DNA of 64,000 nucleotides from a virus, in the IMG/VR virus record IMGVR_UViG_3300044638_006750, positions 62,001 to 126,000 of that record; one strand, 5' to 3'. The notes beneath the pieces were generated by a model. The model was not told the origin of the DNA, ran no database searches, and saw only the letters and a list, made by a program, of their open reading frames with translations. Positions 1-64,000 of the stretch are shown one piece after another (within the stretch, counting starts at the first letter, position 1; each line of letters begins with the position of its first letter). Made by a program: the position numbers and the translations under genes.

Positions 1-2
1 AA

Positions 3-713
3 CAATTAAAGCAATTATATAATCAGTTAGATAAAATACTCAGTCAAAAACAAGAATTATATCAGCATACTTTAGAAGGCTATGCTAATAGTATTCGTAA
101 TGAATATATTTTATGTAATTGTTTACTAGATGAAAAAAATAATAAAGTATTGTCTTTTAATAGCAATTCTTCATATATTCTTTTTAATGGACTTGTTGCC
201 GCCAGCAACGAGAAAATGATTACCGTTTCTCAACTTAGAGAGTTGGCAAGAGACAATCTATGGAAGTCCATATGGAACTGTAATAAAAGTAATCCATTTG
301 GAGAAAAAGGAGCAATATATCTTTCGGACGATCAACGAGGTCTGATTAATTTTTCAATTATGTATGATTCGGTGTATGATCATACGGAATGCCCGGAAGA
401 TTTTGTTATAGACGATGATGACATGTTGGACGGATGGATTTTGTATCAGAAAGAAAAAGTTAAGAGAGACAAAACAAGGGATGCTTTAAGCAAGACACAT
501 AAGAATGCTCAGGAAGTTTTTATAATGGCTCAAAATCAAGAAGATCTAGAGAGAATATCTGATCTTAACGATGACATCTCTAAGGGGATTATTAAGTCTA
601 GAATTAATGCCACCAAACAGAATGGAATAATTGATGAATTGGACCTACCAGATGTTAGGTCGGATATTGATCAACAGCTTGCTAGTAAAGCAGGAAATTA
701 TAATAGGAAATAA
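3..713 (+). CDS. 5'-truncated protein of unknown function upstream of the tape measure
   Basis: The reading frame is open from the first bases of the window, so the true start lies upstream and only the last 236 codons are seen. A TTG at 150 could be taken as a start, but coding continues unbroken before it. The visible part is hydrophilic. It starts with a Gln/Leu-rich, probably helical stretch, then a mixed region with several Trp, then an acidic patch (DDDDM), and ends with a charged segment rich in Lys, Asp and Gln that looks alpha-helical. I do not recognise a family. It ends two bases before the next ATG, so it is co-transcribed and probably translationally coupled. Its place directly before the tape measure cluster fits a tail-assembly or tail-completion role, but that is inference from position only. 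Confidence 0.8.
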   Translation, partial: QLKQLYNQLDKILSQKQELYQHTLEGYANSIRNEYILCNCLLDEKNNKVLSFNSNSSYILFNGLVAASNEKMITVSQLRELARDNLWKSIWNCNKSNPFGEKGAIYLSDDQRGLINFSIMYDSVYDHTECPEDFVIDDDDMLDGWILYQKEKVKRDKTRDALSKTHKNAQEVFIMAQNQEDLERISDLNDDISKGIIKSRINATKQNGIIDELDLPDVRSDIDQQLASKAGNYNRK

Positions 714-715
714 TT

Positions 716-1045
716 ATGAAACATAATAAAAAAGATGAAGATTTAGATGATCTAATTTATAGTATCACTAAAAAATTTCAGACAACCATGATTGGAGCAT
801 TAGCTAAGTTTGAAGAATCTTTTGGATACTTATGGGATAACGATACCGAAAATGGTAAAGCATACTATAAGTTATGGCAACAAACACGAAACAATATACT
901 TAATAATGGAAATAATCAATTGAGATCGGCACTAGACGAATTGGAAGACTATGCCTATAATAAAGAAAAGGGCTATAAGTACCATTATAAATTCTATTTC
1001 AATAACAACAGACCAGAGGATAAAGGAGACCAATATGACAGGTAG
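716..1045 (+). CDS. small protein of unknown function, tail-assembly region
   Basis: A 109-residue basic/acidic protein that starts two bases after the previous stop. The core (about residues 17-45, with FQTTMIGALAKFEESFGYLW) looks like an amphipathic helix. It is followed by a Tyr/Asn-rich C-terminus. There is no signal peptide or membrane segment. The stop (TAG) lies inside the start of the next gene, an 11-base overlap that suggests coupled translation. Small genes just before a tape measure often encode tail-assembly chaperones, sometimes joined by a programmed frameshift. I see no convincing slippery heptamer between this gene and its neighbours, so a chaperone role is only a positional guess. 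Confidence 0.82.
   Translation: MKHNKKDEDLDDLIYSITKKFQTTMIGALAKFEESFGYLWDNDTENGKAYYKLWQQTRNNILNNGNNQLRSALDELEDYAYNKEKGYKYHYKFYFNNNRPEDKGDQYDR
1022..1029 (+). promoter_or_regulatory. ribosome binding site that fixes the start at 1035
   Basis: AAAGGAGA lies 5 bases before ATG 1035. The same frame is open back to an ATG at 951, but that start has no Shine-Dalgarno sequence and would overlap the upstream gene by 95 bases. The strong site here favours 1035. Confidence 0.7.
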
Positions 1046-1928
1046 AACTTTTAAGGCCACAATCGACTCTAAGGAAACAGAAATTTTTGTAAGAAGTCCG
1101 AGTCTCCAGGACCAGAGAGAAGCTCAGAAACTATATAATCAGGCTTTTACAGATGCCATTAAGTCAAAAGCTGTTGTTAGAGCAAAGATGGATGATGTAT
1201 TAACAGAACAGGGTTTATGGAATAATGAGAAGCAGGCCAGACTGTCGGAACTACAACAAACCCTACTGGAGTCTGAAAGAAGACTTGCTCAGGGTGGTAT
1301 TAGTCTTAAAGAGGCCAAAAGTATCGCTATGAACATGAAAGGTGTTCGTGATGATATCAGAGAACTAATTAGCGCCAGATCATCTCTGGATAATCATAGT
1401 GCAGAAGGTCAAGCTGATAATACTAGGTTTAATTATCTAGTATCAGCATGTGTGGTGTATAATGATACTAAAGAGCCGGTTTTTAAGAATATGGAAGATT
1501 ACCTAAATAGAGCTACTGAACAAGTAGCAGTACTTGGTGCTCAAAATTTGGCTAATATGCTATATGGTTTGGATAGTGACTATGAAAATAATTTACCAGA
1601 AAACAAATTTTTAAAGAAGTATAAGTTTGTTGATGATAAATTACGACTAATAGACAAACAAGGCAGACTCATAGACGAAGAGGGAAGACTAATAGATGAA
1701 AGCGGAAGATTTATCAATGACAAAGGAGAATTTGTTGATAAATTCGGAAATAGAGTTGATTTTGACGGCAACTATGTGGTTGAATTTAAGCCATTCCTAG
1801 ACGATGACGGAAACCCAATCGTAGAAGAGACTAACAATGCAGCAGTTTCACAACAACCACCAGAAGTCAAGTTATCAGCTCCTCCAGAAAATCTCAAGAC
1901 TGAAGAATCAGCTGGTACTCCAGCTTAG
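1035..1928 (+). CDS. probable tail-assembly protein with 7-residue RLID repeats
   Basis: The protein has 297 residues from the ATG at 1035. The N-terminus (GRTFKATIDSKETEIFVRSP) has the look of phage tail-chaperone-like proteins: a short beta start, then a charged helical body. Residues about 40-140 are helical with many Lys/Glu. A conserved-looking block (NTRFNYLVSACVVY, about 135-150) follows. Residues about 204-245 are six tandem 7-residue units ending in Gly (RLIDKQG, RLIDEEG, RLIDESG and decaying copies). The C-terminus is Pro/Glu-rich and looks disordered. It is the last gene before a terminator-like hairpin and the tape measure, the usual place of the tail-assembly chaperone. No single family is proven from the sequence. 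Confidence 0.85.
   Translation: MTGRTFKATIDSKETEIFVRSPSLQDQREAQKLYNQAFTDAIKSKAVVRAKMDDVLTEQGLWNNEKQARLSELQQTLLESERRLAQGGISLKEAKSIAMNMKGVRDDIRELISARSSLDNHSAEGQADNTRFNYLVSACVVYNDTKEPVFKNMEDYLNRATEQVAVLGAQNLANMLYGLDSDYENNLPENKFLKKYKFVDDKLRLIDKQGRLIDEEGRLIDESGRFINDKGEFVDKFGNRVDFDGNYVVEFKPFLDDDGNPIVEETNNAAVSQQPPEVKLSAPPENLKTEESAGTPA
1644..1769 (+). repeat. six tandem 21-base units encoding 7-residue RLIDxxG repeats
   Basis: Consecutive units read RLIDKQG, RLIDEEG, RLIDESG, RFINDKG, EFVDKFG, NRVDFDG. Spacing is exactly seven codons, and each unit ends in Gly with a hydrophobic pair and Asp/Asn at fixed positions. Similarity decays from left to right, as expected of an old tandem expansion. Confidence 0.85.
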
Positions 1929-1963
1929 TTTTTGCTTGTATTGTTTTCTTATTACCGTAAATG

Positions 1964-1996
1964 AACCGGCTCGATTATTATCTGGGCCGGTTTTTT
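1964..1996 (+). terminator. rho-independent terminator-like hairpin before the tape measure
   Basis: A 7-bp perfect stem (AACCGGC at 1964-1970 pairing with GCCGGTT at 1986-1992) encloses a 15-base loop, with six T on the + strand at 1991-1996. It lies in the 91-base gap between the upstream gene and the tape measure. It could end or attenuate transcription of the small genes or act as an mRNA-end stabiliser. It is the only clear terminator-like structure I noticed in the window. Confidence 0.7.
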
Positions 1997-2002
1997 ATTT
2001 AT

Positions 2003-2010
2003 AAAGAGGA
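2003..2010 (+). promoter_or_regulatory. ribosome binding site of the tape measure gene
   Basis: AAAGAGGA lies 9 bases before ATG 2020. No clear -10/-35 pair is visible between the hairpin and this site. Confidence 0.6.
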
Positions 2011-2019
2011 TTACACAGT

Positions 2020-5000
2020 ATGGCTGGATTTAATTTAACCGCTCAGTTAAATATAGTTGGACCCAATAATCTTAAACCAGTCATATCTAATCTGCGTAAA
2101 CAGCTGAGTAGTGCTGGTGGTAGCATTACTCTAAATATTAATCCTAATATATCTACTTCTGTTAATAATTTAAATAAGTCATTACAGTCTTTGGATAGTA
2201 CATTAAAAAGCATCAATGCTTCTGCCTCTTCTGTCGCAGCATCTTTGAGACAAATAGGATCAGCAGCAGGTACGGTTAATATAAAATCTGTCCCTAAGGA
2301 TATCGCAGCAGTAACACAACAATCTCAAAAGCTACAACAGCAACAGTCACAAACAGCTGTCGCAACAAAAGCATCAACAGATTCTATGGTAGAATTTGGA
2401 AAGCAGTCTGCTTTAGCTATTCGCAGATTTGCTGCTTTTACATTAGTTACTGGGATTATTTATAAGGTTACAAGCGCGTTTGGAAATGCTTCCGCAGAAT
2501 TTATTAAATTCAATCAACAGATGGTACAACTATCTCAGGTTACTGGATCATCCCTACAAAATTTGGCTGGGCTAGAAAGAACCATTACGTCTTTATCAAC
2601 CAGTCTAGGTGTTTCTTCTAGTTCTTTGATAGATGTATCGAGTACCCTAGCGCAAGCAGGCTTATCTGCGCAAGAAACCGAAGAAGCATTATCTGCTCTT
2701 GCCAAGACCACCCTAGCTCCTTCGTTCGGGAATTTAAACAATACCGTAGAAGGTAGTATTGCTCTTATGCGACAGTTTGCGATTTCTACAGGACAACTCG
2801 AATCTGCACTAGGTTCGATAAACACAGTAGCTGCTAAATTTGCAGTAGAAGCAGATGATATTATTACGGCAATTCAGCGTACCGGTGGTGTGTTCGCCGC
2901 GTCTAGTAAAGGAGTAGCAGAAGGCACTGAGGCTCTGAATCAATTTATAGCAATTTTTACTAGTGTTAGAGCAACTACTCGTGAAAGCGCCGAAACGATT
3001 GCTACTGGCTTGAGAACAATTTTTACCAGAATACAAAGAAGAGATACAATAGAGCTATTAAAACAGTATGGTATACAATTAACAGATTTAGAAGGTAAAT
3101 TTGTTGGTCCTTATGAAGCTGTAAAAAGATTGAGTCAGGGTTTGGCTGGTTTAGATACAAGAGATGTCAGATTTTCCTCTATCATAGAAGAGCTTGGTGG
3201 GTTTCGTCAAGTAGGTAAAGTTATTCCATTATTACAACAATTTACTGTTGCTGAAAGAGCCCTAATGGTTGCTCAGAGAGGACAAGGGTCTCTGACCTCC
3301 GATGCTGCAAAAGCACAGCAAGCTTTAGCTATACAGATGGCAAAGGTACAAGAAGAATTTGTTGCGATGGTTCGTAAAATTGGTAGTTCTAATGAATTTC
3401 AGACAATGGTAAAGATGGCTTTAAATTTAGCTAGTGCCTTTATTCAGGTGGCTGATTCAGCTAAATATGCTTTACCAGCAATTACCGCTTTATTAGCTGT
3501 TAAGGGTACTATTGGAGCATTTAGGTTTGCCTCTGGTTTTGCAAGTGGCATGAGAAGAGGTGGAGGTGCTGCTGGATTAGGAGAAAGATTAAGCGGTGCT
3601 CCAAGAGGTTATGCTCAAGGTGGACAAATACCAGTTGCATTAGAACCAGGAGAGATGGTTTTCGTTGGAGAGTCTGCTCGTAGAGCAGGATATGGTAATC
3701 TAAGAAGATTGAACAGAGCCGGTGATCGTCCTAATCCAAGAGTAGCTTTAAATCGTGCCTCCGGAGGAGGCATATTTATGGTTCCTGGTTCTGGAAGAGG
3801 AGACACATTTAAGACTAATCTACCAGAAGGTTCTTTTGTTATAAAAAGAAAATCGGTTAGAGCAGTTGGTGCAGATAATATTGCTCAGATGGCTGCTACC
3901 GGTGGACAAATTAGACAAAATTTTGCCAGAGGAAGTTCCGGAGGACTATCGGCTGCTCCTAGGTTAGCTAGTGCCGGCAAAACTGTGAGAGCACATGTAT
4001 CTACTCCTACATCTATGACCGAAGAGATGAGGCAACAAATTCTAGACTATTATACTAAATCTGGTAAAAAAATTCCTAAAAAATTCCAACCGTCATTACT
4101 TGGTTCGTCATCAGCAGAACTTATAGAAAATCTTACAATAGGGTTACCCTATAGATATAATGAAGCCCTTAAGAGAGGATCTAATTCTGTTATTCCTCTA
4201 AGAGATTTCATCAAAAGTTTCGACAGGCCAGACTTTTTGAGGTCGTTAGGCACAAGTGGCAGGCAAAAAAAACAGTCACTACCACAATTATCGAAAACCG
4301 ATGAAGCAGAATTAATTAGATTACTCAAAAAAGAAACGATAAGAAACTCCACAAGACTCACCAAAGATATTCCAGGTCTTGCAAAAGGCTCTAGGATTAT
4401 ATCCAGTGATACTCAATTACAAAGTTTATCTGGTATAATTAAAGAATTCTATAAGAAAAAACAGACAGCACTAGTAAGACCAGTCGAAATGATGAGCTTC
4501 TATAGTCATCAGGGCAGAACACAACACAGAGACTTTTTACCAACATCATTATCTGAGGTTTTATCTCAAGGATTGTCTAAAAGATATATGGGTGGCTTAA
4601 TTCAGAGGTTAAGCGGAGGTTCAGACAAACCTCTTCAGGGTATGGGGAGGTCACAATTATTGACTGAGGCTAGAAGACTAGGAGTGAATTATGGAAATAT
4701 TGTCTCTTGGTCAGAGTTAGGGAAAAAAGGAGACATAGGAGCACAAGCTCGTTCTAGACTTATTGCAAAACTAGAAGAAGCTAGAATGCTTAGAAAAACT
4801 TCTCAAGCAGCAACATCTGCAAGAGCAAAAAGAACCAATGTTGCAGTTATAGGCGCTATGGCACCTCCCGGAGTTAGAGGTAGTAGCAGTGAAGTTATTA
4901 TTCCTGGTGCGAGAGATAGAAAAACAGGAAAAAGAACACAAGACACTCCAGCTACTCTTCATATAGGTGCTTTAGAGGGTAAAACAGCAGCTAGAGTTAC

Positions 5001-8000
5001 TGCTGTTATTAGAAATCAGACAGCCAGAATAACTCAAAAGGTTATGAAAATTATAGCTCAAGAAGCAAAAATGATTTTGCCAAACGATAATATGGCAAAG
5101 CTTAAAAGAAAACCTATGCATTCTGGTATTGCAGGAGGTTTATTAGAACAAGCTATTTTAGGTTTGATGGGTATAGACAAACCTATGGGCTCTATAGATT
5201 TAGGAGCATCTGGTCTCTCGCCAGAACTAGCCAATGTTTTTGGTATACCGTCTGCATCGGGCGTGCCAACAGATATTACATATGGAGGAGAAAAGGGGAG
5301 AACACTAGAAGAAGCAGCTAAGAGAAAAGCAGTAGGTAAGAGTAGAAACGCCAAAGGACAGAGAACATCTAGTCAGATAGGTAGGGGTTTAGCTGCTATT
5401 AGGGCTTCAAAAGCCATCGGAGGGATTGTACAAAGATTGGCAAATGGAGGAATCACCAGATCTGGTAAATTATCTAGGTCAACTTTCAAACTAATTCCTA
5501 ATGAGAAAGGTATTGGGCCAAGCCCGTTTGCATCAGGGCCAGTAGCCCAACCATTAGACTATAATGCATTAGAGAGATCTGGATTATCAATGGGCTTATC
5601 TCGTCCAATGATAACAAAAGCTATACAAGATGCTAAAATGCTTGGTATTAGTCCAGAAGAAAATATTAGAAAAATAGCATCTGAGGCCCAGTCTAAAAGA
5701 AGACCTGGTTTTACACACAGTACTGATTCTAGATCTATTTTATCTATGCTAAGAAAATCTGGTGGTCCAGTTAATTATGAAGGACCAGCCATGTTTTTTG
5801 CCAAGGGAGGCTCTGTAAAACCTGCTGTTCGCAATGTAGGTTGGATTGACAGTGATTTTCTGAGAAATAGTCCAAAAGCTAAGGCCGAGATGGATAAGCT
5901 CGGTATGAATGTAGATGAATATAAAAGATTTTTAACAGAAGAATCAATTAAAGCTAGAAAATCTGGATCAGTATCGAGATTAACAACGGTGGTCGGTTCT
6001 CCCGGTAGTGGCAAAAGTTCTTTTGCTGAGGGTAATCAAAGAACATCGGTAGCCGATAATGCTAGACTTAGAAAGACACATAGGTTTCCTATAGAAACAC
6101 CAGAAGATGTAGCCAAAGCGAACTCGATAATAGACACAGCGGCCTCTGTTTCTCCAGATAGATTGGTCGATTTGAATCAGTCAGACAGGATCGTTGCATT
6201 ATCTAGTAGCACAAAAGAAGAACAGAAAATATTAAGAAGGCAGTTAAGACATAGAACAGCTACAGGAGATAAACAATACGGTAGAACTCATACTATTACA
6301 GCTCAAGATAGTGGTGAAACTGAAGCGATGCTTCAAATGGGCTTAAGAGACAAAAAGAAATTAGTTACTCTGGGCCTTTTACCCAATTTCAAGAAAAGAA
6401 TTAAAAGACAGAACGAACTACCACTAGTACGAGAAGAACAGGTTAGTCTTGGATTTGGTAGTTTTTCTCCACCCACCAAAGCAGGCCATGATCAGGGCTT
6501 GATGTCCAATGCACAATATAAAAAGCTTGTTCTTGTTGGTCCGAATGAACCTGTTGGGGCCGACCCTCATTCCGCTCGTACAGCACTATTACCACAAGAT
6601 GTTAGACATAGATTGGCTACGAAGGCGTTTCCAGATGCATATGTGAGCAAGAAAACCTCAGGATTTGCTATACCACATGTTTTTGATGTTGGTACTGATC
6701 CAGAAACTGGCAGAAGACTATTTATTCGTAGAGCAAAGGGTAGTGAGGCTTTAGTAGCTGGAAAAGATGAGAAGTCACTCAAAAAATATGAAGAAGCTGG
6801 CTTTGGGGTTAGAGAAGTACCCAGAGACCCAAATGGAGAAAGCGGTACCGCAGCTAGAGAAAGAATATTACGAGGAGATTTTACTGGTTTCCATCCAGAA
6901 GTAGAAAAAGATTTAAGATCTAAAGCCACACAACTCTCTAATAGACAAGAAATATTGCCAAGAATTATTGAGAAAACACAAGAGAGAACTACTAAACAAG
7001 TATCCGAGATTGATAAATCTCTAAGTTCATATCCTTCAAGAATAACAGAGAAGATCAGACAAGAACAACCGGATATGGTTGCGGCTGTAGAATCTTTAAG
7101 AGCTAAAAAAACATCTATTAAAAGTAAAGCTGGTTCTAGACCTCATACAGTTTTAGCTAGACTAGCTAGAAGATATCCAGAAAGATATGGATTGGCACAA
7201 GGAGGTATGCCCCCGAAACCCCAAAAACAATTTGGTAAAATAGGACTAAGATCATCTGGTAAAGAAATAACAGCTTTTTATTTTAAAAATAATGTCAGAG
7301 AAGGATTTGTCACAGCTCATGAGATAGAAAAAGGTATTTGGAATATAGGATTGAGCAAAGCTACTAAAGGTTATGGTCCGAGACTTTACGATGCGGTTAT
7401 GGAAGCTGTAACAGCCAGAGGAGGGGTGTTAACCGCTCATAGAGGGAAGGTGAGTGGTCACGCTAAGAAAGTTTGGGATGTATATGCAAATGAAAGATCC
7501 AAGCCAGATAATAAATATGGTTCTCAGGTATCAAAAATTTCACTAGATTCCAAACACCATACATTAAGTCAAGACCCAAATGATTCTCTTAATTATGGAT
7601 ATCAACAACAGCCAAATATTATCAAGGGTCCAGATATTGTTGATATGAATGACCAAAAATATGATCGTTTTTTACAACAAATGCAGTTTGAGTTTTTAAG
7701 AGCTAATGGAGGAGGTGTCCAACGATCAGTTAGGGGTAATGTAAGACCAATTAAAAAACACTCAATGATTAAACCACAATTACAAAACAATGAACTATCT
7801 ACACTACAATCTCAAATTAATGATCTAGAGTCTAGAAGACAAGCTTTAGCTACTCATACAAAAACTGGATTTTTTGGAGGTAAAAGCAATCCATATCAAA
7901 GAGAAATATATGATTTAGAAGATGAAATAGCAAGATTATCACAAAGACGCTATCTATTATCTCAGAAGAGTGCTCCAACACCCACAGTACTAGCACAGCC

Positions 8001-11000
8001 CAGCGTGATCGCTAGATCCAAACCACAAGCAGTTGTTCCTGTAGCTAGGCCAAAAACAATAATGCCTCAACAGAGACAAAACGTTACTGCCTCATCTCGT
8101 CCTGGTTCAGTCACTATTATGCTGACAAAACAACAAAAATTGGAAATGCGTCAGACCATAGATAGACTTAATAAACAGATAGAACAAGCTAATAACACTA
8201 TAGCCACTTTGAAAAGTCATGATCGAAAACCAGGATTTATTGGTAAATTAACTGGTCAATCGACTAGAAATCCTTATCAAAATGAAATATGGGAAGCAGA
8301 AGCTGAGCAAAGTAGAGCACAAAATGAAAAACGTAAACTACTAGAATTGTATGGAGATCAACTAAATACATATACTGGATTTGCTGCTGGTGGTCATGTT
8401 ATGGCCATGTTGACTCCTGGAGAGGCAGTAATTCCTCCTCCTGAAACTAATCGTATTGGATTATCTACTTTAAGGCGTATGAATTTTGCCGATAAAAATG
8501 GAATGGGTAGAAGCAAATATGCCAAGGGTGGCAATATTGGTATAGTGCCGGGTTCTGGAGACTCAGATTCTTATGGGCCAGTAGCTCTTCCGGTTGGGTC
8601 TTTTGTTATTAGAAAAAGAGCAACAGCAGCCTTGGGGTTGGCCAAGTATTCCAGCGGCGGAGATGTTAAGAAATTTGCTACTGGAGGGTCAACCACAGTA
8701 TCTACATCTCAAACAAATTCTCGTATGCTTGACGTTAGGTCAGCAGGTGGTGTTGATCTTGGTAGCGTATTTGGTACTTCATCTATTGGTAAATTATTAG
8801 ATATAATTAAACCACAACTAGATAGTTTTGGAAATATGATAGATCGTACAACCAAAAGTTTTGGAAATTTGAAACCCGATGTTGTTCAGCAGTTATTTTA
8901 TGAGTATGCCAATGAACTAAAGAGTGGAGTATCTTCAGCAGAAGCACTACGTAATGCAGAAAATAAACTTGCTTCAAATCTTGCAGATTCGGTAGTTTCT
9001 AAAAAGGGTGTTAATGTAAGCAATTCTGGAGTAGAGCTTACATCTCCTATAAATACAAAAAATAAAGATAGTGTTAATGTTCGTAGTGCTGGTGGTATTG
9101 CTATTGGTAACATATCTACTACTAAGGGCCCAGCTGTATTAGATAGTGCTATACAACAACTTAAGCCTCATTTAGATAAGTTCGGATGGATGATAGATAA
9201 GACTACAGCAGAATTTGGAACACTCGATACCAAGGTCGTAAATCAAGCTTATCAGAAATATATTACAGCTATTCGTAACGGAACATCACAATTAGAGGCG
9301 TTGGAAGAAGCTACTCGCACAGTTAAGAGTAGTTCAACTATGGAACAAATGAGAAGAGATGATATCAAGACATCTCGGAGAAAATCACAGTCTGTATTAG
9401 GATCTATAATGGATCCTGTAGGAGCCTTGAATAGATATGGAAGATCTAGGGTATCTCTTGGTCAAGAAAAATTAGATAATCTTACTTTTAGTAAGCAGTC
9501 TCAACAAGTTTTATCTAGTGGGAAAGGTAATTTGGTAGGAGCAGCTACCAATCAAGTATTAAATAATTTAACTAAAGGACTTGGTAATGCATCATTAGCT
9601 GTTTCTGGTTTTATATCTGCTATTGGCAGAGGGGGTGGAGTAGGTAGTGCCATATCATTAATGAAGGCTGGATTTGCCCGCATGGCTGGGAACACTACAG
9701 GACTAGCCGCTAAATTTATTGGATTACAAAGAACTATTGTGGCTACAGAAGGTAAATTAAAGGGTATGACCAAAGGTCAAGCTCAACAAGCTCTTAAAGA
9801 AGGGAAAATTACTAAAGCCGAATATAAAGAGGCTTTTGGACTTAGAGGTAAAAGTAGAGCTGTATACCACAGTGCCAAAGATCAACCACCAGCGTATAAT
9901 GCTAAATTTGAACAAGAAACAAAAACGGCGCGAGCAAAAGCTAAAAAACAAGCTTTACAAGACGCTGGTTTTGGAAGACAAGCGGACACATATATCAAAG
10001 ACGGAAAAACCTATGTAAAAAGAGATGCATCCGGTAAGGCAGTAAATACACAAGTAGGAGCTAAGACACAAGCTATTATGGAAGCTAGGGATATGGCCAC
10101 GGTTAACCCTGCGTCATACGGACCCCAAAGCTCCAATGCTATTTTAGCCACTAGAAGAGCAGGGGCTACTGCTCAAGACCAGATGAGAGCAATAGTTCAT
10201 GGAGGTGGTGGCGGACCTCCTCCAAAAGGGCCAAGAGGAGCTAAAACAGCTGGAGCCGTTAAAGCACCAACCAATGTACCAGATCAACCAGGACAAAGAG
10301 GTGGTGGTGGCGGTGGTATGGGCGCATATATGGCCGAAATGGGATTATCCATGGCTGGTAGCGCTATCGCAGATCAATATGCTAAATCATTAGGAGGAGA
10401 AAAGACTTTAGCCGGTAGACAAGCGGCTAATTATGGCGGTAGTATTGTTGCTGGTGCTAGTACAGGCATGATGATGGGAAGTATGATTGGTTCAGTTGTC
10501 CCTGGTCTTGGCACCGTAGTTGGAGGAGCTATTGGAGCAGGAGTTGGAGGTCTAGCTGGTGCAGGATACGCCGCTCTTAATAGTAAAGAAGTAGCAGCAC
10601 AGTTTAGTAGTGAGCAAAGACAGGATAAAATAGGTAGACACACCACTAAACTTAATGAACAATTAACGACAATGAATAATAGAGATGTGTCTGTAGAAAC
10701 CCGCAATAGAGCCAGGGCAGAATCCAGACAAACTCTAATAAAAATGAATGAACTTTCATCTGAAGAACAAAAATCAGGAATGGAAAATGTTGGATATTTA
10801 TCTTATCAAGCAAGATCCACAGCTTCAGAAAGAGCTAATTCTGCTCAAGGAGTAGCGGACGCAAATTTATCTTCTATAGAAACGGAGATGCAGACTACTG
10901 GCAAAACGCTGGCTCAGGTTAGACAGTCTATGGATCCTGCACAGTGGGCTGCTATGACAAATACCATAGCTGATTCTGATCAAGCATATCAAGAACAAAA

Positions 11001-14000
11001 AGAAAAATTAAGAGGGAATAGTGCCGAACTAGAAAAAGAAAAACAAAAAGCCGTTGAGCGTCAAATGGCTTTCTTAAAGGTAAAAGAAGAAGCTATTCAA
11101 GCAGCCAGAGAAAATGCTAGACTAAATAAAGCGATGCAGAAAGTTACTGTATCGTTTGAAAAAATGGCAGATGCTATGAGCAATGCCGCAGCTAGAGCAA
11201 ATCAAGTTATGAAGAATGGACAGATAGGAATAGAATCCATAGACAATCCATTAGCTGCCAATCAAGTTGGTCAAATTTCTAAATCTGCCGATATAATCTC
11301 CAACCCTGAAGCATATTCGATTAAAGAAGTTGAGGACGCTGCTCGTCAATATGCTGGTGTAGCAGGTTCTAGCTCTGAACAAATGGTTCAAGCTGCTGTA
11401 TTACCTCGCAAATTAGAACAAAGTTTTGGCTCCGCTATGGTTGAAGCAAGAAGTTCTGGCAAGAATGATGAAGAGACCAGAAGCTCTGTTAAGTCCGCTG
11501 TTATGAATACTGTGAAAGCTGCATTTGGAGAAAATATAGGCAATGACATGCAAAAGAAGATAGATGACTTCCTAAACAGCAAGGCGGCATCTGGAGAATT
11601 ACAAAATATAGATTTTAACGATCTGTTAAAAGAAATTCCTGGTCTTGCAGACAAGATGGCCTCCTCTAGCAAAGTTATGAAAGCACTACAAGATCAGGCT
11701 CAATCTGCTGCCAATGCTATTGCAATGATGGGTGATGCTGCCCAGAAAACAGCATCTAAAGGCCAAGATATCAGAAATGCTAGAGCAGATACTTTTTCAA
11801 CTATTGCTAATAGTACCTTGGCATTTAGAAGAGGTACTGGAGAGAAAATTTCTTGGCAGGCTGATGCTGGAGTAAGAACACAAGCTCGTGCAATAAGATT
11901 AGGTACTACAGCTGATGTTGCAGCCAGTCCACAAAAAATGTTAGGAAGATACCTTGCTCTTCAACAGGGTGCCGACGCAGCCTCTAAGAGACAACAACAA
12001 GTGAATGAAGAACAAAAGGGGGCAATGCTTGCTGGAGGAGATCAAACTCAGGGTGCTATAGATAAGATGCAACAGGCTGCCAATACCACAGCAGAATTTG
12101 CACAAGCTACAAAACAAGCTCGTGAAGAAATTTTAGGATTGCCGAATGATATTAAAGATAACATTAATGGTATCTTAAGTGAATTACAAGACGTAATGCA
12201 AGAAAGAAGCGCTAAAATCGGAGCAGCTAGTGGATTCATGGAGAAGATGTTAACATCTACTCCTAAAGACCTTAGAAAGATGGGCAACACATTCAATAAT
12301 CTTAATCAAACTCTATCTGGGAAAGGTGTTAGTTTCGAAGAGTCATATTCTGCCAAAACTGCGTATGATCAAGTCAGGAATCAGGGCGGGACTCATATGC
12401 AAGCCCAAAGAGCCGCCCAAGAAGCATACGCTCAGGAAAGCAGTGATACGATTAGTATGGCTAAAGAATTAGCTCCTCTCCTAGGAGCCGTTGATCCAGA
12501 CGCACAAAATAAGATGATGGCTAGTGTTTATGAAAATATGTTTGCTGCTAGAGGCATGGATCCTTCGCAAATGAAGGTTGGCGATAAGAGCATGAAAGAC
12601 TACTTGGATATGATGAAGAAAGGAGCTAAAGAAGATCCAAAAGTTAAAGCTTTGAACGATGCTTTAGCAGCACAACAAGCAGCTCTTGTACAAGCTAATG
12701 CTGCTATTGAAGCAATTTATACTAAAGATCAGGCAGACATACAACAAAAAACAGGAGAAGTTATTCTAAATGCTATGCAACAAGGCGCAGAAGCTGTAAA
12801 AAAAGCTATGGAAGAAGCTAAAGTTGCTGGTATAAGCCCTCCGGGAGAAGCAGGAGCAGCTAACTCTCCACAAGCTCAGGCTCAAGCCCTTAATGAAGAA
12901 CAAACTCAACAAAGAAAGGATCAGAACCTCAATGATATAGAAGCAGCCAAAAAAGTTATTAATGATCCGGCAGCTTCTAAGGAAGACAAAGAAAAAGCTG
13001 AGAAAGTTATTGCAGAAAAAGAGCAAGAGAATGCGGTCCTTACAGGTGGACTAAGCGGCACAAGAGGACTATCGTCTGCTGAAAATATGACATTTAAAGA
13101 ACATGCTCTTCCGGGAGAAACTCCTGAAGATTTTACGAAGAGAAGGCGCAAATTGATGGATATGACAGGTCAATCTACTCCACAACAAGTGTCACAAAAT
13201 CCAACAACTCCACAACAAAACGCTGCTGGAAATGCGGCAGCAACACCTTCACCAACTACCACATCATCTACCCCATCATCCACATCTCCTGCTGGTTCAA
13301 CTTCTCCAGCCGGTCAGGCAGCAGCATCTCAAGCTGCTACTCCACAACCACCAGTAAGAGCAATTACTAGTCAGCAAAGAGAAGACGAGATTGTTCTACA
13401 ACAAGGAGAGATGGCACAAAACGAGAAAATTATTAACGATCTATCTTCTAGCGAAGAAGACAAAGAAAATGCTAGACTTGAGATACAAGGATCACAACAT
13501 AAAATAGCGATGTTACAAGGAAAAAGCAAGGAAGAAATAGCAGAAAGTGTTTATGGAACTAAATATGAAGACATGTCTCCTGAACAGAAAGAATACTTAG
13601 ATCTACAACATTCAGCTTACTCAAATAACTATAGTAGACAATATGGTAGTTTAGCTCCGCAGACCCCAGCTCCAACTTCTCAAGCCGCAAGTAATCAGGC
13701 TGCGGCACCAGCACCCAATACCGGCACTGGTCCATCTTCTCCTCCGTCGTTTGGTCAAACCATGCAAGCTGCTATGACAGCAGGACAGAATAATAATGTT
13801 GCTTATAGATCTCAAGATGGTTTATCAGGTGCTACTCGTAGTGTGATTGCAAATCTGCCTCCGCAAGTGCAAGGTATGGTTACTCAAGCCGCACAAAGCA
13901 ATCCAGCTTTAGCAACAGCAATACAAAATGGAGACCTAGCAGCTGCACAAGCAGCATTACCACCAGAAGCAATGGCTCAGATACAACAAGTAATGGCAGG

Positions 14001-14874
14001 GGCTGGTAATGCGGCATTAGCATCCGGTTCTATGCAAGCATTAAATACTGAAAGACAAGTTTCTGCCGCTCAAGGAGCAATGGCTACTGGTTCTGTTATG
14101 ACCAAACCCTCTACTAGTACTGGTCAAAAGACACCACAATGGCAGCCCTCAAGTGGTCCAATGGGATTAAATAATGTACATCAAGAGGCGTATCTCAGAG
14201 GTATGACCACGCAAGAAGTAAATTATGAAAGACAACAACAATATTTGAGTAGCTTGAATCCCGAGACTAGAGATATAGAAAAAAGGAAACTTGGTAAAAG
14301 ATTATTAAAACCAAGCGAACGACAAGAAGCTGCCATACAAGCACAGAAAGATAGTGCAGCTGCCGCGGCGGCACAACAGCCAGGGGTAGTTCCAGCCCCT
14401 GTAGGAAGTGCTCCACAAATGCCACAAACTGTACCCGGTCAAAATACCAATGGTCAGATGGTGCCTCCAACCGCACCTGCTACTCAAGCCGGATATGTTA
14501 CTCCTCCATCAGAAGCTGGTTCTCCGGTTCCGGCTCCAAGACCAGCACAAAACGTACCCGGACAACAAAATCAAGGCGCTGGTGTATTACCCGGTATGGG
14601 CGGATTCGAAGCCTTTGCCAGCAAATTGGATACATTATTGACCAAATTAGGAGAGGTAAATATTCCTACGGAAATTAGACTTACAAGCGAAAGTATAGGA
14701 GTCAATGTCACATTAAATGGTGCGGAAGTTATGAATAAGATGCCAGAACAAATTAGAGGTCAAATAGTACAAGAAGTTGTAGCAAAACTTCGAGAATACG
14801 ACAAGGGAACATCTGGAGAAGGTGCAGCACTAAGTCCAAAAATTGGTGGACAATCTACGAATACAGACGTATAA
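2020..14874 (+). CDS. giant tail tape measure protein with embedded enzyme-like domains (4284 aa)
   Basis: The N-terminal 450 residues are typical of a TP901-type tape measure core: coiled coil (about 50-125), a hydrophobic stretch (about 131-152), then an Ala/Ser-rich helical region with 'FNQQMVQLSQVTGSS' and repeated SL..A motifs. Gly-Gly plus PGE/VPGSG modules occur at about 528-635 and again at 2120-2216. Between them lie a Walker A motif (GSPGSGKSS, 1326-1334), a nucleotidylyltransferase-like domain (GSFSPPTKAGH ending at 1490; SGTAAR at 1608-1613) and a GNAT-like segment (KGYGP, 1783-1787). Later parts are Ala/Gln-rich helices, a Gly-rich membrane-like hairpin (about 2808-2855), disordered Ala/Pro/Gln linkers, and a C-terminal helical domain. 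It is far longer than typical tape measures. It spans the tail lumen and is expelled at infection; delivery of the enzyme domains to the host is inference. Confidence 0.95.
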   Translation: MAGFNLTAQLNIVGPNNLKPVISNLRKQLSSAGGSITLNINPNISTSVNNLNKSLQSLDSTLKSINASASSVAASLRQIGSAAGTVNIKSVPKDIAAVTQQSQKLQQQQSQTAVATKASTDSMVEFGKQSALAIRRFAAFTLVTGIIYKVTSAFGNASAEFIKFNQQMVQLSQVTGSSLQNLAGLERTITSLSTSLGVSSSSLIDVSSTLAQAGLSAQETEEALSALAKTTLAPSFGNLNNTVEGSIALMRQFAISTGQLESALGSINTVAAKFAVEADDIITAIQRTGGVFAASSKGVAEGTEALNQFIAIFTSVRATTRESAETIATGLRTIFTRIQRRDTIELLKQYGIQLTDLEGKFVGPYEAVKRLSQGLAGLDTRDVRFSSIIEELGGFRQVGKVIPLLQQFTVAERALMVAQRGQGSLTSDAAKAQQALAIQMAKVQEEFVAMVRKIGSSNEFQTMVKMALNLASAFIQVADSAKYALPAITALLAVKGTIGAFRFASGFASGMRRGGGAAGLGERLSGAPRGYAQGGQIPVALEPGEMVFVGESARRAGYGNLRRLNRAGDRPNPRVALNRASGGGIFMVPGSGRGDTFKTNLPEGSFVIKRKSVRAVGADNIAQMAATGGQIRQNFARGSSGGLSAAPRLASAGKTVRAHVSTPTSMTEEMRQQILDYYTKSGKKIPKKFQPSLLGSSSAELIENLTIGLPYRYNEALKRGSNSVIPLRDFIKSFDRPDFLRSLGTSGRQKKQSLPQLSKTDEAELIRLLKKETIRNSTRLTKDIPGLAKGSRIISSDTQLQSLSGIIKEFYKKKQTALVRPVEMMSFYSHQGRTQHRDFLPTSLSEVLSQGLSKRYMGGLIQRLSGGSDKPLQGMGRSQLLTEARRLGVNYGNIVSWSELGKKGDIGAQARSRLIAKLEEARMLRKTSQAATSARAKRTNVAVIGAMAPPGVRGSSSEVIIPGARDRKTGKRTQDTPATLHIGALEGKTAARVTAVIRNQTARITQKVMKIIAQEAKMILPNDNMAKLKRKPMHSGIAGGLLEQAILGLMGIDKPMGSIDLGASGLSPELANVFGIPSASGVPTDITYGGEKGRTLEEAAKRKAVGKSRNAKGQRTSSQIGRGLAAIRASKAIGGIVQRLANGGITRSGKLSRSTFKLIPNEKGIGPSPFASGPVAQPLDYNALERSGLSMGLSRPMITKAIQDAKMLGISPEENIRKIASEAQSKRRPGFTHSTDSRSILSMLRKSGGPVNYEGPAMFFAKGGSVKPAVRNVGWIDSDFLRNSPKAKAEMDKLGMNVDEYKRFLTEESIKARKSGSVSRLTTVVGSPGSGKSSFAEGNQRTSVADNARLRKTHRFPIETPEDVAKANSIIDTAASVSPDRLVDLNQSDRIVALSSSTKEEQKILRRQLRHRTATGDKQYGRTHTITAQDSGETEAMLQMGLRDKKKLVTLGLLPNFKKRIKRQNELPLVREEQVSLGFGSFSPPTKAGHDQGLMSNAQYKKLVLVGPNEPVGADPHSARTALLPQDVRHRLATKAFPDAYVSKKTSGFAIPHVFDVGTDPETGRRLFIRRAKGSEALVAGKDEKSLKKYEEAGFGVREVPRDPNGESGTAARERILRGDFTGFHPEVEKDLRSKATQLSNRQEILPRIIEKTQERTTKQVSEIDKSLSSYPSRITEKIRQEQPDMVAAVESLRAKKTSIKSKAGSRPHTVLARLARRYPERYGLAQGGMPPKPQKQFGKIGLRSSGKEITAFYFKNNVREGFVTAHEIEKGIWNIGLSKATKGYGPRLYDAVMEAVTARGGVLTAHRGKVSGHAKKVWDVYANERSKPDNKYGSQVSKISLDSKHHTLSQDPNDSLNYGYQQQPNIIKGPDIVDMNDQKYDRFLQQMQFEFLRANGGGVQRSVRGNVRPIKKHSMIKPQLQNNELSTLQSQINDLESRRQALATHTKTGFFGGKSNPYQREIYDLEDEIARLSQRRYLLSQKSAPTPTVLAQPSVIARSKPQAVVPVARPKTIMPQQRQNVTASSRPGSVTIMLTKQQKLEMRQTIDRLNKQIEQANNTIATLKSHDRKPGFIGKLTGQSTRNPYQNEIWEAEAEQSRAQNEKRKLLELYGDQLNTYTGFAAGGHVMAMLTPGEAVIPPPETNRIGLSTLRRMNFADKNGMGRSKYAKGGNIGIVPGSGDSDSYGPVALPVGSFVIRKRATAALGLAKYSSGGDVKKFATGGSTTVSTSQTNSRMLDVRSAGGVDLGSVFGTSSIGKLLDIIKPQLDSFGNMIDRTTKSFGNLKPDVVQQLFYEYANELKSGVSSAEALRNAENKLASNLADSVVSKKGVNVSNSGVELTSPINTKNKDSVNVRSAGGIAIGNISTTKGPAVLDSAIQQLKPHLDKFGWMIDKTTAEFGTLDTKVVNQAYQKYITAIRNGTSQLEALEEATRTVKSSSTMEQMRRDDIKTSRRKSQSVLGSIMDPVGALNRYGRSRVSLGQEKLDNLTFSKQSQQVLSSGKGNLVGAATNQVLNNLTKGLGNASLAVSGFISAIGRGGGVGSAISLMKAGFARMAGNTTGLAAKFIGLQRTIVATEGKLKGMTKGQAQQALKEGKITKAEYKEAFGLRGKSRAVYHSAKDQPPAYNAKFEQETKTARAKAKKQALQDAGFGRQADTYIKDGKTYVKRDASGKAVNTQVGAKTQAIMEARDMATVNPASYGPQSSNAILATRRAGATAQDQMRAIVHGGGGGPPPKGPRGAKTAGAVKAPTNVPDQPGQRGGGGGGMGAYMAEMGLSMAGSAIADQYAKSLGGEKTLAGRQAANYGGSIVAGASTGMMMGSMIGSVVPGLGTVVGGAIGAGVGGLAGAGYAALNSKEVAAQFSSEQRQDKIGRHTTKLNEQLTTMNNRDVSVETRNRARAESRQTLIKMNELSSEEQKSGMENVGYLSYQARSTASERANSAQGVADANLSSIETEMQTTGKTLAQVRQSMDPAQWAAMTNTIADSDQAYQEQKEKLRGNSAELEKEKQKAVERQMAFLKVKEEAIQAARENARLNKAMQKVTVSFEKMADAMSNAAARANQVMKNGQIGIESIDNPLAANQVGQISKSADIISNPEAYSIKEVEDAARQYAGVAGSSSEQMVQAAVLPRKLEQSFGSAMVEARSSGKNDEETRSSVKSAVMNTVKAAFGENIGNDMQKKIDDFLNSKAASGELQNIDFNDLLKEIPGLADKMASSSKVMKALQDQAQSAANAIAMMGDAAQKTASKGQDIRNARADTFSTIANSTLAFRRGTGEKISWQADAGVRTQARAIRLGTTADVAASPQKMLGRYLALQQGADAASKRQQQVNEEQKGAMLAGGDQTQGAIDKMQQAANTTAEFAQATKQAREEILGLPNDIKDNINGILSELQDVMQERSAKIGAASGFMEKMLTSTPKDLRKMGNTFNNLNQTLSGKGVSFEESYSAKTAYDQVRNQGGTHMQAQRAAQEAYAQESSDTISMAKELAPLLGAVDPDAQNKMMASVYENMFAARGMDPSQMKVGDKSMKDYLDMMKKGAKEDPKVKALNDALAAQQAALVQANAAIEAIYTKDQADIQQKTGEVILNAMQQGAEAVKKAMEEAKVAGISPPGEAGAANSPQAQAQALNEEQTQQRKDQNLNDIEAAKKVINDPAASKEDKEKAEKVIAEKEQENAVLTGGLSGTRGLSSAENMTFKEHALPGETPEDFTKRRRKLMDMTGQSTPQQVSQNPTTPQQNAAGNAAATPSPTTTSSTPSSTSPAGSTSPAGQAAASQAATPQPPVRAITSQQREDEIVLQQGEMAQNEKIINDLSSSEEDKENARLEIQGSQHKIAMLQGKSKEEIAESVYGTKYEDMSPEQKEYLDLQHSAYSNNYSRQYGSLAPQTPAPTSQAASNQAAAPAPNTGTGPSSPPSFGQTMQAAMTAGQNNNVAYRSQDGLSGATRSVIANLPPQVQGMVTQAAQSNPALATAIQNGDLAAAQAALPPEAMAQIQQVMAGAGNAALASGSMQALNTERQVSAAQGAMATGSVMTKPSTSTGQKTPQWQPSSGPMGLNNVHQEAYLRGMTTQEVNYERQQQYLSSLNPETRDIEKRKLGKRLLKPSERQEAAIQAQKDSAAAAAAQQPGVVPAPVGSAPQMPQTVPGQNTNGQMVPPTAPATQAGYVTPPSEAGSPVPAPRPAQNVPGQQNQGAGVLPGMGGFEAFASKLDTLLTKLGEVNIPTEIRLTSESIGVNVTLNGAEVMNKMPEQIRGQIVQEVVAKLREYDKGTSGEGAALSPKIGGQSTNTDV
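3604..3906 (+). repeat. tape measure PGE/GG module, copy 1
   Basis: Encodes about residues 529-629 of the tape measure. The order is YAQGG, LEPGEMVF, a Leu/Arg stretch (GNLRRLN), a second GG, VPGSGRGD, LPEGSFVIKRK, ending in TGG. The same order recurs at 8380-8668. Such 'xxGGxV...PGE' stretches are common in tape measures of many phages. Here the two copies bracket about 1490 residues that contain the enzyme-like domains. Confidence 0.75.
5776..7000 (+). other. P-loop plus nucleotidylyltransferase-like domains inside the tape measure
   Basis: Starts after an FAKGG linker (residues 1260-1264). A P-loop GSPGSGKSS (1326-1334) follows the hydrophobic beta strand LTTVV, as in P-loop kinases, with a possible Walker B-like strand (DRIVAL) downstream. 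Then comes GFGSFSPPTKAGHDQG (from 1478), matching the G-x-F-x-P-P-T-x-G-H motif of nucleotidylyltransferases but with one extra residue before GH. This is followed by the strand KKLVLVG, an HSARTALL..DVRHRLATKAFPD segment, and SGTAARERILRGDF (1608-1621), matching the SGTxxR...GDF motif of phage nucleotidylyltransferases. Fold assignment is fairly secure. Substrate and activity are unknown, and the extra residue in the HxGH-type motif may affect catalysis. Confidence 0.72.
7201..7570 (+). other. GNAT-like acetyltransferase-fold segment inside the tape measure
   Basis: Lies directly after an LAQGG linker (residues 1725-1729). A beta strand (IWNIGLSKA) leads into KGYGPRLYDAVMEAVTARGG (from 1783) and then LTAHRGKVSGHAKKVWDVY. 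This resembles the acetyl-CoA-binding turn and helix of the short GNAT-like domains seen in phage multidomain proteins, which also carry the S..A..VW..Y segment. No acceptor substrate can be inferred. It may be a binding or structural relic, not an active enzyme. Confidence 0.6.
8380..8668 (+). repeat. tape measure PGE/GG module, copy 2
   Basis: Encodes about residues 2121-2216: FAAGG, LTPGEAVI, a GLSTLRRMN stretch, YAKGG, VPGSGDSD, LPVGSFVIRKR, SSGG. The order of motifs is the same as in copy 1 at 3604-3906. Confidence 0.75.
8719..9333 (+). repeat. tandem duplicated helical domain in the tape measure
   Basis: Two successive blocks begin with VRSAGG and share a pattern: a short linker, then IKPQLDSFGNMIDRTT in the first and LKPHLDKFGWMIDKTT in the second, then SFG/EFG and a Gln/Tyr-rich helix with A.....A.E..EA. 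Each is about 100 residues. The copies differ widely in DNA sequence, so the duplication is old. Confidence 0.7.
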
Positions 14875-14886
14875 AGAAAGAAAAAT

Positions 14887-17475
14887 ATGAACAATATTAT
14901 AAAACTATTTGATAATGTAGCCAGTCTTTTTAGCTATACAAATGGCACCATTGTTCCATCTGGTCCCACACAAGGATATAACCCCATAGGATCAGGATAT
15001 ATTGGTAGTAGAGTTTCTTATTTAGCCAGAAATATATTTAATAATGGGGATGTGGAATTCGAGTCTGGTATCGGAACCATAGTATCTAGCGGTACTGGAT
15101 TGGCCATACAAAGACAAACTATCGCCAGTTCTTCTAACAACAATAATATTGTATCGTTTAGCACAGCCGGCACAAAAGCAGTATATATTGTTCCAAACGA
15201 GATAAATAATAAAAATGCTTTCAATAACTTCGTAAATACATCTGGATCATTCAGTATAGACTCATACAGAGCCACATATGTAATAGATTTATCTTCTGTA
15301 GATAGTAGCGGCACTCTTCCTCCGTCATTATCAGAAAATGCTGGACTAATTATCGATTTTAAAACCCAAGACACAAATAATCACTCACTAACAATATTTC
15401 CATCTGGCTCTCAAACAATAGATGAATTATCCTCATATATTATTGATGAAAATGATTATGTTCAATTTTTATCAACAGGATCAGGCTGGATATCTCTTGC
15501 GCAAAATATTATAGTTCAATCAGGAACACCACACGGACAATCATACTCATTACAAATTAATGATGGCAATGGTGGTTTTGAAGGATCTAATTTATTTACC
15601 AATAATAATCATGATTTATTAATTGGAGATAAATCCACATATACATCAATACTAAGAGCTTCTGGAAATACTGAATTTAATTTGAATAATGGCTCATATA
15701 ATTTTATTGTAAATGGAAAAGCTGGTAAAAATTTAGTATTCGATTCAGATGGTAAGCTAGGTATAAATATGCCAGCTAGCTATGCTCCTCAGGTTCCACT
15801 ACACATTCTACAAACAGCTTGCGCAGAAAGTATCAGAGTAGAGAATAGACATTCCTCAAATCCATCAGTTTTCACTTTGTATCATAGACCGACTACTGTT
15901 CCTTCTGTTGGGTCATCCCCATCTATTATTAATTTAGCTGGTAAAAATGATAGCGCTAATCAAGTTAATTATGCCGTTATCAAATCAAAAATTTTGGATG
16001 TATCATCTGCTGGATCTCAGGGTGCAATAGCTGTAGACGTTAATGATAATGGAAGTCCAAGTAATATTTTAGATATTAGTACTTCCTATACAAAAATTGG
16101 ATATAACAATACGGCATCAGATTCTAGCGTAATTGTTGGAAGAAATAATAATCTATCAGGAACAAATAATATACTATTTGGTCAAAATATTATTTATTCA
16201 GGTATTAATTCTACTGTTATTGGAAATAACAATAATCATTTATTGCTAACGGACACTAATATACTCATAAAAAATAGTGGATATCCAGAGTTAGTGGTAT
16301 CTGAAGGACGCTTAGGAGTAGGTAAAAATCCCTCATCTTCATTAGATATAAACGGAGATATTAGAACATCTGGTATCGTTTCGGATGAATATAAATTCAG
16401 CACAACATCCACAGATGGTCAACTGGTTTTAACTAGTGGACAAAATATTTATCCTAGTAATTATAATATTAATAATCTTATTGTTGGAAATAATAGTGGG
16501 CTATTAATTAAAAATGGAGATGTTACAGCTTCGGGTTTAGATAATATCTATATGACCCCAAGCGGTTTAACGATCAATAATGATGTATTTATCCCTAGTC
16601 TAACGAATAATTATCTACTAACGCTATCAAATTCTCAATTAAGCAATTATACTGCTATTGAATTAAATGCTTCAAATATTAAATTTGATAAAAATATTAA
16701 AGTAAATACAGATGTAGAATATACTATCAATAGCAACGAACCAGATATCTTTACAGATGGTTATGTGGTAACTAGTGGCTTGGTGATAGATAGAGCCTCA
16801 ACAATGCCATCGGGCGCTATGCTTATGCATATGGGTAATGGCGTCGCTCAATGGAAGACTGTCACAGGAAGCGACTTAATATTTAGTAATTCAGAATTAT
16901 CATGGAACAAATATGCTATTAGAAATGCTACTATAAATAGTTCTACACAAATTACTATAACAAGCAGTATTAGTGCAGAAGAGTTTGTTACTGGTGATAC
17001 TGTGGTAGTCATTAAAGACAATACAACTTATTATACTACAATTACTAGTCAAAGCGTAGTAGCAGGACAAACAGTATTGATTGTATCTGCTATGGGCGTA
17101 TCTTCAGGATCGGCCACAATCTACTCCGCGACTAGAGGAGGATATCTACTATCATCTGTAACAAATGGAGCAACTACTAATAGGTTTAGTATAAGACCAG
17201 GGACACCATCTATTTTTAATACTGGCAAAGCAGAAATAGATTTTGGTATATATGGAGCTGCAACAAATTATGCTCTTTATATTAACGCTAATTATTTAGA
17301 TAATAGCGAAGATGAGTCTCAGGTTGTTATTAATGGATCGATACCATACTCTGTTGGAGAACAGCAATATGCTGCTCTAACCGTTAGAGGATACTTATAT
17401 GCAGAACAACTTAGAGTGAGCGGAGATGTGGATATAGACTGTGGAGTTATAGTATTTACAGGAGTACCGTCATAA
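14887..17475 (+). CDS. tail fibre-like structural protein (862 aa)
   Basis: The protein is rich in Ser, Asn, Thr and Ile with many short beta repeats, typical of a trimeric fibre. Two stretches have the fibre signature 'LGI/VG ... P ... L.I': one near residues 291-305 (LGINMPASYAPQVPLHIL) and one at 476-496 (LGVGKNPSSSLDINGDIR). Sequences like these often precede an intramolecular chaperone, but no peptidase S74-type end is present. The protein finishes with a short beta segment (YLYAEQLRVSGDVDID). There is no signal peptide. It starts 12 bases after the tape measure stop with only a weak purine-rich site, and its TAA overlaps the next ATG (TAATG), so translation is coupled. Position after the tape measure fits a distal tail or fibre component; receptor binding is inference. 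Confidence 0.8.
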   Translation: MNNIIKLFDNVASLFSYTNGTIVPSGPTQGYNPIGSGYIGSRVSYLARNIFNNGDVEFESGIGTIVSSGTGLAIQRQTIASSSNNNNIVSFSTAGTKAVYIVPNEINNKNAFNNFVNTSGSFSIDSYRATYVIDLSSVDSSGTLPPSLSENAGLIIDFKTQDTNNHSLTIFPSGSQTIDELSSYIIDENDYVQFLSTGSGWISLAQNIIVQSGTPHGQSYSLQINDGNGGFEGSNLFTNNNHDLLIGDKSTYTSILRASGNTEFNLNNGSYNFIVNGKAGKNLVFDSDGKLGINMPASYAPQVPLHILQTACAESIRVENRHSSNPSVFTLYHRPTTVPSVGSSPSIINLAGKNDSANQVNYAVIKSKILDVSSAGSQGAIAVDVNDNGSPSNILDISTSYTKIGYNNTASDSSVIVGRNNNLSGTNNILFGQNIIYSGINSTVIGNNNNHLLLTDTNILIKNSGYPELVVSEGRLGVGKNPSSSLDINGDIRTSGIVSDEYKFSTTSTDGQLVLTSGQNIYPSNYNINNLIVGNNSGLLIKNGDVTASGLDNIYMTPSGLTINNDVFIPSLTNNYLLTLSNSQLSNYTAIELNASNIKFDKNIKVNTDVEYTINSNEPDIFTDGYVVTSGLVIDRASTMPSGAMLMHMGNGVAQWKTVTGSDLIFSNSELSWNKYAIRNATINSSTQITITSSISAEEFVTGDTVVVIKDNTTYYTTITSQSVVAGQTVLIVSAMGVSSGSATIYSATRGGYLLSSVTNGATTNRFSIRPGTPSIFNTGKAEIDFGIYGAATNYALYINANYLDNSEDESQVVINGSIPYSVGEQQYAALTVRGYLYAEQLRVSGDVDIDCGVIVFTGVPS

Positions 17476-17954
17476 TGTCGAGCTTTAAATTTTTAAGAGA
17501 CGAAACAACTACAAACCCTCCAGCGCCAGATCAGATCGAGGTTGGTCAATTAGCGATCAGTTCTGTTACCGGTATAATATATATGAAATTAACTAATGGT
17601 GTGATTGTAAAATATTTGCCGGTCTTTGCTTCTGCTTCTACAGTGCCACAAATTACATTTAGTGATTTTTCTACTTTCTGTTGCACGGGAGATACTTTGA
17701 CTGCTACAGTATCTAATTTAACCGTTGGGGAAAGCTATACTTATGAATTTGTGGATTTAAATAATAATGGAGTAGAATTTACAGGAGATATTACTGGATC
17801 TTTGACGCCCACGTCGTCTAGTAGTCGTGATGTCAGTATTATATTAAGTATGGATGGACCAGAGAGTGTTACTCTAATAAAATTTATAGTCAAACTCAAC
17901 AATGTTATTGTTGCAGAAAATATAGCTTCTATATGCTGTAGAGCTTGTTCATAA
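17475..17954 (+). CDS. small tail protein with one Cys-framed Ig-like domain
   Basis: The protein has 159 residues. The N-terminal 50 residues (FKFLRDETTTNPPAP, then QLAISSVTGIIYMK) look like the attachment segment of phage fibre proteins, where 'GELAIN..TGKLY' is common. Residues about 57-159 form the first copy of a beta domain repeated throughout the next 31 kb. It has Cys near its start (CC), an L..GE.YTYEF strand, a middle F..... strand, and Cys residues at the end (CCRAC). It overlaps the fibre gene stop by one base, so it is the adapter-like first member of the adhesin cluster. Function beyond structure is unknown. Confidence 0.82.
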   Translation: MSSFKFLRDETTTNPPAPDQIEVGQLAISSVTGIIYMKLTNGVIVKYLPVFASASTVPQITFSDFSTFCCTGDTLTATVSNLTVGESYTYEFVDLNNNGVEFTGDITGSLTPTSSSSRDVSIILSMDGPESVTLIKFIVKLNNVIVAENIASICCRACS

Positions 17955-17966
17955 TAGGAATAAAAT

Positions 17967-18908
17967 ATGCCAAAAGTTTTCAACTATACGATTAGTAAAT
18001 GCATAGATGGAATAGTTATACCATTTAGTGGCATACCTTTATCTGTTAATGAAACATATGCAGTCACTTTTAGTCATCAAGGATCGACCCCTAGTGGATC
18101 TATTATCCTCAATCCGAGCGGATATGCGTATACTCCAAGTTCCACAGGCAGCAATATCTATACCACTGCCCAAATTAGCGGAGTACTTGATTTAGCAAGT
18201 TCTCATTTAATTAAACTATCTATTACAAAAAATGGTACCAATATATATACAGACTTTGCTTCTATAGAATGCGGAGAATTGTGTATTACTCAAACACCAA
18301 CATATACTCCAACTGGAACACCGACTCCGACACCACCAGAAACACCAACTAATACTCCCACACAAACATCAACACCAACTCCAACCAGTACTACAACACC
18401 GACACCGACCAATACAGTTACTAATAGTCCTACTCCGTCAGAAACAGCTACTAATACGCCTACTCCCACACAAACCCCAACAAACACTCCAACCAACAGT
18501 CCAACCAATACAATTACTCCTTCTCAGACATCTACCAATACTCCGACTCCATCTATCACGCCCAGTAATACAGAGACGCCTCTACCGAAGCCGGTCGATT
18601 TCTCTCTTAGTTTTCCTGAGCATATTATTGATCTCGAATGCTGCTCTTCTCCAAAACTAATCAATGTAGCCTTAAGTGGTCAATTAAATAATGAATACTC
18701 TTATACATTTAGTAGTATTGATAATCCTGATTATGTAGTTTTTGATAATCCTAGTGGTATAGTATTTTTATCAGAACCTACAATGAATATTTATACTAAT
18801 ATTCAAATTCTAAGTGATACAGTTGAAAGCCTTATTAAGTGTCGTATTTTTGATGGATTTAATAATATCGATTCTATGGCAGTAGTAAGGTGCAATAATG
18901 AGAAATAA
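17967..18908 (+). CDS. adhesin-like protein: Ig-like domain, TPT linker, Ig-like domain
   Basis: The protein has 313 residues. A Cys-framed domain occupies 1-107, a Thr/Pro/Asn linker 108-209, and a second Cys-framed domain 210-313 (starting FSLSFPEH and containing CC, SYTFSS, a middle GIVFL strand and VVRCN at the end). The start follows TAGGAATAAAAT, an AGGA-type binding site built from the stop region of the previous gene. The linker is probably extended or rod-like and separates two compact binding or scaffold domains. No enzyme motif is present. A structural role on the virion surface is inferred from the domain type and the cluster. Confidence 0.85.
18288..18593 (+). repeat. Thr-Pro-Asn (TPT) linker tract
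   Basis: About 102 codons of repeating T-P-T, N-T and T-P-S units. Pro and Thr use all four synonymous codons each, so the period is visible in protein but blurred in DNA. The antisense strand reads as Val-Gly repeats, which are not genes. Confidence 0.9.
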
Positions 18909-18967
18909 CATCTTGAACAGTGTATTAATTACTAAGAGGACAGTCGTACCATTAATAGGCCATAAAA
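18909..18967. promoter_or_regulatory. 59-base gap with a shared AGTRTATTRA element
   Basis: ACAGTGTATTAA at 18917-18928 recurs, exactly or nearly, in two other relatively long gaps of the cluster (26269-26280 and 48166-48177). In each case it lies 20-40 bases before a start codon. It may be a phage late promoter or an mRNA processing site. Nothing else is visible here, and the start at 18968 has only a weak binding site. Confidence 0.3.
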
Positions 18968-19708
18968 ATGAACGATAATAATCTATCTATAGATTTTGAT
19001 TTTAGCCACTATTTTGATGCTGATACATTTGATATTAACAATAAAATTGTAGAGCTAACTACAGATCAGGTAAAATGTAAAAGAATTATAGTATCAGTTA
19101 TTGCAAATGGATTAGAGCTTGGCAGACAATATACAGTACAATATTCTCTCAAAAATCTAGACGATAACATATTTACCCCAGCAACTGAAACATTTTTTGC
19201 ATCCAAGACCACACAAAAATTCTCTACTGTGGCAACTATCAATGATAGTCAAGTATATATCATGAATGTACTTATCACGAGAACAGGATCTCCAACATCT
19301 GCATCAGATATGGTGACGGTAAAATGTGGTTCAATTATAAATTGTCCAGCTGTACCAGTACCTATTGTTTTGTCTGAATATGTTCGTTTTAGCAATAGAC
19401 CACTGCTAACGGTTGCAAGTCCATACAGGTGTGATGCACAAGTAAATATAGAAGCAGATATAAATAATGCAACTCTTGGAGAAAATTATACATATACATT
19501 TTCTTCCCTAGAAACTAATCCTAAAACCACCATATCCTTTGAGCCTGCTACTGGAGTTGTTTGTGCCGGAAGCGAGATACAAAATATCAATACAGTGGCT
19601 AAGTTTATTGGACAAAGCAATATATATTGTATTAAATTAGTAGTAGAAAATGAAAATGCTGAACAATTCGAAGATTATTTACTGGTTCAATGCGCTACAT
19701 GTAGCTAG
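18968..19708 (+). CDS. protein with two Cys-framed Ig-like domains
   Basis: The protein has 246 residues: two tandem Ig-like copies with no TPT linker. Copy 1 (about 1-122) runs from an acidic N-terminal strand through L..GRQYTVQYS and F.PAT to VKCG. Copy 2 (about 140-246) shows LGENYTYTFSS, FEPATGVV, ...NINTVAKF and ends QCATC. The C-terminal CxxC pattern is shared with several neighbours and could bind metal or form a disulphide. It is part of the contiguous operon. No catalytic motif is visible, and a virion surface role is inferred. Confidence 0.83.
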   Translation: MNDNNLSIDFDFSHYFDADTFDINNKIVELTTDQVKCKRIIVSVIANGLELGRQYTVQYSLKNLDDNIFTPATETFFASKTTQKFSTVATINDSQVYIMNVLITRTGSPTSASDMVTVKCGSIINCPAVPVPIVLSEYVRFSNRPLLTVASPYRCDAQVNIEADINNATLGENYTYTFSSLETNPKTTISFEPATGVVCAGSEIQNINTVAKFIGQSNIYCIKLVVENENAEQFEDYLLVQCATCS

Positions 19709-19717
19709 GAATAAATA

Positions 19718-20365
19718 ATGTCAAAACTATCAATAAAATTCGACAATAGAAATCAAAAAGTAGATAACTACGAATGTTGTCCAAAAGGTATCATATTATC
19801 ATTTAAAATAGAGAATATGGTTCCGGGTGTTCAGTATAATTGCAATCTGAGCAATACTGGATCAGGAACAGCTGTTTTCAAACCCAATAACTTTAATATT
19901 ACTGGTACACAGATAGTAGAAAGTTTTATGGTGGTCGGAGAGCTAAAAGGGTCTAGAGTTCATGTAATTAAAGTTACAATAACAAACAATAATGATCCGA
20001 CAGACAAGGTTGAAGATATTATGACACTGGAGTGTGGACAACCTAAATTTGTTACAACATCCTTTGAACAAAATAATATTATTATAGATTGTGGAGGTCC
20101 TGACAATAGTTTGATAGGCAGGGCTTCTAATCTATTAATTGGAAATAGATATACATATAGTTTTACTCCATTGGATACTAGGGAAGTGGGCAATTTACAA
20201 TTTATGCCAGCTAGTGGTACTTTAATCGCTACTACAGAAAGCGAAAATATTAATACTTTAGTTCAATATACTGGAAGATCTAGATCAGTTATAGCCAAAT
20301 TAACGGTGACGGACTCATACAACAACTTTTCAGACAGCACGCTTGCCACATTAAAGTGTAAGTAA
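19718..20365 (+). CDS. protein with two Cys-framed Ig-like domains
   Basis: The protein has 215 residues, the most compact member of the Ig-like set. Copy 1 (about 1-105) has ECCPKG, VPGVQYNCNLS, FKPNNF and LECG. Copy 2 (about 106-215) has DCGGP, LLIGNRYTYSFT, FMPASGTL, ...NINTLVQY and LKCK. The start follows TAGGAATAAATAATG, where the stop of the previous gene forms part of the ribosome binding site. Its layout is almost the same as that of the preceding gene, so the two may come from an old duplication, now strongly diverged. Confidence 0.83.
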   Translation: MSKLSIKFDNRNQKVDNYECCPKGIILSFKIENMVPGVQYNCNLSNTGSGTAVFKPNNFNITGTQIVESFMVVGELKGSRVHVIKVTITNNNDPTDKVEDIMTLECGQPKFVTTSFEQNNIIIDCGGPDNSLIGRASNLLIGNRYTYSFTPLDTREVGNLQFMPASGTLIATTESENINTLVQYTGRSRSVIAKLTVTDSYNNFSDSTLATLKCK

Positions 20366-20374
20366 GGGGAATAA

Positions 20375-22675
20375 ATGTTAAGTTTACAATTTACAAAATC
20401 AATTATACAAACTAATAATCCAGATGTCTGCTCATTAGGAGTAGAAATCTTTTTAAATATTAGTGGTTTAATACCTGGACACAGTTATTCTCTAAATTTT
20501 GTCAAGATCACCGAAGATGGTATTGCTAGTTTTGATCCTCCTTCTGAAACTTTTGTCGCAAATTCTACAGCGATTGGTAATTTTCTGGTTAAAGTAGTAT
20601 GTCAGGATGCTCGATACTATATTTTCAATGCTTCTTTAGTCGATTTGTCTACAGAAGAAACCGTAGAAGATAACATTACTCTTGACTGCGGAGGCATACC
20701 TCCAGGTATCACTCCAACTCCAACCAATACTCCCACACCTACAAATACCCCAAGTGTTACTCCTACTACTACTCCGACCACAACAGTAACGTCTACAGTT
20801 ACTAATACTCCGACGAATACCGGAACGCCTACCTCCACGCCGACACCAACTGCTACCAATACTCAAACGCCAACCAATACTGTCACCAATACAGCAACCC
20901 CTTCACAAACACCAACTAATACTCCAACTCCAACACAGACACCAACGATTAGTATTACTCCTACACAGACAACAACAAATACTCCAACTATATCTGTGAG
21001 CCCCACAAATACACAAACACCAACAAATACTGCTACTCCTACACAAACGCCAACTAATAGTCCGACTAATACAACTACCCCAACGAATAGTGCAACTCCT
21101 ACTAACACCAAAACTCCCACAACCACACCAACAAATACCTCAACACCCACTCAATCTAATACTCCAACTATTACAGCATCTCAAACTGCTACTCCAACGA
21201 CAACCTTAACTCCTACAAATACAACATCTATTACTCCAACACCTAGTCCAACCAATTATCCTTTGGACGAATGTATTGGTACGGATAAACCAGCCTACTA
21301 TCTAGGATGCTGCACAAACAATAAGCTGATTTCTCCACACCACAGGATTCAGATTGTATTTGTTAACCTAAATATTGGAAATAGATACTTTTTTGACATT
21401 GTTGGAACAGATAATGTTAAAGTATATAATACTGAAGATAATTTTGTGGCTCAATATTATGAATATCTTACTACAGCATTTATTGCGGTTAAGACGGAAT
21501 TTTGTGAATTAAATTACTTAACTATCAATTTGTATGATGAAAATAGAAACTTGGTCAAGACAAGATCGGTCTCAGTATCTTGCGAGTCTGACCAGAATCA
21601 AAATGTAAATGATTGTCAAGGATCTTCTGTATTCTTTATAAATGAACCAGAAAATAGGAATATTTGTTTCTATTTTGATGATGAATGTCGTAAAATTATC
21701 AATGTTACTCCTACTCCTTCACCAACAAATACTGCTACTCCCACGACTACTCCAACATCGACTCCAACTCAAACATCGACTCCAACTCCAACGAATACAC
21801 AGACCCCAACTAATACTATAACTCCCAGTACTACCACAACCAATACTCCTACTCCAAGCGTAACCAGTACAAACACTCCAACCCCAACAACTACTACAAC
21901 CACAACTCCAACGGCAACTGTTACCAGTAGCCCCACAGCAACTAATACTCCTACTCCAAGTTTGGTTAATAGATGCGCTGCGAGAAGTTATTTACTGGTA
22001 AAAGTCGCAACAACAGAAAATTTAGGATATACTAATCTATCTGGTAGTTTTAGATCAGCAATTATGACTGGATTTAGAACTCCATTAACTATTGATGGTA
22101 TAATATTAAATGTTGGTGATTTAGTTTTAGTCAAGAATAATATAAGTAGTACTTGGACAGGATCAGATGTTTATACCGTACAGAATGTAGGAAGTCAATT
22201 CGCACCATGGGTTTTAATATCCTATGTTCCAACCTCTGGAGATTGGTGTACAACATTCTCTGACAATATAGGTGGTACAGAAGACAAGTATTGTCCTGTT
22301 TTTGTGCAACAAGGAAATACTAACGGTAAGACAGAATGGTTACTACCAACTAATTTCTCCACACAGGGCGCGATTCCATCAGCTTTAAGGTGTGTAGACG
22401 ATGTAATTATTAGACAGGTCAGATTAGCTACAACATCTAATATAACACTATCTGGTACTCCAGTTATAGATGGTGTTCAAACGGCAGAAAACGATAGAAT
22501 TCTAGTCAAAGATCAAGATGATCCTATACAAAATGGTATATATATTGTAGCAGGCAATAATACCGCATGGTATAGATCTGGTGATGTTAGAGATAATTTA
22601 AGCTTAATTACAGAACTTAGAGTATATGTGTCACAGGGTATCGTTAATAAAGACACTGTTTGGACTATAGGTTAA
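20375..22675 (+). CDS. adhesin-like protein: two Ig-like domains, two TPT linkers, fibre-type C-terminus (766 aa)
   Basis: Order: Cys-framed domain (1-112), TPT linker (113-296), an Ig-like domain with CC and VSVSCES (about 297-444), a second TPT linker (445-529), and a C-terminal head (530-766). The head holds two related modules. The second is clear: [38 protein letters not shown] and a final V..G..N.DTVWTI (from 682). This is a well-known module of phage tail fibres and bacterial surface proteins. The first is degenerate ([22 protein letters not shown]). The start follows TAAGGGGAATAA, a strong site. The C-terminal head is the best candidate for receptor contact; that is inference. Confidence 0.87.
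20711..21262 (+). repeat. Thr-Pro-Asn (TPT) linker tract, 184 codons
   Basis: The longest linker in the window. Units such as TPTNTPT and TPTQTPT alternate irregularly with T-I-S and N-T-T, with free use of synonymous Pro and Thr codons. Confidence 0.9.
21707..21961 (+). repeat. Thr-Pro-Asn (TPT) linker tract
   Basis: About 85 codons of TPT/NTPT units joining the second Ig-like domain to the C-terminal head of the same protein. Confidence 0.9.
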
Positions 22676-22696
22676 ATAAATAAGGGGTTTTAAGAT

Positions 22697-24823
22697 ATGG
22701 TAAAACAGGTACAAATCGGAAAAGATCAATTACGTTTTTCAAAACATGAAAACTCTGGTATAAATTGTCAGCCATGCCAGACCCCAACACCAACACCCAC
22801 AGTGGCATGTATTACTGTAAACCTTAAGAGCAACATCTCCTGCAATAATTATACCATCAAAGACTGTCTCAAATCAGTGTCTACTGATAAATTAACTTCT
22901 TTAACAAAGCTTGCAGATAATCAGCTGGTTTTAGCTGGTTATGGATCATGTCTATCTATAAGTGATACTTTGCCGTTATCTAGAGGCATGGTAGGAAAGA
23001 TAGATCTACAAACTGTTCAACAATCAGACAACAAAACAGTTACATATTTTGCTGTAGATAATGACTTTGGTAGTAAGGGCAAAGTCAACAGTGTATTTTA
23101 CAACTCAAACAACCTCAAGGTTTCTGCAAAATTTGATCACGTTACCACTCAAACAGTTTCTGGTCAAATTAAAATATTGGCGGCTGGTCAAACAGACTAT
23201 AAGGCTTTAATTGCTCGATATTCAGTAAGCGGTGTTTTAGATAGAACATTTGGAAATGGTTCCGGCTATGTTAATATTGATACTATTGCAGAGTCCATTA
23301 AACTATTAGATGTATTTGGTCTGCATATCCAAACAGATAATCGTATTTTATTATTCTGTAATGGTTATGACATTATCAACAAACGATCAATTGGTGTTAT
23401 TCTTAGATTAACTAATTCTGGCAATATTGATGCCACATTTAATAATAACAAAGGATATTTATCTCTCAGATCAGATTTATCAGAATTTGATGGTAGCAGA
23501 TTTATTGGCAAGGATGTATATAGTTACAATAATTCTTTATATATTGTATTCGAAACATTTTCTTCGATAACGCAAAATACTGTAATAGTAGCTGAATATG
23601 ATTTGTCAGAAGGTAATTTAGTTTCATCATTTGGAAATAATGGATATGTATATGCTAACACTGACAAAAAAAATACATATTTCCAGAATATTCTTGTCAA
23701 AGACAATATGATATATCTTGTAATTAATAATAATAATACTAGTATTCAAATCAATAAATACTCGATGAATGGTGTTGTTGGCAACAGCACAGAAAATGTG
23801 GTTATCGCAAATAATATTTTTAATATATCAGACATTAATAATACTGTCGGATCACTAACTGTAAAATTTTCTAATATTAGATGCAATTATTTAGATTTAG
23901 GTACAGAATTTATTTTATTTTTGAATGTTTCTATAGAGAATGATCCATTCAATCAACTAGGAGGATCACGACAGTCTCTTCTACACTGGCTAGAACAACA
24001 GTCCTTAATTAGTGGTAATTTTGATTATTCTGGGTTAGAGTACAGAGATTGTACAATTGTACCCTGTGACAGACAGCCAGAAGATAGCTATGGAACAATA
24101 AAAGTTAATTCACAAAATATTACCAAACATAATACGTCCTCTAGAATACTCTTCGGATATGTTAAACTCTCTAACGATCTAAAAACTGTTTCGGCATTAA
24201 AACTAGATAGGTTTAGTGCTCTAGACGAACACAATATCGTAAGACGAGTAATAGAGATAGAGAATGGCAAGTATGCTATAGCTGGATATTATGGTAACAA
24301 CACATACTCTAATTTTGCCATAAAAACAATTACTACAACTTCGGATACTACGTCTTTTGGACCTAGACTTAACGAGATAATAGGCTCAATAGACTTTAGT
24401 GATTTTTGCAATACAACAATAGCTACAGATGATGGGATAGTTGTTGAAGAATGCCCTTGTGCTCCAGCACCCTCTCCGACGCCAACACCCACACCTCCTC
24501 CGGTTACGAGCGATATTTTTATAGATGCTATTACAGATAGTTGCGATAATCAAGCTCCAACAGTAAATATTTCATGGAAGAAAAATAAAGAGTCTTTGTC
24601 TGGATCATATGTTGTACAAATTTCACAAGCATCAGACAAGACAGAACTTATTGCTGCATCCTTTAATGTTGTAGAAGATAGCACAACTGGCACTGTTGAT
24701 ATTAATGTTACAGATATAGACAGGAAACTGAATAATAAAACATGTATAGCTTCGATTTTAGACAGTACTGGATCGTCTGTATTTAGTAAAATCTTTGTTC
24801 TCAATATCAGAAATTGTACATAA
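22697..24823 (+). CDS. delta-60 repeat beta-propeller protein (708 aa)
   Basis: After a short Cys-containing N-terminus and a mini TPTPT linker, residues about 60-580 form a propeller of delta-60-type repeats. Its hallmark 'a.......ry...G.lD.tFg..G.v' appears as ALIARYSVSGVLDRTFGNG (from 170), GVILRLTNSGNIDATF (from 233) and VIVAEYDLSEGNLVSSFGNNG (from 296), with weaker copies around. A short SPTPTPTPPP linker (from about 589) leads to a C-terminal beta sandwich (604-708; SWKKNKESLSGSYVV, ending NIRNCT) that resembles Fn3/Ig folds. The start follows AAGGGG. A binding role on the virion is likely; no active site is seen. Confidence 0.83.
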   Translation: MVKQVQIGKDQLRFSKHENSGINCQPCQTPTPTPTVACITVNLKSNISCNNYTIKDCLKSVSTDKLTSLTKLADNQLVLAGYGSCLSISDTLPLSRGMVGKIDLQTVQQSDNKTVTYFAVDNDFGSKGKVNSVFYNSNNLKVSAKFDHVTTQTVSGQIKILAAGQTDYKALIARYSVSGVLDRTFGNGSGYVNIDTIAESIKLLDVFGLHIQTDNRILLFCNGYDIINKRSIGVILRLTNSGNIDATFNNNKGYLSLRSDLSEFDGSRFIGKDVYSYNNSLYIVFETFSSITQNTVIVAEYDLSEGNLVSSFGNNGYVYANTDKKNTYFQNILVKDNMIYLVINNNNTSIQINKYSMNGVVGNSTENVVIANNIFNISDINNTVGSLTVKFSNIRCNYLDLGTEFILFLNVSIENDPFNQLGGSRQSLLHWLEQQSLISGNFDYSGLEYRDCTIVPCDRQPEDSYGTIKVNSQNITKHNTSSRILFGYVKLSNDLKTVSALKLDRFSALDEHNIVRRVIEIENGKYAIAGYYGNNTYSNFAIKTITTTSDTTSFGPRLNEIIGSIDFSDFCNTTIATDDGIVVEECPCAPAPSPTPTPTPPPVTSDIFIDAITDSCDNQAPTVNISWKKNKESLSGSYVVQISQASDKTELIAASFNVVEDSTTGTVDINVTDIDRKLNNKTCIASILDSTGSSVFSKIFVLNIRNCT

Positions 24824-24832
24824 GGTAGTATC

Positions 24833-26269
24833 ATGGAAAAAATTAAGTTTAAAAATAACACACTCAATACTGTCATTGTTCCGGATAGATTTACCCTAAA
24901 AGGGTATTCTGTAGAAGCTATATATGTACATAATCCGGTAGCTAATGCTCCATGTAGTGGTGGACACACATGCGACAGAGCAAGATTTAATGTGCTGATC
25001 AATAATGTTGTGGTCTTAGAAGCTAATTTAAACAATAAGACAGAAAACTCAGACGGTACAGAAAGACCCGATCACCCGATAGCACCACCTGCACCATTGA
25101 TGTCTGATGGTATAGGATCAGATCCGATGGATAGATACTCTATTAATATAATATCAGAATCTATGGCTAATGAAATAGCCAATAATGATCCTCTGAACTA
25201 TACAATTAATATTTTCCCCCATCCTACCAACACTGATCCTCACACAGATATTACATGGGTGAGAATCAAAGATCCAGAAGAAAATATTGTTTATAGTAGT
25301 TGTTCTGCTGCTGGACAAGCAGTATCAGTTACAGAAGCTATTCTAGCTAGTCTGGGAGCTATCAAAAGACTAGAATGTCTTGATAAAGTTGTTCTCGAAT
25401 TCGATATTACAGACATGACGCCCTCATCTGAATATGCTATTAAATATAGAGTTTTAGATATACAATCATTAAATACAATACCTCTTAATGAAAAAACATA
25501 TATATTCTCGAACCCATGCTGCTCTAACAGAATAGGAACAGAATATTTAAATGGATTTATGATTACGCCAACATCTAGAAATCTTAGTTGCCAAGTCGAA
25601 ATGAGTTTGAGATGTACTCAGTCGGCTCTAATAGAGATTTCATTGCTCAAAAATAATACAACAATCAGTAGAGATATTGCTCAGATTATTTGTCCAGTAT
25701 GTAGATTAGAGACATCTTTCAATCAGCCAATTATAGATAATCCAGTACTCAAAAATATTAATAAAAATTTTACTATTCGTTTTAATAATTTAAGTTCATT
25801 AGGAACTCAGATTAATCAATCAACGGCTTTTGGAAACTCAGAGGACGTTCCAATAATTATACAAAATAATACTAAATACTTAGATACCCCTATTAGTCTA
25901 TTAGCAGATAATCTGACTCTTAATGGATATTATGAATATAAATTTCATATGATACCAAATAATTCACCAATTAATATCGAACCTTTATCTGACAGATTTT
26001 TTGCCGGTAGTTCGCAACAGATAGTCACAGCAATGTTTAATATGACAAGTAATCAGATATCAATACTATATGCTTCATTAAAAGACTTAGAAACTGGTAT
26101 TGTACGAAATAGTTCATTAATATATCTTGTAAATATCAATAATTGTACAGAATTACCAAAAAATATTGAGCTAGTAGAATATCCTCAAAATATATCTACG
26201 GAATCTGGCCTAGAGCTTGGAGAGGAGTGCGACCTGACAAAATTGGCAGGAGGTTGTATCTTGCAGTAA
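24833..26269 (+). CDS. adhesin-like protein with two Ig-like domains, broken at its C-terminus (478 aa)
   Basis: The N-terminal domain (about 1-157) is beta-rich with CSGGHTC and a Pro-rich loop, and has no recognised family. Cys-framed domains follow at about 158-290 (IKRLECLDKVVLEF to IICPVC) and about 290-442 (a longer copy with an extra loop; YEYKFHMIP, RFFAGSS, ending NNC). The last 36 residues start what looks like another domain and stop abruptly after GGCILQ. The next gene is in the same frame, separated by TAA, TAG and another TAA, and begins with the last strand of an Ig-like domain. This suggests that one ancestral protein was cut in two and lost a piece between. Confidence 0.8.
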   Translation: MEKIKFKNNTLNTVIVPDRFTLKGYSVEAIYVHNPVANAPCSGGHTCDRARFNVLINNVVVLEANLNNKTENSDGTERPDHPIAPPAPLMSDGIGSDPMDRYSINIISESMANEIANNDPLNYTINIFPHPTNTDPHTDITWVRIKDPEENIVYSSCSAAGQAVSVTEAILASLGAIKRLECLDKVVLEFDITDMTPSSEYAIKYRVLDIQSLNTIPLNEKTYIFSNPCCSNRIGTEYLNGFMITPTSRNLSCQVEMSLRCTQSALIEISLLKNNTTISRDIAQIICPVCRLETSFNQPIIDNPVLKNINKNFTIRFNNLSSLGTQINQSTAFGNSEDVPIIIQNNTKYLDTPISLLADNLTLNGYYEYKFHMIPNNSPINIEPLSDRFFAGSSQQIVTAMFNMTSNQISILYASLKDLETGIVRNSSLIYLVNINNCTELPKNIELVEYPQNISTESGLELGEECDLTKLAGGCILQ

Positions 26270-26299
26270 TAGTGTATTAAAGAATAAAGAGACCCTACT
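26270..26299. promoter_or_regulatory. 30-base gap with in-frame stops and the AGTGTATTAA element
   Basis: In the frame shared by both flanking genes there are TAA (26267), TAG (26270) and TAA (26285). AGTGTATTAA at 26271-26280 matches 18919-18928 exactly. AAAGAGA before ATG 26300 could serve as a weak ribosome binding site. Confidence 0.35.
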
Positions 26300-26776
26300 A
26301 TGCTTAATAATTTACTACTCAAAGTGTCATTATCAGACGGTTGTGCGGTTGCACAGGATATGTTGACCATAATATGTCCTACTAGCACCCCTACGCCCAC
26401 AGTTACCACAACCCCAACATTGACACCAACAACTACACCCACACCAACACCACTACCTATTGATCAGGTGGCCTATTTCCTTAACCAGACCAATAATTAT
26501 GTTTATACTGTTTCTGGTAATATAGTTGCCAGATTTGCCACCACAAATACTGATGTGTCTGATGTTAGTATTAAGTTGCCAATTGTTCAAACTAGTAGTC
26601 CTAATATTTTGACACCAATTACTATTATTTATCAGAATGTCGTTATTGGACAATTACAAATTGACCCATCTCGCATATTTATTGGCACACCCATAGACAT
26701 AACATTCGCCCTATCCAACGTCGTCTATCAATATACAAATGTTGTTATAACGTCCCCAGCAATCAATTTGAGCTAG
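26300..26776 (+). CDS. short protein: Ig-like domain remnant, TPT linker, beta tail (158 aa)
   Basis: Residues 1-27 (LLLKVSLSDG, QDMLTIICP) match only the last two strands of the Cys-framed domains found in neighbours, so the domain lacks its first three quarters. A short TPT linker (26381-26458) follows. The C-terminal 100 residues (VAYFLNQTNNYVYTV, then FIGTPIDITFALS) form an unrecognised beta-rich segment. The frame is the same as that of the upstream gene. It may be a fission product or deletion remnant that is still translated, or a newly started gene; the intact open frame and good spacing to the next gene argue against a dead pseudogene. Confidence 0.7.
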   Translation: MLNNLLLKVSLSDGCAVAQDMLTIICPTSTPTPTVTTTPTLTPTTTPTPTPLPIDQVAYFLNQTNNYVYTVSGNIVARFATTNTDVSDVSIKLPIVQTSSPNILTPITIIYQNVVIGQLQIDPSRIFIGTPIDITFALSNVVYQYTNVVITSPAINLS

Positions 26777-26788
26777 GAGTTTAAATAA

Positions 26789-27871
26789 ATGATAATCACA
26801 ACCAGGTTTTTTATATTTACGTATTTGGGCAAAGATCCCCTGACGTTATTGACTCCTCCGGCTAATATGTCCTCAGATCAAACTGCTCAATATAATAATT
26901 TTATTCAAAATGTTGATTCTATTTATACATCTCAAAATACTGCTGGTATTATTCCTACTTTCTATAAAACTAATGGTGTTGGAGACAAAAATTCTACATT
27001 GACCCAATTGGAAACCAATAAGGCTTATTATGCCATCATGAGATCAACAGCAACATATCCTGTTTTTATACCGGCTATAGGTGGTTTGGTACAGGGTAGC
27101 GGAGCCACCGGATGTAGCGTCAGCCAGATTCCAATAATATCGTTTCCGGCCCCGTCATTCGTTTTGGAAGGAGAAAATCAAAATTATCAATATTTAACAA
27201 TCAATATTTCTCAATTACTTCCTGGCACTAAATATCAATACAAATTAAGCAATTTCCAGTCCAACTGGCCAGTTAAAATTCTACCCAAAGAAGGCATCAT
27301 CACTCCTCAGAGTACAAGTCAAAATATTAATGCCTATTTGATGTTTGCCCCCTCTTTAGATACAACAGACTGCCCAGACTGCTTCACTAATTATGTACTA
27401 GACCCTGACTATAAAGAAAATTATGGACAAAATAATCTTTATGCTATTCTACAAGTTTCTGTTGTGGCAGAACCATTTGATGCTTGTGTACCAATAGTTC
27501 AGTCTATACCAATAAGATGTAAATCTTGTCTACCCAGAAGAGTAGTAAATTATCCATCTGTCAAATTTACCAATGGTCCAAAGATTTCTTTATCTGGGAC
27601 TTGTGGAGATCAGGCGTTTCCGATTACTGTTGATGCTAGAAATTTTGATAAAGGAAAACCATATAAATATACTTTTAGTGTTGATAATGATAGCTCTATT
27701 ATAACTCCAGCTAGTGGTGTTGTTGGTTTTGGAGACGGCGTTGGACAAATTAGCGCCCTTGTTAATATAAAAAATGTATCACCAATAGTGGCAAAGATTG
27801 AGGTAGTATCTCAAGACGGTATGAACAAAACATCTACGGATTTTATAACTATAGAATGTAGTAACTGCTAA
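26789..27871 (+). CDS. protein with a novel N-terminal domain and two Ig-like domains (360 aa)
   Basis: The N-terminal 118 residues (FFIFTYLGKDPLTLLTPPAN, then NNFIQNVDSIYTSQN) are unlike the rest of the cluster and look mixed alpha/beta; I do not recognise them. Two Cys-framed domains follow. One is at about 119-250 with an extra Cys-containing loop (DCPDCFTNY) and ends RCKSC. The other is at about 255-360 (YKYTFSVDN, ITPASGVVGFG, ending ECSNC). The start follows TAGGAG, where the previous stop codon is part of the Shine-Dalgarno sequence. The hydrophobic N-terminus is not followed by a cleavage-type region, so a signal peptide is unlikely. Confidence 0.82.
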   Translation: MIITTRFFIFTYLGKDPLTLLTPPANMSSDQTAQYNNFIQNVDSIYTSQNTAGIIPTFYKTNGVGDKNSTLTQLETNKAYYAIMRSTATYPVFIPAIGGLVQGSGATGCSVSQIPIISFPAPSFVLEGENQNYQYLTINISQLLPGTKYQYKLSNFQSNWPVKILPKEGIITPQSTSQNINAYLMFAPSLDTTDCPDCFTNYVLDPDYKENYGQNNLYAILQVSVVAEPFDACVPIVQSIPIRCKSCLPRRVVNYPSVKFTNGPKISLSGTCGDQAFPITVDARNFDKGKPYKYTFSVDNDSSIITPASGVVGFGDGVGQISALVNIKNVSPIVAKIEVVSQDGMNKTSTDFITIECSNC

Positions 27872-27882
27872 GAGGATAAAGC

Positions 27883-30800
27883 ATGGCGATATATGTTAAA
27901 GGATATAATCCCTGGAATAATCCACAGATATACGGCAGTTTTGGAGACACAAGTTGTGGACAATATCTAGGCGCTGGTGGTATCTATAATGTAACAGCCT
28001 CGTCTTTATTTTATCATAACACTTTTGCTCCAGAGTCTATTGATATTAGCACTGGGGTACAGTCATTTAGCTCTTGTTATACAAATCCGATGGCTGCTGG
28101 TTATAATAATTCTCCAGATTCATGTCCACCATATGTAGGGTCTTATGCCATAGTAGATAATAATGGGGACGTCTATCTACATGCTCCCAAGCATTATGTT
28201 TATGCTGGTCAGTTTGATGCTAATCCTTATCAAACTATGTTTAATAAGTTTGCTTCTTGGCCAAAGCTTGCAGATAAAAAATGGCAAAAAGTTATATTAA
28301 CTCCATTCTCTCTTCATGCCCTTACAACAACTGGACAGTTATGGACTATTATCAACAACAATGTCTATCAAAGTCTTTCTCAGAGTAGTCTAGAGGCATA
28401 TAGTGGTTTAGGTTTAGCATACAGAAGAAGAGTTCCAACTATTTTCGGTAGTATAGCTGGTGGTGATACTTTTATCAGTAGAACATATCCTATGTATGAT
28501 CGTCCATTATCATCGGTATTTAGTTATGCAAATACTATAGATATTTATAGCCCACAAAGAATCGCTTTGTTTGGACCGGAATATAGGAAGACAATTGGAG
28601 ATGGTAATCAAGGAACACTTACGACCATACTTAACGCTAAGGCTGGCATATCTTCATGTTCAAATGGACCTAGTTGGAGATTTAACGATGGTGGTAATTA
28701 TGCTAAAATTTTAGATATGTATAATTCAGTTTACATTTCTTCTCATAGTAGTGTTGCTAATGATGGTAGAACTAATTATACCTCTCCAGGAGATAATCAG
28801 CACAGATCATATACTGTTCCTAGTCCTTATTATACTGATTGGCCCAATATCAGGTCTGGTTCACCAACCTGTGTTCCTGCAAGTAGCGGCAATTGGTTAA
28901 CAAGAATTACTTTAGAAGGTTCTATAGCAGATAATTGGAAAGATATATATCATGTCCATGGATGTTTTTATGGGATCAATACTCTAAACCAAGTTTATGT
29001 TTGGGGTCCAAACGTCCCTACTCTCGGAGTAGTAGACTATCCTAGATTAACGACCTTGGGCGCAGACGGAGGATTAAGGAATATACAAGGAGGATCTACT
29101 GGCCCAGGCTACTCAGCATATACAGCATATGGCATAGACGGTAATGATGATCTAAAATTATGGACCGATATTTCATTAACGCCTGTAACTGTTTATGGTT
29201 CATTTAAAAAAGTTATAGCTGTAAATTCTCTTATGGGCTATAAAAGTGCAGCAAATGGTTTTTTCATAGCTTTAACCAAAACAAATGAAATAGTATTATT
29301 ATACAACATATCATATAATCCAGGTATTGCATTCGATAGTAATCTGAGACCAGCACATAGTTTATCTACCATACCACTAGCATCAACACGAGGAGCGACA
29401 TGGACAGATATTGCTCTAAGTGCTCCGTGGTTTGGATCCGGATCGGGTGTTAGTATAGACGCTATTAGGAGCGACGGTACGGTATTCAATATCTCTGGTA
29501 TTACTACGACATTTGCTGGTATAGTAACACAGCTATCTAATCAACTATCTGCAAATTCATATTTTGCAATGACATCTAACGATGAATTTAGTCAAACCTA
29601 TGCAAATTATTCTGGCTCAAGTATCTTTTCAAATTCTTTAAGTAATATTAATAATACTACTACGAAATATATTACATTCCCCAATGTAGTATATAGCGAT
29701 ACCAATTCATTGATTCCCACACCAACTCCAACCGTAACAAGTACAAGCACACCACCTCCAACACCAACAGCTACTCCAACTAGAACTCCTCCTCCAACCC
29801 AAACTACGACGAATACTTCTACAGTATCTGTTACTCCTACTCAAACACCAACCGGAACAACTACATCAACACCAACCAATACCACAACTCCAACTGTTAC
29901 GCCGACCACAACTCCTACTGCTACCAATACAAGAACACCAACCAATACTTCCACTCCGACTAATACTACAACTCCGACTAATACTCCCACAATCAGTCAA
30001 ACACCAACCAACACCCCCACCATTAGTTTGACACCAACTAATACCGTCACAAGCAGCACTACACCAACTAATACTGCTACTAATACACAAACCCCAACTA
30101 ATACTGTTACGTCTACTATCACTAGCACTCCGACACGTACACAATGTTATTTTACCGACGTTATAAAAAATCCCAGTTTTGAAAATAATGATACTAAAAT
30201 ATTAGATAATTGGGATTATTATAATGTTTATGTATTAGGTGGGCCACAATTAACTGCCGGCTACCTCGGTGGTCAAGGAGGAGTAGGACCAATAAACGAT
30301 GGTAAATATGCTGTTAGTTTAACAGGAAATGCAAATGGCTGGATAAGTCAGGCATTCTATACCAATGTTGGAGATGCGTATGCTATACGCTTCAAATATA
30401 CTGGAAATCCAGGCAACACTAACACACCCAATAATGTATTGAAAACATTAAGAGTCGGTATTGGAGAAAATGATAAATCTATAAATTGGTCTAATGTTAG
30501 TGATAGAGATAATATTAATCCAATATCTTCTACAATGCAAGTGACAGACTTCTCGTTCTCTGCTTCATCTTATCCTTCTCATAGCTTAACAAATTTACAA
30601 TGGGAAGACGGAATCATAACATACACAGCAACGTCCGAATTAACTAGAGTTGTTTTTCAGGATTTATCTACAAGTGTCGATGGTAATGATGGAATCATAA
30701 TAGATAACATCATATCATGTGGTGCTCAATATATAACAAAAACTCCAACGCCAACTTTTACGAATACTCCAACCAATACTCCCACTCAAACAGCAACAGC

Positions 30801-33174
30801 AACTAATACTCCCACCAACACCCCAACTCCTACTCAAACCCCTTCTTCTCCAGAAGATAAGTATTTGTACTTCTGGGGTAAAAATATAGTAAGCGATACT
30901 GCTGGAAAAACTTTTAGAGTTATTCCAGATAGTAGAACATATGTTCAAGTAGCAGACAACCCAAGAATAGATTCTAAATTAGCAACACAGTTATGGTCTA
31001 AAACCTTGGCATTATCCATAGGAGAAAATTTAACATTTAGTTTTGCTGCTAGTGAAAATGGGTCAGAACTATACGGCTGGGGCGGTGCTGATGATAGAGA
31101 AACAGATATCTTTACAGAATTTTATTATCCAGAACTAATTTACAGATTTAATAAGCAAAGAATTCTAGATATTAATTATGGTCAGACAAGTAGAAATATG
31201 TATGTATTATATGTTCTGACCAAGGTGACTGGCGATGATATTGTAAGCTTTCCTGGATTTGGTTTGATATTACCGGGTTATAACCATACCGTTAACCCTC
31301 CATCTAGTATTTATCCCAACATTATTAGAAGCGGGAGTGCAGTCTTACCATTACCAAATGGTGTTAGAGTTCAAGCTGTAAGAGGCACGAATATTCTGTA
31401 CTCAATACCAATTGGCAACAACAGTAGTTCATTGGGTAAATTAGCTAATATAGAAGATATGGTTAACGGCATAGGAACAGGGCTTTCTGACCCCAAGACT
31501 TCGATCAGAATACTTAATACTATTGTCTACTCTGGTGGTAAAATAGTAACAGGTGTAGGCACACTTGTAGAACTTAGTGGATATAATGCCGTAGAAACTT
31601 CATTCCCATCCCTAGACCTAACAAATATTAGTTCGGCTAAAGATATTGATGTGGTTACTAAATTTGATAGAACTACAGGCATTAAAACGGTTACCAGCAG
31701 AATTCCTCGTGCTCCAGATAATAATCTCCCTCCATTATCTTATAGTGAGGGTCCATACCATTCTATGATGATTAGTCAAACAGGTAAGCTATTCGCTAGA
31801 GGATCAAATGAAGGACGTTTTGGCAACAATGGTACTGGTGGAACAACATCTTTTGTGCAAATAGGTTCAGACAATAATTGGAAAAACGTAATCTGTGGCG
31901 TTAACCACACACTTGCCCTAAAACAAGACAACTCGCTATGGAGTTGGGGCTGGAATAACAATGGACAGTTGGGTTTAGGAGATAATTTAGACAGATACAT
32001 TCCTGTTCAGGTGCCGGGAGACTGGAGAAAAGTCAAGGTATTTGATGGTAATATTGGACAACATATTAACTATGGTATTCAAGGAGATGGTTCTATTTGG
32101 TATTGGGGATCCTATATAGGAAATGCTCCGGTTTTATTAGATAACTCTATAGAGTATGACGATTTTTCATTTAGTTGCAGATCATATGATCCTACGCCAA
32201 CACCAACTAATACCGCAACACCAACACTAACACCGAGTAATACGGCTACAAATACTCCTACAAATACTCCCACAATATCTAGTACTCCTAGTCAGACTCC
32301 GACAAATACCAGAACTCCCACAATCACTCCGAGCAACACACCTACTATCAGTATCACTCCAACTAATAGTCCTACAATAAGCCTGTCTCCAACAAATACC
32401 CCGACTATTAGCATTACGCCAACTAATACAAAGACTCCTACCAGAACTCCTACAACAACACCAACTAACACAGTAACACCTGGTTTAACAGCGACACCTA
32501 CCGCTACACCAACACAAACGCCAACAAACAGCGTAACTCCATCGAGAACTCCAAGTAACACTCCTACAAACACATTTACTCCAACCAACACAAGAACACC
32601 CACTAATACTCCAAGCTATTCTCCGACTAACACTGTGACTCCAAGTAATACTCCGACCAATACTATTACTCCTTCGAATACGGCTACTCCAACTCCAAGT
32701 CCCAGATATGTCAATGTATTAACAGCAAGTCAAACCAATAAATCGGCTATTATAGGTTTATCAGTGTCTCATACCTGGAGTCAAAGTTTTGTTAATAATA
32801 TTTTTGGTAGACTTTCTAGAATAGAAACTATGTTTGTTGGATTCTATGCTGGTACGGGCCAATTAGAGGTATATAGTGGACAACCAGGGAATAATTTAAC
32901 ACTATTACATAGTCAGAATGTTAGCATTTCTGCTAGCAATTCTTATGATTATACTATATGGGATATTACCTCTGGCGTTAATATTAATTTAATTCCTGGA
33001 AATACATATACTATTAAATTTATTCCTAATAATGACTTACCAGATCCATATGGTATGGTAATTAGTTTGAATAATCAATATATTGGAGGAACCTTCTGTG
33101 AAGATGAATTGTGTATTAAAACTGATAGAGATCTAGTCTTTAGGGCTTATGTTGGGGTGTTGGCCACATCCTAG
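27883..33174 (+). CDS. giant adhesin: two RCC1-type propellers and a DUF642-like domain (1763 aa)
   Basis: Order: an N-terminal propeller (1-611) with weak RCC1 features ([28 protein letters not shown]); TPT linker (612-754); an intact DUF642/galactose-binding-like domain (755-951; [28 protein letters not shown]); TPT linker (952-989); a clear RCC1 propeller (990-1436; [20 protein letters not shown], then [15 protein letters not shown]); TPT linker (1437-1607); and a C-terminal jelly-roll-like head (1608-1763; [26 protein letters not shown]). All are binding-type folds with no enzymatic residues. The start follows TAAGAGGATAAAG. This intact DUF642-like domain is the reference that reveals the interrupted copy in the next gene. 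Confidence 0.87.
29716..30144 (+). repeat. Thr-Pro-Asn (TPT) linker tract, 143 codons
   Basis: Joins the N-terminal propeller to the DUF642-like domain. Units are TPTNT, TPTIS and TPT.TT with mixed synonymous codons. Confidence 0.9.
30736..30849 (+). repeat. Thr-Pro-Asn (TPT) linker tract
   Basis: A 38-codon linker between the DUF642-like domain and the second propeller of the same protein. Confidence 0.88.
32191..32703 (+). repeat. Thr-Pro-Asn (TPT) linker tract, 171 codons
   Basis: Contains TPTISITPT and TPTISLSPT variants as well as plain TPTNTPT. It separates the second propeller from the C-terminal jelly-roll-like head. Confidence 0.9.
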
Positions 33175-33185
33175 GAGAATTATAG

Positions 33186-36100
33186 ATGCTTGAAATTGTA
33201 CAAGTTATAAATGGATCAATCAGTAATGGTGTTCTACCTCCACTAAATGGTAGCATTATTTCATCATATAATTATCATGGATGTGATAATGCCGTATTTG
33301 ATTATTTTTTAACTATTACTGCTTCTGATGGAGTTTCTAATAAAAGAGAAATATTTTTATTTACTATTAATCACAATACATCTAGATCAATAAACATTGG
33401 TGGAGTAATATACCCACCATATGGAGGAAGAATACCAGCACAACAAACTCTGACCGGTATTCCTGTCCCATTAAGCGGAGAAAGATATTTTATAAATGTA
33501 AAACCTAATAGATTAACGCCCAATCCTCATTGGGGTCCAATGAATCTATGTATTACTAATAGTCAATATAATTTAGGGTTTGCCACAGCGTCAAGATCAG
33601 CTTCTGGTAGATGCGCTGATCCATTGGGCGGAATAACACAGGTTTTTCCTACCCCATTACCTACAACAACGCCGACCCCAACTCCTACAAGGATTATTTC
33701 TCAATGCAAATATAATTTAATACTAAATCCAAGAATTAATAATTTATCTAATCCATTAGATACTGGTGTTGATATAGCAGCAGATTTGGTTAATCGAAGT
33801 ACACCTCTATCTATTACTTCCACAGGTACTATTAGTGTCAATCTGGCCGGAACCCCAGCAACAAATGCGGATGGATTTTCTGCAATAATATCTCCTCTTG
33901 GATTTCCGATACAGAGCCTATTAGGTAGAATAGGAACTTCAGGTAAAATTTTTAGAGTCGGATCATCTTACCTTAATTTTCCTACAGAGACCGGTAGACT
34001 TTATTTATTTATAGAAGATGGTATCCCGTCAGATAATAGTGGACAATTTATTATCTCTGTAAGCTATGGATTTACTCCATGTATCAGTCAAACCCCGACA
34101 TCATCGGCAACTCCGACACAGACGCCACCAACAACACCGTGTATATTCAATAATAGTATACTTAGTAATAATAGTTTTGAAAATGGTATAGTTGACTGGG
34201 ATAAATATGTGGTTTCTTTGGCTCCCAACAAAGGCAAAATAGCTTTATCTCTTGGGATGAATGGACCAAATGGATCTAAAAATTTTATAGACAGCAGCCC
34301 ACTAGCCAAAACTATTAAATTATATGGCGACCCGATAATTACAAACTTAAACTATAAAGTAGGTACATCAAGCGGTTACTTCAACCAATCTGCTATAATT
34401 CCAGACTCTATTTCGTGTAATAATTTTTTCTTAGATGCTACTAAAACAGGACTCTTTAATACTGGTGTTTATTTCGATGTTGGAGACGATATTTTCGTTT
34501 CGGTTGAAGGCTGCGGAACCTTTAATGGATCAACTCCTTTTAGTAATGATTATATCAATGGGATTATATTCGATTCACCGGTCTCAGCTATAGGTCCGGT
34601 GTCTGGTAGTTCGGTTCTATATTTTGGTCAAGAATATACAGGAAAAGCCACGTCATCTGGATATTTATTTTTGGGGATTAGAGACACAGATAATATATAC
34701 TCAAATAATACAGGAGGATATTGTGCCTGTGTTAAGAAAAACATAAACGACCCAGACTGTAACAGTATTACCAATAGTCCTAATAGGTTTATAGATCAAA
34801 CCAGATGTAAACAAAATATTCAAAACTGGATTTATTTAGATGATAATAAAGATTGGGATTTTATATGCAGTGGAGACTTTACTCTCGAAATGTGGATTAA
34901 TTTTGATGATGTTTCCAAACTTATAGGTATCTGTGGACAGTCAGATGGAAGATTATTACAAAATAAATGGGGATTATATTATAATGGATTATCATCAACA
35001 AGTGTCGTTAGTGCTGGACATATAGGTATATTAGTAGCAGATAAAACTTTCTCGTCGTCTATTAGCGTACCATGGAAACCTATAGTTGGAAGATGGTATA
35101 ATTTAGTTATTACTAGAGAAGATGATAATTGGAGATTTTTTATAGATGGTGTCCAAATTGGATCAACAATTGTTTCATCTGTTAGACCAGGAAGATCTGT
35201 TGGAGAATTAAGAATAGGTGCAGATGGTGAAAATTTTGCTAGATTCAGTGGGTTTATGAATAGCTTTAGAATAGTTAAAGGTTATGTGGTCTACAGAAAT
35301 AACTTCACCCCCTCCACTGTCCCACTAACCAATAATTTACCTATAACAGTAAGTAATTCTGATATTGATTCTGTTGTAGATGGTAATGAAAGTATACTTC
35401 TTAATGCTGGTGGATGGGTGTCTCAAAAATTCTTAGCTAGCCCAGGTCAGAGATATTTAGTTAAATTTAAATATAGTTCGGATACTGCTAATAAAAATAT
35501 TTTACTTCCAACGCCTACAGTCACACCCAGTATCACCCCATCAAGAAGAAATTTTGCTCCTTCTGACTTAAACGACCAACAAATTACTGTCGGTAGTGGA
35601 CCTGTTGATTTAGTTTCGGATCCATCGAATCGTAAATTATATGTAGCTAATTCATTAAGCAATACTATTAGTGTCATAGATCCTTATGGATACAAAATAC
35701 TTAATACTTTTCAAACATCTGCTAGTCCTGTTAGTTTGAGCATCAATAAGAAAACAAATAAATTATATATAGCTAATAGTACGAGTAATTTAATTACTAT
35801 TATTGATACTAATACAGACGCGTTCATCAAAACTATCAATATTAATGATGGTCCGAAGCATATAACCGTAGATGATATTTTGAATAAAGTATATGTATGT
35901 ACAAACACGTCTGTAGTAGTTTTAGACGGATACACTGATCAAGTGCTGTATATAGTAGATTGTAGAAGCTATGGAGGTATCCCCACTAAGACTGTTCTGG
36001 ATATCTCGCTCAACAGGGTGTTTGTGTTATTAGATTATCAATCTTATAATACTAATATTACATCTTTTATCTATTTCGATGGTAATGCCAACACCAACCC

Positions 36101-39100
36101 TTCAGTTTCTACGATAGCAGGAGAACCTCTTAAAGACTTCTATATTGATTCAACAGTTAACTCACTACATGCCACATATAAATTCACTGGCAGAAGCACA
36201 GACTACCAGCTTTTCAGACTAAACACAATAACCCTCGACAGATCTTTGTCTGCTGAATTTTTTCTATCTGGTGGAACCACCAAGCTAGTTGTTAGCGGAT
36301 TAGATTTACTATATGATCAGTCTAATGGCAAAACATATCTATACAATAAGTCCACAAATAGTTTGTATGCCACATACTCCGCATATATCACTGGATCAAT
36401 TAATAAAGTTTTTGTCGCTTTGGCATTATCATATGCTGGATCATTTATCAGGCTTAATGAGGTTTATACTGACTCTAGAATCATATTTATTAATAGCAGT
36501 AATTCAAGAATCTTTTTGATCAATGTTCCAAACCAATTACCTCTATCAGTATCTCTAGATACTGTCGCAACTGGTAATAGACCCATAGATGGAGATATTA
36601 ATCCAACCACGCTAAAAGCATATATAACTAATTTTAACAGCGAAGACATTACTGTACTTAATGGTTTAACCAATAATCCTCTATCCACTATAAGTAGACA
36701 AACTATTGTAGTAGGCAAGAATCCGAGAGCCTCAGCGATAAATAAAAATACTAATAAGATTTATGTTGCTTTAATTACTACTAGTCAAATTGCTGTTATA
36801 GATGGAGATACCGACACAGTAGAACAATATATTTCAGTATCTAAATTCCCACAATATATAACAGTAGATCATGCTTTAAACAGAATTTATGTCTCCACCG
36901 CTTCTACAATCGACATCATTGACTGCACAAATAATAGTGTTATAGCTTCTGTGGCTCATGGCATCAAAAGCGGACAGTTAGGCAAAGGGATTGTAGATTC
37001 TAGTGCTCAAAGAGTATTCTTTATTGTAGATTATAGTTCTTTAGTAAATCCAACCACAAATAGCTTTAGGGTTGATGCAGACTCCACAGACATTTCTTTT
37101 GTTTATTTTAACACAAACTTCACTACCGCACCAGATTTACAATCTATTAATTATGGACCAATAAGTGATTTCTTTATTGATGAATTCTTTAATAATTTAT
37201 ATGGTATTCCTTTTAATCCAACAACTACATCTTTTGTAAGAATAAATACTATTACGTTAGCTAATAGTGTGTCTCCTGATCTATTAAATAATAGCGGCGT
37301 ACCAATAACTATAGGACGATCATCTATATATTTCAATAGTGTATCGGGCAGAGTTTTGGTATATAATATTGATACAACAACAATTTATAGTTTTTATGTG
37401 TTAAGCTTAAATGGCGTTGCTGACTTTAAGGTTTCTACATATTTGAGCAATGTTATCAACATTAAATCTTTATTTATCAATACTGCATTTGATGATAATA
37501 GAGTTTATTTATTAAATAGTGATTATGATAGGATCAATATAGCCGATCCATCCACAGTACTTAATGTTACGTTTACGCCCACTCCGACTAGGGCTACGGC
37601 GACTCCTACCGCAACTCCAACAATTACTCCTCCAAATAATACCAAAGATTTGTTGGTCGGATTAGGCGCAGATAATAATTCAGTGTTGTGGGCTAATCCT
37701 ACATCTTCTTTTGATCCAATGGCTGGTCTATCAACCACAAACTTTAGCTATAATCCAGATTCATACACAGGTCATTCTCTTAATAATGTAGTTTGGGCAG
37801 AGGGGACCGTCTTGTTTAGTCCCACAGTTCCTACAAATAGAATAGTATTTAAGAGTAATTCGGGCAATATCTTGCTTGATTCAATTACAGTTTGTGGACA
37901 GTTGAATATAACAAAAACTCCTACTCCAACAAATACGGTCACTCCTAGTATTACTCCAACAAAAACCCCAACTAGTAGTGTTACACCTAGTATTACCCCT
38001 ACTATTTATTCTGATCCAGCCTTAAATATTAAACACTATCTTGGAGTAAGTAGAAAAAAGAATTTATATAGTTGGGGATTGAATAATAATGGTGAGCTAG
38101 GCCAAGGCGACACAATATCTCGTATTGCTCCAACATTATTTAGAGTGCCGGGTTGGAAAAAAGTTATTAGCAATCCATATTTCTTAACTGCCGATCCTGG
38201 AAAAAATATCGGTAATTTATGGTATGGTATTAAAAATAACTTTACTCTATGGGAATGGAGAGAAAACTCTCCCTCTAGTTTGGATGGTGAGCTACTTTTT
38301 GTTACCCCTAATGTATTTACATTTGTATATAAAAATGCTAGTTCTATATACTATATACATAGTAATTCTCGTAAATTATATAGCTATGACTTAGTAAACT
38401 ACAAGAGGAGCGATAATCCAATTATAGAGGAAAAAGTTTATGATGTAGTTAGTATAGCTCAAAATTTCTTTGCTATTTTATATGAAGGCGAAACCGATTT
38501 GCTTATCAGAATCAATGGAGAAGATAGTTTCTTAAAGTTTAATAAAGACGAATTTTTACAACTATCTGCTAATAGCAATGGTACATTATTTGCTATTAGA
38601 AATGACCAAAAACTATATGCTTTAGGGAATAACGCTAATGGGCAGATAGGAAATAATAGTAAACAATATGTTCAATTTTTAACTCAAATCGGAAATATCT
38701 CTTGGAAATACATAAGTAGTGGTTCTAGACATACTCTTGGCATTACAGTAGACGGTCTCCTATACGGATGGGGGGATAATTTTTACGGACAATTGGGAGA
38801 CGGTACTGCTAGAGAAAGACTGGTGCCTACCGCATCTTCTAATGTTTCTGTCGATTGGACAGAGGTTTTTGCCGGTAATCAATACTCTCTAGGGAAGAAA
38901 GAAGACAATACTCTATACGGCTGGGGTTTGAATAATGAATTTATGTTGGGATTATTCCCGCCGACCACAAACAATTTTTCTGTACCGACCCCTCTTCTTG
39001 GAGTATGGACAGATATTACTTTGTCTAATAATAGCATATTTGCCCTTGGCGAACCACCACCAACACCAACACCATCTGTTACTACCACTGTTACTCCGTC

Positions 39101-39845
39101 TATTACTACGACTAGAACACCAACAGTAACGCCAACTACTAGTAATACGCCAACAAAAACTCCAACATGTACGGGAACTTCGACACCAACTAATACTGCT
39201 ACACCAACAAATACAGTTACAAATAGTGCTACCCCAACAAACACTCCAACTCCAACCCTTACAGGAACTGCAACCGTTACGCCCACAATTACAAATACTC
39301 CCACCAACACATCTACTCCGACCAACACTCCAACAAAAACTGTTACTAGAACCCCAACTAATACTCCTACAAATACCGTTACTCCTAGTGCTACGAGTAC
39401 TCAGACTCCTACATCTACTATAACAAATACTCCAACAAATAGTGCTACTCCAACTAATACGCCTACCATGACCCCAACACGCACTATGACATTAACACCA
39501 AGTAATTCACCTACACCAACAGTTACTCCATCAACAAGTCCACTACTGACAGTATTTTTCTACTATATCTCTGAAGACCAAACAGATATATGCAATAATA
39601 AAGAGGCTAATACTGTTAGAGTGATAAGTGTATACGATAGAGACAATAATCTACAAAGCGGATCTTTCTTATACAAAGATAAAAATGCCAACAATAAGTG
39701 GGAATTTGACGATTTACAAACGATACTAAATACCAGTGCTTCTATAATATACATGCTAGAATTAAATTCTAATAAACTATCAACACTTATTGCAGATAAT
39801 AGTGGTTATGCTATAATAGATCAACAGGACATCAGCTGCTCTTAA
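33186..39845 (+). CDS. giant mosaic adhesin with nested domain insertions (2219 aa)
   Basis: Order: unrecognised beta domain (1-154); PA-IL/LecA-like lectin (about 170-300; [22 protein letters not shown]); DUF642-like piece A (319-356); LamG-like part 1 (about 355-403); a second lectin-like domain (about 404-544); LamG-like part 2 (545-722; [25 protein letters not shown]); DUF642 piece B (723-771); an insert with two YVTN propellers and short TPT linkers (772-1484); DUF642 piece C (1485-1575); RCC1 propeller (about 1608-1956; [16 protein letters not shown]); TPT linker (1957-2119); and a YYxS-type domain (2120-2219). The three DUF642 pieces line up with the uninterrupted copy in the preceding gene. 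All domains are binding folds, so this is most likely a multivalent receptor-binding protein. The start follows TAGGAG, overlapping the previous stop. Confidence 0.87.
34395..34817 (+). other. lectin-like domain inserted inside a LamG-like domain
   Basis: The LamG-like fold starts at about 34248 ([16 protein letters not shown], then SGYFNQSA) and resumes at 34818 ([21 protein letters not shown]). Those two parts are normally adjacent. The 141 residues between have the PA-IL-like end pattern ([18 protein letters not shown]). Confidence 0.68.
35577..37560 (+). repeat. two tandem YVTN-type beta-propellers (internal duplication)
   Basis: Copy 1 (about 35577-36545) and copy 2 (about 36546-37560) each begin with YVTN blades ([32 protein letters not shown]). 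Each then has a unique tail in the same order: DYxS...SFIYFDG then [11 protein letters not shown] in one, and DYSS...SFVYFNT then [11 protein letters not shown] in the other, followed by FxRxNTITL. This shows duplication of a whole unit of about 330 residues. Confidence 0.78.
39054..39542 (+). repeat. Thr-Pro-Asn (TPT) linker tract, 163 codons
   Basis: Separates the RCC1 propeller from the C-terminal YYxS-type domain. It contains a single Cys (TPTCTGT), unusual in these linkers. Confidence 0.9.
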
Positions 39846-39860
39846 ATAGTAGAATAAATA

Positions 39861-41924
39861 ATGATATACAATATAAATACTACACAATATAATCTATGTC
39901 ACACAATAACAGTTACAACTGTGGATATAGATGTTACAGATCTCAGCGTCGGCAGCTATTTGTATAAAACCACAAAATTGCCATGGCTATGGACAGAATT
40001 AAAAGCTATTAGTGGAAGTTTTTCAACCGCTAAAAGCTTTTATTTAAACGAGTCTAATAATACGACTATTACCTTACAAGTTAAAGAAGACTTAACAAAT
40101 GGATATGCATTAATTATAGAAATTAATTCAACGTGTCCTACACAAACTCCTACTCCATCTATTACATCATCCAATACTCCTACACCCACCAATAGTCCAA
40201 CTCCGACGAATACTCGCACTCCTACACAAACTCCGACAGTTACTCCAAGTTCTCCTCTTAATAGGTATTTATACTATATTTCTTCTAATCTGGAAGATGT
40301 TTGCTATAACAGATCCTCATCTATAGTAAATCCTATAAGTTTATATGATAGAAACACAATTTTAGAAGTTGGGTCTTTTATCTATAAAAATGCTTCTGCT
40401 TCTAGTAGATGGTTATTTACTGAGCTTCTATCAAGACTCGGAGTATCTGTTTCAAAACTATATCTTATTCAGAGTTCTACGGGTTTGGTTTATAGTATTG
40501 TGTCCGGCACTGGAGGCTTTGCTGTTGTTGATTCCGATAATATACAGTGTCCATCTATGCAGATGTCAGATGAGACATATTTATTATGTCATACAAACTC
40601 ATACGTTAATATACAGATAAGCACAAAAAGCCTGACTATTGGTAATTATATTTACAAAAATAATGGCATAGACTATTGGACATGGACAGAGCTTGTAGCT
40701 CTTGACCCCTCTTTTTCTGGAGCTATTAAATTATTTCTAAAAAGAAATACATATATTATTCGTATAGAACAAGATATTGCTACAGATTATGCTGTCATTA
40801 CCAATACGACTACCATTTGCCCTACTCAAACGCCAACTCCTACAAAAACTAGTACTCCTACTATAAGTTTGAGTCCTAGTCCAACAATAACTCCGTCAGT
40901 TAGCAATACTCCGACTCCTAGTATTACTCTAACCAGAACGCCAACAAACACCCCTACTCCTTCACATTCTGCAACACCGACACCAACAGCTACGGATCCA
41001 CTGAATGGTGTTTATTATTATTTATCTAATGACCCATATAATTTATGTCATAATAATCCATCTACAATTGTTTTAGTATATGATAATGATGGTATACTAA
41101 ATATTGGAGAAATATTATATGAAACTTCTAATGCTTTAAATATATGGTTATATAGTGAGTTATTATCTAAGCTAGGAATACAATCTGCAAGTAATTTATA
41201 TATAAGAAGACAGGTAGGAACAACAACAACAGTATATACTCTTGAAGAAAATCAAGATGGCGAATCAGAAATTGTAGATATTCAGATTTGTGTTACCACT
41301 ACACCCACTCCTACGAATACTCCAACGGTAACTCCGACTAATACTTCTACAGAGACTCCTACTCCAACTAATACCGCCACTATAACGAACACCGCTACTC
41401 CTAGCGAAACACCTACAAATACTCCGACCCCAACTAATACTCCTACTCCAACAGAAACCCCAACCTGTACGCCTACGACAACCAACACTGAAACACCAAC
41501 GTCTACTCCAAGTCAAACACCAACAAATACAAATACTCCCAGCGAAACGCCGACGAATACTCCGACTCCTACAAATACGATTACAACAACACCAACAACC
41601 ACGGCGACAGCGACAACAACGATTACGCCTTCTCCAACGGCTGTTTATATTTACAAAGCTATTAATATGAAGATTAATCGTGTTATTATTGGACATCAGT
41701 ATCGAGTTGAATTATCTACAGATGATATTGGTTTGGGTAAAGTAGAACCTTCCACGATTACGTTTACAGGAACGTCTGATCCTCAAAATATAGCTTTTAA
41801 AATAGGTTTTTCAGCAGCCTTAGCCACGATTATTCTTAATGCCAAAGTAACAGATCTGGATACTGGCCTAATAGAATACAATACTGTGTTCATTAAGTGT
41901 AATGAAATACAGGATTGTTATTAA
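39861..41924 (+). CDS. adhesin-like protein with four YYxS-type domains and an Ig-like end (687 aa)
   Basis: Four copies of a roughly 90-residue domain: 1-92, 133-229, 230-320 and 381-478. Shared pattern: a strand often ending YYxS, C.......V, an SVG..LYK strand, W.WTEL/W.FTEL, a K.LYL strand, then GYA.I and a final Cys. TPT linkers lie at 93-132, 321-380 and 479-593. The C-terminal 94 residues (IIGHQYRVELS, VEPSTITF, VFIKCN) are a Cys-framed Ig-like domain. A fifth YYxS copy ends the preceding gene. I do not know a named family for this domain; it is small, probably all-beta, and likely a binding or stalk module. The start follows TAGTAGAATAAATA with no strong Shine-Dalgarno site. Confidence 0.85.
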   Translation: MIYNINTTQYNLCHTITVTTVDIDVTDLSVGSYLYKTTKLPWLWTELKAISGSFSTAKSFYLNESNNTTITLQVKEDLTNGYALIIEINSTCPTQTPTPSITSSNTPTPTNSPTPTNTRTPTQTPTVTPSSPLNRYLYYISSNLEDVCYNRSSSIVNPISLYDRNTILEVGSFIYKNASASSRWLFTELLSRLGVSVSKLYLIQSSTGLVYSIVSGTGGFAVVDSDNIQCPSMQMSDETYLLCHTNSYVNIQISTKSLTIGNYIYKNNGIDYWTWTELVALDPSFSGAIKLFLKRNTYIIRIEQDIATDYAVITNTTTICPTQTPTPTKTSTPTISLSPSPTITPSVSNTPTPSITLTRTPTNTPTPSHSATPTPTATDPLNGVYYYLSNDPYNLCHNNPSTIVLVYDNDGILNIGEILYETSNALNIWLYSELLSKLGIQSASNLYIRRQVGTTTTVYTLEENQDGESEIVDIQICVTTTPTPTNTPTVTPTNTSTETPTPTNTATITNTATPSETPTNTPTPTNTPTPTETPTCTPTTTNTETPTSTPSQTPTNTNTPSETPTNTPTPTNTITTTPTTTATATTTITPSPTAVYIYKAINMKINRVIIGHQYRVELSTDDIGLGKVEPSTITFTGTSDPQNIAFKIGFSAALATIILNAKVTDLDTGLIEYNTVFIKCNEIQDCY
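40137..40257 (+). repeat. Thr-Pro-Asn (TPT) linker tract
   Basis: A 40-codon linker between the first and second YYxS-type domains. Confidence 0.88.
40821..41000 (+). repeat. Thr-Pro-Asn (TPT) linker tract
   Basis: A 60-codon linker before the fourth YYxS-type domain, with SPSPT and SITLT variants. Confidence 0.88.
41295..41639 (+). repeat. Thr-Pro-Asn (TPT) linker tract, 115 codons
   Basis: Contains Glu variants (SETPT, TETPT) not frequent in other linkers and one Cys. It leads into the C-terminal Ig-like domain. Confidence 0.9.
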
Positions 41925-41926
41925 AC

Positions 41927-41932
41927 AGGGGA
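41927..41932 (+). promoter_or_regulatory. ribosome binding site that fixes the start at 41939
   Basis: AGGGGA lies 6 bases before ATG 41939. A TTG at 41915 in the same frame would overlap the upstream gene and has no such site, so the ATG is preferred. Confidence 0.65.
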
Positions 41933-41938
41933 CTAATT

Positions 41939-42163
41939 ATGGCCATTCAAAACATAGGATTAAACGACATAGTAGACAGGATTATACTCAGTAGTGCTAA
42001 TACCAACGAAACTTCCTCAATAGACAGGAAGAACGGTATTTTTAATACAGCATCCTATTTCCTTTTCTCGATTAATAAACCAGCCTTTGCTATAGAAATT
42101 GCTAATAAAATTGATCCATTAGAATCTAGTCCATCTAGGGACTCACAACCGTTATCCACTTAA
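41939..42163 (+). CDS. small protein of unknown function (74 aa)
   Basis: A short polar protein beginning MAIQNIGLNDIVDRIILSS, with a hydrophobic strand near the middle (YFLFSINKPAFAIEI) and a Ser/Pro-rich C-terminus. There is no signal peptide, Cys or recognisable motif. It starts 14 bases after the previous stop with a good ribosome binding site and stops one base before the next ATG, so it looks like a real coupled gene. It may be an accessory or assembly factor for the large proteins beside it; that is speculation. Confidence 0.65.
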   Translation: MAIQNIGLNDIVDRIILSSANTNETSSIDRKNGIFNTASYFLFSINKPAFAIEIANKIDPLESSPSRDSQPLST

Positions 42164-42164
42164 T

Positions 42165-44885
42165 ATGATAAATAATAATCTTCAAATTTACAGTTGGACA
42201 TATGGGTACTATATCGACAATATCACTAACAAAAAAATATCCATTGGTGATATCGTTAGATATAGAACTCTTAGTCAGGGAAAGATATTATTCAATAACA
42301 ATATAGATATTGTATCTAGACCTAGGGGCGGTGGTCAACCTACTGGTGATGCTGTACAAGATTATAATGGTATATTTAGCGATAATGATTTATTAAATAA
42401 GTCTAGACAATATATTAGCATACCATTTTCAAATCCTGTTCATATTTTATCAATAGAATTTAATGCAGATATTTTTACAGACATAGACGGAGTATCTCAA
42501 GGTTCGTTAAGTAAATTGTCTTCAGAGGATGCTTCGTACATATCTCTAATTTTTTCAGACAATACAACAAAAGATATTGCTATTGATCTTTGTGAATATA
42601 ATAGTGTCAATACTTTAAAATTTACAGCACCAGAAACACTTTATTATATTAAGGAAATCAGATTTTACGGACCTAAACCAAGAAAACATCAGGCTTTCGG
42701 CTCTACTATACAACCACTAATAGACGTTCCTGCTGATTATACAAGCAATCAAAGTGGTATTAATAGATTGTGGGGTTATCAACCAGATAAGTATTCTTTA
42801 AATCAAACCTCTTTTGTTTTAACTGATCCATCTCTTAATGGTAGAAATAATCTGATTTTTAAAGAAAACATAGCAACCGCATTTCAAACATACGCTCGTA
42901 ATAGAAAATCAACCCTGGATATAAATAAAGACGCTTTGCTTAATATTGCGTCGTCTACTCCATTGTTTATATCTGATTCTGTTCGTACATATGGGTCGTT
43001 ATACGGATATATCGAACTTATTTCACAAGACGTTGTTGATACTACGAATCTATTTTTAAAAAATATAACATTTAATTCACCATCATATTTTTATATCAAT
43101 AGTGAAAATCTAATACCTCCAAAAGACCCTCTGCTAGTTACCGGAGGTCTTTATCTATCGAGTACTGATAACAAAAATTTGAAGCAGAGAGTGGTGCATC
43201 TTTTTGCTCGTAGGTGGGATTCTTATGCCTCATCTATAGAAGACAACTGGATAAATGATGCTATTATACTTATCAAAAATCCTCAACATAGTGAAGTTGT
43301 CTCTACATATTTTAATCTAGACGACTTTGAATTTTTGGACGTATATGAAGCATCGGCTGTTAGTTTAAAGCATCTTAATATAGCAGTAGAAACCGAAGAA
43401 CCAACTCCTACACCAACAGCCACAATCACTAATACTCCAACTCCAACAAATACTCCAACACCAACAACATCTCCATCAGCATCCGCAGAACCTGTTAAAG
43501 CAGGATATGTCTATATTTGGGGAACCAATGGATATAAAGATGATATAATTGTTAATCCTCAAAAAATAGATCAAGATAATAATTTTATGGGTGTTGATCT
43601 ATCATTTACTAATATTTTTACTGGTATTAATCATGCAATAGCAGCAAGACAAGATAGGGTTTTATTCCCGATTAAAGACAACAGAAATTCTCAGTTAGGT
43701 CTACCATTTTCCGACAATATAACACAACTCAATAAACTAAATACGGTTATCAGTACAATTAATAGTCGCTGGAGAAACATATCTCTAGGGGATGACTTCA
43801 CATATCTGCTCAATATCGACTATGAAGTATACAGATGGGGAAATAATAAATACTATCAATTAGACTCAGATTTCGATAAGCTGCCATTACCGACTCAATT
43901 ATTAGTCGATGGCAAGGTTCGCTTTTTAGATATAGCCTGTGGTAAAACTCATGCATTTGTTATTCGAGATGATGGTTCTTTGTATGTTTGCGGAACTGTT
44001 GATGGTAATGTCATCAATCATTTTACTAGGTATACAAATGAAGTGGGCTGGGAGAAGATATTTACTAATGAGACTCATACATTTGGTATTAAACAAAATG
44101 ACACATCTCTATATGTATTAAGAGGTAGACTTAAGGATAACAGAATATCTATAAACTCCCAACCAGAATCTATAGATCCAGACATAGCACAATATAGAAG
44201 CATAGCTGTTGGAGATAGTCATATTTTAGTTGTTAAAAAAGATGGCACATTATGGGTTTTTGGAGATAATAATTACGGTCAACTAGGTACAGGGAATTAT
44301 GATCCTATATTTGACAAATTAACTTCCAGAGATAGTTATCAAAGTTGGTCCAAAGTTGCTGCTGGTAGTAGACATTCTTTGGCAATAAATAGTATTGGGG
44401 TATTATATGGTTGGGGATCTGGAGAAGATTACCAGTTCGGATTTGTACAAACTAATTTTGATAAACCAACATTAATTTGGGGAGGCAATTGGATAGACAT
44501 ATCGGCTAAGGGTAATATGAGCGGTGCTGTTGCTGGAGACTATATTTTCCAGGAACTTACTACTCAAACACCTACCCCAACGCCGACAAACACCGCAACT
44601 CCATCATTAACTCCTAGTGTTAGTGATACTCCTCCACCAACCCCTCCGCCTCCGTCACAATCAGCTACTGTTACTAAAACCCCTACAAATACACCAACGC
44701 CAACTGTTACTACTTCACCGACACCAACACCAACACCCACACAACCCATATTTTTATTTAAGATTATAGATGTATTACCAGTTACTCCACCACCAACTCA
44801 ATCGGCTTCTCCTCCGCCACCGTCTCCGGAACCAACACCTCCGGTCGAAGTATATGATTTTACAAATATAACATTTCCAGTATAG
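42165..44885 (+). CDS. RCC1-propeller structural protein (906 aa)
   Basis: The N-terminal 412 residues form a beta-rich region of unknown family (ISIPFSNPVHILSIEF; later LFARRWDSYASSIEDNW) that may be the virion-attachment part. A short TPT linker (413-443) leads to an RCC1 propeller (444-798) with clear blades: YVYIWGTNGY, FLDIACGKTHAFVIRDDGSLYV, IAVGDSHILVVKKDGTLWVFGDNNYGQLGTG (split across two blades) and VAAGSRHSLAINSIGVLYGWG. A second linker (799-861) ends in a Pro-rich tail (PPPPSPEPTPPVE). It begins one base after the preceding stop, so translation is coupled. RCC1 propellers are protein-binding platforms; on a phage tail they are probably binding or display heads. Confidence 0.86.
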   Translation: MINNNLQIYSWTYGYYIDNITNKKISIGDIVRYRTLSQGKILFNNNIDIVSRPRGGGQPTGDAVQDYNGIFSDNDLLNKSRQYISIPFSNPVHILSIEFNADIFTDIDGVSQGSLSKLSSEDASYISLIFSDNTTKDIAIDLCEYNSVNTLKFTAPETLYYIKEIRFYGPKPRKHQAFGSTIQPLIDVPADYTSNQSGINRLWGYQPDKYSLNQTSFVLTDPSLNGRNNLIFKENIATAFQTYARNRKSTLDINKDALLNIASSTPLFISDSVRTYGSLYGYIELISQDVVDTTNLFLKNITFNSPSYFYINSENLIPPKDPLLVTGGLYLSSTDNKNLKQRVVHLFARRWDSYASSIEDNWINDAIILIKNPQHSEVVSTYFNLDDFEFLDVYEASAVSLKHLNIAVETEEPTPTPTATITNTPTPTNTPTPTTSPSASAEPVKAGYVYIWGTNGYKDDIIVNPQKIDQDNNFMGVDLSFTNIFTGINHAIAARQDRVLFPIKDNRNSQLGLPFSDNITQLNKLNTVISTINSRWRNISLGDDFTYLLNIDYEVYRWGNNKYYQLDSDFDKLPLPTQLLVDGKVRFLDIACGKTHAFVIRDDGSLYVCGTVDGNVINHFTRYTNEVGWEKIFTNETHTFGIKQNDTSLYVLRGRLKDNRISINSQPESIDPDIAQYRSIAVGDSHILVVKKDGTLWVFGDNNYGQLGTGNYDPIFDKLTSRDSYQSWSKVAAGSRHSLAINSIGVLYGWGSGEDYQFGFVQTNFDKPTLIWGGNWIDISAKGNMSGAVAGDYIFQELTTQTPTPTPTNTATPSLTPSVSDTPPPTPPPPSQSATVTKTPTNTPTPTVTTSPTPTPTPTQPIFLFKIIDVLPVTPPPTQSASPPPPSPEPTPPVEVYDFTNITFPV
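43401..43493 (+). repeat. Thr-Pro-Asn (TPT) linker tract
   Basis: A 31-codon linker between the N-terminal region and the RCC1 propeller. Confidence 0.87.
44559..44747 (+). repeat. Thr-Pro (TPT) linker tract
   Basis: A 63-codon linker with a more Pro-rich core (TPPPTPPPPSQ) than the other tracts. Confidence 0.87.
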
Positions 44886-44896
44886 GATAATTAACT

Positions 44897-47800
44897 ATGG
44901 CACTAGTAGACGCAGTAGCAGACAACAGTTTAGTTTATATTATTTCTAATTCTAGACAGAACTTGCATGTACTGAATACTAGAAATCAGATAGACGATAT
45001 CAATCTTGACGGTTTGGCTGAAACAGTAACCATATCAGGAAAACCATATGCGGCTAAAAGAATATACAGTGTGATAGTATATGCTGGAGAAGTTTTGGCT
45101 GGCGGCGACTTTGGTTTAAAAAGATGGAATGTTGGCAGTAGAAAATGGGAAAGATATGCTACATTTACTGGAGGTATAAGTAGTTTAGTAGATAAGGGAT
45201 TATTTCCTAATAGCGTTCTTAGCATGAAGACATACAACGGTAAGTTATATATTTTTGGTAATTTTGTAGATAGTCTTATAGGTAGCACCCCGTCTGCGGT
45301 TACATCCAGATATATTGTGGTATACAACGGATCATTTTTTGAACCTGTCAATGGGGCGAATACACTTCCGATCATAAATCTTTCTGCGTATGGTCTTTTA
45401 AGCAAATCTAGTGTGAATCCTGCTTTAAATGACAATATTTTTTCTTTGTATATTTACAATAATAATATCTACATCTTAGATAAGGGTATTTTTAACGGAA
45501 AGTCCACCCTGCAAGATGTGGTTAAGGCAGATGCTTTAACAGATGTGGCTAATGATGGTACTACTTTGGTTTATTGTTTATTAGATGGTGCTACCACCTT
45601 CTCTACAAGAAAAATTAATGGTCAAATTCTCAATGATTATCAAATAGATAGTACTCTTTATATTACATCGGCGGTTAAAAAATCAGGATCTCAATATCAG
45701 CAAAATTTATTTTCTTCTATTGATTTAAATACATCAGATATAACTAGAGGATATGAAGTATTTTTAGGTACAACGTATGCTTCTGTTACTGGGGATATTT
45801 TTACAAATTATAATGTAGAAGGTAATTCGACAACATCTGCGATCAGCAATAAAGCAACAAGATTCTTAAAACAAAACAATGTTAAATTTAGAAAAATTCA
45901 TAATGGTATTTCTATACAAAATGGAACATATGAACAAACCAAAGCTGCCATTCTTATAGATACTAATAACAATCTATGGGCTCTGAAATCTCAATGGGTA
46001 GAGACGAATTCGAGTGCGGCATACTATGTACCTCTGTCTCAAGAAATTTCGTATCAAGCTTTTGTTCAATATAATTTAGATTATGGTCCACTAACTTTAA
46101 ACGGTAGAATTGTTGATGCTGTAATGGGATTAGATACCGTTGCAGTTTTAACAACTTCTGGAGAAATTTATATTTGGGGTAAAAATAGTTATGGTCAATT
46201 AGGTCCAGATATTCCTTTGGGCTCTATTATAGACTCTCCAGTCAAAGTTGCTGGAAATGGATATAAGAAATTATATGTGTGCGACAATACATATTATGCT
46301 ATCAAAGATGATAATACATTATACGCCTGGGGCCAAAGCACTACTGACTTAGGCGGTCAGTTAATTCCAGGAGTTGTCGGTAATGCTTTATTGCCTACTC
46401 AGATTGAAATAGCTATAGGGACTAATGATACTCCGATTAATAGAACTGGTAGTAGTGTTGTATCCGACCAGATGGGCTCATTCTGGAAAAGTATTAGTTT
46501 ATCTCCTGTTGGAATCTATGGAATAGATATCACTGGACTACTATATTATTGGGGTGGCCCAGAGGGAACATCTGCTTATCCTATTACTAGAACGGTATCG
46601 GGCAACTCAGAAAAACACACAGGCTTGTTCGATATAGAAAATATCAAACCTATTCCAGCTCCATCTGCTCCCGGTAATCCAGTATTGTTGGGTTGTCCAG
46701 CTTTTGTTAATGATGAAACTCCAATCATCGGAGATCCTGGTCAATATATTGATATTAGTCATGATAGTTGTTGGTATAATCATAATTATGTATTCAATTT
46801 CTCTATTCAGTCTAATACTACTGGTGTTCCTAGTACAGTATTCAGCTTGACTCAAAAATCTATTAATGCTGATTTAATTCATGTTAGTAGTTTTGTAACA
46901 TATACATACGTATTAAATGATAAAACTTATACAACATATTGGCACAAAAATTTGCTTAATGATGAAACTGGAGATAATTCTGTAGGCAAGATCAACACAT
47001 CTGCGTGGGTAAAAACAGCCAATGTATCCAGTTATATTATAAGTTTGCCTATTCCGCAGGCAAAAACCCTAGCAACCGGAAATATATATGAATTAAATTT
47101 AAATACTAATAATCATAAACAATTATTAATCAAGTTTCGTTTCAATAACAAACCATATTGGACTATCAATAGTCTCAGTGGAATAAGCACATTAGGATCA
47201 GTAAATACATTATCGGGTTTAGGACTAACTAATATTAGATTGTGTGCTATAGACGCTGCGTCTGCTCTGAGAATAGACACGGGCAGTCCTGTTAGATATG
47301 ACTATTTGACTAGAAATAAAAAATGGGATAGTACAAATGAATACTATGCTATAGATGATGATGGCGAATTGTATGGACTGCCATATTCTGGTTATCCTGG
47401 GGTATCAAATAAATATCCTTTTGTATTACCATATAAATATTATATCACTAAAGATAATAGTTTTACTGGGTCTACGTCTTTGTTTGATATTAATAATTCT
47501 TATATTTCTGACATACTAATAGATAATAATAGGCTTATTATTGCTGGATCTATTCCAAATGGTAACAGTTTTTATTCATATAAAAGTTTGGCTATTTATG
47601 ATTTAGAACAAAGTTCAGTAGTTAATTTAACCATAGATACTACATCTGCTATTAATACTGTTATCAATAAAATATTACCGCAGTCTGATTGGGTTCAACC
47701 ACCACCTCCTCCAACGCCCACTCCGACCCCTACTCAAACGCCAACAACTAGTTTAACACCATCTAATACTCCTACTATTAGTTTAAGTCCCACTAATACA

Positions 47801-48166
47801 GCAAGTCCCACTAATACTAGGACGCCGACTCCTACTATTAGTGAAACGCCGACATTAACTCCTACAATAAGTCAAACCCCAACAACAACCACTACTACAA
47901 CTCCAACAGGAACCCCACAACCTACTCCAACAAGAACTCCTACTAGAACGGTTTCTGCTACTCCTACTAATACTAGAACGCCTACCCCGACACCTACACA
48001 TACTCAGACTCAAACTCCGAGTAACAGTCCTACTCCAAGAAATTCTTGGGATATTGACGGACAGCAAATTGTCTTTACGGATGCAGAAAGAAATTCTGTG
48101 GATCTTAGTTGCAAGTGTATAGCAGAAGAGACCCTTGCCAGAGAGGGTAGGTCTGATGGTGTATAA
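44897..48166 (+). CDS. mosaic propeller protein, kelch-like and RCC1-like (1089 aa)
   Basis: Residues 1 to about 400 have kelch-like or galactose-oxidase-like blades (VIVYAGEVLAGGDFGLKRW, SMKTYNGKLYIFGNF, SLYIYNNNIYIL). Residues about 407-590 are RCC1-like (VAVLTTSGEIYIWGKNSYG, YAIKDDNTLYAWGQ, GLLYYWGG). From about 597 comes a different beta domain (LLGCPAF, then a Cys-Trp-Tyr-rich section). A further blade-like part returns at about 770-930 (YYAIDDDGELYGL; ILIDNNRLIIAGS, which resembles the N-terminal blades). A TPT linker (935-1047) and a short Cys-containing tail (SCKCIAEE) finish it. The return of kelch-like blades after the RCC1 part suggests another domain-in-domain insertion. The start follows TAGGAT. 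Confidence 0.82.
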   Translation: MALVDAVADNSLVYIISNSRQNLHVLNTRNQIDDINLDGLAETVTISGKPYAAKRIYSVIVYAGEVLAGGDFGLKRWNVGSRKWERYATFTGGISSLVDKGLFPNSVLSMKTYNGKLYIFGNFVDSLIGSTPSAVTSRYIVVYNGSFFEPVNGANTLPIINLSAYGLLSKSSVNPALNDNIFSLYIYNNNIYILDKGIFNGKSTLQDVVKADALTDVANDGTTLVYCLLDGATTFSTRKINGQILNDYQIDSTLYITSAVKKSGSQYQQNLFSSIDLNTSDITRGYEVFLGTTYASVTGDIFTNYNVEGNSTTSAISNKATRFLKQNNVKFRKIHNGISIQNGTYEQTKAAILIDTNNNLWALKSQWVETNSSAAYYVPLSQEISYQAFVQYNLDYGPLTLNGRIVDAVMGLDTVAVLTTSGEIYIWGKNSYGQLGPDIPLGSIIDSPVKVAGNGYKKLYVCDNTYYAIKDDNTLYAWGQSTTDLGGQLIPGVVGNALLPTQIEIAIGTNDTPINRTGSSVVSDQMGSFWKSISLSPVGIYGIDITGLLYYWGGPEGTSAYPITRTVSGNSEKHTGLFDIENIKPIPAPSAPGNPVLLGCPAFVNDETPIIGDPGQYIDISHDSCWYNHNYVFNFSIQSNTTGVPSTVFSLTQKSINADLIHVSSFVTYTYVLNDKTYTTYWHKNLLNDETGDNSVGKINTSAWVKTANVSSYIISLPIPQAKTLATGNIYELNLNTNNHKQLLIKFRFNNKPYWTINSLSGISTLGSVNTLSGLGLTNIRLCAIDAASALRIDTGSPVRYDYLTRNKKWDSTNEYYAIDDDGELYGLPYSGYPGVSNKYPFVLPYKYYITKDNSFTGSTSLFDINNSYISDILIDNNRLIIAGSIPNGNSFYSYKSLAIYDLEQSSVVNLTIDTTSAINTVINKILPQSDWVQPPPPPTPTPTPTQTPTTSLTPSNTPTISLSPTNTASPTNTRTPTPTISETPTLTPTISQTPTTTTTTTPTGTPQPTPTRTPTRTVSATPTNTRTPTPTPTHTQTQTPSNSPTPRNSWDIDGQQIVFTDAERNSVDLSCKCIAEETLAREGRSDGV
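47699..48037 (+). repeat. Thr-Pro-Asn (TPT) linker tract, 113 codons
   Basis: Starts with a run of five Pro and includes TISLSPT, TISETPT and TRTPT variants. It ends before a 42-residue tail. Confidence 0.9.
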
Positions 48167-48196
48167 CAGTATATTGACATTATAAGGAATATAAAT
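48167..48196. promoter_or_regulatory. 30-base gap with an AGTATATTGA element and a ribosome binding site
   Basis: ACAGTATATTGA (48166-48177) is a two-base variant of the element at 18917 and 26269. ATAAGGAAT then serves as the ribosome binding site before ATG 48197. A TTGACA at 48174 has no partner -10 box at normal spacing. Confidence 0.3.
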
Positions 48197-49063
48197 ATGG
48201 CTAATTTCAAAGTTAATTTCGTCACCAGTGGCAAAGTCATCAACTTTACAGATTGTTGCTGTCCAAATCTTATCAATGTTGTCTGTAGAGACATGGAGAT
48301 GGGACAAAAATATTATGTAACTTTTCAGGATACACCAACTTATAGAGCCCAAATTTTTCCATCTAAATACTCGTTCATCGCTGAATCTCGCGTAGTTGGC
48401 TTTAAGGTTATCAATGGAGGACTCGGTTTTACTTCAACACCAACAGTAGAAATTGTGGGTGGTGGAGCATCCACGGTTGCTACCGCTACTGCTGTTGTGT
48501 CAGAAAAATCTTTTCCTAATGATACCAAGGTCAAAACTATTACAGATATTATTTTGACCAATGGAGGTAAAGGATATACAAGTATGCCAACGGTTAATAT
48601 CGTTGGAGGGGGTGGACGAGGAGCCATAATAAAACCGATATTGAGCACACCTGTTAAAAATTTAACATTTTTTGTTGCTTTTGGATGCAACGATAAAAAT
48701 ATGCCAATACCAACACCATATCCCAGTAACACTCCTACGATTACACCAACTGCTACTCTTACTCAAACTCCTACACTTACTCCAACACCAACTTCTATAG
48801 CTCTAGAAATATTGCCAGCTAATGTTTCAACGTACTCCTCCGCATTGACAGAAAATCCTATAGCTTTAGATGATTATTTTGCGGACAGATCAACATATCC
48901 TGTGAGAGTATATTTGGGTGTTACAGGACAGAGTATTGTAGTGCCAACTGGTTATGATTATGCTATATATATTAAGCCAGATGGCAGTATTACGGATGGC
49001 GCTGTTATTGCTGGCACCAGTATCAAATTTAAGAGTCAAATTTTATTAGGCAAGGGTATATAA
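48197..49063 (+). CDS. Ig-like protein with an inserted GYTS repeat pair (288 aa)
   Basis: Residues 1-62 are the first part of a Cys-framed domain (CCCPNLINVV, QKYYVTFQ, IFPSKYSF). At about 63-150 lie two repeats of the motif GxGFTSTPTVEIVGGGAS / GKGYTSMPTVNIVGGGGRGA, a known phage structural repeat ('G.GY...P.V.I.GGGG.GA'). The Ig-like pattern then seems to resume (NLTFFVAFGCN, about 155-167). A TPT linker (170-200) leads to a C-terminal domain (201-288; VRVYLGVTG, GYDYAIYIKPDG) of unknown family. It is the last member of the adhesin cluster. A virion surface role is inferred. Confidence 0.8.
   Translation: MANFKVNFVTSGKVINFTDCCCPNLINVVCRDMEMGQKYYVTFQDTPTYRAQIFPSKYSFIAESRVVGFKVINGGLGFTSTPTVEIVGGGASTVATATAVVSEKSFPNDTKVKTITDIILTNGGKGYTSMPTVNIVGGGGRGAIIKPILSTPVKNLTFFVAFGCNDKNMPIPTPYPSNTPTITPTATLTQTPTLTPTPTSIALEILPANVSTYSSALTENPIALDDYFADRSTYPVRVYLGVTGQSIVVPTGYDYAIYIKPDGSITDGAVIAGTSIKFKSQILLGKGI
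48704..48796 (+). repeat. Thr-Pro-Asn (TPT) linker tract
   Basis: A 31-codon linker, the last TPT tract in the window. Confidence 0.85.
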
Positions 49064-49102
49064 AGATAGTAAGATAAAAGAAGAATTCTAAGGATTTAAA
49101 AG

Positions 49103-50938
49103 ATGGCAGGAACAATACTAAATCCAGGCGGATCTAACAGACAAGCCTGTATAGATGTAAAATTTGCTCATAGTGGACTTAATGCTGACCTAGGATTAGG
49201 TGCTGCTCCTTTAGTTACTCTCAATAGAGAATTTCTTCAAGATGGTGCTGGTACCTTTATTGGTGTTAACAATAAAATCAATTTATCTGGACAAATACGT
49301 CCCAGCGGTACCCAATTAGGATTTTCTCTTTTAATGCAGAGAGAAAAGAGATTAAGGGATTTATTTTCTAATGGGGCTGGGGATTTTGAAATCACTACAT
49401 CTGGAACCCCAATTTTTAGTGGTGTTAATGCCAAAGTAATATCCTATAATACGGAAAAAAGCGACAATAATTGGGTTATGAGTATGGGCTACTCTATAGA
49501 TCTAGAGTTTTACGAACCGATACAAAACCCAAATGAAACCGGTAAAAAATATAGAGTAAGCAGTATAACTGAAGGATGGTCTATAGAACCAATAGAAGAT
49601 AATATTTATACAAAGATAGACACCCCTGCCTCAGATCCTGATCCAGATTCTGTTGGTGGCCAAACACAAATAGAGAATATTCCTCAATTTAGACTGACTC
49701 GTAGAGTATCAGCTGTTGGCGTTCCAGATTCTGGTTTTTTTTCTCATTTTGACCCAAAAAGAAATGCCGACTCAGAATATAATTTTCGTACAATAACCCA
49801 ATCTCCTTCAAAAGATGCCTACCAGAAGGCAAAAGAATGGGTAGACGATAGGCTGAATTTACCGTTTAATACAACACAAAATTCTAATGGTAGATATACG
49901 GCACTAGTAAGCTCTTCGGACTCGTCATTTGGATCTATGTTCAATAGTTTTAGCAGCTTATACTTATATAATCATACTAGAAACATCAATTATAGTATTA
50001 CTGAGGGCTCGTATGAAGTGAATGATAGTTGGCTAGCCTTACCAAAAGCTTCAAGGTTTACAGAAACTTTTACTATAGAAACATCTACAGATAATAAAAA
50101 TGTTAGAAATGTTAGAATACAAGGAACCATAAATGGGTTACAGATTACTAATGGAAATTTATATGCAACAGGAATGAAAATACCTTATAGTGGAGATGGC
50201 AAAATATATTTAAGTGGATATAATGTAACTGGGGAAACATATGAAAATATTGTTGGTGAAAAATACAATAATGCTGTCTCAGGATGGATATATGATGTTA
50301 AACCAGCTTTATACAAAAGAGCTTGTTTAGCTATTAATAGCCGAGATAGAACTCAGCCATGGTATGATCCTAATAATAGTAATGGCTTATTACCTCCTGG
50401 TAATCCTGTATTTAGAAAAGAAAATGTATTAAATTATATTCCAATTTCTACATCAGAAAATTATGATATTTTTAATGGTACAGTTTCTTATAACTATGAA
50501 TATAATAATATAATTAAAATTATAAGTGGCGTTATATCAGAATCATATAAGATAGAAACTACCGGGCCATCTGACAGCATAGCAGAATTATTTATTCTTA
50601 ATAGGCCATTAGGCCCAGCTTTCCAATATCTGGGAACAAAAACTAGCACTTCTCGTAAGGTGGAAATAGATTTGGTTTTGGTTCCTCCATCAAGCATAGA
50701 TGGGTTTTCGATGGATGACACGAATTGTCCAGTTCATTATAATAGTTATGTATTCCAAAAATGCCAAGAATTTATTGAGTCTCAAAAACCATATGAAGAA
50801 TCTGGTAACGGTATGATAGTAATTAAAAAAAGTGATACATATGGATGGAGTCCAACAGACGGCAGATTTAGCAGAAGTGTGGAGTGGCTTTATCAGCCCT
50901 GTGCTAAAGATAGCAACCCTTATCAATTTTTAAGGTAA
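49103..50938 (+). CDS. tail structural protein, paralog A (611 aa)
   Basis: It shares its whole layout with the next gene. The N-terminus has REFLQDGAGTFIGVNNKINLSG. The middle has a basic hydrophobic strand (PQFRLTRRVSAVGVPD), KEWVDDRLNLPF, and NYSITEGSYEVNDSWLALP. The later part has KYNNAVSGWIYDVKPALYKRACLAIN and PPGNPVFRKENVLNYIP. The end is DTYGWSPTDGRFSRSVEWL. The pattern is beta-rich without TPT linkers or repeats, unlike the cluster before it. The start follows CTAAGGATTTAAAAG. It lies directly before the hub-like gene, so a tail-tip or baseplate-ring component is likely. No named family is recognised, and no enzyme motif is seen. Confidence 0.83.
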   Translation: MAGTILNPGGSNRQACIDVKFAHSGLNADLGLGAAPLVTLNREFLQDGAGTFIGVNNKINLSGQIRPSGTQLGFSLLMQREKRLRDLFSNGAGDFEITTSGTPIFSGVNAKVISYNTEKSDNNWVMSMGYSIDLEFYEPIQNPNETGKKYRVSSITEGWSIEPIEDNIYTKIDTPASDPDPDSVGGQTQIENIPQFRLTRRVSAVGVPDSGFFSHFDPKRNADSEYNFRTITQSPSKDAYQKAKEWVDDRLNLPFNTTQNSNGRYTALVSSSDSSFGSMFNSFSSLYLYNHTRNINYSITEGSYEVNDSWLALPKASRFTETFTIETSTDNKNVRNVRIQGTINGLQITNGNLYATGMKIPYSGDGKIYLSGYNVTGETYENIVGEKYNNAVSGWIYDVKPALYKRACLAINSRDRTQPWYDPNNSNGLLPPGNPVFRKENVLNYIPISTSENYDIFNGTVSYNYEYNNIIKIISGVISESYKIETTGPSDSIAELFILNRPLGPAFQYLGTKTSTSRKVEIDLVLVPPSSIDGFSMDDTNCPVHYNSYVFQKCQEFIESQKPYEESGNGMIVIKKSDTYGWSPTDGRFSRSVEWLYQPCAKDSNPYQFLR

Positions 50939-50941
50939 GAC

Positions 50942-52900
50942 ATGGTAGTACCACTAATTCTTAATAATAATCAATCCAATAATAATTTTAATATTTTAAC
51001 TACGGCAAAACCAGGAGACGGTACTGGCTCTTTGAGGGATGAGCAGATAGACATCTATTTCTGTGGTAGTGGTTTTGGCAGTCACCTTAAATTAGGCCCA
51101 GTGCCATTAATTTCAATATCCAGAGATTTTATTAGAGATGGTGCCGGATCATATATAGGAATTAATAATAAAATTAATTTATCTGGTAAAATATATGATA
51201 GTGGTAATCCGGGTATTAGTGGTATTTTAGTAGGTAAAGAAGATAATCTAAAAAGCCTTATAAAAAGAGGTGTCGGAGATCTGGAAATTAAAAAAAGTGG
51301 TGGTAGTAACTTATTGGGAGAAAAAGGAGGAAAAAATGCTAAGGTTGTAGGCTATACCATAGATAAGACCCCAGATCATTGGGTTTATACTGCCGACTAT
51401 TCTATAGATTTCTCATATTACGAATCTATAGCCAAGTCTGACTATCGTGTTAGTAGTGTAAACGAATCGTGGTCTTTAGAGCCAGTCGGAGAGCTTGTTT
51501 ATTTGGCTTTAAGTAAATCTGTAGGAAAACGCACAGAAACAGAACCAGCATCTGCTACAACAATGACTAATGTGATGGTGACAGGATTGCCACAGTTTAG
51601 ACTAACAAGAAAATTATCAGCAGTAGGTGTAAGAACTGATACATTTGTTTCTCATGATCGCACATCTCGTCATGAATACAATCTAACAGCTGCATCAGAC
51701 GAAAAAGCAGAAAACGATGCTTATTTACAAGCAAAAAAATGGATAGACGATAGGCTTAATCTTCCTTTTGAGACATCACAAAATAATAAAGGAGATTATA
51801 CTACTAAAATTGCTGATGCATACAATATTAGTAGTTTCACTAATTTATTTGTTTGTAATCATAGTAGATCTATTAATTTTAGTATAACTGAAGGTTCTTA
51901 TGAGGTTAATGATACATGGTTAGCTTTGCCTAGTGGTATCAGACATACTGAAGAATTCACTATAGAAAGTTCTACAGATGAAAAGTTTATTAAAACAGTT
52001 AAGGTTCAGGGATTAATTAAGGGACTACATGTTGCTAATAGTAATATAGTAACAAAAAATGCAGACCTGCCCGATGCTAATGGTAAACTAAAACTAGGTC
52101 AATACAGTACTAGTGGAACATCTGGCACTGTTGGGGGCAAAACCTTTAAAGGAGAAAAATACCAAAATGCACTAGATGCATGGATAGATGATATAAAACC
52201 ATCTCTATATACTCGTGCATGTTTAGCTTTAAATACGCCTGACAGAACACAAGATTACTATCCTAGTAACTATAATGGTGGTACAACACCTCCGGGAAAT
52301 CCGGCATTCCGAAAAGAAAATCTGTTGAACATTATTCCTGTGTCTTCATCTGAATCTCATGACACCTTAAAAGGTGCTGTTGGTTACACTTATGAATATA
52401 ACAATGCTACAAAAATTTTTAGTGGTGTTATTTCTGAAAGTGTTAGTATTAATACAAATGGCCCTGGAGATATTGCGGTAGAATTATTTGTACTAGGCAG
52501 ACCACTTGGTCCTGTATTACAATCATTAGGTACTAAAACAGCTACTACTAAAAGCGTTAATATAGAATTAATTATACCTCCTCCAACAACAGCTGCTGCT
52601 TTTAATATGAGAAATAATACATGTCCTGTATGGACTGGAGGATATATTTTTCAAACATGTGAAGCTATAATAGAAGGACAAAAACCCTTCGGTAAAAGAT
52701 TTTCCAAGAATGAAACTTTGCCAAATTCTCCTAGTAAAGGAGTTTATACATCTAGCAAAGGCGGTTTTCAAGGGGATGTTTATGTCAAATCTGATACTTA
52801 TTCATGGAACCCTTCAGAAGGAAGATATACAAGAAATATTGAATGGATATTTGAGCCCGGAAGCGCAGATCAATATAGCTGCCTAAAACAAGAAGGATAA
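50942..52900 (+). CDS. tail structural protein, paralog B (652 aa)
   Basis: A tandem paralog of the preceding gene, about 40 residues longer. Matching blocks: SRDFIRDGAGSYIGINNKINL, PQFRLTRKLSAVGVRTD, KKWIDDRLNLPFETSQNNKG, NFSITEGSYEVNDTWLALP, YQNALDAWIDDIKPSLYTRACLALN, PPGNPAFRKENLLNIIP and DTYSWNPSEGRYTRNIEW. Differences are an N-terminal extension, a Gly/Lys insert near residue 125, and a longer loop before the final strand. It starts three bases after the upstream stop. Two unequal copies suggest a hetero-oligomeric ring or a specialised pair at the tail tip; that is inference. Confidence 0.84.
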   Translation: MVVPLILNNNQSNNNFNILTTAKPGDGTGSLRDEQIDIYFCGSGFGSHLKLGPVPLISISRDFIRDGAGSYIGINNKINLSGKIYDSGNPGISGILVGKEDNLKSLIKRGVGDLEIKKSGGSNLLGEKGGKNAKVVGYTIDKTPDHWVYTADYSIDFSYYESIAKSDYRVSSVNESWSLEPVGELVYLALSKSVGKRTETEPASATTMTNVMVTGLPQFRLTRKLSAVGVRTDTFVSHDRTSRHEYNLTAASDEKAENDAYLQAKKWIDDRLNLPFETSQNNKGDYTTKIADAYNISSFTNLFVCNHSRSINFSITEGSYEVNDTWLALPSGIRHTEEFTIESSTDEKFIKTVKVQGLIKGLHVANSNIVTKNADLPDANGKLKLGQYSTSGTSGTVGGKTFKGEKYQNALDAWIDDIKPSLYTRACLALNTPDRTQDYYPSNYNGGTTPPGNPAFRKENLLNIIPVSSSESHDTLKGAVGYTYEYNNATKIFSGVISESVSINTNGPGDIAVELFVLGRPLGPVLQSLGTKTATTKSVNIELIIPPPTTAAAFNMRNNTCPVWTGGYIFQTCEAIIEGQKPFGKRFSKNETLPNSPSKGVYTSSKGGFQGDVYVKSDTYSWNPSEGRYTRNIEWIFEPGSADQYSCLKQEG

Positions 52901-52903
52901 AAG

Positions 52904-55900
52904 ATGTCACTAGCATATACTGGAAACAGTTCATCAAATAGAACACAGCCGAAAAATCAAAGAAAAACTGTACCTCAAATTATGTTTTTGGGGGCTAGTG
53001 TAGCAAATTTTACTACAAATTTAGGATGGGGCGCACAGGCATCTTCGTTGAATGTGAATTTAGTGACAGATAATTCTGGCTGTACAGTTACAGATGATGT
53101 GATTAAAATAGAAGGACAGGCAGGTGGAGGATTTGATAATGATAATCATTATTATGATACTCCTGATGGAGATAATTTATATGTCTCTAGAGATCCAAGT
53201 ACTGGAAGAGGGATCTTATACGGGAAAATACATCATAAATGGAGTACAAGTAAAGGAAAATTTGTTTCAGTATATCACAGGAAAAAAGATCCTGGATTCT
53301 TTGGACTAAAAAATAATTGGGTTACAACAAATAATGCCGGTTATGATATCACTGGAACACCAGTTTATTTTAGATGCGGAGACTTTGAATATTCAGGACT
53401 GATAAAGAACTGGGAGACTAGCGCAGGAAGCGGAGGGGAGACAACAACTGTAACTATAGAAAGTCCAGCTTCTTTATTAGCAAATTCTTATATTATTGTC
53501 GGAGAATATGCCGGATCCGTTTTTGCAAGATCGACTAGTGCAGCCACAATAGGCGCTCCTAGAAATTATTATGGAGATAAGGCAAACTATGATGGAAAAA
53601 TAGAGTATGGAGCAATCCATAATTTGTTTAATGTATATGGTTTTCTGGAATCCTTTGAATTTGGTTTTTCTGACCAAAATGAACAAGGTATTCCAATATC
53701 ATATATTATTAATGCTATGCAGATTTTAACAAGCGAAAAAAATAAAGCTATTTCAAAAGCTTTTACTCCTTTCCAAAGAATTATAGGTCGTGCAGCAATG
53801 CAGTCGGACCAATCCTTTTGTCCTACTGGTTTTTATGACGGACACGGATTGTTCCCCTATGTGTCGGATGGTGCTGGTGGGTATAGGCACGAATATATAC
53901 TAGACTTATCAGAATTACCTAGACCAAATAATTTACTCAGAATGAATGGTCCAGTTATCAGCATATTGGATCTAGTGACCCAGGTTTGCGACATGACATC
54001 GAGAGATTTCTTTATTGAATTGATACCTATGCCATCTGAAAATGGCAACCTTTGTATACCTGTAATAAAAGTAAGAACAGTTAATAGATATACACAGCCC
54101 GCTCCTAATCAAGTTAAAAATATTATCAATAGTATTATGAATACATATGCTATTAGTAATATTAGCTATGGTCAGGAGTCAGGAGAAGCTTTAAATAGAA
54201 CAATGCTTATTGGGGGACCACAACAAAGACTATATCAGGCAAAGAATTTTAGACTAGCATATACTCAGTGCAATTATATTTTAGATCCTTCTGCTGTTAA
54301 GGCGGTAAATTTTTATTCCTATAATATGTCTAAGTATAGGGTTCCAAGTGGTTTGTCTACAAGATTAGCGACAAACGCTAATTTAGTTGCTAGCGATTAT
54401 TCTTGGTTAATTGCAGATGATGAGATTATTAAAAATAAAGTAGAGGACTGCTATACTTATACTACATCTACTGTTTTTCAGGATACAGACAATGGACCAG
54501 GATTATCCAGTATAGTGGTGGGGGCGGGAGGTAAGAAATTAGGAAACTATCAAAAAGATTCTTCCTATAACCCTATTCCTCTTTATACTTTTGCTCCAAG
54601 TATTGCGGGGTCACCTGTTGATAATATTAGAGCAAGATGGATGCCATTAGATAACGATGTTATATCTCCGTTTTTTGGTTTTGAGTTTGAAGAAAAATCT
54701 GCCACAACAGACGGCCTACCAGAAGAAAGCTTGAAAAGACCAAGAAAGGTTTATCTTGATACATTTACAGGTCAGCAAGTCATAGTATTTGATATAGCAG
54801 AATTACCTCCTCTCAGATACGGTATCAACACAATATATCCTAATAGTAAGTTTGTGGTAACAGAAACAGAGATTAGAGCTGCTATGGCAGGATTTGATAA
54901 TCTTGTTCTATATTATGCTTCAAAAACATACAAGCCAGACCTTATCCTTATGTTACAAAAAACATATGTAACTAACAGAATGTCTATTGTTTCAACACCA
55001 GATGGTCCGATGGCAATGGGTCCATGGGGTATGGTTGAAGATCAAAATGCGGCAGATACAGAGGGTGGGCCTTCTCCAGATGTTTTTGCGGATCAGGATG
55101 AGGAGGTGAATGTTACAAATCTTTTATTAAGTAAATCATTTACGGAAGATTTAATGGCTATTCATGCTTTTATTGCTGATATTGGGGCCAAGTATTATGG
55201 TAAAGCCTATTCTGTCAAATTACCAGGAGTCAATGGATATAGAGATTGGACAAGTGGGGGTAACCAAGAAATAGGAACAGACTCAAATGGCAACCCCGTA
55301 TATGTATGGGCTGGAGTACCAAAGACATACTACAATTATGAGGTTGCTCAAGATGGTGCTTGGGAAGAACCAGGAAATTATATTGATGATGATATTATTG
55401 TTGGATCAACAGACTCATATCACCTAATGGATGAAACAGGCAGAATTCAAACCACTTTGGGATATAATGCTTCTGATAACTTCGACCACACTGCACAAAA
55501 AATGTGTAGCAGTGCTGCTTTACTCGATGCTGCTTATCGTAGTCGCAAATTAAATCCTGTATTCGGAGTAGAGTTATATTCTATGCAGGCTATAGAGTTT
55601 CAAGATTGTGATAATGCTAAGTTTTATTATCCTTCGATTGATCTTAGTGGAGTAGCCGAGGATGTTTTAGTGGTTAATAATAGGAATGAAATAAAAAATC
55701 CATATGGCGTTGGAGCAAATATACCAACACAACATGGACGGAAAGCCTATGTAAAAGCCACGACAAGACCTAATTTTTATTTTAGTAACGCTAATACACT
55801 ATCCGACCCTAGAGTAATAGTTGATTCACCCGGACTCTTTTTAAATAGTAGTAGTTTAGAATATACTCAAGATCCAAACAAAACAGTAGTATCTAATGCT

Positions 55901-58675
55901 GCTTTAGAGGATTTATTAATATATATTTATACAACACCATCTAATTTCAGAGTATTAGATATTATGAGAGTATGGTCTTCTAGACTAAGCCATATGTATA
56001 ATGGCTATTTACTAAGATCAAAACACAAAAAATCTGAATCAGCACAAATGGTTGAGTTAGCGCCAAAAGCTGCCCAGCCATTTTTTGCTGCGATCCCTCT
56101 TAAGCATAATAGATTTGTTTATGGGCCATGGACTGACTATCCTCATATCTATAAAGCAAATATATTTCCCGGATCCTCTAATCAAGATAATATGATAAAA
56201 AATCTTCTTAGTGGTATTAGGGTTGAGGTTGATCCAGAGATGGTTCCGTGGAATTACGGAGGTTCGTCTCTCATGGATAAAGCTGCAATGTTAAAGCTCT
56301 ATGAGGGACAAACGTATCAAAATGTTATAGAGTCTGGATCATTCGAAATTCCCGGTCTACCAGTATTTGGTTTGGGCGGCAGGCTAGCGTCTCCATATGC
56401 TACTAAAAATTATAGTAACCAATATTTTCTAAGAAAAACAGATAGTTTTACCTATAAAAATAGTACCTATAATTTTAACTATTTACAAGATCAAAACTTT
56501 AATGATGTTAATCCTGTCATTAGCAATATACAAGTTACTGTGTCCGAAAGTAAAATCTCTACATCTTACTCTTTGAAAGTTTACTCAAAGCCTTTAAGCA
56601 GATTTAATAAAGAAGCTGCTGATAGACTTAAGAAAATAGCTAAACAAAACTTAATGATTACTCAAAGAAGCTCTACAGCTGTCAAGAAAATAGTTGCAGA
56701 GAATATTAGAACATTACAGGGTCAGATAGGTCGTAGAGAATCTGGTTTTACTGGTTATTCCACAGAGGGCGCTTCCAAAAAGCTATTAGGCTGGAGTCCT
56801 GTTCGTTTACTAATTGGTAGTGCAGAATACCATGTTTCGCCTCCAACCAAAATTGCTGCTAGAACTACTAGAACAAATATTAATAATGATCAGCAGTCTC
56901 GTGCCACAGGCACTGGAACCAGTAGTCAAAATAATACCAATGTTACAGCCAAGGTATACGAAGGCAGTAGAGGAGATTGGGATATTAATGGATCTTTTAA
57001 TAGTAGTAATTCTAATGTTCCGTATGATCAGGCGAGTGGCCCTATCAACACGATGATTAAAGACGTTAGACATTACGCTACTGTCAGTATACATCAACCA
57101 AAAGAACGAGGTTTGGACGAACTGAATAATTATGGTAACAAAGCCGTAATGAGTTTGGACGGCATATTGTCTCCAATATCTTTTTATCCAACCACATATA
57201 ATTCTTGTTATAGTTTGGCTAAATGGCCAAGATCAAAATGTCCTGTTTGTTGTGGTTCAAAAATTTTAAATGAAAAATTTAGAGACTATAAAAGTAATTC
57301 AGAAATTGATATTAAAAAATTCTGTCCATATTGCTATGATGAGACTACTACACAAGCACAGAAAACTCTTCCCAAAAAGAGCAATAGCAATTTGCCTCTA
57401 CCACCATATATTACTGTAAAAAATACAGGCGATACAAATATTTTAGGTATAAGCGCTGATCAGTATGGATTGAATAAGGTTAGTGGAGCTACTATTAATG
57501 TTTTTAGTTTACAGCCAGTTCTTCAAAGCAATGGTGATTTTAAAAACCCAAATGCTCAACCTTCTGATAAGAAGCGTCATTCGATAAGTGTCGTTGGAAG
57601 AGGAGGGGTGCATCATGGAGAAACAATAGGAGGTATGACCGACCTCATTATTAAAAATAATTTAGAGAATAATAGATATGGTGCTAATCCAGACTTTAAT
57701 GGAGAAGTGGATCTTAAATTACAGCAATATTTATCGGCTTGTAGTAATACACAGGCCGTTAACATAGCTGGCAATTGTGGTTTTCAATCATACCCACTAA
57801 ATAATAGATTTATGGGTTTAAGAGGACCACTAATGTTACACGCTTGGGGATATGACTTAGACGGCTATCCTGTACCCAACGCCGCAGAGGAGCCTAAAGA
57901 AGTTAATGATAAAGGCATGTTTAAAAGACACAAGAAAAAACAGGCTACACATGCAGATGGTAGTCTGGTAGTAGATGCTGATAATAATCCTGTCTACGAA
58001 GATGATTATGATCATGCAGGAGATTTTCCAGGAGGATCATTATCGGCTGATCAGCTTGGTAGTATTATTGGGAAAAGTCAAGTTTGGTCAGCAACGGATA
58101 ATAAGTGGAGTAAACCTGTAAGAAGCGATAAGTTCTATCTTAATTGGGGAGAAAGGCCAGATTTATGGCCAGTTGGACCGATAGATTTAAGATGGGACAA
58201 AGAGAGAAAAGTATGGGTGGCCCCACAACCAAAAGTTTATAAGAATGTATATATAACACTAGAAGAAGATTTGGTTACAGTACAAAATCCAGAAGATACA
58301 CTAAAACCTTGTAGGGGATTCATAACAGACTTAGAATATGATACAACAAGCGAAGATGTGAGAAAACTAGTTTTTGTAGTCGATAAATCAGGATATACAG
58401 CGCCTAAAGGAGCTAAATTATTATGTATGTATAATCCGGATAGCGGATTTTATGAAATATTAAGCAAGCCTACCTTTACTGCTTTTGGAACAATAGAATC
58501 AAACGGATCAAATGCTACACTAACATTAACATATATGCAAAGTAGGAACAGGAGTATAGATACAAACACCGTCTCTGTGCCATTCAGCAATCCATTTAGT
58601 TTCGGGGTCTCTGCCGAACAAAAGGGTTTATTTATGTATATTGATGGTGCATGGAATTTGATATCTACTAATTAA
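52904..58675 (+). CDS. baseplate hub-like protein with zinc ribbon (1923 aa)
   Basis: The N-terminal region (about 28-220; PQIMFLGASVANFTTNLGWG, FRCGDFEYSGLIKNW, ESPASLL) matches the style of baseplate-hub/gp27-like domains, in which a tail-tip beta barrel has a 'F.G....W......V...SP..LL' core. The middle is long and mixed. C1446-P-V-C and C1474-P-Y-C form a CxxC/CxxC zinc ribbon. Near the end, HAWGYDLDGYPVP (from 1646) and FYLNWGERPDLWPVGPIDLRW resemble conserved segments of hub-type proteins in other large phages. No lysozyme or peptidase catalytic motif is seen. It starts three bases after the preceding stop. The likely role is the central hub that joins the tail tube tip to peripheral parts. 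Confidence 0.8.
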   Translation: MSLAYTGNSSSNRTQPKNQRKTVPQIMFLGASVANFTTNLGWGAQASSLNVNLVTDNSGCTVTDDVIKIEGQAGGGFDNDNHYYDTPDGDNLYVSRDPSTGRGILYGKIHHKWSTSKGKFVSVYHRKKDPGFFGLKNNWVTTNNAGYDITGTPVYFRCGDFEYSGLIKNWETSAGSGGETTTVTIESPASLLANSYIIVGEYAGSVFARSTSAATIGAPRNYYGDKANYDGKIEYGAIHNLFNVYGFLESFEFGFSDQNEQGIPISYIINAMQILTSEKNKAISKAFTPFQRIIGRAAMQSDQSFCPTGFYDGHGLFPYVSDGAGGYRHEYILDLSELPRPNNLLRMNGPVISILDLVTQVCDMTSRDFFIELIPMPSENGNLCIPVIKVRTVNRYTQPAPNQVKNIINSIMNTYAISNISYGQESGEALNRTMLIGGPQQRLYQAKNFRLAYTQCNYILDPSAVKAVNFYSYNMSKYRVPSGLSTRLATNANLVASDYSWLIADDEIIKNKVEDCYTYTTSTVFQDTDNGPGLSSIVVGAGGKKLGNYQKDSSYNPIPLYTFAPSIAGSPVDNIRARWMPLDNDVISPFFGFEFEEKSATTDGLPEESLKRPRKVYLDTFTGQQVIVFDIAELPPLRYGINTIYPNSKFVVTETEIRAAMAGFDNLVLYYASKTYKPDLILMLQKTYVTNRMSIVSTPDGPMAMGPWGMVEDQNAADTEGGPSPDVFADQDEEVNVTNLLLSKSFTEDLMAIHAFIADIGAKYYGKAYSVKLPGVNGYRDWTSGGNQEIGTDSNGNPVYVWAGVPKTYYNYEVAQDGAWEEPGNYIDDDIIVGSTDSYHLMDETGRIQTTLGYNASDNFDHTAQKMCSSAALLDAAYRSRKLNPVFGVELYSMQAIEFQDCDNAKFYYPSIDLSGVAEDVLVVNNRNEIKNPYGVGANIPTQHGRKAYVKATTRPNFYFSNANTLSDPRVIVDSPGLFLNSSSLEYTQDPNKTVVSNAALEDLLIYIYTTPSNFRVLDIMRVWSSRLSHMYNGYLLRSKHKKSESAQMVELAPKAAQPFFAAIPLKHNRFVYGPWTDYPHIYKANIFPGSSNQDNMIKNLLSGIRVEVDPEMVPWNYGGSSLMDKAAMLKLYEGQTYQNVIESGSFEIPGLPVFGLGGRLASPYATKNYSNQYFLRKTDSFTYKNSTYNFNYLQDQNFNDVNPVISNIQVTVSESKISTSYSLKVYSKPLSRFNKEAADRLKKIAKQNLMITQRSSTAVKKIVAENIRTLQGQIGRRESGFTGYSTEGASKKLLGWSPVRLLIGSAEYHVSPPTKIAARTTRTNINNDQQSRATGTGTSSQNNTNVTAKVYEGSRGDWDINGSFNSSNSNVPYDQASGPINTMIKDVRHYATVSIHQPKERGLDELNNYGNKAVMSLDGILSPISFYPTTYNSCYSLAKWPRSKCPVCCGSKILNEKFRDYKSNSEIDIKKFCPYCYDETTTQAQKTLPKKSNSNLPLPPYITVKNTGDTNILGISADQYGLNKVSGATINVFSLQPVLQSNGDFKNPNAQPSDKKRHSISVVGRGGVHHGETIGGMTDLIIKNNLENNRYGANPDFNGEVDLKLQQYLSACSNTQAVNIAGNCGFQSYPLNNRFMGLRGPLMLHAWGYDLDGYPVPNAAEEPKEVNDKGMFKRHKKKQATHADGSLVVDADNNPVYEDDYDHAGDFPGGSLSADQLGSIIGKSQVWSATDNKWSKPVRSDKFYLNWGERPDLWPVGPIDLRWDKERKVWVAPQPKVYKNVYITLEEDLVTVQNPEDTLKPCRGFITDLEYDTTSEDVRKLVFVVDKSGYTAPKGAKLLCMYNPDSGFYEILSKPTFTAFGTIESNGSNATLTLTYMQSRNRSIDTNTVSVPFSNPFSFGVSAEQKGLFMYIDGAWNLISTN

Positions 58676-58677
58676 AA

Positions 58678-61600
58678 ATGTTACATAAAGATACTAAAAA
58701 ATGCAGTTTATTCAAAACACAAATATATGATAATCTATATCCCTTCTACTTATTTTCTAGCGGTGGAACAGCTATAAGCTCCAGATTCGGAAGTTCTGTA
58801 CAGCCATTAACCGTAAATAAGTTATCTAGTCTCACAGCATATTTAAGAGCAGACACAGAAGAAGAAGTTTGGACTCCAGCATTTATCTATGCTGGCACTC
58901 TTGCAACAATGCCGTATCTTGAGGGACAGGTCAACAGAAAACCAGTCTTGGGTTTTGATCAATTTTTTGTTATAGGCAATCCCGCATTTAAAGATATAAC
59001 ACTAGAAAACAATATTAAGGTTGGAGTTGACTGGTTTTTAAATGATCCTCTCAATACCGATATTACTCCGGACAAAGGGATTTTTTTCTGGTATAAAAAA
59101 CGTAGCAGCGATCCCAGAACCACACAATTATCTAATGTGGCTATTGGAGAATGGATATATTCGGGATCAGCTTTTAATGCTAAAACAGATACTCAAAAAA
59201 ATATTACTATTCCAGCCGGACAAATACTAGTAAAACTAAATAATAAAGAATTACAGGTTTTACCATCTAATATCACCACGCTTTCCAATGCAAGTCTAAT
59301 TAGAGATATTAAACTATACAATAATCCATTGGGCTCCGGCACTAATATATATGAGCCTACAAAAATTAATTTAGATAGTTCGTCAAATAAACCATCTACA
59401 TGGAATATATATAATAATTTTCATTACTTAAATGCTAACAATGCATATTTTAGTATTCATATTCCAGATGGAGACTACTTCTCATACTATGGTTTAGATA
59501 GTTCATTAAACTATTATTTATCTTTTAATTTAATGCCAACATATAGAACTATCTATAATAATATTTTAAATATTACTAGATTAACAAGTCTTACATCGTC
59601 TCAAGCTAAACAACTACAAAAGCTATGTTATGTACTAGCTACTGGTCCTCAGAACGACAAAGTAACACTAAACATAGACGGATATAATTCTTCTGGAAAC
59701 TATATTCCTAGTATAATTGCTTTTATCAACGACCCTTCGGCATCAGATAGTTCTTTAGTAGCCATTTGTCAAAATGCATATAGAGAAATAAAACACTTAG
59801 AAAAAAATAGAGTTTATAATACATCTATAGTACCATATAAAATTAACCCATCTGATATAAGTACTAATTATTCTAAAGTTCCTAATGATATTTTTAATAA
59901 ATTAGCATCTAAATATGGTTTATATTTAAGAATATCTGGAGATAATGCTAAAATTACCGTAAACAGACTATTAAGATGGAAAACCAGTAAAAATGGTACA
60001 GACTATAGCGGTGGACCAAATATATCTATAGATTCTCGATATGTCTATTGGACCACCTCCAGAGATATTTCTGGTGAAGCTACTAGCAGACCAACTCCTG
60101 GAAACGTTGGTCATCGTTATTATGATCAGCACATACAGGCCGGTTCTATGAGAATAGAAACAGATATGGCTAACCAACTAGTATATTTCAAAGCTGTAGA
60201 TGCTGGTAGCGAAAATGCGACTATTAAAGCTGGCATTATTAAGGCATCTCAAAATCCCAGAATAAATACTAGTGAGAGTAATTTTTTATTGTTGCCAGAA
60301 ATTAAGTACTGTATGTTTTATAAACAGGGAGGTTTTAAAATAATTAGCAGTACATGCTATATAGATGAGCCGGTTGGTCAATCAAGCATTTATAATGGGA
60401 AATTGGATGGTAAACCAATATTTTTAAAAACTGATAAATTAGCATCTAGATGGGGTTCTTCTGGTACAAAAGAATTTAACTTTGATAATGCAGACACAGA
60501 TCTATATAAAAAACCATCTTTAAAATTTAAAGTATATGATTCATCTGATATTATTAAACTAGAAAGTTTGGACATAAATTTTTTAAGATATAAAGAAGAA
60601 ACATTGTGTGGGTGTGAATCCTTTTATAAAGAAGTTATCAGCAGAAGTGAAAATTATACTAAAGAAATAGGTGTTAATAGATTTTTAGGTATAGACGTAT
60701 TTGAGCAAACTCCGAAGAAGGTTGGATACGGGAGGGCTGGATATTGCGATACAATATATCTTGGCAAAGTAAAGAATACAGTAGCTGGAGTAGAAATAGA
60801 GGAGATGTCTAGCACTTCGGTGCCGGGTGTTTCTACTAAATATTCTCCTCCTATTCTAGCCTACGGTGGATATGATGCGTCTATTGTTTCCGAACTTGGT
60901 ATTAAATTGCCTAGTCATCCTATGCCGGGAGATAAATTACCTATATTAGATACTAGAAATCCGAATTATACAGATGAGACCAAGTGTTATCAAAGAACAG
61001 GATATATAGAGGATGGATCATACTTTTCTCACAGCGCCGATAATACATCATCTGATAATATTATAGGTTCAATAGATTTTGAAAGAGGATTTTTCCATCC
61101 TCATTATGGTTGGATTGGGGTGGGGCATCCAATGTATGCAGACTATAAGAATAAAACAGCGGTAGTATCATATAGACCGGATTTTAAATCTAAGTTTACT
61201 TTTAAGGGGGTAGGTTTTATATTTGCTCCAGAATACAGCTCTTATCATAGTACTGTTAATATAAAATTAGGAGCACAAAAAACAAATTCTGAAGAGGTTA
61301 ATATTCAAACAGGGGCCAGAGATATTACGACATATCAGTCAAAATATCCTCATGAGTATCTCACTGAAGAATGCATTCCGTATAGAGGTAAAAGAGATGC
61401 AAATGGCAACTTTGTAGATACTACAGAAAGGCTTAGAGACAACGATTGTAGTAATAACTATCAGCCCAAAATAGATTACTATATATATCCCTTGAAAGAT
61501 GCTGCTACATCAGAAGTGATTGTAAATCAAACAGATATAGAAAATTTAAGAATAAAAGACATAGAAATTAAATTAAACTTTGTTAATTTTGATAATATTC

Positions 61601-64000
61601 AAGATATTAAGCTTACCTTAGAGTATACCAATACCGCCTATAATAACGTAACGACACCAAGTGCCTATTATGCGTCTGTTGGAACGCAACCGTTTCCAGG
61701 AGAATCCGGAATCAACAACTATGTAACAGCACTAGCCAACCAGAATACTTCTAATACTATAATTTTATTAAATAAAGAACATATCAAACAATATGGTGCT
61801 GAATTTGTACTAAGATTTTCTGACTACGCCAGCCCATATACTTTTCCTAATCCTCTAAATAAATATGATCAGGAACTTAACCACAGCTCACTGCTTAATA
61901 GTAGTTTAGCGGATGGTGAGGTTATTCACCCGTCATTTAAGCCAGACGGATACACAGATAAAGATGTTCAGTATTATAAAGAAATTATGAATTCTTATAA
62001 TATGTCAATTATAAACAATAAATTTAGAAAATGGTATGGTCAGTCAGTAATTAATAGTACATTTAAACTGAAAGTAGAATTAGTAAATTCATACCCTAAA
62101 GGAAATTATGGAAATATCCCAGACCTTCATCTTAAAAATAATAGAGATTTTGATCTATTAAAATCAAATATTGCCAGAAATTCTATTTGTAATTGGGAAA
62201 TTATATTAGATACATATAAGACAACAGATGCAACACATAGAAAAGAACAGAGAATAAACATTAATCATACGGCAGCGAATCATATTGACTACACTCGTAC
62301 AGATACATCTTTATCCAATACTTCTGGCAGCTATCCAGATGGTTATAATTTTATTGGTGATTTTACTGATCGTAAATTTCTAGTACCTCCAGTAAACATA
62401 AATGCTCCGCACCAATATTTAACAGATTACAATTCATGTGTTTATCCTACTCAAGAATATAATAATTTCGGGTTTGCCAGAGTAGAGGACAATGCATTAA
62501 GATTTATTTATCAAGCATTTAATCTTTTTTCTGCTGGTATTGGTATGGCAGCTGGTATGGGTGCGATTGGTGGTTTAACAGGTGCGTTTGTCGGAGGAAC
62601 TATATTTGGGGCGGCGTCTAGTCTTGCCGTAAATAGCATAGTATCATATTACAATAATGCTAGAAGAACTAGACTAGTAGATGCTTTTGATGATAGTTTC
62701 TATGACCCATCGTATGATAATTATGGTTATGGAGTACCAGATAAAGCGCTGATAGAAATTTCAGTAGACGGTGGATATAAATGGTATATATTTGATGCTA
62801 AAATTTTCAAATATAACCAGTACTGTTCTCCAGTATATAAGCCTCTTAAAATACAGTACAATGGAGCCGGCCCAGTATCAGAAACTACTTGTTCTAAACT
62901 AAGTACGTCTTTGGTCCCAACCACGCCATCGGCAACTTCTCCAATTATTGTCGATCCTAATACTTATAACAATATTACTGGATTGATCCTACCCGCAAAG
63001 AGCATTAAAGCCAAAGAGTTGTATATACATAAAAATATTAGATTATTAAATAATAAACCCAACATAACTAACATTTCTAATGTATTTATAGGTTTTAATA
63101 CATATGATCCGGAAAGCACAGTATGTATCGAGATTCCTCATGTTAAAGCATTTTATTATTTAAAAACTGGTACCATAACAACGAATGCTCAAATAGATAT
63201 CATATATCATGATCAGAATGGTTATGGATATAGAAACTTAATCCAAAAAACAATTAATAATATTGCTATTCTCAATAAAAATAATCAATATAATACATAT
63301 ATTTTATTTAACGATAAAACTCTTAAAAATACTTTAGACAAAAATTTAGATTCTAATATATTAATTCAAAAAAGCAATGCTGAAGATTTATTAGGGGTAG
63401 TTTTGTATAAGGGAGGTAATTTATTTACGGCGGCTAGTGTCAAAGCTTTAATAAACAATAATGTCTTCACGCCGGACTATACTATGCCGGTATATGGAGA
63501 AGGTGCTTGGGGCAGGGGTTCTTCCTCTAACAATCTTTATCCAGCTAAAAAACTTACAATACCTAAAGACTATAGCTTAATTGATTTTGCTAGAGGTTAT
63601 AGTCCAAATAGATATGTTGGACGAATTCAGGTAGGAAATAATTCTCCAATACTAACATCTTCTTTAGAAATAGGTTTGTTCGATAATATCAATGGGTGGC
63701 CGCTATACAAGAATCCAGAAAAATTTAACTTATATTCAATTAGTAGCGACAATAAACAATATCTATATAAAAATATTAGTGATTTAAATTCTATTTTTTA
63801 TTTTTATACAATGACAAGTATAGAAGGTTTAAAAAATAAAGATATGCCGACAGCTGGATCAATTACTTTATTAGACCATTTGATTCCTGCGAAATTGGGT
63901 AGTAGTAGTGGAGGTTTGTCTGGAGCTAAAATAGAAGCTATATATAGCAGTCTAGATGTTGAGGGCGCTAACGGTTGTTTTGGTGGCCACTATTGTAACA
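58678..64000 (+). CDS. very large structural protein, 3'-truncated by the window (at least 1774 aa)
   Basis: The frame is open from ATG 58678, two bases after the hub-like gene stop, to the last base of the window without a stop. Translated line by line it is ordinary coding sequence: LHKDTKKCSLFKTQIYDNLY at the start, WIGVGHPMYADYKN near the middle, ending GANGCFGGHYCN. It is Asn/Tyr/Ser-rich and beta-like with scattered Cys. A Gly/Ala-rich hydrophobic hairpin at about residues 1284-1320 (GIGMAAGMGAIGG, then GAFVGGTIFG) looks able to enter a membrane. There is no TPT linker. The position after the hub suggests a baseplate or tail-tip component; family unknown. The true C-terminus is outside the window. 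Confidence 0.85.
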   Translation, partial: MLHKDTKKCSLFKTQIYDNLYPFYLFSSGGTAISSRFGSSVQPLTVNKLSSLTAYLRADTEEEVWTPAFIYAGTLATMPYLEGQVNRKPVLGFDQFFVIGNPAFKDITLENNIKVGVDWFLNDPLNTDITPDKGIFFWYKKRSSDPRTTQLSNVAIGEWIYSGSAFNAKTDTQKNITIPAGQILVKLNNKELQVLPSNITTLSNASLIRDIKLYNNPLGSGTNIYEPTKINLDSSSNKPSTWNIYNNFHYLNANNAYFSIHIPDGDYFSYYGLDSSLNYYLSFNLMPTYRTIYNNILNITRLTSLTSSQAKQLQKLCYVLATGPQNDKVTLNIDGYNSSGNYIPSIIAFINDPSASDSSLVAICQNAYREIKHLEKNRVYNTSIVPYKINPSDISTNYSKVPNDIFNKLASKYGLYLRISGDNAKITVNRLLRWKTSKNGTDYSGGPNISIDSRYVYWTTSRDISGEATSRPTPGNVGHRYYDQHIQAGSMRIETDMANQLVYFKAVDAGSENATIKAGIIKASQNPRINTSESNFLLLPEIKYCMFYKQGGFKIISSTCYIDEPVGQSSIYNGKLDGKPIFLKTDKLASRWGSSGTKEFNFDNADTDLYKKPSLKFKVYDSSDIIKLESLDINFLRYKEETLCGCESFYKEVISRSENYTKEIGVNRFLGIDVFEQTPKKVGYGRAGYCDTIYLGKVKNTVAGVEIEEMSSTSVPGVSTKYSPPILAYGGYDASIVSELGIKLPSHPMPGDKLPILDTRNPNYTDETKCYQRTGYIEDGSYFSHSADNTSSDNIIGSIDFERGFFHPHYGWIGVGHPMYADYKNKTAVVSYRPDFKSKFTFKGVGFIFAPEYSSYHSTVNIKLGAQKTNSEEVNIQTGARDITTYQSKYPHEYLTEECIPYRGKRDANGNFVDTTERLRDNDCSNNYQPKIDYYIYPLKDAATSEVIVNQTDIENLRIKDIEIKLNFVNFDNIQDIKLTLEYTNTAYNNVTTPSAYYASVGTQPFPGESGINNYVTALANQNTSNTIILLNKEHIKQYGAEFVLRFSDYASPYTFPNPLNKYDQELNHSSLLNSSLADGEVIHPSFKPDGYTDKDVQYYKEIMNSYNMSIINNKFRKWYGQSVINSTFKLKVELVNSYPKGNYGNIPDLHLKNNRDFDLLKSNIARNSICNWEIILDTYKTTDATHRKEQRININHTAANHIDYTRTDTSLSNTSGSYPDGYNFIGDFTDRKFLVPPVNINAPHQYLTDYNSCVYPTQEYNNFGFARVEDNALRFIYQAFNLFSAGIGMAAGMGAIGGLTGAFVGGTIFGAASSLAVNSIVSYYNNARRTRLVDAFDDSFYDPSYDNYGYGVPDKALIEISVDGGYKWYIFDAKIFKYNQYCSPVYKPLKIQYNGAGPVSETTCSKLSTSLVPTTPSATSPIIVDPNTYNNITGLILPAKSIKAKELYIHKNIRLLNNKPNITNISNVFIGFNTYDPESTVCIEIPHVKAFYYLKTGTITTNAQIDIIYHDQNGYGYRNLIQKTINNIAILNKNNQYNTYILFNDKTLKNTLDKNLDSNILIQKSNAEDLLGVVLYKGGNLFTAASVKALINNNVFTPDYTMPVYGEGAWGRGSSSNNLYPAKKLTIPKDYSLIDFARGYSPNRYVGRIQVGNNSPILTSSLEIGLFDNINGWPLYKNPEKFNLYSISSDNKQYLYKNISDLNSIFYFYTMTSIEGLKNKDMPTAGSITLLDHLIPAKLGSSSGGLSGAKIEAIYSSLDVEGANGCFGGHYCN

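Follow-up and report, generated by a model that had tools for sequence, protein, structure and literature searches.

Can the tape measure protein (TMP) of a phage, the ruler of its tail, also carry several unrelated enzymes, and where would these enzymes act? The question is raised by a gene located in a 64,000-nucleotide stretch (the window; positions 62,001 to 126,000) of the 232,683-base IMG/VR virus record IMGVR_UViG_3300044638_006750. Matches to terminase and portal proteins upstream of the window identify the source as a tailed phage. The TMP is encoded by a single uninterrupted reading frame, and its identity is supported both by a Pfam domain and by two PHROG tape-measure families. A core region at aa ~105-480 is common to ~70 TMPs of uncultured phages. 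The gene contains the following features (window coordinates):

2020..14874, + strand: TMP open reading frame (4,284 aa, internal stops absent)
2581..3198, + strand: TMP core, PhageMin_Tail (aa 188-393; Pfam E-value 1.1e-22)
3604..3891, + strand: first Gly-rich PGE-type repeat pair R1, opening the cargo section (aa 529-624; repeat profile)
3892..8370, + strand: cargo section between R1 and R2 (aa 625-2117; bracketing common in the family)
5125..5289, + strand: degenerate PD-(D/E)XK-like motif region (aa 1036-1090; motif alignment with ~20 relatives, (D/E)xK being retained in many of them)
5824..6396, + strand: P-loop domain, kinase-like (aa 1269-1459; Walker A in 15 of 15 homologs, AlphaFold2 pLDDT mostly >90, Foldseek matches to P-loop proteins)
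6421..6927, + strand: HIGH-superfamily nucleotidyltransferase domain (aa 1468-1636; invariant TxGH and SGTxxR, Pfam matches in homologs, Foldseek match to 2qjo)
6928..7191, + strand: long helical extension ending the P-loop/nucleotidyltransferase module (aa 1637-1724; modelled secondary structure, conserved along with the module)
7240..7644, + strand: GNAT-like domain (aa 1741-1875; Foldseek matches to 1yx0 YsnE and phage NAT_SF proteins, 25 aligned members)
8371..8502, + strand: second PGE-type repeat R2, closing the cargo section (aa 2118-2161; repeat profile)

Immediately 5' of the TMP, two overlapping open reading frames in different frames (716-1045 and 951-1928) resemble a tail-assembly chaperone pair, the second of which contains tandem LIDxxGR repeats. 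At 20375-22675, the C-terminal segment of a 766-aa gene product has matches among head-decoration and tail-fibre PHROGs.

The initial annotation reported four motifs in order within the TMP frame, and their positions are exact: GSPGSGKSS (aa 1326-1334), GSFSPPTKAGH (aa 1480-1490), SGTAARERILRGDF (aa 1608-1621) and KGYGPRLYD (aa 1783-1791). As patterns, they differ in how often they arise by chance. The P-loop expression turns up in 33% and SGTxxR in 13% of 5,000 shuffles of the TMP, and these two, taken singly, would be weak evidence; the G-x-F-x-P..TxGH pattern was found in none of 5,000 shuffled TMPs. The proposed P-loop, HIGH-type nucleotidyltransferase and GNAT-like folds are supported by profiles, a structure model and conservation. 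Our reading, to which we assign a probability of roughly 0.6, is that the TMP is a tail ruler with an exchangeable enzyme cargo, placed between the core and the remaining ruler and delivered with the tail.

Exchangeable modules between flanking repeats

Using the N-terminal part of the TMP as a query, we collected 80 related loci of uncultured phages. Profiles built from the first matches split the region of interest into two separable modules. Module A (~450-500 aa; ~aa 1260-1724 in the window) consists of the P-loop domain, the nucleotidyltransferase and the helical tail, while module B is the GNAT-like domain (~150-200 aa in relatives). The three domains of the initial annotation are all present, but their layout has to be revised: the first two constitute one conserved module and the third is a separate one. 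In relatives, modules A and B are found hundreds of residues apart, or one occurs alone. Among 49 distinct TMPs identified by the core alone, six contain module A, five contain module B, and two contain both.

The repeat that follows the TMP core has the form GG.VPGSGN.D.VPAxLTPGEFV...N; a second repeat, VPALxSNGEAYVPP or LTPGEFVINK, occurs hundreds to two thousand residues downstream. Such PGEFV-type repeats bracket modules A and B in 33 of 35 cases, the exceptions being locus L002, which has a divergent first repeat, and the truncated locus L025. The distance between the repeats is ~200-2,200 aa (204-2,138 aa in the set selected by the core).

The content of the section is variable. An ADP-ribosyltransferase domain (PF03496) is present in the cargo of seven relatives (best E-value 2.7e-15; one match scores 31.4 bits, the cutoff being 23.4), weaker Pfam matches include ART-PolyVal, SNase and AAA_33, and HAD-like (DFDxT) and PARP-like (YHGT) modules were assigned by eye from their motifs. 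For instance, the PF03496 domain belongs to the cargo of L005 (locus bases ~11270-13021), and the YHGT module, identified by eye, to that of L006 (~11276-14896). A further module, GNIEG..E...DFPxGLG...(D/E)VKRT, is found in the cargo of ~20 TMPs (e.g., L006, L049, L062, L094, L106 and L108) and corresponds to the PD-(D/E)XK-like region of the window, which has E1043, D1060 and D1085, and T1087 in place of the lysine. The lysine has been lost in several TMPs, including this one. For aa 640-1130, the upstream part of the cargo, the AlphaFold2 model reached a pLDDT of 61 and was set aside.

The TMP of the window and its close relative from L002 are 72% identical in the core and 61% identical at aa 2773-3715; the identity of the shared cargo is 39%, and the GNAT-like region of the window is unmatched in L002. 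This divergence, together with the varied cargo, indicates that the section changes in evolution as domains are gained, lost or diverge. Changes in length are restricted to the cargo in some pairs of TMPs (L098/L126 and L011/L019). A general constancy of TMP length outside the cargo was considered and rejected as an appearance produced by loci cut at their ends, since complete TMPs vary there too.

Both modules are under purifying selection in relatives, with dN/dS ratios of ~0.06-0.33 (NG86, pairs with >60% identity): 0.14-0.33 for module A and 0.06-0.26 for module B. No relatives of modules A and B were found in the isolated phages and prokaryote genomes searched, including two genome scans; the TMP core has only remote counterparts in isolated phages, nearly all of them in TMPs of Bacillus phages.

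Folds and conserved residues of the two modules

The window's own modules A and B have no significant Pfam, PHROG or PDB-sequence matches. An AlphaFold2 model of aa 1260-1920, built with 32 aligned segments of relatives, has a mean pLDDT of 86.5. With this three-domain chain as the Foldseek query, E-values are modest (~5e-3); the top two PDB matches are the GNAT protein YsnE (1yx0; probability 1.00, E-value 4.8e-3) and the NMN adenylyltransferase NadM (2qjo; probability 0.99, E-value 5.7e-3), and P-loop proteins rank lower. In the viral library, the model matches phage NMNAT and NAT_SF proteins, the latter with probabilities of 0.99-1.00. The P-loop domain has weak structural matches to shikimate kinase (probability 0.41) and MMAA (up to 0.84), and weak profile matches to kinases and Zeta toxin.

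The key residues of module A are invariant in 15 modules from independent contigs. All 15 retain the G, GK and S/T of the Walker A motif GxxxxGK[ST], the T, G and H of TxGH, and the second motif S[GA][TS]xxR of the ISSTxxR type. The initial annotation suggested that an extra residue in the HxGH-type motif marks altered chemistry. This suggestion is not upheld: spacing is canonical in 13 of the 15 homologs, and the insertion of one residue is limited to the window and L002.

The GNAT-like domain has no Pfam match. GYGPxLY is conserved across module B, and the Q/R of the Q/RxxGxG/A acyl-CoA loop is not conserved at the expected position. The copy in the window is devoid of a ~20-aa segment (LIDPKLYG..TWPP) that other GNAT-like domains conserve. 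Module B is akin to the WGPMLYD family of stand-alone phage proteins (hhalign probability 99.5%). These proteins of 207-241 aa (L128-L135) share the pattern WGPMLYDxAME ... DRxxVSxxAxxVW and belong to a family that is unnamed in the libraries searched.

The P-loop/nucleotidyltransferase unit would most likely make or modify an adenylylated small molecule in the host. Our lead guess is an NMN adenylylation similar to that of NadR or NadM, which together with the attached kinase could restore NAD or counter a NAD-depleting defence. The resemblance of the nucleotidyltransferase to NadM and NMNAT is structural, and the nearest sequence profiles include UPF0348, so that the NAD reading is just one option; we regard it as tentative, and other adenylyl transfer accounts for most of the remaining expectation. 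No NAPRTase, stand-alone NMNAT-type gene or CTP_transf_like match was found in the genome record.

An alternative to NAD chemistry places the enzyme nearer to a group related to UPF0348 and cytidyltransferases, which would adenylylate tRNA or another substrate. HIGH_NTase1_ass (PF16581) is the best-supported Pfam family of module A, matching 12 of the 15 homologs (best E-value 9.6e-8), compared with four for CTP_transf_like (PF01467; best 0.0042), and the best PDB sequence match of the module profile is the UPF0348 protein MJ0951 (E-value 1.6e-5). However, the likeness to PF16581 and MJ0951 resides mainly in the SGTxxR part, whereas the whole domain matches NadM and NMNAT in structure, and NadR characteristically has a P-loop partner. 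We hold this non-NAD variant to be possible, with considerable doubt.

Proposed delivery with the tail and its alternatives

Given its identity as a TMP, the protein is likely to be present in the virion. At infection, it would go down the tail, and its ruler part would line the DNA path across the membrane; in phage lambda, inner-membrane proteins are associated with the TMP at the time of injection (PMC13190303). Folded domains of 20-50 kDa suit the tail tube poorly and hence would have to refold or be released. We infer that the cargo passes through the tail, folds within the host cell ahead of phage gene expression, perhaps following cleavage at the Gly-rich repeats, and is catalytically active there, the GNAT-like domain putatively acylating a host protein. 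We see even odds that a large group of uncultured phages uses the TMP as a general delivery vehicle, in which case the ADP-ribosyltransferase, kinase-nucleotidyltransferase, GNAT, HAD and nuclease-like cargo would enter with the tail and act earlier than any phage gene.

TMPs are late products, made in several copies. As parts of such a structural polyprotein, the enzymes could already work ahead of packaging, modifying the TMP itself, tail proteins or nucleotide pools during virion assembly or in the producing cell instead of being delivered to the next host. We consider this role unlikely: an enzyme that modifies pools would be oddly placed in a late structural protein, the ADP-ribosyltransferase domains found at the same site in relatives are typical of injected and conflict proteins (PMC5512222, PMC9503650), and the precedent of phage P23-45 works at injection (PMC10770324).

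The domains could also be catalytically dead folds with a new role as structural filler or in binding, for example as decoys for TMP-sensing defence or as adaptors to host membrane proteins. TMPs are indeed bound by host factors and defence proteins (PMC13190303), and the copies in the window have diverged, with the additional residue in TxGH, the truncated tail of the GNAT-like domain and the nuclease-like motif without its lysine. On the other hand, all 15 modules have kept the Walker A lysine and both nucleotidyltransferase motifs, TxGH and SGTxxR, and dN/dS is low; filler would lose its active-site residues, and their retention makes this reading improbable. An assembly or annotation artefact that misjoined enzyme genes to the TMP is refuted, since the same in-frame fusion recurs in varied arrangements on numerous independent contigs that come from different metagenomes.

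If enzyme delivery by the ruler is true, the tail would provide a second route, besides the capsid, for ready-made enzymes at the first moment of infection, and the cargo would help to explain the great length and variability of some TMPs. A pair of PGEFV-type repeats that follows the core and encloses the cargo could then serve as a sequence rule for finding unknown early host-takeover or counter-defence enzymes of uncultured phages, with a bearing on bacterial injection systems that use TMP-derived effectors.

Comparison with known systems

In the literature searched, coverage of which was incomplete, we found no report of uncultured phages whose TMPs hold exchangeable enzymes between flanking repeats. 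One close precedent is Thermus phage P23-45, in which a virion RNA polymerase forms part of the TMP (PMC10770324). In both cases a giant TMP and a catalytic enzyme share one polypeptide that acts as infection starts, which for the phage studied here is our inference. In contrast to the single RNA polymerase at the N-terminus of the P23-45 protein, the exchangeable section of the present TMP lies behind the core and contains smaller transferase- and kinase-like domains.

The comparison with polyvalent proteins of phages and plasmids, drawn in the initial annotation, is appropriate in kind, and the ADP-ribosyltransferase domains at the same site of sister TMPs strengthen it. Polyvalent proteins combine ADP-ribosyltransferase and GNAT domains (PMC5512222), and here, too, several unrelated enzyme- or effector-type domains occur in one chain of a virion-associated type. 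The difference is in the carrier, here a TMP (the word "tape" is absent from the text of PMC5512222), and in the nucleotidyltransferases, which are of the pol-beta type in the polyvalent proteins discussed there and of the HIGH type here. Contractile injection systems of bacteria have TMP-derived effectors, Tme and Sle1 (PMC11126660, an endonuclease; PMC13277306), which likewise combine a TMP-like protein with variable functional domains. Unlike the internal section of the phage ruler, these domains are C-terminal.

Fusions of a P-loop domain and a HIGH nucleotidyltransferase of the NadR type are known as separate genes in jumbo phages (PMC7824862). Module A shares with NadR the coupling of these two domains, and its best structural match for the nucleotidyltransferase is NadM (PMC7824862, PMC9503650); it differs in having only remote sequence similarity, in being embedded in a TMP, and in its domain order, since NadR has the nucleotidyltransferase followed by the P-loop kinase and in module A the order is reversed. 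An IDxD motif located ahead of the P-loop (window 5824-5890, aa 1269-1290) is invariant in all 15 modules. It is similar in look to the DxD of gluconokinase-type kinases, which is normally C-terminal to the P-loop. This placement may reflect a circular permutation.
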